Assembly (NCBI GenBank): GCA_031841125.1 | Contig: CM063106.1 | Span: 43,141,806-43,205,805, forward strand | Direction of reading: 5' to 3' | From: Acanthococcus lagerstroemiae | Taxonomy: Eukaryota; Arthropoda; Insecta; Hemiptera; Eriococcidae | Length of the DNA stretch: 64,000 nucleotides | Part shown: positions 1 to 64,000 of the stretch, piece after piece | How positions within the stretch are numbered: position 1 is the first letter of the stretch | Layout of the letters: each line of letters opens with the position of its first letter | The notes under the pieces: model-generated | The model's database searches: none | Told to the model about the DNA's origin: nothing | The model's input: only the letters and a program-made list of their open reading frames with translations | Made by a program: the position numbers and the translations under genes

Positions 1-164
1 GGGCAGTAAATAGTGCTGCTTCCATAAATCAAACCTGCTGCAGGCTTGCATCGTGATGCAGCATATATTTTAGTCAGTGTGCGATAGAAATTTTAAAAAA
101 AAAATAGCCAATTATGCAGTAAAAATATGAAAAATGGCCAAATATGCGCACATATGTAGCATCA

Positions 165-310
165 TAAAGACTTACGGCAGTTTGGGAAAATTCCTTGGAG
201 TTTTTTGGACAACACCACGCGAAAAAGCGGCCAGAGATTAGTCAAAAACAGTTGTTATGACAAATTTTTTTTTTTGCGCAGAGGCCCCTTTTGTCCTGGC
301 ATGTCACATA
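165..310 (+). repeat. Dispersed repeat R1, copy 1
   Basis: About 145 bp matching 8,155-8,300 in the same orientation. Shared landmarks in order are CTTACGGCAGTTTGGGAAAA, GACAACACcA.GCGAAA, GCCAgAgATTAGTCAAAAAC, TTGTTAT.ACAAA and GAGGcCCCTTTtgTCCTG. Identity is roughly 75-80% by eye. No terminal repeats or target-site duplication were seen, so its class is unknown. Confidence 0.6.
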
Positions 311-674
311 TGTGCTGAAATGTGCCTTTTTTATTTTGCAAAAATGTGCATATTTCCTTAATATGCAGAGATATGGGCAATAAAGTTGGGCTCATTTTAC
401 TTGGAATTTCATGAATCGGAAAGATAGTGTGGATATATGTACAGAAATAATCAATTGGAAAAACACGCAAATGCATAAAAAAACTTGCCCTAATAATTTG
501 GACTTGAACCTCACGTAGGTAACGCTACCACAGGCAAACGTTTTGTGGGCAGGCGGGGTATTGGGATGATCTAAGATCACCCCAAACTGATAAGAATACA
601 ATGAAAATACTGACAGTGCTGCCAACACATGCAACTTAGGTTTACATAGAGCTCTGTATACTTCGTGTAAATAG

Positions 675-791
675 ATCATCCGCCATTTGGACTTCAACAG
701 TGCCCGTGGATGCCGAATCCGATCATGCGGAGCATACCACGTAGTCAGTTCGGCATCGACGGGCGCGGTTGGATTCAAAATGGCGGACGAT
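675..791. repeat. MITE-like imperfect inverted repeat (CCGCCATTT type)
   Basis: The segment starts ATCATCCGCCATTT and ends AAAATGGCGGACGAT. The arms remain complementary for about 43 bp each with mismatches (for example GCCCGTGGATGCCGAA against TTCGGCATCGACGGGC), leaving a short loop near 721-750. It resembles the larger foldback at 11,112-11,271, which also carries CCGCCATTTT. No clear target duplication. Confidence 0.55.
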
Positions 792-2243
792 TGTACTCTC
801 CTGTCTAGAGCTTTAGTTTAAGTACGAATAAGGGTTGGATTTGCAATGAGGCAGTAATGCTACCTAGTGAAGCGTTTTAACTATACGTAATTACGTCTAT
901 AATTTCTGGCTCTTTCGAATCTGTTTTTGATATTATTTTTAATCTATCCGGATCCCGAAGGCTCCTCTAAGGAAGGTCTGAACGTAGGCGTCAAACATCC
1001 TGAAATTCGGGTTTGAGAGCTTATTTCAGTTTTAAACTTCTCCGTGGCCGCAGTGAGTCAAAAAATGAATTATCGAAGTTGCACGTGTCGGCTCGCGTGA
1101 CATCACAGTTACCACCTTTTAAGTTATTTTGATCCTGTTGGGATTCGGAATCGAAGTGGCGGACATCTAGCGACAGAGTTGAGACCCTGTCTACTTTGAG
1201 TGATCAGACTAATCGCCCCCGTGAGAAATGTGCAGGGGATGATTCGATATTTTGAATTTCGAAAAATGTTGAGTTATTTGAGGGTAAATGCTTATTGAAA
1301 TCTTCTGTAACATTGACTACAAATTAGACTAGTCATCGAAAGAAACTACCTGATGGAATCCTCACTTGTATGTGTTTATTATTGTGTGTGCGTGTGTGTA
1401 GTCTTACGAGCAATCTCTGCTTTTCATTCCACGGCCCAGTCTCGTAACCTAAATGTTTTACAATGAGTTGAAACAGAAAAACTAATTTCGATCGGGTGGT
1501 GGTATGAAAAAGTGAATTGGAACCTTGAAAACAAATACAATCGCTAATTTTCCTAAAATGTGGACCTTTTTACAAATAGTCATTCAGTTCTATACCTTGG
1601 GTTAAGAAAAGTCAATGTCTATTTTTTTATATTTTAAGAACACAGTTCTATCTAATTTTTACAAATAGATACGTGACGCACTTATAAGTTCTTAACATAT
1701 TTCGAGGACTTGATTTTTATGAAAAATTACGGCGCAGTGACGCGTTTTTTATTACTTCGTCATTTCTACATATGTTATTTATGGAGTGTGGATATGGTCT
1801 CCTCATTCGAATCATGCGAATAACTTGAAAATAATAAAAAATAGATATTGGCTTCCTGAACCAGCGGTACGAAACAATCCTATTTTACTTCACATCCGCT
1901 CTTTCTATGGTGGAAATAGTGAGCCTCGCGTTCGCTTATATCAACAACCGTGATTTAGCCTCGCTTCATGTCTTTTAAACTCATTAACTGTGAAATGGAG
2001 TTACTGAAGACCGACCTTATGACTCGGTGTCCTTTATCTGAATTTATGTTCTTGTGATTTACTAATACACCAATATAATTGTTATAAATTAAGTCAACGT
2101 AGGGTTGTAATCATTCTTATAATATCTAATTTTAAAAATACCACCTTTATTCTGTCAAGTTGTTAAAAGTGTTGTAGATATTTGGCGGTGAAAACGTGAC
2201 CTGTCTGGTGGTAATATAGTGTGTACGTTTTTTGTAATTGTTG

Positions 2244-2519
2244 ATGATTAATTTGTTAATTTGTTTTTTCTTCGTTCTATTTTACTATACGTACTTACCT
2301 GTAGTAAAATACTTTTATTGTGAGAATCAACCAGTATATAACGTTGAATTTATGGAATTCGGGTTTTTAATTGCCAGTGTGAGGCGAAATAGGCAGGGCT
2401 ATGTGCTCGGTACATTTTTTATTCAAGATGACCAAATGGATCATGATGCGATTAGACCTAGTCAACATGGGCGTAACATCTTTAAAATGCAACCGTTATT
2501 TGGTCTCCATCCTTTTTAG
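2244..2519 (+). CDS. Possible first exon of a small secreted protein
   Basis: Unrecognised. The open frame from the ATG at 2,244 encodes 91 residues. The first ~20 are strongly hydrophobic (MINLLICFFFVLFYYTYLP), as in a signal peptide or membrane anchor, followed by a polar part with one Cys (YFYCENQP) and an aromatic/charged stretch containing NRQGYVLGTFFIQDD. That layout is loosely like small secreted insect proteins of the DUF1091 or ML kind, but I cannot assign it. The frame may really end at an internal donor such as GGGC|GTAACA near 2,470; I could not find a partner exon downstream. A chance open frame remains possible. Confidence 0.3.
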   Translation: MINLLICFFFVLFYYTYLPVVKYFYCENQPVYNVEFMEFGFLIASVRRNRQGYVLGTFFIQDDQMDHDAIRPSQHGRNIFKMQPLFGLHPF

Positions 2520-2896
2520 TGAGATCCTAAAAGGTTAGATGAAAAGAATTCTAAATTCGGACTCAGTGACCTCGGAAATCTATAAATCAACCCGTCAAAT
2601 AAAGGAAGGGGGCATATGGCACGTATTTACGTTATCGGATCGATCTGAAACTTCGCTAAGATTTAATTTCACCGTCAGTGGGAGTTAAGCCGCTCAAAAA
2701 TACACGTTCTTGTAAACATTCCACCGAGATGATATTTGCGGAAGCTAATTTTCTGGATACAAATGAAGGCAACCCGTGACCATATGATGACGTGAAAATT
2801 CAGTTTTACCAACGTCGTTTTTTCCTGCAAATTTACATTAAGCTGTGAGCGGCTGAACCGGTGATGAAGGTAATCAGTGTTAAAAGTAGTACTTAA
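2520..2896. other. Unassigned non-coding stretch
   Basis: No coding signal, tandem structure or inverted repeat was seen. Confidence 0.4.
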
Positions 2897-2904
2897 ATGG
2901 GGTT

Positions 2905-3010
2905 ATTTGGTAGAGTGTATGGCGATGCACGCATACCAAGTTGGCTCCCCCGACACTGCACCCCTGGCCTCGGAAACTGTTCTCTCGAGTATCATGTCGG
3001 TGACCAGAGG
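2905..3010 (+). repeat. Dispersed GC-rich repeat R2, copy 1
   Basis: The stretch GTATGGCGATGCACGCAT and the following ~80 bp (two GCACCCC-type blocks and CGGAAAC) recur in the same orientation at 45,594-45,690. Base composition is much richer in GC than the surroundings. Long overlapping open frames here are a by-product of the GC content. The second copy sits inside a transposable element, so this is probably also mobile DNA. Confidence 0.5.
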
Positions 3011-3720
3011 GACATTGAGGCTGGCCCGGGCCTCCTTTCACGTCTTCGCTTCGGATTCTCCCTGTCCGCCTGGACCACAATGAAACACCCTACTGACCGA
3101 GGCAACGCTCACCCAGCATTAACCTGGAATTCGGGTGCACCACTGCCGGACTGCACTTCCTTCTTTCATCCCTCATCTCCTCGTCTTGGTATGTGTGGCG
3201 ACGGCGAGGTGAACCCTGCCGTGGGGTCTGCAGCAACTCTCGGATGGGACAGAGTCTTTGTGTCCATTGTTGGCCCAGCTTTGTTCGTTGGCACTCTGTC
3301 TCAACTATTCCGTCTCCATCTTCTTCTGCATGATGGTTGAGACAAAGGCCGATACCCGGTTCTATCCGCTTCTACTCTTCAACATTTCCGGAATCAAGGT
3401 GTCCGGCGCAAGATGGTCGATCACGCCGTCATCGGTGTCGCTGTCGTTGTTGTGGCCGGGATCGATCCTTGTTACCGTCTCGCCCCACTTCTACTGGCCC
3501 AGGCCTAGCACTCGGACAAGGTGTGTCAGCGGTTGTCACCTGCTTCTCGAACACAGTGCGTGCACACGGACTCTGCGCTATTGCCATCTGGCGTAAGTAA
3601 GTACCGAAGCACCCGTGGTCGCTCAGGACCTGGGTCAGGTGGAAGTTCAGTTCCCCATGGGACCTGCCTGCCCACTTTTTTTTGTTCTCCAATTCCGAAC
3701 GGGAGGTAGGGCGAATATAT
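3011..3720. other. GC-rich patch of unknown origin
   Basis: About 700 bp with clearly higher GC than its neighbours and several open frames on both strands (up to 147 codons on the plus strand from 2,897). None shows a recognisable domain, and the frames overlap one another as expected for GC-rich DNA. It could be an old retroelement 5' region or a captured gene fragment. Confidence 0.35.
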
Positions 3721-3821
3721 TAACACATATACATGTTTACATCAAGTTACATCACTGCATGTGTCTTATGGGGTCTCCCACTAAACCCAACTGTTACCAG
3801 ACGGTTTCTCATTGGGTATCG

Positions 3822-4010
3822 CAGAGGACCCCTCACAATCTTAATGTATACTTTCCTCCTTTTCGGCCAAACCGGACCTCCTTTTATGGGGGAGGCAGGC
3901 CTTACAATCTTAACATAAAACTTCCGTCCTTTTTGCCCAAACCGGACCTCCCCTTATGGAGAGGCGGGCCTTGCAGTCTTATGTTAAAATCAGTGTTTCT
4001 ATTGATGGTA
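3822..4010 (+). repeat. 70-bp tandem repeat, about 2.6 copies
   Basis: ACCGGACCTCC recurs at 3,871 and 3,941, exactly 70 bp apart, followed each time by CTTATGGrGgAGGCrGGCCTT and then CAATCTTAA/CAGTCTTATG. A partial earlier copy starts near 3,822 (CCCCTCACAATCTTAATG). Confidence 0.75.
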
Positions 4011-4485
4011 TCTTCTGCTTTCTGAATTCATAACTGCGCGACTGCGTTCGGTTGCCTTGTGTTCATGAAATTCGGTGGGGGCTGCGCCCTGTTCGTGCCC
4101 TGCCTCGTCCTCGAGGAGATGGAGATTTTTCTCGATACCCAACTTACTATGGACTCACCTACTAGGGAACGCAGCCCGCCGCCCGTGGTTGGCGGCAATT
4201 GATGAAATCTTCTACTGCAGCAGCGGCGACGGCGACGGTGGGGGCGGCCTCTTCCGGCTTCTTCGGATTTACCCCGAGTGCAGTCATGCAGCCGACTCAT
4301 ATTACGTGTTTTGCGATTATTCGTTCATCTACTGACTGACACATTGCCGATGGAACTAATGTACGAAATTTTGATTGTGGTTGAGAATTAAAACATATCT
4401 ACGATCTACTATTGGGCAAGAGCGTCTTTTGTGACTTGCTCTTATAGCTATTGAGTACAAAACGGCTAAAAAATTGTTTAAAAGA
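4011..4485. other. Short GC-rich patch and unassigned sequence
   Basis: Contains a GCGGCGACGG-rich stretch around 4,210-4,250 and overlapping open frames on both strands that I do not recognise. Nothing else is supported. Confidence 0.35.
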
Positions 4486-5192
4486 TAGGGGAGAGTTGCC
4501 CATATTGAACCGGTGCATAAGTTGGACCACCCTTAATTGCTCGAGCCCTTCGATAGGTAGCGCTTTGGTTCTAAGATAAGTTATAGCTGGCTATCTAACA
4601 ATATTGCTCACAGAGCGCCGGCTTTGTGTTATCATTTTTAGTGTAAAAAATTTCCATGAAAGTTGGTGCCTTGCGAAAAACGTGTATTTTCGGCATATTG
4701 AAAATTTTGAAAAGTTGATGGCGACCGGAAATAGAGTAAGTAGATGAAATATCTCAATATATTGTTGATTTGGTCATTGTTTCAGCCATCTTTTTGTACA
4801 AAAAGATAAAACATTAACTGCATACATCTCTTTGCACGGCCATGTTTGTGCGAAAAAGTCGTGGTTGCGTTAATTGGACCGAATTTTGTTTCTTAAGTTG
4901 GACCACCTCAAAATCGCATTACTTTTGCATTATTTGCATTCTGTCACATACAAGGCCACGCACTAATGCAATAAAAAATGTGTAGCTCGGTAATTCTGCA
5001 TTTTGAACAATAAGAAATGAAAACAAGGAAGTACCGCAAGTTGAACCGGTCCAACAAAGGATAACATTTTTCAGTTTTGATATTTCAACAGCCGTAGAAG
5101 CAGTGAGTTAAGGAAAATAAACTTTTATATCTTTGTAAACCTTTTTACAGTGATACTAGTAATGATATTTCTTCTCTATTGTTTTGATATTC

Positions 5193-6714
5193 AGGCACCA
5201 GATCGCACGAAATACGGCCAGTGGGATGACGCGGACTTGGAACAGGCCTTAGCGGCATTGGATCGACAGGAAAAGGTGTGAATAAAGTAGCAAGATTGTA
5301 TGGCGTTCCTAAGGCGACTCTGTTACGGCATTATCACAATAAGCAAAATGCTCGCAGTAATGGTAAGAAAAGTTTTGGTCGGCCGCCGACATTACTTGCA
5401 GAAGTTGAAGAAGAGCTGAAGAATCATATATTGTTGATGGAAGAACGAATGTTCGGACTAACACCTACTGAAATCAGAGAATTAACCTTCGATATTGCCG
5501 AACACATGCAGCCAGGACAGCATCCGTTTAATGAATGTGCAGGGAAGAAGTGGTACTACAACTTCTTGCGACGGTTCCCTGAACTGAGTCTCTGAACTCC
5601 AGAGCTGACGTCAATGGCCAGAATAAAAGGATTTTCGAGAAAACGAGTCGAGGGATTCTTTGAGAAGTTGACCGAGCTTGTCAATAGATTTCATTTAGGA
5701 CCTGAGCAGGTATTTAATGTCGACGAGACCGGGATTTCGACTGCTCAAAAAACAGTGCGGAAAATTGTAGGACAGAAAGGAAAACGACAGGTCGGTGGTG
5801 TGAAAAGTGCGGAGAGAGGAACAAATTCAACAGCAGTTTGTTGTGTCAACGTGACTGGTAATTATGTACCCCCCCCCCCGATGCTCATTTTCAAAATGAG
5901 CAATAAGAGCCAGAAAGAGGTACCTTCAGCACTGGAAATTGGAAAGCCTCGAGGGAGTATTGTTCGCATTTCAGATACTGGCTATATCAACAAAGAACTT
6001 TTTCTGGAATGGTTGCGTCATTTTCAGAATCATATTAATTGCAGTACAGAGCGCCCAGTTCTTCTTCTTCTTCTTGACAGTCATACAACCCACTCAAAAA
6101 ATCTGCAAGCAATAAAATTTTGTCGTGAGAATGGCATTGTTATGCTCCAGTTACCAAGTCACACCACCCATCGATTGCAACCGTTGGATGTTGCCTTTTT
6201 TGGTCCTCTTCAAGGATACCTTGCCAGTGCTGAGAAAGGATGGTTAATTGAAAATCCTGGTAAAACCATATCCATTTACCAAATCCCGACTCTGTTCAAA
6301 GAGGCCTATTATAAAGCGGCGCTTCTCGGCAATGCTGAGAGTACATTTCGAGGTTCTGGTATTTGGCCAATTGATATGCTACATTTCCCAGAACATGCAT
6401 ATGCTGCTGCGGATGCGATGAATGTTGATCCTGAGGCCGAAAATGATTAGGATGATTTTGAAATCGTGAATGTCGAAGAAGTGAATGAGGATGCAGTAAA
6501 TGTAGCCGCAGCAGATGTGTAGCCAGATCCACAACCGACATCATCATCGGTGAAAGACATAATCCAACAAATCTCGCCCGTACCCACAATGCCAACTACT
6601 TCCAGTGGTAAGAAAAAGCGAGGACGTCCACTTCAAGAAGCTGAGGAATTGACGTCGAGTCCCTATAAAAACAAATTGGAAGAAACCGAGCGTACAAAAG
6701 CGTGAGTATCCATT
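5193..6714 (+). pseudogene. pogo/jerky-like transposase, helix-turn-helix and DDE region
   Basis: The protein would bind the element's ends and catalyse cut-and-paste transposition in the nucleus. The N-terminal helix-turn-helix is visible as NKVARLYGVPKATLLRHYHN near 5,281, followed by a CENP-B-like region (WYYNFLRRFPEL). The DDE domain shows its first Asp in VFNVDETG (~5,717), the second in LLLLDSHTTH (~6,075) and a third in LQPLDVAFFGPLQ (~6,185), a DDD-type triad. Lesions: a frame change at about 5,275-5,281; TGA at 5,593-5,595 where family members normally read on; TAG at 6,448-6,450; TAG at 6,520-6,522. A C-run near 5,870 keeps frame. A donor-like GTGAGT follows at ~6,703. Neighbouring lesions show it is long dead. 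Confidence 0.9.
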
Positions 6715-6774
6715 TTATGTGCTCAAAACTATTTAGGTTCAAATTTCTTATTTAGGCCTATCTTTTGGTTTACA

Positions 6775-7479
6775 GAGAAAGAGAAGCTCGAAAAAAATGG
6801 TCCGGCCGCATCTCAGAAACAACCTCTGTCAGAAAAACTATGAAAGCATCTGGAGTCGGAGAATCAGCTCCCAAGAAGTAGGTAGGTATTATTTTTTTTT
6901 ACCTGTAGCATTTGTCGAGTAGATGAATTTCAATTTTTTTTTTTTTTCTAGATCCACTTTGGCAAGCAAACGTTCATGTTGGGACATGGTGATGATACTC
7001 GCCCAAGTACTAGTGGATCTGTCAAGTCTGCTGTTCAGCCTAAGAGAAAAAGAGGTCGGCCGCGCAAGCTACCTTCAAGTGACGATTCATCCAGCTCGGA
7101 TGAAGAGATTGCTCCTCTTAATCTAGCATCGGACTCACCTGATGAGGAAACGTTTTCAGACTTTGAGCAAGAGAAATTCGAACTTTTTGTAGGGGGTTAC
7201 TACATAACGGAATTCTCTTTACAGGAAGGCAAAGTGCCTACCAAGCATTATATTGGTTATTTACGAGAAATGAACAACAAGAAGGGCTCGGCTTATTTTG
7301 AATTTTTACGGCACAAAAAAGACGGGATTTTCCACTTTCTCGATAAACCCGATTTGGAATGGATTCTTGTCTCCTCTGTTGTAAAGCATGTCTCTGGTGT
7401 TAATTTAGGAACGACCTCACGTCAGAACCGGCAGATTGCTTTCCCGCTACTGGACATCTGCGATTATAACATATATTAG
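6775..7479 (+). pseudogene. pogo-like transposase, C-terminal exons
   Basis: After an acceptor (TTTACAG, ~6,774) an exon rich in Lys/Arg continues to a donor at about 6,880 (GTAGGTAGGT). After a TTTTCTAG acceptor (~6,951) a second exon contains KRKRGRPRK (an AT-hook/nuclear-localisation-like stretch), an acidic serine tract and a domain with FVGGYYITEF and HYIGYLREM, ending at TAG 7,477-7,479. This tail is familiar from jerky/pogo-type transposases of insects. The phase at the second junction does not lead into the long frame: the phase-2 donor leads to a different frame, so a base has probably been lost or gained. No function beyond DNA binding is implied. Confidence 0.65.
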
Positions 7480-7863
7480 GGCACTGTATCTGCTCATATT
7501 TTTCAAACCATTACCATTAATGTTTATTTTTGACTTATATCCTAATTTCATTGACTCTACATATTTTTAAATACAATTTTTCAGCATTTACACACTTTTT
7601 TCATCCTTTTTTTTATGCCTGGTCCAACTTTAGAACCTATGGTCCAACTTAAGGCACGGCTCTCAAATTGGACCACCTCTGGAACTTTTTCGTAAAACTT
7701 GTCTCCACGGCGTCCTAATAATCATGGAGTTTTCAAATGTTTATCGAAGGTAGCCAGATGTATGCCCTTTCCAGTGATATACCACACTTCAAATTCCGTG
7801 CAACGACGGCTGAGTTAAAAGCCTCCAAAGAAAAAGTGGTCCGACTTGGGCAACTCTCCCCTA

Positions 7864-8978
7864 TTGTTCATGGAGTTTGCTCAAATAATAAAAGTACATA
7901 AAGTCCGAATTTAATTTTGTGCCATTGATTATTGTTTTTTACTTTCAAATTCAATTTTTGTGCTATTATTTTTTGTTTTTTTCTAGTACATAGGTAGTTG
8001 GTATAAATAAATAATTTTTTATACTCGCCTTTTAGTGTATTAATAAATTTCATTTTACAAATACTGTATAAAAAATTGAACCAACCATTTTTTTTTACAA
8101 AGGGGTGGCAAAAATGGAATTTTGCCTGGGGCGCAGAAAAACCTCGCGCCGGGGCTGCTTACAGCCGTTTGGGAAAAATTTTTAGAATTTCTTCGACAAC
8201 ACTAGGCGAAAGAGAGGCCAAAAATTAGTCAAAAACAATTGTTATCACAAAAATGGTTGTTTTGCCCTGAGGTCCCTTTCTTCCTGTCAGCCCACATGTT
8301 CATCCTACGGGTTTCCGCCTTCTTTTATCCTACTATTAGTAACAACATTTTCGAGAAAAAGACAACCGACGCTAGCGCGCCACCAATCTGACGAGTTTGA
8401 ATCAGACACCAGTAGTAATGTCAGCTACTCACGACTTGTTATAGGAACGCTAGTATCGTTATCAATTACCCCAGTAGATGGTAATTAAATTCAATTCAAG
8501 GGAATCTTACAGAGCACAAAATTCTCTATAAGAAATGGTGTTCCGTTTTTTAATTCGTTTCTCTATTCAATTACTGTTTAAAGAGCATTTTTGCAATATT
8601 CAAATTTCCAGATTTCCAATTGTCATGTCCTTCCGTACCAAACTGTCTTCAGTTTCTAGTCTCTATCTCCCTGCGGAATAGCGCAGCACTCGTTTGAAGA
8701 TTTGCAACCACAACAGTGAGCATCTTGGCCCCACCTGGTCATCTTCACCCCATTGACGGTACTTCATTAGAACTGATCTGAGATCTGAGGGACTTACCCC
8801 CGTAGAAATAAGTCCATCGAATAGTGTCCGTCCATTCGAGTTAGCTTACCGCGAATTTCAAATTAAAGTTGACTCGGTATAATTTCAGTATTTTTAATGA
8901 AATTTTCGTTATACACGTATTGTATTTAAGCTGAAAGTCAAACAAAATAGCTCTACTCTTGAAACATGAATTTTCTAG
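7864..8978. other. Non-coding stretch 3' of the IR gene
   Basis: AT-rich, with dispersed repeat R1 copy 2 at 8,155-8,300. On the minus strand this is downstream of the IR stop codon. I saw no canonical AATAAA immediately after the stop. Confidence 0.45.
8155..8300 (+). repeat. Dispersed repeat R1, copy 2
   Basis: Same-strand match to 165-310, ending just before a CCCACATGTT stretch that parallels CATGTCACATATG in copy 1. The two copies lie on either side of the pogo element. Confidence 0.6.
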
Positions 8979-10060
8979 CTACCACCAGCGCCTACCCAAT
9001 AAGTAGGCAATCTTATTCACCTTCTTCTTGTTTCTTTTCGAAGTCGCATGGACGTTTGTATCCAGATAAGTTGGCGCACATAGCTCGCCAATGAATACCA
9101 GACTACTAAAGGCGAGTCCAAAAATCAGAATTATGAATGCGATTATCAAATTTTCGACTGTAAACACCACATTGGTTTGTTGCAGCGACATGTTGTGGTA
9201 ATCCGAGAGCGGTCTGTGTGGTTTCGCGTGGATGAACCAACTCTCGGTGATACCCGCCTCGACAAAGTAATTTATAACGTCGTTGAAACTGGCCACATAT
9301 GGCGATTTCTTCGGCATCAGATAGGCGATGTGGTAGGAACGTGGACACTCTTCGACAATGTGCAGCAGAATTTGGTCGCCCTTCACGTACGACATCGCGA
9401 TCTTTTCTTCCATATCGCTCTTGCGGCCGATAGCTGCCGCGTTCCTTTGTGCCGCTATCTCGCCGAGGATGTCCACATTTTCTGTCCACGAGAAACGCTG
9501 GAGCAGCCGCAGCATAACCGGATTCTCATCCGTCTCGAAAAGTTCCTTCAAGTTAAGCGAGGCAGTCAGTATACTTAACCGCGATTCGGCCAACTCTTCA
9601 ATCGTGTGCATGTCCTGCTCGTATGTCTCGTATGCTAGAAATTTGACCATAGAGCTTTGGAAGCTGCTAGCCACCACAAAACTGAACAGCAATATCGTTG
9701 ACATTATAACACGCTCTGCACAATCGACTGGGAACCGGTTGAGCGGCATCATCAAGAACATCGAGTACAGATTCAACCCTAACAGATTCGCATCGAAATG
9801 TCTCTCGTTCACCTTCTTGATCGTGTACCAAGATACGAGAGCCAACCAGTACGTTATTAGTAAGCTAATCCAGATGGACAGGTCGAAAGCCAAGAAAATG
9901 GTTTTCCACTTGGGCTTCGTCGAGGCTTTCGGTACGACGAAACACACTTGATCGAAGTGCACTGGCGTCGTGAACTGAATGTCTTCCGAAGGGTACTGTT
10001 TGATGAAAACGCCGTTGAATGCGATATCTGCCCGGCCATAAACGACCTCAGCCAGAGCAC
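8979..10060 (-). CDS. IR exon 3 (rest of S1, channel, S2, C-terminus)
   Basis: 1,082 nt, entered in phase 1 after a strong acceptor (TTCTGTTTCGCAG) at 10,061-10,062 and ending with TAG at 8,979-8,981. It encodes the end of S1 (ADIAFNGVFI, FTTPV), M1, pore, M2, all of S2 and M3, then a short basic cytoplasmic tail ending RRWW. Having the entire channel in one exon matches many insect divergent IRs. Frame is intact and codon use is uniform. Confidence 0.93.
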
Positions 10061-13000
10061 CTGCGAAACAGAACACTTGTCAGTTGTGCGGCTGAAAAGA
10101 TAAGCCTCGTACGAGTACGGTAAGTTAGATTATAACCTCTTACGACCTCTTAATACTCGATATAAGTTCGCTTAGATATAACTGCTTTATTTATAGGTAT
10201 TCGTCGTATTTCGCTTATAAAGCCTTTTGTCGTCACTTACACGCGACGTTTACGCACTTACTCGTTTTACTACCTCGGTGTATAATCTACATAAGAAGAT
10301 TAGGGAAACGGATTCTGCTCTCGTATTAAAGCGACATGACTGCGAAAATCGGTTTTTACTCGATATTCCGAGCTGAGAGAGCTTGTGTACTCATACAAGT
10401 TATCTCTCGAGTTAGACGCAGCGGCGGATTTTAAAGCACGGGTAACACAGACACATGTCTAGAGCGGCAAATTTCCAGAAGAAATCTGCGAATTATTGTA
10501 ATTTTTAATTTATTCCTGCGATGTGCAACGAGGTACATGTTAGATCCCAATAACCAATAAATGTAGGTACAGTTACGAACGAAAAAGGACTCAAGTAAGA
10601 GCAGTTTACTTTCAAAGGGGACGTCTTTGTTCAACAAAGGCAATAATAGAAAAATCACTTGAAGAGGAAAAATACTGCTCAATAGCATACCTTGTGTGGG
10701 ACCGTGCGTTTGGACACGCCTGTAGATGCGCTAGTGTCGTGGACGAAAAGATGATCAGGGTATTTTTACCATAAAAACATGTACAAGTAAAATGAAGTCA
10801 AGCTGTCAAGCATCTTCAATATTGCCTTTTATGGAAAACTGAAGAAAACTAAAATGTTAGCCCTTATCATTTCCTTTCAAATGAGCCCAACTTCAATTTT
10901 TTCGCAGAACGTTTTTGTCACTGATCATCTTTTCATCCAAATACACCAATCAGCGCGCCGCATTTCATTAGACCGCTAGAGAACGACACTGTAGCGTCCA
11001 AATGCGAATAATACCTACACCGTTTAGATAAGGCTCTATATATTTATCCCAGGTAAAGATAGCCGCCATTTTCTTTCCAGTTTGGTCCGTCAAAAGAAAA
11101 TCGGTTGACCGGAAACACCCGAGTACTGACATCCGCCATTTTGAGTCGCTTGGTCGTCGATGATTCAAAATTCGATACGCGGAAGGAAGGCGGAACATTC
11201 CGCGTAGTGAATTGTGAATCATCGACCACCAAGCGACTCGAAATGGCGGATGTCAGTACGTAGGTGTTTTCAGCAGGGATGAGAAGCTAGCCGGAAGCGG
11301 GAAGTTAGCTGGTTTTCAGCAAAATTTTAAGAAGCCGGAAGCCGAGAAGCCAAAATAGTTGGAAGTTGGTAGTCAAAGCCAGTTGTTTTTCGGCTTCTAA
11401 ATCAGCTTCTTGTGATTTGTTACTTTGCTTTTCGTCGTTTCGGATGATATTTATGATCTCCTCTTTCCAATAAGCTATCGCACCTGTCCACCAAGGGGTC
11501 GCGAGTTTTTTTACATGCCGTAGTTCGCAAGTTAGGAGAGGGGGAACCTTATTTATTGACCCACCCTTGTACGAATATGTACATTGAGTTTTTTATTTAC
11601 AACTCGCTGTTCTCATTCAGAATGTACAATTTTTGAGAAAATGTTGTTAAAGGTTGAAAAATTTATCCCTTTCTTAATTCGTACCAACTCTTCCATGTAG
11701 AAAATATTCGAAGTGTTTCCGTGTTTCATTTTTCAGATTTTCGCTGATGTAGGTATACCTCTGTTATAGGTAGGTATCTATTTTAGTAGTTCACAATCTA
11801 TTCAGCGCCTAAAACAGGTTCTAAGAAAAACTTTTCCTTTTAAAAGTTCAAATACATCAATATTTTAGCATCTGTTTCCTCTATAGTGTACACATAAAAC
11901 AATAATTCAGTTCGATGCTATACATAACATAGGAAGCTTCGTAAGTGCACTCGTCTCTCGTCTGCTTTTGAATTACCCTCGAATTTTTATGTACCCTATG
12001 GTTTACGTACCAGCGTGTTCAAGCCTCACCCCCTCTTATAAGAAAGAAGAAAAAAATAAAATAAAAAGAGGAAAACTGAATGATGGGATGGGAAAGTTGC
12101 ACACTTCATGAACAAAAGACAAAATGTTGTCAAAGAGCAACCCAACGCATACAAGGATGAAAATATTACACTTAATCTTTCAGCGGGAATATATCTATAC
12201 TCGGAGCTCTCATTCGGTAAAGTGGTTGAAAAAGTCAGGTTCGAGGACACCACCACAGCGAAAACAATCTTCAGTGGAAAATAGTGTTATATGCTTTAAA
12301 TATTCTTAACAAAATGCTTTAAGTAGCTTTTGCATTACCCACAGTGTTTCTTTTCGTGGTGTGAAATAATTTATCGGACGAATTCGAATTTGAAAACAGT
12401 GAGCTGAAGCTCAACTGAGCCGTAATTTTATTACGTATTTACGAAGACTAATCTACCAATTTTCCTATAACGTCATTTAGATCCACAGGAGAACAGTGTG
12501 GTCTTCTTTGAGAATATTAAGTACACGAATTCTTATCGCGGCTGATATTATGAGTTAAAGTTATTTTTCAAGCCCTCAAAATCGATAATTAACACATAAT
12601 TTAAAAAAATGTTTATATGAAAAAAGAACAAAATAATAGCCTAGATATCTTTTCGGGCATACACATAATGTCAGTAAGTGTGGTAACCTTCAAAACTCGG
12701 AGATTATCAGGCATCTAGGGACAACCGGGAGCACAGGGTAATACCACTGCTTGGCCGCGACTAGCTTTGGACGGATCTGCAGGGTGTGCATGTAGGACAC
12801 CACTGAGCGTATAGATTCGGATGCGTGTAGTACTACGAGGTAACTTACCTTGATGTTGAAGAATGTCTTGGACCGGTTAAATAACGTAAGCGAGACGAGA
12901 CGTTTTTCACACATGTTTTTTCGCCGAAAACCCAGCACCAACCATCCACCTTTTCCTCGCGAAGCGCCGTCCTCCTCTCAACCTTCCCCCTTGTTCCATT

Positions 13001-16000
13001 CTCCTCGGAGTAGATGATCAGCCAAGTTCACTTCACAGACATAAAAAAATTACATAGATCGGACAATAAATAGATACTTCGGAAAATAGAAAACGAACAG
13101 GTGATAACAGGAAACGACAAGATTAGACATGTTAGGAAAGAAAACGAGTGAACTCACACTGCCACCACCAAAAGAAGGAAAACAAGGAGGATTAGGACGA
13201 TCTAGACTTCTAGTTAACCAGTATAAAAAGTCAACCCAATCCATTCAGTACAACCCCGTGAAGTGAACGTTAAACATGTCGACGTCTTCGTACTTTTCCT
13301 CCAACTTGGAACAACATGCTATAATTTGGTTTCTGACATCAGAAAATCAGTATGGTGATTCGGTAATATCGATACAACAAATTTGAAAGTGGGTACGTGA
13401 ATTTAAAGTGGGTCGGACCACAATTGAAGACGGATTCCGGGCGGGAAGGCCATTGTGTGTAACACACTAGCATGTTAAATGCGACGAAACCTGTGCGTTT
13501 GGTTGCGTTCTGGAAGGGTTCCTGGACAATTTTTCCGAATCTATTTTACCGACCGCCATTTTTCCGAACGAAAAAAATTCCGAAAGGACAAATTTCCGAC
13601 GGACAATTTTCCAACCGCCTATGCCTCCGAATTTTTTTTTTTCAAAGAAGAAGCTATAACGAAAGAATTCCGATTTTTTTTCTTCGTTTATCAGAAAAGG
13701 CGTTAAATGGACGCGTTGTTCGTTCTATGTGATTTATTGATATCAGATTCAAAGTGGTTCCACAAGTCCGGGTGATAACGCGGAGCGACAGCCCGTCTTC
13801 GTCCTCTAGCCGACCGCCCTCGTACATACATTTGCTCAAAGTACTGCATCGTCGGCGTTCCATGGAAAAACAAAAAACTGCGCATAACGAATGGAGAGAA
13901 CGGAAATGCACCGTAATGCAAAGCCTCAATTTCGAGATTTTTTTGGAAACCCTTTTTCACGACTTACTCTTAATGAACAATTAGAAATTATTAATGGTGG
14001 AAAGCCTAAACCAGAATTACCATTTTTAAAAAGTGAGCAAAAGAGTGGTGGTTCGAGTGTATCGCAATATGAAAACATTTTGTAGTTAACTGGTTGTGAA
14101 GATGGTGGAAAACTGTTTTGTTGGCCATGTCTATTCAAGGACGTACCGATAGGGGAGCAACTCCCCCCCCCCCGAAGAAATTTTTCACTCATAGTTGGGA
14201 AGATTTACAATTTCAATCAGGCGGAGTTAGAAAAATCCAACAATTCAAAACTTCTTTTTATTTATTTATTTTTTACTTTGATACTTGGGAATTGAGTCAC
14301 AAAGTTGGAAAACTCCAAAAAGTCAAAGGTTTTTTTTTGCTGTGATGTTTGGGAATTTCGATTTGAGTTAGATGGGACTTTCACAATTTGTGCCCCCCCC
14401 CCAAAGAAAAACTATTCGGTAGTACGTCCCTGTGTCTATTTGCATATGGAATGACCCTACCCAGGGGTACGACAATTTGAATAATTTCATCAATGCCGTT
14501 TTGTAGTAGCATGTTTCAAGCTTTTATTCTGCTTTTTACTTCACCTCTACGCTTATCACTTACCTCCTAGGAAAAATCACCGCTCGCCACTGCAGTAGAC
14601 TGAGGCAACGTTGACTTCAGTTCTGCATATGGGGGCGTGCAGTTATTACCGTAGCCTGTAGATATGTACAGTAAGCCTGGGCCTCATGATGTTGAGGGCC
14701 TTTCTTAGTATTGATTGCAGACTGCAGAGCCCCCGTGGGGTGATCCACTTAGATAATGACAGGGGTACAGTTTGTAATATTTTATTTCAGCATTTTACCA
14801 TGAGGAGTAAGATGAGTTTCTGTTATAACTCCGACTATCGAAAAATTGAAGTACAAATCGCAAAAATCATATTTTTAAAATCAAAAACCAAATGATTTTC
14901 GATATCGTGATTTTGAGATCATAAATAAAATGGGTGGCTTAAAGTTGCTCGATTCTTTCCGGGACCCGGCGCTGGCATCAAAACCGGAGCCACTTCGTGC
15001 TGGCCCCGGTTCTGGAGCATATTTTAAGTTAGCTTTGGCTTCAGCTGAAATTCTTGAAATTGGCTCCGGCTCCGACAGTTATAGTTTTTATCGGACTCTC
15101 GGTCCAACTCCAGCTCCGAAAAAATCTTTCTCGATAGCTCCGACTCAACCAAAAATGTGTTATCTACTCCGGCTCCAGTTATTTTCAATGGGAGGAGTGG
15201 AGAGAAAAGGTTAAGGAGACTGAAGCGGGGAATTAAGAAAGTTGGAAGCCATCGTAGGAGCCGAGTTGGAGCCAAACATTTGTTGCGTTTTGAGTAAAGT
15301 TGTACGAAGTTTTAACAAATAATTTTTCGAGCTTTGAGCATTAGCTCCGAGTTTTCTTGAAAATGGTCACCTCCGAGCTCCAGCTTCAATTTCCTCGTTT
15401 GCATACATCGCGCATATTTTGTTCTCCTCTCAAGTAATTGATCCAACTATTCATGAATTATTTTTAATGAAGTAAAGTGGAAAGTCATCGAATATCCAGG
15501 TCAAAGAATCTACGGCCAAGGTGTGTTAAATGTATCTTATCGATGCAGGCGAACATTCATTTTTTAAGGTTATCGACGCTGTCGGGCTTCGCGACGCCTT
15601 TCAGTGTGCATCGGATGTCGATCTGTCCACGAACTCTTTTCTAATTATTCGCAAATTCCCATTAAAAAAATGATTTTCTGACCGAGCTTTGAGTTTGTTA
15701 GTTCAGATTTAGAACTGTAAACAACGTATCGTTCGTATTTTGTACGGTATCTCAGCCAGACGCAATCCGTTTTAATTTCGTGGAAAAATTACTTCTAAGA
15801 AGCCAGAAAATCGATTGCATCGGAGGAATACAGCGACGAAGACGATGCGTTATTGTTCAGCTTATTCAACCATAATATTGATTCATAATACACTGGTGTT
15901 GTCTTTCAACTGGAACATAGCTTACAGTTGTGTGACACTGAAAGATTATTGGTGTAGGGGTAGACACTGATAACAAAGTAGTAAATATGTAGGTTATATA

Positions 16001-19000
16001 ACGATGGTAAAACTGCGTAATAGTCGGTATACGTAGCTGTTGAATACGTGGCAGCACTGTCGAAGGTTTCATTGCCAACAAACACCATGACTATGCATTG
16101 CGATAATGAAAAAGTTCTTTGTGATCGTAAATATGGAAGTTAACTGCCAATCTTACTGCAAAAGTATTTCGGTGGTTTTACAGCTAGCTCACCACCAGCG
16201 ACCGTAGTGCTACTATTGTACTGCCAGTCTTACTGCCAGTTCACGCATTGCCAGGTCACTGCCATCACATTGACCGTCGTGACTGTACTGCCACTAAGCG
16301 CTGTCAGTCTATTGCTAAAGCCAAATATTATCTACACGTGGACTGAAATTACTTCCTCGTTTTTCTGACCATTTTTATCGACCATCGCGGCAGTACTGTC
16401 TTACTGTTTACTGCCAAGTTCGCTGTCGAAACTTGGCCAGCCAACAGCAACAGAGCAATCGTATAAAGGTTTCAGAACAAGATGCTCCGGAGGAACACCT
16501 CGGTTTCTAACACCTCCATGTCGCCAGTTCCCCACCTATCGAAATTTGAAAATTTGACACATGGATTCGTTTGTGCTGGTTTGTGCTGCTATCCTTAGAG
16601 ATATATTAAAAAAACACTTTCAAGGTCAGCGGGGAACTGGCGACGTGCTCTTCCCCACCTAACAGATATCAGGCATTTGAATATGCCATTCGTTTGTGCT
16701 ACGTTTGTGCTGCCATTTTTTTCGTTTGTGCTGCAACCCCCTCGCTCCTACACTTCAAACAAGTTTTTATACACTATATATATAAAAATTTGAAAATAGT
16801 CAAAACCATTGAAACACGGTGCCAATCGTTTGTGCTACGTTTGTGCTACGGTTGTGCTGGATTGAGCTGGCATTTTTTTCGTTTGTGTTGCACCCCCTCC
16901 CTTCTAATATAGGTATAAGGTTACAAGTTCAGCCTATCAGTAAGGGAAATTTGAAAATCACTCGAAATGGCTAAAAATGGTACGAAACGTTTGTGCTACG
17001 TTTGTGCTGGCCTTATTTTTGTTTGTGCTACACCCCCTCCCCCATCTAGTGTTTCAGTCTAAATCCATAGCCTATGTATGAGAAAAATTTGAAAATCACT
17101 CAAGATGGCTAAGAATGGTATCAATCGGTTGTGCTACGTTTGTGCTGGATTGTGCTGACATTTTTTTCGTTTGTGCTACACCCCCTCCCTTCTAATATAG
17201 GTCTAAGGTTTCAAATTTAGCCCATCAGTAAAGGAAATTTGAAAATCACTCGACATGGCTAGAAATGGTACGAATCGTTTGTGCTACGTTTGTGCTGGAT
17301 TGTGCTGGTCTTATTTTCGATTGTGCTGCCCCACAATAGATGCATATTCTGCATGCATTCGGTGTATCCTAAAATTTAAAAATTAACTTTAATTTGAATT
17401 TAACATCGCGCGCCTAATTTAGTGCTGCGAGAAAAAATTGGAAGACAGATTCCTAATGACACTCCGATTTTACCTCGAAATTCAAATTTTATCCCGTCAA
17501 ACGGGTAAGACTAGCCAAACTCAGAAATTTGAACAAAATGGAGTTCGAATATTTGATCTGATTTTCGATTTGATCCCGACTAATTCCACCAAAGACATTT
17601 TTCCTTTCATGGGGTTAAATTTGACTTTGCCAAGATAAAGACTACTCCGGCAACACTAAAATAATGACAACACAGACAACACTAAAACAAAGGCAACACC
17701 AACAACACTAAAACAATTAACAACCCCAACAACACAAAAAAAATGATAACACTGACAACACACAAAAAATGATACCACCGACAACACTAAAAAAATGATA
17801 ACACCGACAACACTTAACTAATGACAACACCGACAACACTAAAAAAAAAAATGATGATAACACTAACAACACTAAAAAATAAATGACAACACTGATGACA
17901 CTAAAAAAAAATGACAAACCCGCAACACAAAAAAAATGACAACACCAACAACACTAAAAAAATGACAACACTAACAACACTAAAAAAAATCATGATAACA
18001 CTAACACCACTAAAAAATAAATGACAACACTGATGACACTAAAAAAAATGACAACACCAAGAACACTAAAATAACGGCAACACCAACAAAACTTAATAAA
18101 ATGACAACACCGACAACACTAAAATAATGGGAACACTCACAACACTAAAAAAAAATGACAACCACTGACAACACTACTAAAATGACAACACGGACAAAAC
18201 TAAAAAAAAAAAAATACAACACCAACAACGCTAAGAAAATGAACACACTGACAACACCAAGAAAATTACAACACAAACAACACTAAAATAATGACAACAC
18301 TGACTACACTAAAAAATGACAACCCCAGCAACACTAGAAACATGACAACACACACAAAAAAGATGAAAACATCGACAACACTACAAAAATGACAACTCCG
18401 ACAACACTAAAAAAGTGACAACACCAAAAACACTAAAATAATGACAACACTAACAACACTAAGAAAATGACAACACTAACAACACTAAAATACTGACAAC
18501 ACCAACAACAGTACAAAAATAAAAACATCGACAACACTAAAAAAAATAAAACTAAAAAATAAATGACAACACCTTCTGCACTAAAATAATGGGAACGCCG
18601 ACAACACTACAAAAATGACAACATCGACAACACTAAAAAAAAAATGACAACACCGACAACACTAAAATAATGACAAGACCGCCAACACTACAAAAATGAC
18701 AACATCAACCACACTAAAAAAATGAACACACCGACAACACGAAGAAAATGACAACACCAAAAACATGAAAATAATGAAAACACTGACTACACTAAAAAAT
18801 GACAACACCAACAAAAATGATGACAACACTGACAACACTACAAAAATGACAACACTGATAACACTAAAGAAATGACCACAACACTGAAAACACTAAAATA
18901 ATGACAACACTAAGAAAATGACAACATATACAACACTAAAATAATGACAACACCAACAATACTACAAAAATGACAACATCGACAACACTACAAAAATAAG

Positions 19001-22000
19001 AACACCGCTGTGTTGTCATTATTTTAGTGTTGTTGGTGTTGTCATTTTCTTAGTGCTGTTGGTGTTGTCATTTTTGTAATGTTGTTGGTGTTGTCATTTT
19101 TTTAGTGTTGTTGGTGTTGACGTTTTCTTTAGTGTTGTTGGTGTTGTTTCTTGTAGTGTTGTAGCGGTTCTCAATATATTAGTGTTGTCTGTGTTATGAT
19201 TTTCTTAGTGTTGTCAATTTTTTAGTGTTGTTAGTGTTGTCAGTTTTATAGTTTTGTCGGTGTTGTCATTTTATTTTATGTTGTTGATGTTGTCATTTTT
19301 GTAGTGTTGTCGGTGTTGTCAGTGTTGTCATTATTTTGGTGTTGTAAGTGTTGTCATTTTCTTAGTGTTTTTGGTGTTGTCATTTTCTTAGTGTTGTCAG
19401 TGTTGTCATTATTTTCGTGTTGTCAGTGTTGTCATTTTTATGTTGGTATTGTCATTTATTTTAGTGTTATTGGTGTTGTCATTTTTCTAGTGTTGTTATG
19501 GTGTCATTTTTTAAATGTTGTCAGTGTTGTCATTATTTTAGTGGTGTCAGTGTTGTCATTTTTTTTGTTGGTGTTGTCATTTATTTTAGTGTTGTTGGTG
19601 TTGTCATTTTTCTAGTGTTGTCATGGTGTCATTTTTTTAAATGTTGTTAGTGTTGTCATTTTTTTTAAAGTTGGTAGTGTTGTCATTTTTTTTTTAGTGT
19701 TGTCGGTGATGTCACCTTTTTAGTGTTGTCATTTTTCTAGTGTTGTCGGTGTTGTCATTATTTTAGTGTTGTCGGTGTTGTCATTATTTTAGTGTTGTCG
19801 GTGTTGTCATTTCTTTTAGTGTTGTTGATGCTGTCATTTTTTTAGTGTTGTCAATGTTGTCATTTTAGTAGTGTTGTCGGGGTTTTCATTTTATTAGTGT
19901 TGTTGGTGTTGTCATTTTTTTTAGTGTAGTTGGTGTTGTCAATTTAATAGTGTTGTTGGTGTTGTCATGTTTTAGTGTTGTCGAAGGTTATCAAAAATCA
20001 ACTTTTTTCCCTTCATGGGGCTAAATTTGACTTTGCCAAGAAAATGACAAGCCGGCAAACACTAAAATAATGACAACACTGACAACACTAAGGAATTGAA
20101 CACACCGACAACACTAAGAAAAAGACAACACTGACAACACTAAAATAATGACAAAACCGACAACACTACAAAAATGACAACATTGACAACAACAAGAAAA
20201 TGACAACAACAAGAAAATGACAACACCGTGGTGTTGTCATTATTTTAGTGTTCTTGGTGTTGTCATTTTCTTAGTGCTGTCGGTGTGTTCATTCTCTTAG
20301 TGTTGTCTGTGTTGTCATTAATTTAGTGTTGTCAATGTTGTCATTTTTGTAGTGTTGTCGGTGTTGTCATTATTTTAGTGTTGTCGGTGTTGCCATTATT
20401 TTAGTGTTGTCGGTGTGGTCATTTTTTTTAGTGTTATCGATGTTGTCATTATTTTAGTGTTGCCGGTTTGTCATTTTCTTGGCAAAGTCAAATTTAGCCC
20501 CATGAAGGGAAAAAAGTTGATTTTTGATCCGACTCGAACTTGCAAAAATTTATAAAACAGGTCTATTTAGATTAGGCACCACTGATTAAGCGTGACTAAC
20601 ACTTAATAATTATGAATGTTTTAATAAAAATTTCAAAAACCCGCTGCAGGGATTTTTCGGGTAAATAAGAGTGACGACTAGATAATAATATGAAGCATGA
20701 TGATTCTGTAGCGACACATTAGATGCACCTTCTGCATGCATTAGGTGTATCCTAAAATTTAAAAAGTAACTTTTATTTGAATTTACCATCTTGCGCCTAA
20801 TTTAGTGCTGCGAGAAAAAATTGATACTCCGATTTTCTCTCGAAATTCAAATTTTACTTCGTCAAACGGGTACGACTAGCAAAACCCAGAAATTTGAACA
20901 AAATAGAGTTCGAATATTAGATCTGATTTTCGATTTGATCCCGACTAATTCTACCAAAGACATTTTTCCGTTCTGGGGCTCCATTTGTCCTTGCCAAGAA
21001 AACGACTAACCCGGCAACACTCAAATAATGACCACACCGACAACACTACAAAAAGCCAACACTCAAAACACTAAAAAATATTAATGACAACACCAACAAC
21101 ACTACAAATATGAAGACACCGACAACACTACAAAAATGACAACATCGACGACACTAAAAAAAAATGAACACCGCAACAACACTAAGGAAATGACAACACC
21201 GACAACACTAAAATAATGACAACACCAAATACACTACAAAATTGACAACATCGACAAAACTAAAATAATGACAACACTGACAACACTAAGAAAATGAACA
21301 CACCGACAACACTAAGAAAATGACAACACCGAGAACACTAAAATAATGACAACATCGAAAACACTAAAAAAAAATGACAACACCGACAACACTAAAATAA
21401 TGGCAACACCGAAAATACTAAAATAATGACAACACCGACAACACTAATAAAATGAAAACCCCGACAACACTAAGAAAATGAACACGCCGACAACACTAAG
21501 AAAGACAACACCGAGAACACTGAAAAACGGCAACACTATAAACACTAACAAAATGACAACACTAAGAAAATTATAAGGCCGACAACACTTTTAAATTGAC
21601 AACACCAACTATACTAAAAAAAATGAAAACACAGACTACACTACAAAAATGACAACACTGACAATACTAAGAAAGTTACAACGCCGACAACACTAAAAAA
21701 ATGACAACACCGAGAACACTAAAATAATGACAACATCGACAACACTAAAAAAAATGACAACACCGACAACACTAAAATAATGGCAACACCGAAAACACTA
21801 AAATAATGGCAACACCGAAAATACTAAAATAATGGCAACACCGAAAATACTAAAATAATGACAACACCGACAACACTAATAAAATGAAAACCCTGACAAC
21901 ACTAAGAAAATGAACACGCCGACAACACTAAGAAAGACAACACCGAGAACACTGAAAAAAGGCAACACTATAAACACTAACAAAATGACAACACTAAGAA

Positions 22001-25000
22001 AATTATAAGGCCGACAACACTTTTAAATTGACAACACCAACTATACTAAAAAAAATGAAAACACAGACTACACTACAAAAATGACAACACTGACAATACT
22101 AAGAAAGCAACGCTGACAACACTAAAAAAATGACAACACCGACAACACTACAAAATTGGCAACATCGACAACACTAAGAAAATGATAAGACTGACAACAC
22201 TAAAATAATGACAACACCGACAACACTACAAAAATGAAAAAATCGACATCACTAAGAAAATGGTTACCCCGACAACACTAAAATAATGACAACACCAACA
22301 ACACTACAAAAATTAAAAACTTCGACAACACTAAAAAAAATGACAACGCCAACAACACACCAAAAATGAAAACGCCGACAACACTACAAAAATGACAACA
22401 TCGACAACACTGAGAAATTGATAACATCGACAACACTACAATAATGACAACACCGACAACACTACAAAAAACACAACACCAACAAAACTACAAAAATGAC
22501 AACATCGACAACACTAAAAAGAAATGACAACACCGACAACACTAAAACAATGACAACACCGACCACACTAAGAAAATTACAACGCCGACAACACTAATTA
22601 AATGACAACACCGACAACACTACAAAGATGACAACACCGACAACACTACAAAAATGACAACATTGACAACACTAAAAAAAATGACAACACCAACAACACA
22701 AAAAAATGAAAACGCCGACAACACTACAAAAATGACAACATCGACAACACTGAGAAATTGATAACATCGACAACACTACAATAATGACGACACTGACAAC
22801 ACTACAAAACTCACAACACTGACAACACTACAAAAATGACAACATCGACCACACTAAAAAAAATGACAACACTGACAACACTAAATAAATGACAACACCG
22901 ACAACACTAAGAAACTGACAGCATAGCGGTGTTGTCATTATTTTAGTGTTGTCCGTGTTGTCATTTTTTTTAGTGTTTTCGAAGTTGTCATTTTTGTAGT
23001 GTTTTCGGTGTTGTCATCTTTGTAGTGTTGTCGGTGTTGTCATTATTTTAGTGTTGTCAGTGTTATCATCTGCTTAGTGTTGTCGATGTTGTTATTTTTG
23101 TAGTGTTGTCAGTGTTGTCATTTTTTTCGTGTTGTCGGCGTTGTAATTTTCTTAGTGCTGTTGGTGTTATCATTATTTTAGTGTTGTCGGTGTTATCATT
23201 TTCTTAGTGTTGTCGATGTTGTCATTTTTTTCGTGTTGTCGGCGTTGTAATTTTCTTAGTGCTGTTGGTGTTATCATTATTTTAGTGTTGTCGGTGTTAT
23301 CATTTTCTTAGTGTTGTCATTTTTGTAGTGTTGTCGGTGTTATCATTTTTTTAGTGTAGTTGGGGTTGTCAATTGAAAAGTGTTGTCAGCGTTTTAATTT
23401 TCCTAGTGTTGTCGGTGTTGTCACTTTTGTAGTGTTGTCAGTATTCCCATTATTTTAGTGTTTTCAGTGTTGTCATTTAGTTTTTAGCGTTGTTAGTGTT
23501 GTCATTTTTTTTTAGTGTTGTTGGTGTTGCCATTATTTTCGTATTCTTGGTGTTGTCATTTTTTTAGTGTCATTTTTTTAGTGTTATTTGGGTTATCATT
23601 TTTTTTTTTAGTGTTGCCAGTGTAGTCATTTTCTTGCTAAACTCAAATTTAGCCCCATGAAGGAGAAAATGGCTTTGGGTGAATTAGTCGGGATCAAATC
23701 GAAAATCAGATCAAATATTCGAACTCCACTTTGTTCAAATTTCCGGGTTTGGCTAGTCTTACGCGTTTGAAGTGATAAAATTTGAATTTCGAGGGAAAAT
23801 CGGAGTATTATTAGGAATCCGTTTTCCAATTTTATGGCAGCACTAAATTAGGCATGCGATGGTAAATTCAAATAAAAGGTAATTTTTACATTTTAGGATA
23901 TACCTAATGCATGCAGAATAAGTATGCACCTATTGTGTCGCTACTGATTCATCATACTTCATATTATTATCTAGTCGTCACTCTTATTTACCCGAGTAAT
24001 CCCTGCAGCGGGTTTTTGATTTTTTTTTTTTTTCATTCATATTCATCAAGTATTAGTCAGGCTTAATCAGTTGTGCCTAATTTATATAGAGCCGTTTTTC
24101 AATTTTTTGCTTATTTGAGTCGGATTGAAAATCAACGTTTTTCTCTTCATGGGGCTAAATTTCACTCTGCCAAGAAAATCTTAACACTGACAACACTAAA
24201 ATAATGACGACACCGACAACACTTTAAAATAACAACACCAACAACACTATTATATTGACAACACCAACAACACTGGAAAAATAACAACACCAACAACACT
24301 ATTAAATTGACAACACCAACAACACTAAAACATTGACAACACTAACAACACTAACAAAATGACAACACTAAGAAAATTATAACGCCGACAACACTTTTCA
24401 ATTGACAACACCAACTACACTAAAAAAATAAAAACACGGACTACGCTACAAAAATGACAACTCGGACAATACTAAGATAGTTACAACGCCGACAACACTA
24501 CAAAAATGACAACACCGACAACACTACAAAATTAGCAACATCGACAACACTAAGAAAATGATAACACTGACAACACTAAAATAATGAAGACACAGACAAT
24601 ACTACAAAAATGACAAAATCGACAACACTAAGAAAATGAATACACCGACAACACTAAAAAAATGATACCACCGACAACACTAAAAAAATGATAACACCGA
24701 CAACACTTAACTAATGACAACACCGACAACACTAAAAAAAAAAATGATGATAACACTAACAACACTAAAAAAATAAATGACAACACTGATGACACTAAAA
24801 AAAATGACAAACCCGCAACACAAAAAAAAATGACAACACCAACAACACTAAAAAAATGACAACACTAACAACACTAAAAAAAAATGATGATAACACTAAC
24901 ACCACTAAAAAATAAATGACAACACTGATGACACTAAAAAAAATGACAACACCAAGAACACTAAAATAACGGCAACACCAACAAAACTTAAAAAAATGAC

Positions 25001-28000
25001 AACACCGACAACACTAAAATAATGGGAACACTCACAACACTAAAGAAAAATGACAACCACTGACAACACTACTGAAATGACAACACGGACAAAACTAAAA
25101 AAAAAAATACAACACCAACAACGCTAAGAAAATGAACACACTGACAACACCAAGAAAATTACAACACAAACAACACTAAAATAATGACAACACTGACTAC
25201 ACTAAAAAATGACAACCCCAGCAACACTAGAAACATGACAACATACACAAAAAAGATGAAAACATCGACAACACTACAAAAATGACAACTCCGACAACAC
25301 TAAAAAAGTGACAACACCAAAAACACTAAAATAATGACAACACTAACAACACTAAGAAAATGACAACACTAACAACACTAAAATACTGACAACACCAACA
25401 ACAGTACAAAAATAAAAACATCGACAACACTAAAAAAAATAAAACTAAAAAATAAATGACAACACCTTCTGCACTAAAATAATGGGAACGCCGACAACAC
25501 TACAAAAATGACAACATCGACAACACTAAAAAAAAAAATGACAACACCGACAACACTAAAATAATGACAAGACCGCCAACACTACAAAAATGACAACATC
25601 AACCACACTAAAAAAATGAACACACCGACAACACGAAGAAAATGACAACACCAAAAACATGAAAATAATGAAAACACTGACTACACTAAAAAATGACAAC
25701 ACCAACAAAAATGATGACAACACTGACAACACTACAAAAATGACAACACTGATAACACTAAAGAAATGACAACAACACTGAAAACACTAAAATAATGACA
25801 ACACTAAGAAAATGACAACATATACAACACTAAAATAATGACAACACCAACAATACTACAAAAATGACAACATCGACAACACTACAGAAATAAGAACACC
25901 GCTGTGTTGTCATTATTTTAGTGTTGTTGGTGTTGTCATTTTCTTAGTGCTGTTGGTGTTGTCATTTTTGTAATGTTGTTGGTGTTGTCATTTTTTTAGT
26001 GTTCTTGGTGTTGACGTTTTCTTTAGTGTTGTTGGTGTTGTTTCTTGTAGTGTTGTAGCGGTTCTCAATATATTAGTGTTGTCTGTGTTATGATTTTCTT
26101 AGTGTTGTCAATTTTTTAGTGTTGTTGGTGTTGTCAGTTTTATAGTTTTGTCGGTGTTGTCATTTTATTTTATGTTGTTGATGTTGTCATTTTTGTAGTG
26201 TTGTCGGTGTTGTCAGTGTTGTCATTATTTTGGTGTTGTAAGTGTTGTCATTTTCTTAGTGTTTTTGGTGTTGTCATTTTCTTAGTGTTGTCAGTGTTGT
26301 CATTATTTTCGTGTTGTCAGTGTTGTCATTTTTATGTTGGTATTGTCATTTATTTTAGTGTTATTGGTGTTGTCATTTTTCTAGTGTTGTTATGGTGTCA
26401 TTTTTTAAATGTTGTCAGTGTTGTCATTATTTTAGTGGTGTCAGTGTTGTCATTTTTTTTGTTGGTGTTGTCATTTATTTTAGTGTTGTTGGTGTTGTCA
26501 TTTTTCTAGTGGTGTCATGGTGTCATTTCTTTAAATGTTGTTAGTGTTGTCATTTTTTTTTAATGTTGTGAGTGTTGTCATTTTTTTAAAAGTTGGTAGT
26601 GTTGTCATTTTTTTTTTAGTGTTGTCGGTTTTGTCACCTTTTTAGTGTTGTCATTTTTCTAGTGTTGTCGGTGTTGTCATTATTTTAGTGTTGTCGGTGT
26701 TGTCATTATTTTAGTGTTGTCGGTGTTGTCATTTCTTTTAGTGTTGTTGATGCTGTCATTTTTTTAGTGTTGTCAATGTTGTCATTTTAGTAGTGTTGTC
26801 GGGGTTTTCATTTTATTAGTGTTGTTGGTGTTGTCATTTTTTTTAGTGTAGTTGGTGTTGTCAATTTAATAGTGTTGTTGGTGTTGTCATTTTTTAGTGT
26901 TGTCGAAGGTTATCAAAAATCAACTTTTTTCCCTTCATGGGGCTAAATTTGACTTTGCCAAGAAAATGACAAGCCGGCAAACACTAAAATAATGACAACA
27001 CTGACAACACTAAGGAATTGAACACACCGACAACACTAAGAAAAAGACAACACTGACAACACTAAAATAATGACAAAACCGACAACACTACAAAAATGAC
27101 AACATTGACAACAACAAGAAAATGACAACACCGTGGTGTTGTCATTATTTTAGTGTTCTTGGTGTTGTCATTTTCTTAGTGTTGTCGGTGTGTTCATTCT
27201 CTTAGTGTTGTCAATGTTGTCATTTTTGTAGTGTTGTTGGTGTTGTCATTATTTTAGTGTTGTCGGTGTTGCCATTATTTTAGTGTTGTCGGTGTGGTCA
27301 TTTTTTTTAGTGTTATCGATGTTGTCATTATTTTAGTGTTGCCGGTTTGTCATTTTCTTGGCAAAGTCAAATTTAGCCCCATGAAGGGAAAAAAGTTGAT
27401 TTTTGATCCGACTCGAACTTGCAAAAATTTATAAAACAGGTCTATTTAGATTAGGCACCACTGATTAAGCGTGACTAACACTTAATAATTATGAATGTTT
27501 TAATAAAAATTTCAAAAACCCGCTGCAGGGATTTTTCGGGTAAATAAGAGTGACGACTAGATAATAATATGAAGCATGATGATTCTGTAGCGACACATTA
27601 GATGCACCTTCTGCATGCATTAGGTGTATCCTAAAATTTAAAAAGTAACTTTTATTTGAATTTACCATCTCGCGCCTAATTTAGTGCTGCGAGAAAAAAT
27701 TGGAAAACGGATACCTAATGATACTCTGATTTTCTCTCGAAATTCAAATTTTACTTCGTCAAACGGGTACGACTAGCAAAACCCAGAAATTTGAACAAAA
27801 TAGAGTTCGAATATTAGATCTGATTTTCGATTTGATCCCGACTAATTCTATCAAAGACATTTTTCCGTTCTGGGGCTCCATTTGTCCTTGCCAAGAAAAC
27901 GACTAACCCGGCAACACTCAAATAATGACCACACCGACAACACTACAAAAAGCCAACACTCAAAACACTAAAAAATATTAATGACAACACCAACAACACT

Positions 28001-31000
28001 ACAAATATGAAGACACGGACAACACTACAAAAATGACAACATTGACGACACTAAAAAAAAATGAATACCCCAACAACACTAAGGAAATGACAACACCAAC
28101 AACACTAAAATAATGACAAGACCAAATACACTACAAAATTGACAACATCGACAAAACTAAAATAATGACAACACTGACAACACTAAGAAAATGAACACAC
28201 CGACAACACTAAGAAAATGACAACACCGAGAACACTAAAATAATGACAACATCGACAACACTAAAAAAAAATGACAACACCGACAACACTAAAATAATGG
28301 CAACACCGAAAATACTAAAATAATGACAACACCGACAACACTAATAAAATGAAAACCCTGACAACACTAAGAAAATGAACACGCCGACAACACTAAGAAA
28401 GACAACACCGAGAACACTGAAAAAAGGCAACACTATAAACACTAACAAAATGACAACACTAAGAAAATTATAAGGCCGACAACACTTTTAAATTGACAAC
28501 ACCAACTATACTAAAAAAAATGAAAACACAGACTACACTACAAAAATGACAACACTGACAATACTAAGAAAGTTACAACGCTGACAACACTAAAAAAATG
28601 ACAACACCGACAACACTACAAAATTGGCAACATCGACAACACTAAGAAAATGATAAGACTGACAACACTAAAATAATGACAACACCGACAACACTACAAA
28701 AATGAAAAAATCGACATCACTAAGAAAATGGTTACCCCGACAACACTAAAATAATGACAACACCAACAACACTACAAAAATTAAAAACTTCGACAACACT
28801 AAAAAAAATGACAACGCCAACAACACACCAAAAATGAAAACGCCGACAACACTACAAAAATGACAACATCGACAACACTGAGAAATTGATAACATCGACA
28901 ACACTACAATAATGACAACACCGACAACACTACAAAAAACACAACACCAACAAAACTACAAAAATGACAACATCGACAACACTAAAAAGAAATGACAACA
29001 CCGACAACACTAAAACAATGACAACACCGACCACACTAAGAAAATTACAACGCCGACAACACTAATTAAATGACAACACCGACAACACTACAAAAATGAC
29101 CACATCGACAACACTAAGAAGATGATAACACCGACAACACTAAAATAATGACAACACCGACAACACTACAAAGATGACAACACCGACAACACTACAAAAA
29201 TGACAACATTGACAACACTAAAAAAAATGACAACACCAACAACACAAAAAAATGAAAACGCCGACAACACTACAAAAATGACAACATCGACAACACTGAG
29301 AAATTGATAACATCGACAACACTACAATAATGACGACACTGACAACACTACAAAACTCACAACACTGACAACACTACAAAAATGACAACATCGACCACAC
29401 TAAAAAAAATGACAACACTGACAACACTAAGAAAATTACAACGCCGACAACACTAAATAAATGACAACACCGACAACACTAAGAAACTGACAGCATAGCG
29501 GTGTTGTCATTATTTTAGTGTTGTCGGTGTTGTCATTTTTTTTAGTGTTTTCGAAGTTGTCATTTTTGTAGTGTTTTCGGTGTTGTCATCTTTGTAGTGT
29601 TGTCGGTGTTGTCATTATTTTAGTGTTGTCAGTGTTATCATCTGCTTAGTGTTGTCGATGTTGTTATTTTTGTAGTGTTGTCAGTGTTGTCATTTTTTTC
29701 GTGTTGTCGGCGTTGTAATTTTCTTAGTGCTGTTGGTGTTATCATTATTTTAGTGTTGTCGGTGTTATCATTTTCTTAGTGTTGTCATTTTTGTAGTGTA
29801 GTTGGGGTTGTCAATTGAAAAGTGTTGTCAGCGTTTTAATTTTCCTAGTGTTGTCGGTGTTGTCACTTTTGTAGTGTTGTCAGTATTCCCATTATTTTAG
29901 TGTTTTCAGTGTTGTCATTTAGTTTTTAGCGTTGTTAGTGTTGTCATTTTTTTTTAGTGTTGTTGGTGTTGCCATTATTTTCGTATTCTTGGTGTTGTCA
30001 TTTTTTTAGTGTCATTTTTTTAGTGTTATTTGGGTTATCATTTTTTTTTTTAGTGTTGCCAGTGTAGTCATTTTCTTGCCAAACTCAAATTTAGCCCCAT
30101 GAAGGAGAAAATGGCTTTGGGTGAATTAGTCGGGATCAAATCGAAAATCAGATCAAATATTCGAACTCCATTTTGTTCAAATTTCTGGGTTTGGCTAGTC
30201 TTAGGCGTTTGAAGTGATAAAATTTGAATTTCGAGGGAAAATCGGAGTATTATTAGGAATCCGTTTTCCAATTTTATGGCAGCACTAAATTAGGCGTGCG
30301 ATGGTAAATTCAAATAAAAGGTAATTTTTAAATTTTAGGATATACCTAATGCATGCAGAATAAGTATGCACCTATTGTGTCGCTACTGATTCATCATACT
30401 TCATATTATTATCTAGTCGTCACTCTTATTTACCCGAGTAATCCCTGCAGCGGGTTTTTGATTTTTTTTTTTTTCATTCATATTCATCAAGTATTAGTCA
30501 GGCTTAATCAGTTGTGCCTAATTTATATAGAGCCGTTTTTCAATTTTTTGCTTGTTTGAGTCGGATTGAAAATCAACGTTTTTCTCTTCATGGGGCTAAA
30601 TTTCACTCTGCCAAGAAAATCTTAACACTGACAACACTAAAATAATGACGACACCGACAACACTTTAAAATAACAACACCAACAACACTATTATATTGAC
30701 AACACCAACAACACTGGAAAAATAACAACACCAACAACACTATTAAATTGACAACACCAACTACACTAAAACATTGACAACACTAACAACACTAACAAAA
30801 TGACAACACTAAGAAAATTATAACGCCGACAACACTTTTCAATTGACAACACCAACTACACTAAAAAAATGAAAACACGGACTACACTACAAAAATGACA
30901 ACTCCGACAATACTAAGATAGTTACAACGCCGACAACACTACAAAAATGACAACACCGACAACACTACAAAATTAGCAACATCGACAACACTAAGAAAAT

Positions 31001-34000
31001 GATAACACTGACAACACTAAAAAAATGATAACACCGACAACACTTAACTAATGACAACACCGACAACACTAAAAAAAAAAAATGATGATAACACTAACAA
31101 CACTAAAAAAATAAATGACAACACTGATGACACTAAAAAAAATGACAAACCCGCAACACAAAAAAAAATGACAACACCAACAACACTAAAAAAATGACAA
31201 CACTAACAACACTAAAAAAAATGATGATAACACTAACACCACTAAAAAATAAATGACAACACTGATGACACTAAAAAAAATGACAACACCAAGAACACTA
31301 AAATAACGGCAACACCAACAAAACTTAAAAAAATGACAACACCGACAACACTAAAATAATGGGAACACTCACAACACTAAAAAAAAATGACAACCACTGA
31401 CAACACTACTAAAATGACAACACGGACAAAACTAAAAAAAAAAAATACAACACCAACAACGCTAAGAAAATGAACACACTGACAACACCAAGAAAATTAC
31501 AACACAAACAACACTAAAATAATGACAACACTGACTACACTAAAAAATGACAACACACACAAAAAAGATGAAAACATCGACAACACTACAAAAATGACAA
31601 CTCCGACAACACTAAAAAAGTGACAACACCAAAAACACTAAAATAATGACAACACTAACAACACTAAGAAAATGACAACACTGACAACACTAAGAAAATG
31701 ACCACATTGACAACACTAAGAAAATTACAACGCCGACAACACTACAAAAATGACAATATCGACAACACTATAAAATGACAACACTAACAACACTAGGGAA
31801 ATGATAACGCCGACAACACTTTTGAATTGACAACACCAACTACACTAAAAAAATGAAAACACAGACAACACTACAAAAATGACAACAGTGACCACACTAA
31901 GAAAATGATAACACCGACAACACTGAGGAAATTACAACGCAGACGAAACTAAAAAAAATGACAACACTGAAAACACTACAAAAATGAAAACCCCAACAAC
32001 ACTAATAAAATGACAACACCGACAACATTAGGAAAATTATAAGGCCGACAACACTTTTAAATTGACAACACCAACTACACTAAAAAAAATGAAAACACCG
32101 ACAACACTACAAAAATGGCAACACTGACAACACTAAGAAAATGACCACATTGACAACACTAAGAAAATTACAACGCCGACAACACTACAAAAATGACAAT
32201 ATCGACAACACTATAAAATGACAACACTAACAACACTAGGGAAATGATAACGCCGACAACACTTTTGAAGTGACAACACCAACTACACTAAAAAAATGAA
32301 AACACAGACAACACTACAAAAATGACAACAGTGACCACACTAAGAAAATGATAACACCGACAACACTGAGGAAATTACAACGCAGACGAAACTAAAAAAA
32401 ATGACAACACTGAAAACACTACAAAAATGAAAACTTTGACCACTCTACAAAAATGACAACATCGACAACACTAAAAATAATGACAACGCCGACAACACTA
32501 AAAAAATGACAACACCAACAACACTACAAAAATGACAACATTGACAACACTACAAAAATGACAACATCGACAACACTAAACAAAATGACAACACTGACCA
32601 CACTAAAATAATGGCAACACAGTCAACACTAAAATAATGACAACACTACAAAAATGACAACATCAACAACACTAAGAAAATGAACACACAAACAACACTA
32701 AGAAAATGACAACACGGAGAACACTAAAAACATGACAACATCGACAACACTTTAAAAATGACAACATCGACAAAACTAAAAGATATGACAACATTGACAA
32801 CGCAAAATAATGACAACACTGACAACACTAAGAAAACGACAACACCGAGAACACTAAAATAATGACAACACCGCGGTGTTGTCATTTTCTTGTTGTTGTC
32901 TGTGTTTTCATTTTTGTAGTGTTGTCAGTATTGTCATTATTTTAGTGTTGTCGGTGATATCATTTTCCTAGTGTTGTCGATGTTGTCATTTTTGTAGTGT
33001 TCTCACTTTTGTAGTGTTGTCGGTGTTGTCATTTTTGTAGTGTTCTCACTTTTGTAGTGTTGTCGGTGTTCCCATTATTTTAGTGTTTTCAGTGTTGTCA
33101 TTTATTTTTTAGTGTTGTTAGTGTTATCATTTTCTTTAGTGTTGTTGGTGTTGCCATTATTTTAGTGTTCTTGGTGTTGTCATGTTTTTTTAGTATTATT
33201 TGTGTTATCATTTTTTCTTTGTGTTGTCAGTGGTATCCTGATTTTTTTGTTGTCTGTGTTGTCGTTTTCATAGTGTTGTTGGTGTTGTCAATAATTTTTC
33301 AGTGTTGTTAGTGTTGACTTTTTTTTTTAGTGTTGCCGGTGTAGTCATTTCCTTGGCAAAGTCAAATTTAGTCCCAAGAAGGGAAAAATTTCTTTGGTGG
33401 AATTAGTCATGATCAAATTGAAAGTCAGATCAAATATTCGAACTCTATTTTGTTCAAATTTCTAGGCTTGGCTAGTCTTAAGCGTTTGACGGGATAAAAT
33501 TTGAATTTCGAGGGACAATTGGAGTATCATGAGGAATCCGTTTGCCATTTTTTTTCGCAGCACTAAATTAGGCGCGCGATTGTAAATTCAAATAAAAGTT
33601 ACTTTTTAAATTTTAGGATACACTTAATGCATGCCGAATATGCATCTAATGTGTCGCTACAGAATCATCATGCTTCGTATTATAATGTAGTCGTCACTCT
33701 TATTTACCCGAAAAATCTCTGCAGCGGGTTTTTGAATTTTTCCTTTAACATTCATATTCATTAAGTATTAGTAACGCTTAACCAGTTGTGCCTAATTTAA
33801 AAGACCAGTTATTCAATTTTTTGCCAATTTGAGTTGGGTCGAAAATTAAATTTCTTCCTTCATGGGGCTAAATATGAATCTGCCAAGATAATCTTAACAC
33901 CGGCAACACTACAAAAATGACAACGCCGACAACTCTAAAAAATGACAACACTGACAACACTACAAAAATGACAACATCGACAAAACTACAAAAATGACAA

Positions 34001-37000
34001 CATCAACAACACTAAAAAGAATGACAACACCGACAACACTATAAAAATGACAACATTGACAACACTAAGAAAATGATAACACCGACAACACTGAAATAAT
34101 GACAACACCGACAACACTACAAAAATGACAACACCCACAACACTACAAAAATGACAACACCGACAAAACTAAGAAAATTACAATGCCGACAAAACTAAAA
34201 AAAAAATGACAACACTACAAAAATGACAACATCAACAACACTAAAAAAATGAAAACGCCGACAACACTAAAAAAAATGACAACACCGACAACACTACAAA
34301 AATGACAACATCGACAACACTAAGAGAATGATAACACTGACAACACTAAAATAAAGACAACACCAACAACACTAATAAAATGACAACACCGACAACACTA
34401 GGAAAATTATAACGCCGACAACACTTTTGAATTGACAACACCAACTACACTAAAAAAATGAAAACACAGACAACACTACCTAAATGACAACAACGACAAC
34501 ATTAAAACAATGGCAACACCGACAACACTAAAATAATGACAACACGGACAACACTAAGAAAATGAACACACCGACCACACTAAGAAAATGACAACACCAG
34601 GAACACTAAAATGATGACCACACCGCGGTGTTGTCATTTTCTTGGTGTTGTCAATGTTGTCATTTTTGTAGTGTTGTCGGTGTTATCATTTTCTTAATTT
34701 TGTCGATGTTGTCATTTTTGTAGTGTTGTCGGTGTTGTCATTTTCTTAGTGTTGTCAATTTTGTCATTATTTTAGTGTTGTTGGTGTTGTCACTTTTGTA
34801 GTGTTGTCGGTGTTGTCATTCTTTTTAGTGTTGTTGATGTTGTCATTTTTGTAGTTTTGTCGATGTTGTCATTTTTGTAGTGTTGTCGGTGTTGTCATTT
34901 TTTAGAGTTGTCGGCGTTGTCATTTTTGTAGTGTTCTCACTTTTGTAGTGTTGTTGGTGTTCCCATTATTTTAGTGTTTTCAGTGTTGTCATTTATTTTT
35001 CAGTGTTGTTAGTGTTGTCATTTATTTTAGCGTTTTTGGTGTTGCCATTATTTTAGTGTTCTTGGTGTTGTCATTTTTTTAGTGTTATTTGTGTTGTCAG
35101 TGTGATCATTATTTTTTGTGTTGTCTGTGTTGTCATTTTTGTAGTGTTGTTGGTGTTGTCATTTTCTTGGCAAAGTCGAATTTAGCCCCATGAAGGGAAA
35201 TATCTCTGTGGTGGAATTAGTCGGGATCAAATCAAAAATCAGATCAAATATTTGAACTCCATTTTGTTCAAATTGCTGGGTTTGGCTAGTCTTATAAAAT
35301 AATCATTTCGAGGGAAAATCGGAGTATCATTAGGAATCCGTTTTCCAATTTCTTCTCGCAGCACTAAATGAGGCGCGCGATGGTAAATTTAAATAAAAGT
35401 TGATTTTTAAATTTTAGGATACACCTAATGCATGCAGAATATGCATCCATTGTGTCGCTACTGAATCATCATGCTTCGTGTTATTATCTAGTCGTCACTC
35501 TTATTTACCCGAGGAATCCCTGCAGCTGGTTTTAGAATTTGTTTTTTTAACATTCATATTCATCAAGTATTAGTCACGCTTAATCAGTTGTGCCTAATTT
35601 AAATAGACCCATTTTTCAATTTTTTGCAAATTTGTGTCGGATCGAAAATCAATTTTTTCCCCTTCATGTGGCTAAATTTGACTTTGCCAAGAAAATGACA
35701 ACACCGGCAACACTAAAATAATGATAACACTGACAACACTAAGAAAATTACAAAACCAACAACACTACAAAAATGAAAACATCGACAACACTAAAAGAAA
35801 TGACAACACCGACAACATGAAGAAAATTGACAACCCCGACAACACTAAAATAATGACAACACAGCGGTGTTGTCATTTTCTTAGTGTTGTCGGTGTTGTC
35901 ATTTTTGTAGTGTTGTCAGTGTTACAATTTTTTTTGTGTTGTTGGTGTTGTCATTTTTTTAGTGTTGTTGGTGTTGTCATTTGGTTTTTAGTGTTGTTAG
36001 TGTTGTCATTTTTTAAAGTGTTGTTGTTGCCATTTTTTTAGTGTTGTCGGTGTTGTTATTATTTTAGTGTTGTCAGTGTTGGCATTTTTTTAGTGTTGAC
36101 GGTGTTATCATTTTTTTTGTGTTATCGGTGTTATCATTTATTTTTGTGTTGTTGATGCGTTCATTTTTTTAGTGTTGTTGGTGTTTTTAATTTATTTAGT
36201 GTTGTTCGTGTTGCCTTTTTTTTTAGTGTTGTCGGTGTTGTCATTTTTTAATGTTGCCGGAGTAGTCTTTTTCTTGGCAAAGTTAAATTCAGCCCCATGA
36301 AGGGAAAAATGTCTTTGGTGGAATTAGTCGGGATCAAATGGAAAATCAGATCAAATATTTGAACTCCATTTTGTTCAAATTTCTGAGTTTGGCTAGTCTT
36401 ACCCGTTTGACCCGATAAAATTTGAATTTCGAGGGAAAATCGGAGTGTCATTAGGAATCTGTTTTCCAATATTTTCTCGCAGCACTAAATTAGGCGCGCG
36501 ATGGTAAATTCAAATTAAAGTTAATTTTTAAATTTTAGGATACACCGAATGCATGCAGAATATGCATCTATTGTGGGGCAGCACAAACGAAAATAAGGCC
36601 AGCACAATCCAGCACAAACGTAGCACAAACGATTCGTACCATTTCTAGCCATGTCGAGTGATTTTCAAATTTCCCTTACTGATGGGCTAAACTTGAAACC
36701 TCAGACCTATATTTGAAGGGAGGGGTGTAGCACAAACGAAAAAAATGTCAGCACTATCCAGCACGAACGTCGCACAACCGATTGATACCATTCTTAGCCA
36801 TCTCGAGTGATTTTCAAATTTTTCTCATACATAGGCTGTGGATTAAGACTGAAACACTAGATGGGGGAGGGGGTGTAGCACAAACAAAAATAAGGCCAGC
36901 ACAAACCAGCGCAAACGCTTCGTACCATGTTTAACCATTTCGAGTGATTTTCAAATTTCTCTTATTGATAGGCTAAACTTGAAACCTTATACCTATATTA

Positions 37001-40000
37001 GAAGGGAGGGGGTGCAATACAAATGAAAAAAATGCCAGCTCAATCCAGCGTAACCGTAGCACAAACGATTGGCACCGTGTTTCAATGGTTTTGACTATCT
37101 TCAAATTTTTATATATATATGTGTGTGTGTATAAAAACTTGTTTTAAGTGTAGGGGCGAGGGGGTTGCAGCACAAACGAAAAAAATGGCAGCACAAACGA
37201 GCACAAACGTAGCACAAACGAATGGCATATTCAAATACCTGATATCTGTTAGGTGGGGAAGAGCATGTCGCCAGTTCCCCACTGACCTTGAAAGTGTTTT
37301 TTTTTTTTAATATCTCTCTAAGGATAGCAGCACAAACGATGAAAATTTCAGCACAAACCAGCACAAACGTAGCACAAACGAATCCATGTGTCAAATTTTC
37401 AAATTTCGATAGGTGGGGAACTGGCGACATGGAGGTGTTTTTAATTTCATTCTGATCTCTGAATTCCAACCGTTTACCAAACTACTCAAACCTATATGCC
37501 AACAGACACAAGGGTCGCCTCCATCGACACTCCAATTACCCCGCGGTATCTTTGCTGGACATTTTATGGGAGACGCCCCGGCTCCGAAGGAGACACCCTG
37601 CGGACCTAGCTTAAGTCTCCCCTCCTAAATGTGCCTCTACTTGTAGTATTAACACCCCTTCAAGGCTGTAGAGGGGAATCGTTTTCTTAATAGCTCACGT
37701 GTTTCTCCTACTTGTCAACAGTATTTTGTAGATGTTTATTTGTATACCTAAAACAGTTCAGTATACAAAAATTATTTTAAAAAACCTAAGGTATGGTGAC
37801 GCGTCACATATTGTCAACTTACCTGTAAATTTTCCATCATTATCTTTCCATCCGTACTTATGACCATCTTTGGGCACCGTTATAATTGGCGTGAAATTCA
37901 TCTGCTTAGCCAGTGTCTGCAGTATAATACCATCGTACCCGGCGTACGTACCATCTGGTTGTGGCACTGCTTTTAACCGAGTCGGGAACATCGTAACCCG
38001 AATCGGGTAGCCGTTCAAATTCGACATTTTCTTACGCGTGATCTTGGCAATATTGTCGAGCATCATGTTCCCGTCATCTGCTCCGATATCGGTTTCAGTT
38101 AAGGTGTCAAAAAAGGGGTTGTAGGACATCACTTTGCTCGGATTCTCTAACCCCATTATCCACACGTGCGTGATGAAGAAGTTGTTCCATAAATCCTTAA
38201 AAATCTCCCCGCAGTCAGTTGGAATGTCACGAAGCAAGATTATGTAGGAGATCCCCGGCTCCCAAATCAGCAGACGTTCAAACAGCATTCGGTAAAGCTT
38301 CGTTGTGTTGCCATATATCATTAGCATTGCCCGACTAAATGGAAGCGTGGTCTCGGAGTCACTCAGGATGATCGGATTGACCTTGAGGAAATGTCAGAAC
38401 TTGTAAAATCATCGTTGAACTGTGTTGCGAAAACGAGTAAGTAGATATACTAAGGTGTCCCTTATTTTAAGAGTTTTCGCCAATCGATTAGGTGAGCACT
38501 GAAATTTGTTCCAATGGGCCTCAAGTTGAGGTCACTAACCCGCAGTGGCGGAGCTAAGGGGGTCCCAGAGAGGCCATGAACCCCTCAAAAAAATTTTGGC
38601 CTCCCCAAAAAATTTCCCAAAATTCAAATATTCGGCTAAAAAGTAAAAAAAATGACCGACTTGTTTAGTTCTCGAGCGTCAATACGTGCATTATAAACAA
38701 AGACTATATTATGGTGAAAAAATTAAATATATATATTTTAGAATTTGACGGGTCTCTTTTCATGACTTCAATATGAATTGTTAGAGCTAAACTTTTTTTT
38801 TTCATCGATTTCTCCTGCCCCTTGGCTCCTCCTAGAAGAAAAGCTAGCTTCACCTCTGTTAACCCGTGCCCCTTTGACCTTAAAGTTATGTATAATACTG
38901 AGATTTTACAAAAAATCACAAATATCTCGGAACATATCAACTTCAGGACCAAAATGCATATAATATAAAATGTTTCTTGTTCAATTTTCTATAAAAAAGA
39001 TTCAATACAACTTTTCACTAGAACGCATATTTACCGAGATAATTGCAAAAATGTGTAAAAGTTTCGAGGAACGTGGCTTTTGTTATTTTTTCTTTTACAA
39101 CCAATCTTTACTAGCTAAATCAGTTATCTAAAACATTATTCACTTTAGGACGAAGATACACAGAGCATAAAATATTCCTTGTTAAATTTTCTATAAAAAG
39201 GTTCCTTACAATTTTTCTTTAGAAAACATATTTATTGAGATAATCGCAACAATGCGTGGAATTTCCGAAAAACATGTTTTTTAAAATTATTTTACGGCTG
39301 AAATACTATCTATTAATGTTAATGCACACTACAATATAATTTCAGTCTCTGTCTACATGGGCAAGCGCCCCACAGTTTACCCCTCCCCACCTGCCTACAC
39401 CAATGACAGTTTGTTGGGTACACCTACTAAGTAGACCTCGGATTATGTATGTATATCAACATAAAGTCAACAGTTTGCGCATAAGATATAACATTATACT
39501 GTTAACAATCACGTGTTCCCAGAATTCAGGGTCATTTCCTATGGGCAAATCTGTGTTTCCTATTGTTGATACACATCATCTCAAGTCCATCATACTAAGT
39601 CTTCGACGGAATATTAGAATGCTCAAAAGACTCAATAAAAACAGTATAAGCCAGGGGTTCCCAACAAAAAATTTTCAAGGACACCTGAAAGAATCGGTAT
39701 ATTTCAAGGACCCCTTATGTATATAATGCATTTAAATATACTTCAAATTTGCTAAAACTATCAAATTCCTGACGAACGAAACATTTTTGGATTAGCTCGC
39801 GAACCTTCAAGTCATCCGTCGCGGACCACCTGTTGGGAACCACAGGTATAAGCATACCTAAATGTCCTTAGCGGAAACTGACACGTTTCAATTAGGAACT
39901 TATGTTTTCTTACTTGGACGAGCAACGTAACCACTTTCTGCACCTGTTTTTCTTCATCTCATCGGTCAAGGGGTGAAGATGGATACATCCCGATCTGTAA

Positions 40001-43000
40001 GGATTGACATAATTTTGACCTGCGTCAATTTTGCGAATTTTGACACGGTATTTTGACAATCATTTCAACCAATCAGAGCACTGCGACGCATTTTTGACAC
40101 ACTTTTGACATGACACTAATTTATCAATTCTGCTACAAGTGGGCGGAGCCTATGTGATTGTCAAGGACCGACACTATTTTGACTAAAAAATAGTGTTTTT
40201 TGACGCTGATTTTGCAGATTGGTATACGCAGAAATGTTTGCGATTGTTAGAAGCTTGTATTTGCAAGAAGTAGGACTGTTTGTCTGACCCTAGTGATAAA
40301 AAATATGCGGAAGAGCTTAAAATTGACACGCTAACTAGGTATCCATAAGCCATGACTCAGGGGCGGAAATAGAGCGAAAACTTTGGGGGGGGGCTGAAGC
40401 TCCAGCATCTAAAATAACTTTCCAAAAATCATAGCCTCCAACCTCCAAAAAAACTATAAAACATAGATTTTTTAAGATCGGTTATGAAAAAAGAAGTAAC
40501 AAACGCCACGTTTCTCGAAACTTTCACACATTTTTTAGATTATCTCGCTAAATATGCGTTCTAAAGAAAAGTTGTACGGATTCTTTCTTATAGAAAATTT
40601 AATAAGGAATATTTTATGGTATACGCATTTTAGTCCTGAAGAAGTTGATATGTTCAAAGATATTCGCGGTTTTTTGTGAAATCTCAGTATTACAAATAAC
40701 TTCAAGGTCAAAGCACCACGGTTTAATGACTTCAGATCAGGGCTGTACCGACAGTGGGGTCAATCCCCCCCCCTATTAGCCAAAAAACGCGGAAAAACAA
40801 TGGTATGAGACGGAGAGGAGGACGTATCTGTGATTGATTATACCTCTAGTACTCAGATCTCAGAAAAATGTTTCTTAATCGCAACGCTCCCCCTTACTTA
40901 GCTTCTGAGTACGGTCCTGCCTCAGACTGAGCTCAAATTTTTCATGGTGAGTTTCTAGGTCCATTGGAACAAATTTCAGTGCGCACTCAATCGATTGGCG
41001 AAAACTTGTAAAATAAGGGTCACCCTAAAGTATGCATACATATGAATATTCGTGCACTAGAAGCGAGTTGTGAGTAGGTACAATTCTTGTTGCATGTGAA
41101 CAGGGGTTTTCACTTTTACTTTGTTACAAAATGAGCATGTACTGTATTTAATCACAATATTGCGAAACTTATTTCGAGGAGTGGAGCCAACCTTTTTGTA
41201 GGAAGAACAAAATGCCCTTTTTAAAAAATAAAATGAAGTATTTTTTGAAAATCCGTAGGGGTGAAGGGGCAAGTACCGAATTTGTCACCTCCTGTAGCAG
41301 CGCCTGTGACTGTAATATACTCATAGGTATCCGGTTGCTAGGGACACCTACAGGTAACTTAGAAGGCGTGACGCTGATAATCCTTGAATGACATCTCCCT
41401 AACTCTAACATATTGCAAGCTGAGTTTTAGTTGAACCCTGTTTTGTGCTATATAATTTAGTAATCCCTGTTACCGGATCGGTGACGAAGAGGGACCGTTC
41501 TAGCGACTTACCCACGAGCTGGCTAAACCAGAATACAGAGGGACATTTTGTGCGGCGAAACTGGCTATAGGAGACAATAGCTGAACAGAAAACGAGCGAC
41601 AAAGTTAACGAAGACTGAAACAATATATGGTCTTGAGTATGATTGCTCTTGTGTGGGAGGGTTGTTGTATTTTACGGAGAAAAATTAGTCTTGAAGTCAG
41701 TACAGTAAATGGAGGTAACTTTGAAACTCTGACTTTTTATTACATAGTGCGCTTTGGCAGTTCTGGAAATGACTTTTTCGCACGCGAACACCAGATATCG
41801 GTAGAAGAAGGTTAGCCGTCATGGAATATTGATTGATAACAGCAACAGTCTGCGTGCAATGTGCTTTCCTGATGCGTTGAATTTATTCTTCAAATTTTCT
41901 CAAAAAATGTACACAAATTATACTCAATATACTTAGTTCCAAAGCGGTGATACTTTATATGAGGTAAGTAACACGATAGATTAATTTTTACCAAAGAATA
42001 CCGTTTCGGCTGTGAAATTCTTTTTATTGCTCGGGGTAACTTTGAAACCGTTTATGTGTTTACAATATTTAAAATTAGTACTTTTTCTTCACAGGATGCC
42101 TGGAATGTACAACAGGAAGGTTGGTAAGAGAGATTATAAAAATTATTCTGATGGTTCGGTGGAAGAAACACATTAATCGAAATCGTTGAACGACGGAATG
42201 AACCTGCTGAATGCATCAAACAGTATAAAATAATTCCTCTCAGTACTTTTGCACAATAAAATTATGGGAAAACACGCCCCCCCCCACTCTGCAAAATCAG
42301 TATTGATGACTGATGAAGGGAAAACATTAACAGAACCGATCAACATCTGTGCTGACTGAGTGTTCGAACTGATTTTTTTTTGTCTTTTATGTTGGTGTTT
42401 TTTTTTTTTTTACTTGGAGTAGCTGGTGGCAAGATGACGCAGGGTGGTAAGATGACTATCGCGTCTTTTTGTACGTTCCTGTTGTGTGTTGGCAACACTG
42501 ACTAATGCTGCATGTCGTTCATTCTACGAAAACACAAACCACAAAGTTTAGTAACATTCGGCCACGAATTTTTGCCTCAAACTCGATTTATCTGTTTTAC
42601 TGAAAAAAATTGTAATTTTTCGAGACTACTAAATAAGGAATGTGTTTCAAAATTTCAAATTTAAATTGATTTCTGTTTTGGAGTCCATGAACATGGTTCG
42701 GTAAGTATCGTTTACACTAATAATTTCATAAATATGATGGTAAGGAAGTTGCGTAAAAATTGAGAACATTCAGACTGAAAAATAGTAGCAAGATGACTTT
42801 TATTATTTTTTTAATAGAAATTACCAACGAAAAAGCGATAGAAAATACATGGCACAGAAAGATGTTCAAAAAGCAAAAGTTTTAGTATCACAAGGGCACT
42901 CCATTCGAGACGCAGCAAAAAGGTGAGCCAATTTTGATCGTGTTTTATTTAGCCAAACTTGAAAAATCGTCAATTTTACGTAGAAGCTTTGTAAACATTT

Positions 43001-46000
43001 ATTACTGGAAAATTTACATGTGATTTTTGTGTTTCAAAATGAAAAATGATCAAATAAAATGGTATTTTTTGAAAGTTAAAAATTTTTTGTTATGTGTAGT
43101 CATCTTACCTTCACGCAATAGTTATCTTACCCACCCACTGAGGGCAAGATGACTAAACTTGGAACTTTTGGCAGTTTCATAAGGTGATCATAGATTACCC
43201 CAATATTTTCAACAAAAAAAATACCAAGCAGTGTCCAAAGGATGTAAGTTTTTGGTAAAAACATTATATTTGAATTCGGATGAATAATGGACTCAGTAAA
43301 AGACAATATCGAGTGTCTCATGCACACTTGACCTAAGTGACAAAAGCCGTTTTCTTCAGGAGAGCGATTCGAAAATTATAAATAACGTTATCTAGGGGGC
43401 TAAAAAAGGAAGTAATTCGTCATTTGCGAGTGTAGCCCGATAGAGGGCATCGAGATCGATAAGAATATGAATTTAATTCATTTTTCGTCGAAATGTCACT
43501 TAGGTCAATTGTGCATGAGACACTCGATATACACTAAGTGCGTCATCTTACCACCCCCTATTCTAATTATTAATTTTTCTCATCACAATATTTCATTTTT
43601 TGTTTTTCCGATCTTTTCTCAGGTACTGTCTCCCTAGGGCTGCTACACTGAATTTTAGGAATAACAAACACATTCGCAACAAGTAAAAATAAAAAGATTC
43701 TACACATTATTTACCTATTTTTTATTTAGAAAATATAGAACAACATACGCAAACTTCGAAGAACTTACAAAAATGCGAAAAAATAAACGAGGGACACATA
43801 AAAATACCGAAAAGTACTTCAAAACAGTAATTTATAACACTATTTTTATTTTTTTTTTGCTTTTTACGAATTTTTGAAAATACTGGACGTGTAGCAACCC
43901 TAACCGCACCTAATCTGATAAAATAATTTTTCTCTTGATAAATTGGGAAAAAATTGAATTCGAAGAAAGCAATTTTTTAGAATAAATTTTATGATTTTTG
44001 TTCACTGTTCCATTTATTTCATTTTTGAACGTATATATGAACTTTCCTCAAGTGTATCTCTGATGTTTTTGGCTAGAAATATCTGGAACTTGGAAACCTG
44101 ATATTTAGTCTATTTTCAGACTGTACTCCAGAAAAAAAAGTGGGTTTTCAAAATTACCTCAAATACTGTTTAACTTTGAAAACGATTTTACATAATTATA
44201 GCTTCTTACTAGAAAAAGGTAGGCAAAACTTTTTCTCACTCTTGTTATACTACTTTCAGAATTCTATCGGGTTCTGTAATCAGTTTTGTCCTAACTAGAT
44301 CATCCAATCGGTAAATTTTTTTAATACACTTAAAACCTTTCGAACTAACCCCATTTTACGCTGTTTTGCACTAACTTACGAGTATTTAGTGCGATTTGGT
44401 AAGAATCAAGTATAGCGATTCTGTACGAACACTGTGCATATCTGTGCATTTTTGGGGTGCCTGGTCGGGTTTGAAACAGATCTAGGTGAATTTTCTCACG
44501 GGTAATCTTGTCTTATAGTCGTATTTTAATAGTATCTAATTTATTGTATTACTGGAATATTGTAGAATACCAGTGTGGATGGTGGAAAATGTACTCACTG
44601 AGTTGTGGTGTAGTTGTAGTAGAAACTGCCAGGGAAGTGGTGTGGTTTCAGGTGTAAAGTTATGTGTTCCTCGGTGTTTTATCAAGACCAGAGGTACACT
44701 GACCCGCTGGATGAGGTCAATAAGGTGGTGCATACGTTCAGGAATTGCAGCTGTGCGGATGAGGCTGCACAGAGCGGTGATGCTGGTTCAGCCCTCAGCC
44801 TAGAGCTTAGAAACATCTGTGGTGACATGGCCTGCATTCCAAACCGTATACTTGGATCTACGTGCATGGGGTCCTTACTTGCTGAATGGGGTCACTGGAG
44901 GGGTGCACGATCTAGATCAGTATTTCTCAACATTTTTTGCGTCGCGGCACACTTTTCCACTTGTAGTTTTTCCCGCGGCACACCATTCCCAAAATAACAC
45001 GAATAAGGCAAATTCTTTCAGCTAATACTTCAAAAAGTTCAGAAAATGAGTGCACTTAATATAAAGAATGAGGAAAGAAATTTTGAAAGCAAAAATAATA
45101 TTAAAATTACTGCATTAATGAAATATTTGGGCTTCACGTTGTCTACATAGATTGGTAATACGAAGTTCAGTACCAGATAGGCACAATTGTAGATTTAACG
45201 TCGATGCCGCAAGCCTTTCAAGTCGTTTGTGTTTGATGTTTGTGAGGACCAAATAATCATGTTCATAACACCAAGATATTGAGAACTGCAGTAATATGTT
45301 AACTGCTGTTTCGGAAAGGTGGGGATATTTATTATGAAGACTGATCTAAAAACTGCTCACAGAAACCTCACTGAATACATTTTAATAAATTTTTTGTTTT
45401 CATTGCGCAAACCTCGCGGTACACCTACATAAGTCTGGCGGCACTCCACCCGATGCGCAAAATCCCACCAGTTACCCGGGTAATTAAAGGGGAACAAGGG
45501 TAATCTGAGCGTAACCGAAACGGGTAACTTTTCGGCCGCGGGTAACTAGAGGGTAACTAACTGCGTAGTATCCCACCAATTCGATGATGGAGGGGTGTAT
45601 GGCGATGCACGCATGGCCAAACTGGCCCCGGGACGCCGCACCCCCTATCCCGGAAACGCCCCGAATGGGCCTTCGTCAGAATAGGGGAGTATCCCGCCAA
45701 TTACCCGGGTAACTAAAGGGGAACAAGGGTAATCTGAAGGTAATCTGAGGGTAACTCGAGGATAACAAATGGGCAACTTTTCCGCGGGTAACTGGGTAAC
45801 TAGACGGTAACTGATTGCGCATCGGGCAGTGTGCCGCGGCATACCGGTTGAGAAACACTGATCTCGATGTACTGAGCTAAGCTTAGATAAGTCGGTCTAG
45901 CCCTAATGTAGGGTTCCCTAAAAATTGAACGCAGAAAATTGATCGCAGCGGAAAATTGATCGCATAAGAAAACTGATCGCATGGAAATTGGAAGCAGGGA

Positions 46001-48100
46001 AAATTGATCGCACGATTGTTCGCACCAGAAAAATTTATTTTCAATATTCATAAATTTTTTTTTAATTTTACTAATGTACGAGTAGACTGATATTATGAGC
46101 TACCCCCTCGAGTACTGTAAGATACTGTTCCCCTTACTTCCCTCATCATCCCCGTCGCTGTCATCACTCTCCTCCCTGTCAGTGGTGCCAGGACAGCGTT
46201 CCACGAGCCTTTGCAGTCTGGCTGCACTGTCCTTATTCTTTTCTTCCTTAGGGAGAGGGTAACCCGCTACTATGTGCTCTACATTAGTCTCCGCCAGATA
46301 TTGCTCCCGGTGGATGCCCTCTATAAATTTGAAGATGTTATGGTGCACGGCATTGAACGTGGCCTCAAAACCGGTGTGCCCCTCTTCCACTGTGTTATTG
46401 GTTTCAGGCTTGGACTTTAAAGCAGCGTGGTAGCAATTCCACACTTCCAACGGAAACTGAGGTGCTCGTCGTCCTCTACAATGAGGGTGGCCAATCCAGG
46501 TGTCCCATACTAAATGAACGACGTTTGACGTTATAACAGCGAACACAATACGCCGAAATTCACCCTCCACAAGTCACTCACACGATCATTTTCCTCGTGC
46601 GAACAACTTTCATGCGAACAATTTTCTCGTGCGAACAATTTTCCGGCCACCCTTCTGTAGAACTTGAAACTGGGTCTGAATTCGTGTAGGTTGTTGGTGG
46701 ATCCCTGTATTCTAGGTGCTGCACGTAATCATATGTGGATGGAGTCCTGACCTATTGGATGGGGTCAGTGAGGTTCTACATGCCCTGTGAACTACAGCTC
46801 TACGGATGAGGCCCCACGGAATGGTGATCAAGGTTTCACCACTGAGCCCAGCCAAAATCACTGCGGATTTTTCGAGTTTTGCGAGAGAAAGAATTAGTTT
46901 GAACCGCAGCAAGGGCATTCAACATCAAAAAACGAGAGAATGTAAAGAAAACGCGTGTATTGATCGATGGCAAAAGAAAGTTTTATGCAAATGCTAAAAC
47001 ATAATATAAACTGTAACTAAACGGATGTCCTGCCTGCCTGATATCGAGGGAGAAAAAAGGACAGCAGGAAAGAAGAAGAACGTTGTTTAGAAAAAGTCAC
47101 GTACAGGAAGTACAGGTATACAGACGATAAAAGACGTTCCTTGGACGCTCACATCGTGCTAAGTAGAAAGTAGCCAGTCAGGACGATTGGTACAAAAATG
47201 TACATAGGAGAGGAAAGGGTCACCGCAAACCTTGCTCCAGACCTGGTCTGAATAAAAGGAGATAGTAGCGTTGGGACGATTTTGTGGAGTGCCCACAACA
47301 GTGGCAAGGGAACGTCAAAGGGTGTAGTTGATACTACTTTAGCTATAATTTTAGTACTAGCATGGATAGGGTTACTCAACCTCTCTTAATATTTTTTTTA
47401 GGGCTGCTGCTGTTCAGGATGCTTCTCGTTCGCGCACATGCAGTTAAAATCTAAGGGTTCCTATGTTGTCTCATACATTAATACCTGAATATTACATCAA
47501 TAGTCTCCAGTTGCTAAAAAATAAAACAAGAAAAGGGGCCATCTACTTTACAATATATATATACTCCAAACATACGTACATAGCCAGTGGCGTACTCAAG
47601 ACATTTCAGGTGGGAGGATGTCAACCGTTAAAAAGTATCAAAATAAGGTATTCGTGAGTGAAACGAGTGAAAATTGTTTGGAATTGACCAAAAAAACTGT
47701 ATTGATAATTGCAAATTTTTTGATCTTAAGGAGGAGGAATGAGGTTGACCCGAGACTTGTCCCAGGTACGCACCTGCCTCCAGGCACCAGTATGTCTGAG
47801 CAATGAAAAATTGATATGCATACTGTACTCAACGACGCCAATATCTAGTTGAAAAGCTCATCAGTTGTGTACCTCGTTGTGGAAATTCTTCATGAAGTTT
47901 TCCGACAAATCCAGTTCGTTCAGATCGTACGTCACCATTGAAATGTACTTCCAGTCCGTTTCTTCGAGTACAATCGAACAAAGTTTGAAGACGAAAGATT
48001 CGCCGTTCAATTGAGTGCTAGTCGGACAATTCATACGGAACGTCGGTACTGAGTGAGCTAGCATGACCTGCCAGAGAAACACAAACTCCTTAGCGTGCAT
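8979..48100 (-). CDS. Divergent ionotropic receptor (IR), complete, three coding exons
   Basis: Ligand-gated cation channel of the chemosensory IR family, acting in sensory-neuron membranes. The coding sequence is complement(8,979-10,060, 37,823-38,381, 47,873-48,100), 1,869 nt, 622 residues, no internal stop, a usual IR length. The first ATG gives a signal peptide (FVFLWQVMLA core). The S1 ligand-binding lobe begins near residue 198 (GYPIRVTMFPTR). M1 is ~315-343, a pore region ~357-372, M2 ~380-406 (STILLFSFVVASSFQSSM), S2 ~410-555 and M3 ~560-587. Where ionotropic glutamate receptors carry the ligand-binding Arg (after ADIA..), this protein has KQYPSED, so it is a divergent IR and probably does not bind glutamate. 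The specific IR is not identifiable. Introns are ~9.5 kb and ~27.8 kb; the latter holds a 20.9-kb foldback element. Confidence 0.88.
10741..10938. mobile_element. MITE-like element with 18-bp inverted ends
   Basis: Starts GGACGAAAAGATGATCAG and ends CTGATCATCTTTTCATCC, which is its reverse complement with one mismatch. Length 198 bp, non-coding. No clear target duplication, so the superfamily is undetermined. Confidence 0.65.
11060..11111 (+). repeat. Dispersed repeat R3, copy 1
   Basis: TAGCCGCCATTTT followed by TTGGTCCGTCAAAAGAAAATCGGTTGA has a close counterpart at 62,671-62,733 in the same orientation (TAGCCGCCATTTT, TCGGTTTTGTGAAAAGAAAATCGGCTGA). It abuts the 11,112 foldback and may belong to the same composite element. 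Confidence 0.55.
11112..11271. mobile_element. Foldback MITE with ~70-bp arms
   Basis: Arms 11,112-11,184 and 11,196-11,271 are inverted copies: ACTGACATCCGCCATTTTGA on the left matches TCgAAATGGCGGATGTCAGT on the right, and GTCGATGATTCAAAATTC matches GAATTGTGAATCATCGAC. The loop is only ~10 bp, so nearly the whole element is a hairpin. CCGCCATTT links it to 675-791. Confidence 0.8.
11280..11415. repeat. Degenerate AGCCGGAAG-type low-complexity repeat
   Basis: Repeated variants of GAAGCCGGAAGCCGAGAAGCC and AGTTGG/AGCTGG. Non-coding. Confidence 0.5.
11416..13300. other. Unassigned intronic sequence
   Basis: No feature supported. Open frames here are short and lack recognisable motifs. Confidence 0.5.
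13306..13470 (+). pseudogene. mariner-type transposase fragment (N-terminal HTH)
   Basis: The plus-strand frame reads HAIIWFLTSENQ, a TGA stop, then KWVREFKVGRTTIEDGFRAG, RPL and VTH before a TAG. The WVREFK.GR.(S/T)IED..R.GRP signature is the classical HTH segment of mariner-family transposases. Only ~55 codons remain, with one internal stop and probably an internal deletion. No mariner inverted repeats were located nearby. A dead fragment. Confidence 0.75.
13515..13630. repeat. Array of TTTTTCCGAACGGACAA-like short repeats
   Basis: Variants of GGACAATTTTTCCGA / GGACAAATTTCCGA recur at about 15-20-bp spacing. The style is that of the MULE-like ends at 45,911-46,652 and the array at 52,626-52,740, though the motif differs. 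It may be one end of a MULE or foldback element whose other end I did not find. Confidence 0.45.
13891..14128 (+). pseudogene. hAT transposase fragment (TTF-type zinc finger), 5' part
   Basis: The frame from ATG 13,891 reads through FRDFFGNPFSRL, ELPFLKSEQ and VSQYENIL, then a TAG (14,083-14,085), then LTGCEDGGKLFCWPCLLF-like sequence. The C.GC...LFCWPCLLF signature is the TTF-type zinc finger at the start of ZMYM-like hAT transposases. It is interrupted at 14,129-14,440 by a younger hAT MITE, after which the family sequence resumes. Confidence 0.75.
14137..14432. mobile_element. hAT-type MITE with perfect 8-bp target duplication
   Basis: The 296-bp element begins CAAGGACGTACCGATAG and ends CTATTCGGTAGTACGTCCCTG-like, an inverted pair of ~18 bp. 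It is flanked on both sides by TGTCTATT (14,129-14,136 and 14,433-14,440), an exact 8-bp target-site duplication as hAT elements make. It contains two C-runs and no coding sequence. It sits inside an older hAT transposase fragment. Confidence 0.88.
14441..14510 (+). pseudogene. hAT transposase fragment, continuation after MITE
   Basis: WNDPTQGYDNLNNFINAV is readable from 14,448, the segment that follows the zinc finger in this transposase group, then TAG. It is in a different frame from the 5' part, so there is a frameshift besides the insertion. Confidence 0.65.
14930..15390. repeat. GGCTCCGGCTCC-type low-complexity repeat
   Basis: Variants of CGGAGCC / GGCTCCGG / AGCTCCG occur on both strands across this stretch, producing spurious open frames rich in S, P and G. 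Non-coding. Confidence 0.55.
16140..16440. repeat. Degenerate TACTGCCAGT-type short repeats
   Basis: CTGCCA recurs more than ten times (TACTGCCAGTCTTACTGCCA, CACTGCCATCA, TTTACTGCCAAG). No higher order was found. It lies just outside the giant foldback. Confidence 0.5.
16509..17330. repeat. Left outer arm of the foldback
   Basis: Built from CGTTTGTGCTACGTTTGTGCTGG-like blocks in units of ~140-160 bp (unit starts near 16,826, 16,988, 17,125, 17,276) alternating with CACCCCCTCCC and a GGGAAATTTGAAAATCACTC segment. The first ~140 bp is itself a hairpin: CATGTCGCCAGTTCCCCAC near 16,517 is answered by GCGGGGAACTGGCGACGTG near 16,630. Confidence 0.88.
17331..17640 (+). repeat. Spacer module, half copy (B1, forward)
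   Basis: Carries only the second half of the module, from ATGCATATTCTGCATGCATTC to the terminal repeat CATGGGGTTAAATTTGACTT...CCAAG. It mirrors 36,273-36,574. Confidence 0.85.
17641..19984. repeat. Minisatellite palindrome 1 (centre ~19,007)
   Basis: Plus-orientation ~26-bp units (GACAACACCGACAACACTAAAATAAT and variants) to ~19,006, then the exact opposite orientation to 19,984. The turning point reads AACACCGCTGTGTTGTC. The forward array is nearly free of G. Confidence 0.9.
19985..20477. repeat. Spacer remnant plus mini-palindrome 2 (centre ~20,229)
   Basis: A ~60-bp piece of spacer (AAAAATCAACTTTTTTCCC to CTTTGCCAAG) is followed by ~190 bp forward and ~240 bp reverse minisatellite meeting at CAACACCGTGGTGTTGTC. 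Confidence 0.85.
20478..20998 (+). repeat. Spacer module B2, forward
   Basis: 521 bp, opening with CTTGGCAAAGTCAAATTTAG and closing with its approximate complement (CCATTTGTCCTTGCCAAG). Interior landmarks are CCCGCTGCAGGGA, TAAATAAGAGTGACGACTAG and TTCTGCATGCATTAGGTGTA. Confidence 0.88.
20999..23632. repeat. Minisatellite palindrome 3 (centre ~22,926)
   Basis: ~1.92 kb forward then ~0.7 kb reverse. The turn is CAGCATAGCGGTGTTGTC. The forward half contains internal duplications around 21,360-21,960. Confidence 0.88.
23633..24174 (-). repeat. Spacer module B3, reverse
   Basis: 542 bp, inverse of B2: it opens CTTGCTAAACTCAAATTTAG and closes CTAAATTTCACTCTGCCAAG. Confidence 0.88.
24175..26905. 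repeat. Minisatellite palindrome 4 (centre ~25,901)
   Basis: Apart from its first ~480 bp this is a near-identical copy of palindrome 1: the region from 24,660 repeats 17,768 onward, including rare variants such as TTAACTAATGACAACACC and a GGTTCTCAATATATTAG stretch. Confidence 0.9.
26906..27356. repeat. Spacer remnant plus mini-palindrome 5 (centre ~27,132)
   Basis: Second copy of the 19,985-20,477 arrangement, slightly shorter. Confidence 0.85.
27357..27895 (+). repeat. Spacer module B4, forward
   Basis: Near-identical to B2. It retains the ~20 bp (GAAAACGGATACCTAATG region) that B2 has lost near 20,820. Confidence 0.88.
27896..30074. repeat. Minisatellite palindrome 6 (centre ~29,500)
   Basis: Copy of palindrome 3 with net deletions (~0.33 kb less on the forward side, ~0.13 kb less on the reverse side). 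Confidence 0.88.
30075..30615 (-). repeat. Spacer module B5, reverse
   Basis: Near-identical to B3, 6,442 bp downstream. Confidence 0.88.
30616..33351. repeat. Minisatellite palindrome 7 (centre ~32,873)
   Basis: The first ~0.95 kb repeats the start of palindrome 4 (third, truncated copy of the higher-order unit). From ~31,680 the sequence is its own, with a 443-bp direct duplication. The turn is the perfect palindrome AACACCGCGGTGTT. Confidence 0.88.
33352..33887 (-). repeat. Spacer module B6, reverse
   Basis: 536 bp, more diverged from B3/B5 than those are from each other. Confidence 0.85.
33888..35165. repeat. Minisatellite palindrome 8 (centre ~34,625)
   Basis: ~0.74 kb forward and ~0.54 kb reverse meeting at CACCGCGGTG. 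Confidence 0.87.
35166..35691 (-). repeat. Spacer module B7, reverse
   Basis: 526 bp, with a short deletion of the GTTTGACGGGATAAAATTTG part near 35,295. Confidence 0.85.
35692..36272. repeat. Minisatellite palindrome 9 (centre ~35,864)
   Basis: ~170 bp forward, ~400 bp reverse, turning at ACACAGCGGTGTTGTC. Confidence 0.85.
36273..36574 (-). repeat. Spacer module, half copy (B8, reverse)
   Basis: Mirror image of B1 at the other end of the element, broken at the same point (ATGCATCTATTGTGGGGCAG). Confidence 0.87.
36575..37439. repeat. Right outer arm of the foldback
   Basis: Inverted counterpart of 16,509-17,330, made of AGCACAAACG-type blocks, ending GGCGACATGGAGGTGTT. Slightly longer because of small insertions such as an extra ATGAAAATTTCAGCACAAAC block near 37,340. 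Confidence 0.88.
37440..37822. other. IR intron 2, 5' part
   Basis: Short unassigned stretch between the foldback and exon 2, on the minus strand starting with the donor GTAAGT (37,817-37,822). Confidence 0.6.
37823..38381 (-). CDS. IR exon 2 (amino-terminal domain and start of S1)
   Basis: 559 nt, entered in phase 0 after an acceptor (CATTTCCTCAAG) and left in phase 1 at TTTACAG|GTAAGT, a near-consensus donor. The first half is the poorly conserved IR amino-terminal region. The last ~70 codons are the first part of S1, with the typical GTYAGYDGIILQTLAKQMNF helix and the DNDGKFTG turn. The split Gly codon is completed by exon 3. Confidence 0.88.
38545..38600. repeat. CAGTGGCGGAGCTA-type transposon end
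   Basis: CAGTGGCGGAGCTAAGGGGG resembles the common CAGgGGCGGA ends seen at 40,358 and 58,817. The partner end is uncertain. Confidence 0.4.
38872..39297 (+). repeat. Dispersed repeat R4, two tandem diverged copies
   Basis: 38,872-39,096 contains CTTTGACCTTAAAGTTATG, GAACATATCAACTTC, TTTTCTATAAAAAAGATTC and AACGCATATTTACCGAGATA. A more diverged partial copy follows at 39,128-39,297 (AATATTCCTTGTTAAATTTTC, AACATATTTATTGAGATAAT). Confidence 0.7.
39652..39845. mobile_element. hAT-type MITE, exact 8-bp target duplication
   Basis: 194 bp, starting CAGGGGTTCCCAAC and ending GTTGGGAACCACAG. Both sides carry GTATAAGC (39,644-39,651; 39,846-39,853), a perfect 8-bp duplication. Non-coding. Confidence 0.9.
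40005..40225. repeat. Possible MITE rich in TTTTGAC motifs
   Basis: ATCTGTAAGGATTGACATAA at the left loosely mirrors the right end (TTTTTGACGCTGATTTTGCAGATT). CAATCAGAGC and GGGCGGAGCCTA inside are typical of MITEs. Ends are not well defined. Confidence 0.3.
40358..40480. repeat. CAGGGGCGGAAATAGAG-type hAT-like end
   Basis: CAGGGGCGGAAATAGAGCG then a G-run and GCTGAAGCTCCAGC is the reverse complement of the right end at 59,740-59,798 (GGGGCTTCAGCCCC, CGCTCTATTTCCGCCCCTG). The other end was not located, and R4 follows directly. Confidence 0.6.
40481..40713 (-). repeat. Dispersed repeat R4, inverted copy
   Basis: Reverse complement of 38,872-39,096 over its whole length with roughly 85% identity by eye. 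The two opposite copies could form a hairpin with a ~1.4-kb loop. Confidence 0.75.
42824..42921 (+). pseudogene. pogo-like transposase, lone helix-turn-helix exon
   Basis: After a TTTTTTTAATAG acceptor the frame reads NYQRKSDRKYMAQKDVQKAK, then VLVSQGHSIRDAAKR up to a GTGAGC donor. This is the start of a psq/CENP-B-type helix-turn-helix. The exons that should follow are missing. Confidence 0.65.
43310..43526. mobile_element. MITE family M1, copy 1 (nested)
   Basis: Inverted ends CGAGTGTCTCATGCACACTT and AATTGTGCATGAGACACTCG, extending inward through GACCTAAGTGACA. 217 bp. A second copy lies at 55,865-56,095. Inserted in the pogo derivative. Confidence 0.82.
44698..44805 (+). repeat. Dispersed repeat R5, copy 1
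   Basis: CTGACCCGCTGGATGAGGTCA, then GCTGTGCGGATGAGGCTGCA and GGTGATGCTGGTTCAGCCCTC, corresponds in order to 46,748-46,858. Probably mobile DNA split by the later hAT and MULE insertions between the copies. Confidence 0.5.
45450..45837. mobile_element. Nested element with CCCGATGCGCAA ends
   Basis: Left end CCCGATGCGCAA, right end its complement TTGCGCATCGGG. Inside, GGGTAACT/GGGTAATC motifs recur many times (TTACCCGGGTAA, GGGGAACAAGGGTAATCTGA twice), so both flanks are tandem-repeat-rich arms around a core holding R2 copy 2 (45,594-45,690). Confidence 0.6.
45594..45690 (+). repeat. Dispersed GC-rich repeat R2, copy 2
   Basis: Same-strand match to 2,905-3,010, including TGTATGGCGATGCACGCAT, the GCACCCC block and CGGAAAC. 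Confidence 0.5.
45911..46652 (-). mobile_element. MULE-like element relic with tandem-repeat ends
   Basis: The left end is GGGTTCCCTAAAAATTGAAC followed by several GAAAATTGATCGCA units (to ~46,030). The right end mirrors it: TGCGAACAATTTTC units from ~46,576 ending TTTTCCGGCCACCC. Between them lies a MULE transposase C-terminal fragment. No clear 9-10-bp target duplication was found. Confidence 0.7.
46100..46570 (-). pseudogene. MULE-type transposase, C-terminal fragment
   Basis: 156 codons open on the minus strand. The stretch DTWIGHPHCRGRRAPQFPLE, then VWNCYHAA...TNNTVEEGHTGFEATFN and IFKFIEGIHREQYL, corresponds to the region after the catalytic domain of insect MULE/FLYWCH transposases, where a W.G or RG.R basic run precedes FP.E.WN.Y and the TNN.VEGWH motif. 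Here the highly conserved GWH reads EGH. The tail is acidic (ESDDSDGDDEG). The catalytic DDE part is absent, so it cannot be active. Confidence 0.75.
46748..46858 (+). repeat. Dispersed repeat R5, copy 2
   Basis: Same-orientation counterpart of 44,698-44,805 (CTGACCTATTGGATGGGGTCA, CTCTACGGATGAGGCCCCAC). Confidence 0.5.
47873..48100 (-). CDS. IR exon 1 (signal peptide and N-terminus)
   Basis: 76 codons, ending in phase 0 at AACGAG|GTACAC. The ATG at 48,100 has A at -3 and is followed by a short charged segment and a hydrophobic core, then a likely cleavage after a LAHS-type site. An AG at 48,068 could instead be an acceptor (TCTCTGGCAG|GTCATG) with an earlier first exon; phase 0 holds either way. 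I prefer the ATG because it gives a proper signal peptide. The rest is extracellular amino-terminal domain. Confidence 0.72.
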
Positions 48101-49180
48101 TTCGACTCACCTATGCCACGTATGTAAAATTAAATGTAAATCAAGCGAGATTGCTTCAACCCTTAATGCATCGTGTACCGCCTTCTTCGTTACTGAAAAT
48201 GAAATTTCATTTCTTCGCGTCAGTTCGAAAAATAACGAGGACACGTGTTGACGCCTCTTAGAACTTCTTTTTACGCACAAAGTCGTGATACACAAATCGC
48301 TTCGCATCACGCGCGTTCTCTTCGAATTTCACAAAAGATTTATTTTTACCTTCTGAACTTTCAGTTTCGTTTTCGTTTACCAAATCCAGTTTCTAAAATT
48401 CTTTATGATTTCCTCTCAGTTAAGTATGAAAGAAGAAAAAATAAAAACCGGCTGAGACTCTGGACGTTAAATAAATGTTAACGAGCGCGTAGAGATATTT
48501 CCACCCATATTTCGTTCGTATTTTTAAATAAATTATACTTTTCTCTTTTAAGGAACCCCTCATTATTCACACAAGGAAAGCAGGCGGTACGAACTGTTAA
48601 AACCGCGGATGACTCAATACCTACCTATTATAATGTCCTTTATGTGACTGGTAGTCACGAGTGCCGCTGCAATCAAATAACAGAGTATGCTAAGCTTACT
48701 TGTCCCATAGAATAGTCTGCTTCTTAATTGCAATGGCGCTAAATTATAACTGTCTGATAACTGACAATAAGTTGTCGACTGTTTGGTAGGTACAAACACT
48801 CTGTGACAATCCGAGTATTTTCTTGAAACACGACGGATTTGCGGTGACCCACTCTTCGCGACTGTACATTTTTGTATCATCGTCCTGCCTGATCACTTAT
48901 TTTGTAGCACGATGCGGGCGTCTTAAAAACGTCTTTTGTCTCCTGCATACCTGTACTTCCTACACGTGATCGTTTCTAAACTAGGTTCTTCTTCTTATTC
49001 TCTTGACTCATTCTCTTTTTTTCTACCGAATGGCCAGGTAGGATATTTAGTTTTCAGTTTTATGTTTTGTAGCTCCACACATCCATTTAGTTCAGTTGAG
49101 TTATTAAAGTCGCGTATACAAGTTCCACCAGGAGCGCTAATGTCGAAGACGAAAACATGATAGTGTACATTACACCCTAA
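48101..49180. other. Region upstream of the IR start codon
   Basis: Probable 5' UTR/promoter side of the IR gene on the minus strand. No TATA box or initiator can be asserted. A minus frame at 48,614-48,880 contains a hydrophobic SILCYLIAAALVTT and a GTAGGT donor, but its phase does not fit IR exon 1. Confidence 0.4.
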
Positions 49181-49516
49181 GACCAGCAGGCGCGCCGAGC
49201 CCTCAAGACGACCATCAGGCAGAGTAAGAAGACGGCGTGGGAGGAGCTGCGACAGGAGGCGGACCGCGACTCCTTCGGCAAGCCGTATCATGTTTGGATG
49301 CGGAGGGCCGGGGGGCCGTCGGTAACGAGCCGCATGGAGTCGGGAGTGCTACAGAAGGTGGTGGAGGAGCTGTTCACGCAGCGCCCACCACTACCGGCAT
49401 CATCGTCTGGAGAGGCCACGGAGGAGTTCTGTCCACTGAGCACCGGTGAAGTGGACAGTGCTATCGAGCGGATCCGGACGAAGAAGCGGAAGGCACCAGG
49501 GCCTGACATGATCCCA
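49181..49516 (+). pseudogene. Non-LTR retrotransposon ORF2 fragment (R1/jockey-like)
   Basis: A single open plus frame between an upstream TAA and ~49,516 encodes the linker between endonuclease and reverse transcriptase, with the diagnostic KKRKAPGPDMIP at its end (49,480-49,514), the first reverse-transcriptase motif (KAPGPDGI in intact elements), and YHVWMRRAGG upstream. It then breaks into unrelated sequence. GC content is far above that of its flanks. Only ~110 codons remain; 5' and 3' are missing. Confidence 0.85.
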
Positions 49517-51440
49517 AAAAACCGTGATGGGTGCCATTTTAAATAGTTTCTGAGGACAAGTTCCATAATGTGATTAAATCGTTTCAAAATGAACACTGTA
49601 AACTGTAGTGCTGCAGGTATGCAGATACTCAAAAACAGGAGAAAAACTCAAAACCCAAGCGGTTTTTTCTTCTTTTTCAGCCCGAAGGGAAGTGTCCAAC
49701 CCCCCCCCCTCCTTCCTAGATCCGTCACTGTAAAGTATAAGAAAATAATACTTAATTACACGTAGTCATATTAGCGGCAGACTAGCAGACTTACCGCTGA
49801 TTCAAATTTAGAGTTGGTCATTGAGTGTGGTGAGAGAGGCTAGGCTTTCAGTATACCATCCAACTTGATCTTGTGACTGCATCCATATCAATTTCACAAA
49901 AGTCAGGAAACGGGACTTTTATACTGAGTATTTCAGTTGCAATGCCCTCCTTCCACCTGGTACGTAGGCAACCTACCCTAACAATATGTAGATATGTTTG
50001 CATACTCTTACTTTTGAAGGGGCTGCGTTGTGGTCAAATTTTGAAAAGTTTTTATCTCTGATTTTTTTTTCTTCTTCACACAACTGGAGATAGACAGAAA
50101 AATGGCACCAGTAAGTAGCAGTAGAGCGTAGTTGTAGTAAACACAGAAAAAAAATGGTCGAACTTGGTTCGACAGAGTGTTCATAAAATCAATTTTAGTA
50201 CAAATTATACTAGAATATTTTCACATTTTTTCAATTTCCCTTGAAACTTGCCATCTTGAACTACTATTTTTTTATTTGCAATAGATTTTACATTAAATTT
50301 CCCATGAAAAAGGTCATTAGCAATTTTCTTGTATGTGGATTAAAACTGCTCAAAATAGAATTCAACATATCCCCGTTAAGAATTATTACTTTTTAACACA
50401 GATGCACAGACCTTGTGAAGATAATAACACTACACAACAAACTGAGATTTTTTGGAAACCGCATGAAGGAAAATAGATGATTCTTAATGTATTTTTCACA
50501 CTGAATTCAAATATGATATTAAAAATGCTGAGTTAGCTAATCATTTTTTACGTTTGCTGGGAAATTTAATAGTGTATTATGAGAAATTGTTCTATTTTAT
50601 GTGGCGACACTGATGTTGTATTAAACTGATATTACCCATAAGCTCCGTCTTCGACGGTACTGAATAGAAAACTTCCGTGTTGTTCTCTGTCCCTCTGTGT
50701 TCCGTAAGTATTATTCCAATTCAACAACGAACGTTGTGATTATCATGAATACCTACTCATGCATTGAATACATATTCATCAAATTTATTGTCGGAACACA
50801 TTTATCTAGTTCACTTACATTTCGTAAAAGAAACAATAAACTGTAATACCGGAATGAAAAGGCGTTATTTTTTCACTGAAGAGATCGCCTTCCTCAAAAC
50901 TGTTGTTCCATCACTTCATCGTTAATGATAAAATCTTAGAATCAGTTGAAACTGTTTAGATCGTCTCGATATCAAAACGTCAAAACACACGTTCACACGC
51001 GCCACTGTGTTGGCGAGTTTGTTTTGTGATACATGCAGTGTGGCCACATTCACTAATATTTCTAACACGAGAGGGAAATTACGGGAAATAATTCAGAATG
51101 AATTTACGAGAAAAGGAGAGCTAATTAAGAAAAACAAAAAGCGGCATTGAATTCAGCGTGAAAAATACTTCTAGAATCGGCTACTCTCGTTCTTGCGGTT
51201 TTTTGGCTGTTGGGTAGTGTAATCATCTGTGCATGTGAAAGGGTACTCCCCTCTTTTGCTTCATGATTTTGATCTTCGCATCTAGCCACGAACGCTCTAT
51301 AGCCTGTGCGCGCGCGCCGGTACCTGGGTCGACGTCATGTTCTTGATGATTGACAGTCTCGTGAATGAATCCCACCGCTGTCAAATACCAATGCGCGGTA
51401 AGTATACAACATAACCTCAAACCTACACTGTCAGGGAGAT
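49517..51440. other. Unassigned intergenic sequence
   Basis: AT-rich with a C-run near 49,700. No gene, RNA or repeat supported. Confidence 0.45.
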
Positions 51441-51455
51441 GAAATTTTCATGGAA

Positions 51456-51697
51456 TTAGTAGGTAGGGCATTTGCGTGTAGCATACCCATAGTTTGCAGG
51501 GGAATCGCCACTTTTTCTTGCGCTGTGACGTCACATGGAGGAATTTCCATAAGAAATACACAGGTAGGCTTGCCTTATAATGAACATATTTCATCCACTG
51601 CAGGGGAATCGCCATTTTTTTCTTGCGCTGTGACGTCACACGGAGGAATTCCCATAAGAAATACACAGGGAGACTTGTTCCATAGTGAACATTTTTT
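51456..51697 (+). repeat. 104-bp tandem repeat with perfect CRE palindromes
   Basis: GCAGGGGAATCGCCA starts at 51,496 and 51,600. Each unit carries TGTGACGTCACA (51,524-51,535 and 51,629-51,640) and GGAGGAAT..CCATAAGAAATACACAGG. TGACGTCA is the full consensus site for CREB/ATF factors. A partial unit precedes (GTAGGGCATTTGCG). Confidence 0.85.
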
Positions 51698-51737
51698 TTT
51701 AATCTACTAGCACGAGTTTGTATGCTGTTATAGCTGG

Positions 51738-52148
51738 TTAAAATTCTATGAAGACTTTCGTCGGTTGAGAGCAGTTTGTCTCCTCAACCTGAAGGTCGTC
51801 AATCTTGTTAGGACAACGAACTTGTACCCATGCATTCATCGGAGTGTATATAACCGATTCCGCTTCACATTCCCTCTTCGTGATGGGAATGAGGGTTGCT
51901 TTGTCGCGTTGTCCTACTATGAAGTAGCGAACGTCATTGTCGTGCCGGAGGCCTAACGCCCATGGGCTATCCACTCGAGTGCCATAATTTCTGCCATTGG
52001 TGACAACAGCGTCATTATCTTCGCTCTCGGGTGGATGATCACTCGCCATAGGGTTACTGCATTGTTTATCTGCGAGTAGTAGATTGCATACTAAAACAGA
52101 CGTACTACCCGCGATTTGGAAGATATCGCATATCAGAACAGATAGCAT
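51738..52148 (-). CDS. Unrecognised 136-codon open frame, possibly secreted
   Basis: Unrecognised. The frame begins with a hydrophobic segment (MLSVLICDIFQIAG, then SVLVCNLLLA) that could be a signal peptide, continues with an acidic stretch (PESEDNDAV) and ends with a region holding two Cys (ITKRECEAES, QVRCPNK) and one NCS glycosylation-like site before TAA. The hydrophobic start may be artefactual, because TACTACTCGCAG near 52,072 looks like a splice acceptor. A CTTCAG|GTTGAG donor near 51,776 is in phase 0. It could be a small single-exon gene, an exon of an unknown gene or a very early IR exon; the last would be unusual. Base composition is more balanced than in the flanks. Confidence 0.35.
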   Translation of the reverse strand: MLSVLICDIFQIAGSTSVLVCNLLLADKQCSNPMASDHPPESEDNDAVVTNGRNYGTRVDSPWALGLRHDNDVRYFIVGQRDKATLIPITKRECEAESVIYTPMNAWVQVRCPNKIDDLQVEETNCSQPTKVFIEF

Positions 52149-55100
52149 ATTAGAACAGCACCGATGCGTGTAGCTGACATTCCAGTATCACTAAACTTCT
52201 AACCATAGGTTTCAGAAATACGCCTTGCATGTGGGAAACCGCAATTCTAATTGGTGTTCAATAAGTTGCATTTCTAAAATACTAGGCGCATGTACCCACA
52301 AACCTGGAGTTGTACAGTATAAACAAAACGAAATTCGGAGTAAATTTTCGTTTACAGCAAAAAATTCACACCAAAACAAAAAATAATGTAATATTGGTTT
52401 GCAGAAAGAAATTTCGACCAACAGCACTGGAAAGGATAGTCAAAGCCAAGAAAGGGATTATGTAAAGGGTTACTGAAGAATTTTGTCAAGGCCAACGAGA
52501 AAATTGCTAGGACCGTGGAATAGTTGTCAATGAAAGTGTTGCTAATGTTTCGAATTCGGTGTCCGAACTCTAGATAACGCTAATAGGATTACATTCGCCC
52601 ATCGTCTCTCGATTTTCACTTCTGTCGAATTTTCAGAAGGCAAATTTTCTCAGGCAAATCTTCCCACCTGGCGAATTTTCACCTACAGCTGCTTTTCTTG
52701 GGCAAATATTCGCAGGCAAATTTTTGTGAAGCAAATATTCACTGAACCATAAATAGTTCTATACGATCTCATAACAAGTCTTATATCAATTTGTCTTTAC
52801 ACCTAACTAAAAACTGGATCGCAATTACATATTTTGATAATGATCAGCGCATTGAACGCGAAGAAATATCTGAATGTACGCATAAATTATCAACACAACT
52901 AATTAACTAATGTCCTCTGACTTCTGTCCATCTTTCAACATTTATTCCAACTAAAGTAACTCCTGCATACCACTACGCTTTTTCCGGTCAGAAGAGATAG
53001 GATGTCTGTGTAGGAGTGAACACAACACCTTTGGCCCCTGTCTACCTCCAAAAATTACGTCAGAAATGACCTGCCTTCGTTTTTGAACCAGGTCAAAATT
53101 GTTTGCACATCAACTGAAAGGGTAGGAACTTTCTGAAACACAACACCCTTGCCCTCAGGCTAACTAAGATAGGAACTCCCTTCAAACACAACACCTTTGC
53201 CCCTAGGTAGCTCTAAAACCACTCGAATAGCGACCATTCAACCATCAGTTTCTCGCATTATATTCTCTATTTTCTTTTAGGCTCGTCCCTACGTTTACTA
53301 TACTTTCTCACATAGCGTGTGTGTCCATACATAGGTCGTGTTAAGCCTTACCTTCAAAATATTTGCAATACAGAGAAAGTCTAAAACTTTTACCTACATA
53401 CTCGAATAGTCGTCTAAATACTGTCGATGAATATGTCTAGGGAGGCAAAATATTATCGAGAATTCCCGTGAATTTTATTCCATAGTAATACTCGAAGGTA
53501 TGATTTATTGCGAAAGATCCAGCCTGCCTAATTTTGTTCTTAAATTAAATTTTCCATTTTTTTTCGCCTCCGAACAATTTTCTGCATTTCGTGGGCAAAG
53601 ATAATCGATCAATTTACTTTATACTGCTTCTATGCTCTTTCAAATGAATATATAAGCATGACTTTCATTCATTTCTACAAAATAATTCATCCATCAATTA
53701 TTAACATTAATTTGGCAGTCTTTGGGTTTTATCTGGATGATTATTCATTTTATTCAATTTCTTTTTCATTGAAAATTGTAATTAGTCCGCTAGTATTGAA
53801 ATGCAAATTTATTTACCTTTCCATTCTATAAGTAGCGGCCGGTTTCTCGGCGAGAAGCGATAATGGCTAAGACAGCCCTAACAGCCTCCCCGACGTCTCT
53901 GAAGTAATGCTCGAAAGGGCGGATTCCAGGGCTCGGGTTGAGCGCAAAATTAGAAAAGAGGTACCACACTCTATAAACATTTTTCTATAAATCGCGTCAG
54001 AGACAAAATTATTCATAATCAAGTAGCACGTTCTCGGGCGCAAAAATTTGCTTCAGTTTTCTTAAAACCATTATAGTAGGTAGCTCAAAAATTCACAGTA
54101 CGACGAAGCAAATTGCCTGAATTTTTCTCACATCATGTTCAAGACACGGTATCATTAACGGGGACTGGGGATTCCTAAATTTTTAGTGGAAAAATGTATT
54201 GTCGAATAGCAGGGAAGAAGAAATGGTTTTAAAGACCTAAGAAATTATATTAGCAAAATAGTACATTTTTTTAGTGTAAAACAATTGGCAGGATGTTAGG
54301 AACACTTGATTTGCTCTTGGTGATCTTTATTTCTGAATTTCCTCTGATTCGTCTCCTAAACTGGTTCCAAAAAAATCAAAAAATAAACATTAAAAAACCC
54401 TACAAAGTTTCAGGTCAATCGGTTTAGGAGAATCCGTGCCTCAACCTCCCTTTCATTATTATGGAAAACACACATGAAGTTTTGACTTTTGTTCCAGATT
54501 TCCCTCCTATATTCACCAGGACCAAGCCCGTAAATTAAAAAAATAGAACATTTGCTATCGGATTCAGTTTCTGACATTGGAAAAGAAGTCTTTTGCTTTC
54601 AACTTTTAGATTTTAATAAAATGTTCAACTTTTTCAAATTTCAGGCTCTGGATCAAACAGAGAATCTAGTAAAAACAGAATAGTCATTGAAATTCGAAAT
54701 TCAACGGTCGCTACCGACTCTCAGATTTTCGAAGTGTCTTCCACATTTTTAATTTGTTTCAACCTTTCAGATAACTTTCGATACTCAGCTTGAAACCTTC
54801 GGCTTTTGACTGACTAGTCTCTGACAGGAGTCCAGGGCACTCCATTTTCAGAAAAGAAATTTGACTTTCAGTTTGGGGAGGTGGAGAAGAAAAAGTTGCC
54901 GACAAATATTTTTTGAAAACTAAGAATTCGACGAGAAAATTTTTAAACAATTAAAAATTGGCTGATTTTTCATAGAAATATTTTTTAATTGAAAAAGAAA
55001 TAAACAAATAAACATTCATGGAAAATGAAAATTTCAAATGAATAGTTTCAAAATTTGCCGACTGCCAAATTATTGGGCTATAGTTTCGCCCCTGGGTACT

Positions 55101-55614
55101 TATAGATGATCACTTGGATGCACTTATGATTATGAATATCGAGAAAGAAATCCTCTCAGAAATAAAGAATGAGGACGTTCTTTACGCGCTCACGAATATG
55201 TCCTTAAGTATTCGGAAATTGTTAAATTAATTAATTTGATAAACAAGTTTTTTAGGCAACATACCAATTTTCTTATTTTCATTTCGCAGAGAGGTAAAAC
55301 AATTTTCTTAATTGAAAAGATAAAAGAAGGGGGAAAACTGTAAAATGAGTATTCACGTGACTATTTGCTTTTTTTTAACCCTGAAAGACTATGTGTAAAT
55401 AAAATGGGGTGGAGCAAAAAAATTTTTTGGGCCGCTTAAAAATGTGTAGAGGGCCGCTCTTACATTATTTCCCCCTTAGCTTCAAGTTACCTATCCACCC
55501 GCCCTGGTCATATATCGTTTCTCTCAATAATACCCCTGGTCATATATCGTTTCTCTCAATAAATTTAGGCAAAGAGATGCTATATTCAATAATTTGAAAT
55601 GTGTTGGGAGTATA
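52149..55614. other. Unassigned intergenic sequence
   Basis: No gene evidence. Contains a short-repeat array (52,626-52,740) and a phrase near 54,400-54,430 (AAAGTTTCAGGTCAATCGGT) reminiscent of RTE-type retroelement 3' ends. Confidence 0.45.
52626..52740. repeat. Array of GGCAAATTTTC-like short repeats
   Basis: Variants of CAGGCAAATTTTCTC / GGCGAATTTTCAC / GGCAAATATTCGC repeat at ~15-20-bp spacing. In style it resembles the tandem-repeat ends of the MULE relic. Confidence 0.5.
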
Positions 55615-55616
55615 TA

Positions 55617-55818
55617 CCCGATTGACAATGAAGCTGAATGTGAGCGCTTTTGTGAACATCACTCAGTAATCACACTACTGGTGAGCGATCACTTCACACA
55701 CACTATCTTAAAATGATTAGATGGTGAGCACTCACAAAGAAATGTGATCGGCCAAAAGTCTTAAAACGGAAGTGGTTTGTGACATGTTGCGTGAGCGCTC
55801 ACCAAACTGTCAATCGGG
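55617..55818. mobile_element. Tc1/mariner-type MITE with TA target duplication
   Basis: Ends CCCGATTGACA and TGTCAATCGGG, flanked by TA on both sides. GTGAGCGCT occurs inside each arm in inverted orientation. 202 bp, non-coding. Confidence 0.78.
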
Positions 55819-55864
55819 TAATAATCTCACAGATGAAGGTTCGTACAAAAACATACCATAATAT

Positions 55865-56095
55865 CGAGACAAAAAACCTTTTTTTTTTTTTTCAGGAGAG
55901 CGATTTGAAAATTATAAATAACGTTGTGCTATATACGTGGCTCAAATGGTTTACGCCATCTAATGGGCTAAAAAGTAAGTAATTCGTCATTTGCGAGTGT
56001 AGCCCGATAGAGGGCATCGAGATCTACAAGAATATGTATTTAACTCATTGTTCGTCAAAATGTCACACTTAGGTCAAGTGTGCATGAGACACTCG
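55865..56095. mobile_element. MITE family M1, copy 2
   Basis: Matches 43,310-43,526 from CAGGAGAGCGATTtGAAAATT through AGTGTAGCCCGATAGAGGGC to the intact right end TGCATGAGACACTCG. Most of the left inverted repeat is missing (CGAG joins directly to ACAAAA), and ~35 bp absent from copy 1 occurs near 55,925. Confidence 0.8.
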
Positions 56096-56246
56096 TTATT
56101 ACCTAGATCAATTGTACTTTTGTCAGTAAACTCTGGATGCTAAAACTTTTTTTCCCTCTGTAGCGAAATTATAATTATTTTGGATATAGCTCCGAATCGC
56201 ATTGACCCGACGAAATAGGCACGTTACTTACCGAAAATGGCTGATT

Positions 56247-56535
56247 AATACCCGATCTGACAAAATTAGTGTCGTTCGACAGTTCGACATATGTCGAACT
56301 ATCGAAATCTTCGATTAAAGCTTTCTAATTGGCTGAAAATAAAGGGGCGGGACGAATAAATTTGATTGCTGTCGAATTATTGTCGAACAGTGTCGGTAGT
56401 TCGACTGAGCGTGACCGATAAATTTGATTGCTGTCGAATTACTGTCGAACAGTGTCGGAAGTTCGACTGAGTGGAACGAGTAAATTTGATTGCTGTCGAA
56501 TTACTATCGAAACGTGTCCGAAGTTCGACTGATCA
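56247..56535. repeat. GTCGAA-rich element with 62-bp tandem repeat
   Basis: Begins TACCCGATCTGACA. From ~56,350 three units of 62 bp share AAATTTGATTGCTGTCGAATT (starts 56,358, 56,420, 56,482) and TGTCGGaAGTTCGACTGA. Before it, TTCGACATATGTCGAA is a perfect 16-bp palindrome. Confidence 0.75.
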
Positions 56536-58816
56536 TGGAATATTCGTCAGCCGCATAGTGATGTGCAAAAGAATTGAGCTTTGAAGGTTGTCGTCGCGTC
56601 GGCGCCTTTACACGTTTGCGAATATTCGCACGTTCCTGTTCGGTAATAGGTACGAGCGTGTTATCTCGACTCCGTAGTCTGGAAGTACGGAATTGCCATG
56701 TCGCGAAGTGGTTTCAGTTTCAGTTACAAATTTCATGCGTCACTGAGTGGTTCAGTGGTTTAATATTCGTGAAGCGGATTTGCATGCACTGTTATTTATC
56801 GGTAAGTTATGTCACATTTTTGTCATTTAATGGAATATTCAGTTACTAATTATTCTAGGAGTGGATCAATGAGGAAGGGTAGGGGAAAAATTGCCCCTAG
56901 CCGGTCCACCGGCCGTTTAAACAATTTTTGCTTGACCCCTCAGACCCTATGTTTTTTCATTAAAATGTGTGTACCTAATTTTGCGTCTGTGCATTTCTAG
57001 CGCCCTAATTAGGGAGGGGGCAGATTTTACATTGTAGAACCAGGAATTTCCCAGTCAAAGCTTGAAGCCGTATTCAGTTCCACATCGAAGGAGGATATAA
57101 TTTGTATGCGAATTATAAGATGATACGTCGATCAAAGTATATCTATTGGGTACATCTTGGAAACAGTAGACTGTTTCAGAGTGAGAGGGGTGTCCTAGAA
57201 GTCTGGTCTCACTATCTGATCATTTCGATTTCAGCAACTAAATCCGCGAACTGCACGGTTTGCAGAACGGCAAGAAGGTACACAAAAATATTCCGTATGT
57301 CTGCCGTGGTCACATTGAGAGTCTGGTCGAGACGCATGAAGACGGGCGAGAATCAGGCAGTATGCGTAGTGTACCGAGCAAAATTGGAACCTGACTTTTG
57401 GGCAGTGTTGTAGTCAGGATTTTCTCAAGGGGGGGGGGGGAGTAAAACTTTCAAGGTGAAAAAAAGTCGAAAATTGTAGTATTTTTTGAAAATTGCCGAT
57501 ATAATATGTATTAGGGGACTATTTTATAAAAATGAAGGTAAAATTACTGCTCAAGCAAAATTAAAAAAAAAAGTGTTTTAAAGGCGAAAAATTGCTCATT
57601 CTTGCATATTTTTACATTCAATTTCAGGTTTCCCCCTTCGCCCCCCCTGGCTATGCTCATTCTTTTGGAACACCCTGTACTCGTATATTTGCAAATTTTG
57701 TTCAAGAATGTACACAGTAACTTATGCCACATGTGTTCCGGTCATCACTAATTGTCAATTAGTTATCATTTCCTATACCTATTCCTGTTCGATTATTTTA
57801 ATTAGGTAAACTAAGTAGAGATCGAATTGGGATTCTATTAATTTCTTCAATAGCATTATTGTGGAAATCATGAAGCAACACATCGTACAATTCCAGCCCC
57901 GGATTAAGATTAAAGTCGCTTACAAGCACTTGGGCCCCCAGGCATCTAGCTGGAAATTTTTTTTTTGTATCTGTTCAGTAGCTTTTTATTTACAGCACCG
58001 TGTCTGGCTGGCGGCCCGCCAAAATGTGCTGAAAACAAAAATGCTCAAAATTCGGCTGCCTCTCAAAATCGGCCGCTCCGAGCTGGTGCTTGTTGTAGTG
58101 CCTGTAGGTAAATCTGGTGCTGTACAATACAGAAAATTCTGTTTTTCTTGAGTGGGGCGAAACCTTATTGTCTGTAACCCCGCGCGATGACTAGCAGCAG
58201 CTTGAATGGGAATTGGGGAATGGAATGGAATTTCTTGTCATTGTACGTCTACCATTATGAATTTAACATCGACGATGCAATCTTTAATTGATACATATGA
58301 TAGAGTGTATGCTCGAGTCGTATTATCCAATTAATAATTTTAGCGGTGAAATCCTTCCATACATCATTTTTCTGACGCCTGAATTCCCCCTTCATATATG
58401 AACAGGGTTCTAACTGTCATTTAAGACATTGAAAGTCATTTATTTTGAAAAAAGGTCATGAAGTCATTTAAAGTCATTCATTTTCAATCATGGTCATTTA
58501 AACATTTAAAAGTTAGCAAATTATACCTTGAGAGAGAGAGAACAAAGGACTTAGAATTGGAAAACTCTGTCATAATGACCAGGACTGCAATTTTTGTTTG
58601 AATTGGGCACGACTCACTAAATTTCTTGAAACTTGAAAATTATATATACATAGAGGAATTGACATTTCATAGCATACTTATGGGTAGGATCGACGCTCGG
58701 AAACCGAAGTCAAATTTTTTGTCAAGAATGAAGGGAAAATTTTTCTATAATTGAAAACAACGCATCACCTTCTTGGATTTTCTGTCTTTTGTTCAATTTC
58801 TATTTTCAGCATGAAA
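56536..58816. other. Unassigned intergenic sequence
   Basis: No convincing gene. A G-run sits near 57,430. GTCATTTAAAGTCATT-type short repeats at 58,411-58,505 look like a degenerate transposon end. Confidence 0.4.
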
Positions 58817-59798
58817 CAGGGGCGGAAATATAGGGGGCTAGGGGGGATAAGCCCTGCAGTTTCGAAATTGACCCCTTAAGTGAAAAATGTAAAACTATAC
58901 GAGTATCGCTATTATCGTTGTAATATCATGCTTCTTTTTTTTTCTTTTTTCTTACAAAAAGTATTACAGTAAAAAAATCTACTTTTGTAGTTTTTTTTAA
59001 TTTATTTCTCTTTTTTTTTGGGTGGGGGGGGGCTATGATTTTTTTGGATTTTTATTACCCTTTACCGTGGGCTTAAGTGAGCTGGCCAAAGTAAGTTGGT
59101 TTAAGTGAGTTCAGTATTATCGCCCTCCAATTTCAAGGGATAAAGAGTGTAGAGGAGACTAATCGTGATCCCACTGATAACGAAAAAGACCAAGGTAGAT
59201 GTGTGAGTGCCCAAAGCAAGTAAACTACAAAGTTCAAAGCTGTTTGAGAACCTTTTTTTCCAATGCATTAGTTACAAGAAAATAACTACGTAAATCCACA
59301 GTTTGCTCCTTACATTCCACGTAATAATGACTATAGATCTTTCTACAAATTCAGAAGAAAACCAGAAATGTTACAATATATGTCACTGCAGGAGACACGT
59401 GCAGTTTGCAGCTGTGTTGTTAAAAGAAATTTCCATGGAAATGTCCACCACCACTAAGAGGAACGGTTTTCGCTCAGATATACTCAGATGACGTCATAGT
59501 AACAAGAGCGTGTCGGAGGAGCACACCCCTCACTACTGCCCCCAAACCTTTGCGGGAGTGCATTGAACAACTTCCCAAAGTTTGATAACAACTTCCCAAA
59601 GTTTCATGGCGATCGGATGAACAGTGTAGTAAAGTCTGCAGCTGTGTTGTTTATAGAAATTTCCATGGAAATATGAAGGACATACACAGACAGACAGACA
59701 GACATACATTCATTCATGTTTATGTGTATAGAAGATTTTAGGCACTGGGGCTTCAGCCCCCCCCCCCTCCAAAAAAAATCGCTCTATTTCCGCCCCTG
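58817..59798. mobile_element. hAT-like non-autonomous element, CAGGGGCGGA ends
   Basis: Ends CAGGGGCGGAAATATAG and CTCTATTTCCGCCCCTG are inverted copies. The flanks share ATGAAAC (CATGAAAC before, TATGAAAC after; 7 of 8, with a one-base uncertainty in the boundary). 982 bp, no transposase frame. The right part holds GCAGCTGTGTTGTT twice (59,410; 59,640), two tandem AACTTCCCAAAGTTT units, then ACAGACAGACAGACATACATTCATT, as in the 3' tails of RTE-type retroelements, so a nested SINE/RTE tail is likely. Confidence 0.75.
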
Positions 59799-60143
59799 TA
59801 TGAAACCTATTTGAAGAAAATTAGATTTTTGCAAAAAAGTTTGTTCGAAACACAATACAGGTATAAGGACATGAATGGGTACCTTTATTTTATTTTATTT
59901 TTTCACGAGACCAGCCCTCGACATTTTTTTCCCTCTTTCTTATACCATAAAATCGATGATGATGCTCTCGCAATTTTCCATTAATCGAACGTTATTGTTT
60001 TCTCTGTAGATCCTTTCAGAGGTCGCAAAATTAGATTGTATATTTATCTATTTTGAATATATTTTAGGATATAGACCTTAACTCGTGGTGTGAATACTTA
60101 ATATTTCAGTAACTTAGCATTGAAATCTTACACTTTCTTCTAG

Positions 60144-60222
60144 GTGTGGCTTCGACGGTGATTACTCTCGGTATATGGACGGCGGAATACTTCCACAGTA
60201 CGCAGTGTATCACGCTTCGCAT
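60144..60222 (+). CDS. Candidate penultimate exon of an unidentified gene
   Basis: After a pyrimidine-rich acceptor (TTTCTTCTAG) the frame that skips one base reads 26 codons, including CGFDGDYSRYMDGG, up to a CAT|GTATAA donor in phase 0. The next exon candidate begins in the matching phase 87 bp later. Another frame of the same stretch is also open (VASTVITLGIW...), so the assignment is uncertain. No homologue recognised and no upstream exon found. Confidence 0.25.
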
Positions 60223-60309
60223 GTATAATAATAAATTTATAAAAAATTGTTTTCAATTTTCTCAAATATATATATATAGGTGAAATTCTGAATTTTCTAT
60301 TCTTTCCAG

Positions 60310-60456
60310 TATTCGAATGACTTTAATCAATCCGTCTGTCTGACGCGAAACATTTATACCTATTCTGAAAAGAAATGCTTCAAGTCCACAGAAGTGAAGG
60401 ACACATATCTATTAATAGTAAAAATGATAGAGAACGCGCTCAAAGATGCCACATAA
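60310..60456 (+). CDS. Candidate terminal exon of an unidentified gene
   Basis: A good acceptor (TTCTATTCTTTCCAG) is followed by 48 open codons ending TAA at 60,454-60,456. The sequence is polar with two Cys (QSVCLTRN, SEKKCFKS) and ends in a helix-like MIENALKDAT. It joins in phase 0 to the candidate exon at 60,144-60,222. It could be the end of a small secreted protein. Support is only splice-site quality, phase agreement and amino-acid character. Confidence 0.3.
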   Translation, partial: YSNDFNQSVCLTRNIYTYSEKKCFKSTEVKDTYLLIVKMIENALKDAT

Positions 60457-61131
60457 AATGGAAAGGATCCATAGGTGCAACCAGAAATGAGAGGAGCTGT
60501 GCCAGTAAAAATTGGGAGAATGGGGTGGGTAAATGAAAAATGAAATACTCAGCTTGTAATTTTTAGCTTAAAATTCCTTGCTCAGGTCTTTTAAGGGAGG
60601 GGCTATAGCCCATACCCCCCCCCAGGTTACGCCTATGACAGGATCCCTGGACGAAAAGGGAGGAGGTATTAATTTCTGGGGTGAGAAAAAGTCGAAATAG
60701 TGTCGAACGCCCTGTCGAAAAAACGCCGAAATAGTATCGAATGAATAGCCGAAATGTCATCGAAATGCTGTCGAACAGACAATCGAAACGTCGAATCGAA
60801 AATTGTCGAACTGTCGAAAAATTGTCGAGAAAGTATCGAACTTCCGAACTTCTGTCGACAGACGGGGCGTTTCCGATACAAAATGCTGACTTCTGATTGG
60901 TTGTAATTTCTGCCGAACTGCCGATATTTCAGTCGAAATGAGCAAGATCGATACTCGATAGTGTCGAAATAACTGTCGCTGACGACCGATCGGGTAGCCA
61001 CTTTTACCAATTCGTATGAAAAAAAATTTCTAATCATTTTGAATTTTTAATGACGCTTGGATCATTTTCATGATCTCTAACATTTGTTGTTCTGTGTACA
61101 CGTTTCACTATTATTGACGCAGCGTTCAATA
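60457..61131. repeat. GTCGAA-rich repeat, related to 56,247-56,535
   Basis: 60,690-61,000 is full of GTCGAA/ATCGAA words and ends GACCGATCGGGTA, the inverse of the TACCCGATC start at 56,247. TTCTGATTGGTTGTAATTTC parallels TTCTAATTGGCTGAAAAT there. The left boundary is unclear. 60,457-60,690 is unassigned. Confidence 0.5.
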
Positions 61132-61511
61132 ACACTACTGAACAACTATTTTGCACAATGCATTTCGACAGGTGATTCTGAGGTACTTTTTAACGCTGAA
61201 CACGATACTGCGACCCATTTTTCTCTATCACGTCACAATTCAGAGTTCCGAACGACTGAAATTCGTTTCCATTTTGTTTTTGCATTGGAATAAGCGGTAC
61301 TACTGACTGATATTATCAGTGTTATCAGACCACAATAACCGAAAACAAACAGACGGAATACACACCACTACACACGACCGCAACACACAACAACACGAAT
61401 CAGTATGACCACTGACCACATTCAGCACTGTATTCAGTGTTGAAAAGTACTCACGAATCACCTCCTTAAATGCGCTGTGCAAACAAAAACTTTCATTTTG
61501 TTCAGTAGTGT
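61132..61511. mobile_element. Foldback MITE with ~80-bp imperfect arms
   Basis: Left arm from ACACTACTGAACAA, right arm ending TTGTTCAGTAGTGT. Inner matches include AGGTGATTC against GAATCACCT and GTACTTTTTAACGCTGAA against TTCAGTGTTGAAAAGTAC. 380 bp, no target duplication identified. Confidence 0.7.
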
Positions 61512-61619
61512 ACAGTGTACTACACCCCGCTTAATTCGCGAATTCGGCATGTTTAGAACGGTCGCGCAATTTTCAACAAATCGTGATATTTAGATAATAA
61601 CTAGTTGTCCCCACCCCCA

Positions 61620-62351
61620 AGTGTAGTCGCTAGTCGCTTTTGCTTTTCATCAGCGTTGTCAAGCGTCACCCAACTCGACGTAAACCCGTCATTAATAATG
61701 CACTTTCCGATCATCTGTTGAAAAAAGATAAGGATAGGTTGCCGGCACCGGTGCCCGGTGGTACGCATTTCGCATTCGCCTAGTCGGTAGTCGATTCTCG
61801 GAATTTCGGATCACGGTTGCCGCTTGCCGGTAGTCGGTCAGTTGTTGCGTCGCGTTCAGCGTTGTTACTTCGTGTCTATTGCTAGTCTTTTGCGTTAGTT
61901 CCACTCGTACGCTCCCAGCCGACGGCTGACTTATGCGTTTGTCGCAGATCGCAGTCACGCAGACGAGAGCGAACGCGGGCAGTCGACGTCGTTGTGTTGA
62001 ATGTTGTTGACGAGCGCGTCAAAAAAACCATGTGCAGTGCGCGTCTGTTAATTTCACACTTTCTCGGTTTCTCGCCGCCATCAGCAGTCTGTACGGATAC
62101 CGATGCCGGCATCGAGTAGCTAGCTAATTATACGAATTATAATCGTACGAGTAAATTTATTGTAATTGTTCGCTCGGTTTCGCGCGATTTGCGTACTGGT
62201 CGCGTCGCGTATTAATTATTTCGGCTTCGGCTCGTACATTCGGCGTGTAAGTAGTTTTCGGCGGTGTGCTTTAAAATCTCAGTCCGAATCTTAGACAGTT
62301 GTGTACTGCTACAACAATTTCATACCGGTGTTGGACACTCGCGTATCCACC
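61620..62351 (+). promoter_or_regulatory. CpG-rich promoter/5' UTR region
   Basis: About 700 bp with many CG dinucleotides and high GC in an AT-rich setting, lying directly upstream of a well-formed start codon. No TATA box is obvious near a likely start. A CpG-dense, TATA-less promoter with a long 5' UTR would be usual for a broadly expressed gene. Confidence 0.5.
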
Positions 62352-62484
62352 ATGGAAAGGTTTAAGGTGACTAAATCCGAGTCGAAGGAGTACTACGAGT
62401 CCACGGATGACGACGATGGAGAAGGCAAAACTGTTACTTCTAGTTTGTTGGAGATGAAGGAACTTAATGGTCCTAGATATGAAG
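62352..62484 (+). CDS. First coding exon of an unidentified gene (RFxV motif)
   Basis: The ATG sits in CCACCATGG, an ideal initiation context. 44 codons follow, then one base and the donor GAAG|GTAAGA (phase 1). The N-terminus is MERFKVTKSESKEYYEST, then an acidic run (DDDDGEGKT) and SLLEMKELNGPRYE. RFKV fits the [R/K]Fx[V/I] docking motif bound by SPAK/OSR1 kinases, which in cation-chloride cotransporters (SLC12: KCC, NKCC) lies near the N-terminus in just such an acidic, serine-rich tail. That makes an SLC12 transporter a possible identity, but four residues are weak evidence. The remaining exons must lie beyond 64,000. Confidence 0.6.
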
Positions 62485-64000
62485 GTAAGAGTCCCACTGT
62501 GTAAAATTCGCTTATCGCTATTGCTATCCGTATCAGATACACTCTATACCATTGTGGTAGCCGTGTTCTCTGTTGGGTATACTTACGATATGATAGTCGC
62601 CGAAGTTTGAGGGTATATCCCGGTGTATGTACGATACAGTTTTCCGTTGATCTGTATGGTTCTACTAAAACGTTAGCCGCCATTTTATGTTGAGTTCGGT
62701 TTTGTGAAAAGAAAATCGGCTGAACGATAACCACCGCGTGATCAGTTTTCGTTTCACGGAACAACTGCGGTGGAAAATGGTGTACAGGTGTTATATAGTT
62801 CATCTGCCGCCTGGGTTAATGGATATAGGTATGTGTCCAATTTACTGCCCGAGTCTGTAAATTTGTAGATTCGAACAACTCAAATCAACGTTCAGCCGGC
62901 GAATGCTTCATGATCCCATGCTGCCCAGATGATACTCTTTTTAGAGGAAAATATACTCTTTCGATAAATGAAAAAAAGAGAACTCTATCTTTTCCTCAGT
63001 AATGTCAATAAGTACTGTCTTGTTATGCTGAAGCCAGTGGCGCCCACGTATATTTAGAGGCCTATGGCCAGATTACAGAGAGGGCCCCAAGGGAATTGAG
63101 GATGAAGCTTGTGAAAGAAATTGGTAAGAAAAATGTCTTATGATTTGGAGCAATATTCTTTGATGGTTACTGCTTAGGTTTCTGCCGCAGCATGTGCTTC
63201 ATCAAATTATAAACTCTACTGTACTTAGTTCACTTTCTGTCTGAAAAAATAATCATGAAAAAATGGAAAATTGTATTTAATAAAACTGTATAAGTTCTTT
63301 TTGTAGTAGTGGACTACTATTAGCAAATGAGGAGTTATCTGTCAAAAGGGCTCGTGTCAGCAGTAATGATTTTGAGAAAACCCACTTCAAAGTTTTCAAG
63401 CTGAAACTACTGCTTTCAGACTGATTTAACTGAAAAGTGTGTTATTATAAAAAGTGTTCGCTGTGATTCCATTAATAGAAATGACTGATTAATTGCTTAG
63501 TTCGCCCAGAAACAAACGCGGACGAATTAAGAAAGAAGGAACATGACAGGGGCCCAGAGCGATGGAAAAATTAGCGTGGTGGGACGTGTTGTGGTTTATC
63601 AGTATCTGATTTCCCATGATAATATTGGTGAATTTTATGCATTTACTCTTCTACTTTGCTTGTTTCCATACATTAATACAACTTATGAAACAATATTAAA
63701 ATTCCTAACTCACTGTATGATAAGTTATTGTCAATTCTTGTGATTGAAGCTAAAATGTAATTGCGAAGATGTCTCTCCCTGCTCATAACGCAACCAAAAT
63801 GTGTAATTTCTGAGGTGTATTATCGTGGATAGAGTTACTCACTTTTCACTCTATGATAGAATGTAAGATAATGTATGCTTGGTTTCATTGGCTATATGAC
63901 GAGTTTATACACATTTCAGCATAGAATCGATGTTAATACAATGCGTTTGTAATCATTTATTGGCGCTAATTTCGCTGAATATCATATGTTGGTATATAGA
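62485..64000. other. Start of a long intron
   Basis: No further exon of the 62,352 gene was recognised. Holds R3 copy 2 (62,671-62,733). An AGCCAGTGGCGCC phrase near 63,034 resembles other transposon ends. Confidence 0.5.
62671..62733 (+). repeat. Dispersed repeat R3, copy 2
   Basis: TTAGCCGCCATTTT and GAAAAGAAAATCGGCTGAACG match 11,060-11,111 in the same orientation. Confidence 0.5.

Follow-up and report, generated by a model that had tools for sequence, protein, structure and literature searches.

Foldback Transposons and Satellite DNA

It is still debated how satellites originate and colonize further chromosomes, and suspicion has fallen on foldback transposons. Like the element described here, the FB/NOF elements of Drosophila melanogaster have inverted ends made of short tandem repeats and 9-bp target duplications, but they are a few kb long, and we know of no FB/NOF element with a palindromic satellite core of such a kind. 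Galileo differs in its shorter target duplication. As the available text of PMC3573991 describes it, Galileo has similarly long terminal repeats, which lengthen through tandem repeats and through recruitment of internal sequence, although it belongs with a P-superfamily transposase and its terminal repeats measure 0.3-1.2 kb. Tetris of Drosophila virilis, according to the available text of PMC4079207, is a non-autonomous foldback with tandem repeats inside its terminal repeats, target duplications of 8-10 bp, and a tie to satellite arrays, all as in our element. In Tetris, however, the satellite unit (~220 bp) lies within the family's own terminal repeats, which reach 1.7 kb, whereas the satellite considered here is palindromic and is present in one copy of its family and absent from the others fetched.

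Other described elements share parts of this organization. Tm1 of root-knot nematodes has composite terminal repeats built from short tandem units, along with 9-bp target duplications and MITE-like derivatives, but also a transposase-encoding member (PMC3169594, in the available part), and none was found for our family. Animal gap-filled Pack-TIRs are likewise single-copy DNA transposons with foreign sequence, and the joint studied here, with 0-1 bp of sequence in common, is of their kind; unlike the cases in the available text of PMC8277862, the filler is a satellite that comes, as far as seen, from another chromosome, the joint stands at both ends, and the filler appears to have grown. The Xenopus MITE miDNA4, as told in the accessible part of PMC12628747, is proposed to have captured a pre-existing tandem repeat and then acquired longer arrays, but is a short Tc1/mariner element.

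A Foldback Element and Its Family

The element lies in the window (the whole 64,000-nucleotide stretch of Acanthococcus lagerstroemiae DNA that was analyzed) and spans positions 16512-37436, 20,925 bp in the assembly. A preliminary description made from the letters alone had placed it at 16509-37439; the element is real, but its limits are narrower, and the target duplication starts directly outside them. Similarly, of the outermost 69 bp that had been called identical, 66 are so when counted from the true termini 16512 and 37436, and the extra three are flanking AAC. The left target-site duplication GTTTCTAAC (16503-16511) and the right one, GTTTTTAAT (37437-37445), are both 9 bp long and form an imperfect pair, matching at 7 of 9 bases. 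The left outer arm, or R arm (16512-17331, plus strand), begins with the terminus ACCTCCATGTCGCC and continues with tandem repeats of ~150 bp whose core, CGTTTGTGCT, is typical of the family. Its inverted counterpart (36576-37436, minus strand) differs from it at 33 of 807 aligned columns. Inside the arms stand two half spacers, the left one (17332-17640, minus strand) joined to its arm between GTGCTGCCCC and ACAATAGATG and the right one (36267-36575, plus strand) broken at the same base, with 13 mismatches over 309 columns. The structure reported in the preliminary description, including the inverted arms and the matching breaks, was thus correct overall, and its interpretation of what the element is was partly supported.

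Genome-wide, ACCTCCATGTCGCC ends occur at 28 or more loci. The terminal 37-mer gave 46 genome matches at no more than three mismatches, against 0 for a reversed control, and the ends resolve into 19 pairs, eight single ends, and one further end at C5 that was picked up by the DNA search only. The 19 paired copies range from 0.24 to 20.9 kb (median 2.1 kb). Target duplications were tested in 18 of the 19 pairs. In 14 of these the flanks agree at 7-9 of 9 bases, another copy is flanked by an exact 8-bp duplication, and three (L036, L039, and L043) have no fitting duplication. The summed match was 128/162, compared with a mean of 49 and a maximum of 78 in 5,000 shuffles. A duplication length of 9 stands out against 6, 7, 10, and 11; a length of 8 just reaches the shuffled maximum (58 vs 58) because one copy has an 8-bp duplication. 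Across copies the inverted ends contain short tandem repeats and vary in length, as in foldback transposons, and the common ends and target duplications of several insertions indicate a mobile, apparently non-autonomous foldback family marked by 9-bp duplications. The preliminary description had made its foldback reading depend on other copies with the same ends, and these exist. Its contrast with foldback elements of only a few kb does not hold within the family, a second copy of which is 15.7 kb long through at least 43 copies of the 150-bp repeat in one arm.

Judged by its target duplication of ~9 bp, the length seen in Mutator (MULE) transposons, the family is putatively MULE-like; Merlin and other superfamilies also have 8-9-bp duplications. 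No transposase was found inside the window element. Searches with four MULE reading frames (E 1) recovered no MULE transposase in this element or the 19 other copies fetched, their matches being confined to L044 flanking sequence and to window sequence beyond the element, and thus an autonomous member was not identified. The longest copies (L042 and L049/L050) hold only short frames, none with a MULE match. Candidate enzymes acting in trans are present, with 150 PF10551 matches over the cut-off among the 150 of 773 candidates scored; none of these 150 lies within ~109 kb of a family copy when the lists are compared by eye. In all likelihood, a putative MULE transposase acting in trans mobilized the element.

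A Palindromic Satellite Inside One Copy

In this one copy, ~19 kb of satellite replaces the family interior. The unit is a ~540-bp spacer between inward-pointing 26-bp repeats, and units follow each other end to end in both orientations. The preliminary description had noted a ~26-bp repeat that changes strand nine times; the flipping is real, but there are nine head-to-head pairs and hence 17 switches. From the left, the minisatellite runs plus then minus (centre ~19008) and again plus then minus (centre ~20228) over 17641-20468, with a 60-bp spacer-edge remnant (19990-20049) between the two pairs. Full spacer 1 (20469-21002, minus) is followed by a pair at 21003-23627 (centre ~22925), spacer 2 (23628-24179, plus), and pairs at 24180-27347 (centres ~25902 and ~27134) with a remnant at 26912-26971. 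Spacer 3 (27348-27899, minus), which differs from spacer 1 at 3 of 534 positions, precedes a pair at 27900-30069 (centre ~29498), and spacer 4 (30070-30620, plus), which differs from spacer 2 at 7 of 551, precedes one at 30621-33346 (centre ~32873). Spacer 5 (33347-33892, plus), a pair at 33893-35160 (centre ~34625), spacer 6 (35161-35700, plus; the genome-search query), and a pair at 35701-36266 (centre ~35865) complete the interior, giving six full spacers, two on the minus and four on the plus strand. At the nine centres, the sequences on either side are 62-91% alike, and these are therefore not fresh perfect palindromes. Descent of the 26-bp repeat from the arm repeat was considered and set aside, the likeness being weak (its score was reached by 10/500 and 22/500 shuffles). 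A scan of the window for known RNA families and tRNAs returned none.

A tandem duplication occupies 17941-31100 (~17.94-24.5 kb vs ~24.8-31.1 kb), its period shrinking rightwards from 6.9 to 6.4 kb. The blocks are 98-100% identical in 300-bp steps with gaps not counted, and differ in array lengths and scattered substitutions. Their spacers are mismatched at 10/1085 positions, compared with 13/309 for the half spacers (p = 0.0003) and 46/1116 for arms plus half spacers (p = 1e-6). Among the spacers compared, each half spacer is most similar to the other half spacer (95.8% vs at most 93.4%). Later conversion between the duplicated blocks, or an assembly duplication, could mimic an order of growth.

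The spacer also occurs apart from the element. An array of ~91.6 kb on C7 (39.07-39.16 Mb) holds at least 40 spacers, and one of more than 59 kb on C2 (35.55-35.61 Mb) holds at least 14. Solitary spacers were found at six sites, five of them on large contigs and the sixth on a small contig (C4:33417134, C7:35708815, C8:33949699, C9:37445149, C6:31109709, and C204:36685), with 0 matches for the search control, and C1 has no other spacer match at three or fewer mismatches beyond the window. R arms are lacking at both ends of the C7 array and at the left end of the C2 array, which rules out the C7 array as a giant member of the element and the C2 array likewise at its left end. Conversely, 20 fetched loci representing 19 other family copies contain no spacer at E 1e-4 (L045 was examined in part), and the arm/spacer joint has two genome matches, the two ends of the window element (control 0). 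The satellite-filled form is thus single-copy, as in gap-filled Pack-TIRs, but with no match to its filler elsewhere on C1 at that stringency it lacks the sign of a nearby origin that is usual, though not required, in those elements. The preliminary description had seen the layered design as that of the mobile element itself; with the interior absent from the other copies fetched, the joint unique, and the arrays free-standing, the locus is instead a family-typical foldback shell around a satellite.

Origin of the Satellite-Filled Copy

We favor, with moderate confidence, an origin in which a non-autonomous foldback copy in an intron captured a palindromic satellite once, came to have the same joint at both ends, and then grew in place. 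An internal break in the copy would have been repaired with satellite DNA, creating one arm/spacer joint; copying across the inverted arms would have placed an identical joint at the other end, lengthening the terminal repeats by half a spacer; and the interior would then have expanded by tandem duplication of 6.4-6.9 kb at least once. The joint occurs nowhere else in the genome and is the same at the two ends, and the duplicated spacers resemble each other more closely than the half spacers do; part of the element's length was probably added by the tandem duplication. Each step has a precedent, including single-copy Pack-TIRs attributed to gap filling with a median microhomology of 2 bp (PMC8277862, in the available text) and the recruitment of internal sequence by Galileo terminal repeats (PMC3573991, likewise), and the literature searched contained no account of the whole combination.

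Conversion across the element was expected to leave the two arms as mutual nearest kin, which comparison with other copies contradicts. Over the first 420 bp the left arm is nearer to L033 (97.8%) than to the right arm (96.4%), and the right arm is nearer to L042 (97.6%) than to the left (96.4%); in the inner 331 bp, L043 is closer to either arm than the other arm is. The conversion step consequently receives less weight, with the joint and half spacers as its support, and arm divergence gives no date for the insertion.

An unlikely alternative follows Tetris: the repeat originated, or turned into a satellite, within this foldback and from there gave rise to the C2 and C7 arrays after the arms were lost. 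A published case of a foldback seeding a satellite is Tetris itself (PMC4079207, available text), and in the spacer tree the window spacers are the most diverse, requiring at least three places, while 16 of the 17 C7 spacers fall into a single supported set. That tree has no outgroup and covers part of the array spacers, 27 from C2 and C7, and in it a divergent spacer at the C7 array edge groups with one from the window (93/93, short of the starring limit), which places old lineages outside the element too. Nor does the satellite unit lie within the family's own terminal repeats, as it does in Tetris: the repeat is present in 0 of 19 other copies, and each of the six solitary spacers lies over 1 Mb away from any listed R end on its contig. 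Also unlikely is a bolder reading, in which foldback arms act as both vehicle and nursery for palindromic satellite: terminal repeats recruit satellite, the inverted repeats drive continued inversion and duplication of the interior, a small transposon becomes in place a 20-kb seed able to start arrays at other sites, and the C2 and C7 arrays would descend from it.

It is improbable that the element arrived in the intron at or near full size, as a non-autonomous transposon with its satellite aboard. The target duplication (7/9) does bracket the whole element and the family includes the 15.7-kb copy, but the joint is single-copy, the duplicated block postdates the half spacers, and Pack-MULEs are reported to reach at most 7 kb, with transposition efficacy falling above 6 kb (review PMC6431247, available part). 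Near-identical blocks of 6.4-6.9 kb typically trouble assemblers, yet an artefact in repeat length or order is very unlikely: the blocks differ in array lengths and substitutions, the centres are too dissimilar, three like arrays occur on three contigs, and shell, joint, and duplication are independent of repeat count. Least likely is a fortuitous pairing of unrelated things, in which a foldback landed in a satellite array that was already there or a satellite happens to lie between two R ends. The satellite does exist elsewhere independently of R arms, but here the 26-bp array is confined to ~17.6-36.3 kb with no satellite beyond the ends in the window, and the two ends are in facing orientation, with 9-bp flanks that match and an identical joint.

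Under the favored capture and growth, one genome holds the foldback shell both filled with satellite and free of it, the satellite both inside and outside such a shell, a single dated joint, and later growth, so that the order of events is testable with few related genomes. In the spacer tree, those from the window are scattered and not nested among those of C2 and C7, a pattern expected also if the satellite began here.

The Host Gene

The element sits inside a 27.8-kb intron of an ionotropic-receptor-like gene on the minus strand. The downstream exon (8982-10060) encodes the channel part, and the upstream coding stretch (37823-38393) ends at the donor site AG/GTAAGT. The nearest named matches of the host protein are aphid-like (Adelges, Melanaphis 46%, Daktulosphaira 38%). 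Long palindromic DNA without visible coding function persists at most 0.4 kb from a splice donor, and the intron transcript would carry a long hairpin RNA.

Genomic Copies and Target-Site Duplications of the R Family

The foldback element, located at 16512-37436 of the window and flanked outside by GTTTCTAAC and GTTTTTAAT, belongs to a dispersed family, R. A search of the genome (658 Mb in 438 contigs, with the window at G000:C1:43141806-43205805) with the terminal 37-mer of the element gave 46 matches at three or fewer mismatches (24 forward and 22 reverse), while the reversed 37-mer gave none. These matches resolve into 19 facing pairs and eight single ends, and one further R end, at locus L045 on contig C5, is among the matches listed in the DNA search. 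Twenty R loci were retrieved, holding 19 copies besides that of the window; a 235-bp pair on contig C7 was left out. This short copy (G000:C7:10070415-10070649) has both R ends and a MITE-like form.

Flanks were compared in 18 paired copies, the window copy among them. They are identical at 9/9 positions in eight copies, 8/9 in two and 7/9 in four, and the remaining four agree at 2-5 of 9, one of these having a perfect 8-bp duplication. At k=9 the total is 128 of 162 matching positions; shuffling gave 49 on average and never more than 78.

Mutator-like (MULE) transposase domains are plentiful in the genome, with at least 150 matches above the cut-off (150 scored of 773 candidates). None of these 150 lies in, or within ~109 kb of, any R copy when the lists are compared by eye. 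The assignment of R to the MULE superfamily thus rests on duplication length and foldback habit, as for Tm1 (PMC3169594), and we infer that a MULE enzyme moves the R copies. At locus L044, the right flank of an R copy (2567-3051) has a MULE transposase match at 2679-3002, which suggests insertion of this copy within a MULE gene.

The Satellite Core and Probable Growth of the Element

In the element core, arrays of the 26-bp repeat stand head to head in nine pairs, which alternate with material of a ~540-bp satellite spacer: six full spacers, which have inverted edges of ~45 bp and occur in both orientations, two 60-bp remnants, and a half spacer at either end. When a half and a full spacer were blasted against all 20 R loci, matches were found in the window alone. 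A 37-base spacer stretch, whose count misses divergent spacers, has 68 genome matches (eight in the element, 14 on C2, 40 on C7 and six at other sites; control, 0). The C7 array extends from ~39,070,300 to 39,161,880 (both edges and parts between were read), and the C2 array starts near 35,551,190 and is still continuing at 35,610,500; R arms are absent at both C7 edges and at the C2 left edge. A tree of 35 spacers, rooted at its midpoint, places 16 of its 17 C7 spacers in a single supported set and requires at least two changes (three on the best tree) for those of the window; one C7 edge spacer groups with a window spacer (support 93/93, not starred). This tree fits an old, varied satellite sampled by the element and, equally well, a source within the element.

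At either end of the element, the change from arm to half spacer falls at GTGCTGCCCC/ACAATAGATG; the two have no more than one base in common there, and this joint has no genome match outside the element's two ends. The half spacers are each other's nearest relatives among the spacers compared (95.8% versus 93.4% for the next). Each arm is closer to arms of other R copies than to the opposite arm. This speaks against simple copying of a whole arm across the element and is the pattern expected of a star of copies derived from a single source, so that the insertion cannot be dated from arm divergence.

Array length changes aside, the block at 17.94-24.5 kb is 98-100% identical to that at 24.8-31.1 kb when compared in steps of 300 bp. 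Mismatches between the spacers of the two blocks number 10 of 1085 sites, compared to 13 of 309 for the half spacers (p = 0.0003) and 46 of 1116 for arms and half spacers together (p = 1e-6). The block duplication thus postdates the doubling of the joint, being less diverged than the half spacers, unless the two blocks have been made alike again by conversion with each other.

The two long R copies have ~6 kb in common, with no long reading frame in it, and pieces of this interior are present in several shorter copies. The 15.7-kb copy reached its length by another route than the window element, its right arm (L050 1-6401) having come to contain 43 or more copies of a 150-bp unit. Within the R copy of L043, a 185-aa frame (1180-1734) is, by eye, a candidate pogo-type transposase remnant.

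Host Gene and Neighboring Elements

Minus-strand coding stretches at 37823-38393 (upstream; donor AG/GTAAGT) and 8982-10060 (downstream; acceptor TTTCGCAG/G) join in frame to encode 550 aa without a stop. The element makes up 75% of the inferred 27,762-bp intron, with its right end 0.4 kb from the splice donor. The channel domain scores 27.3 bits against Lig_chan, under the Pfam cut-off of 30.8, and 1.9e-6 against solved glutamate receptors; the window protein also matches an aphid-kin ionotropic receptor, and these two matches agree in pointing to a probable receptor. Among named hits, the nearest relatives of a window protein are hemipteran, which would place the host insect in that order.

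A MULE transposase fragment on the minus strand (46570-46196), unrecognized by Pfam, is 54% identical to a frame of locus L074. It is flanked by inverted arms of ~16-bp repeats (AAAATTGATCGCA), and the whole (45917-46645) is a second, small foldback-like element with MULE coding sequence. Pogo/Tigger-like transposase pieces, with a Tc5-type DNA-binding domain and DDE_1, occur at 5230-6447.
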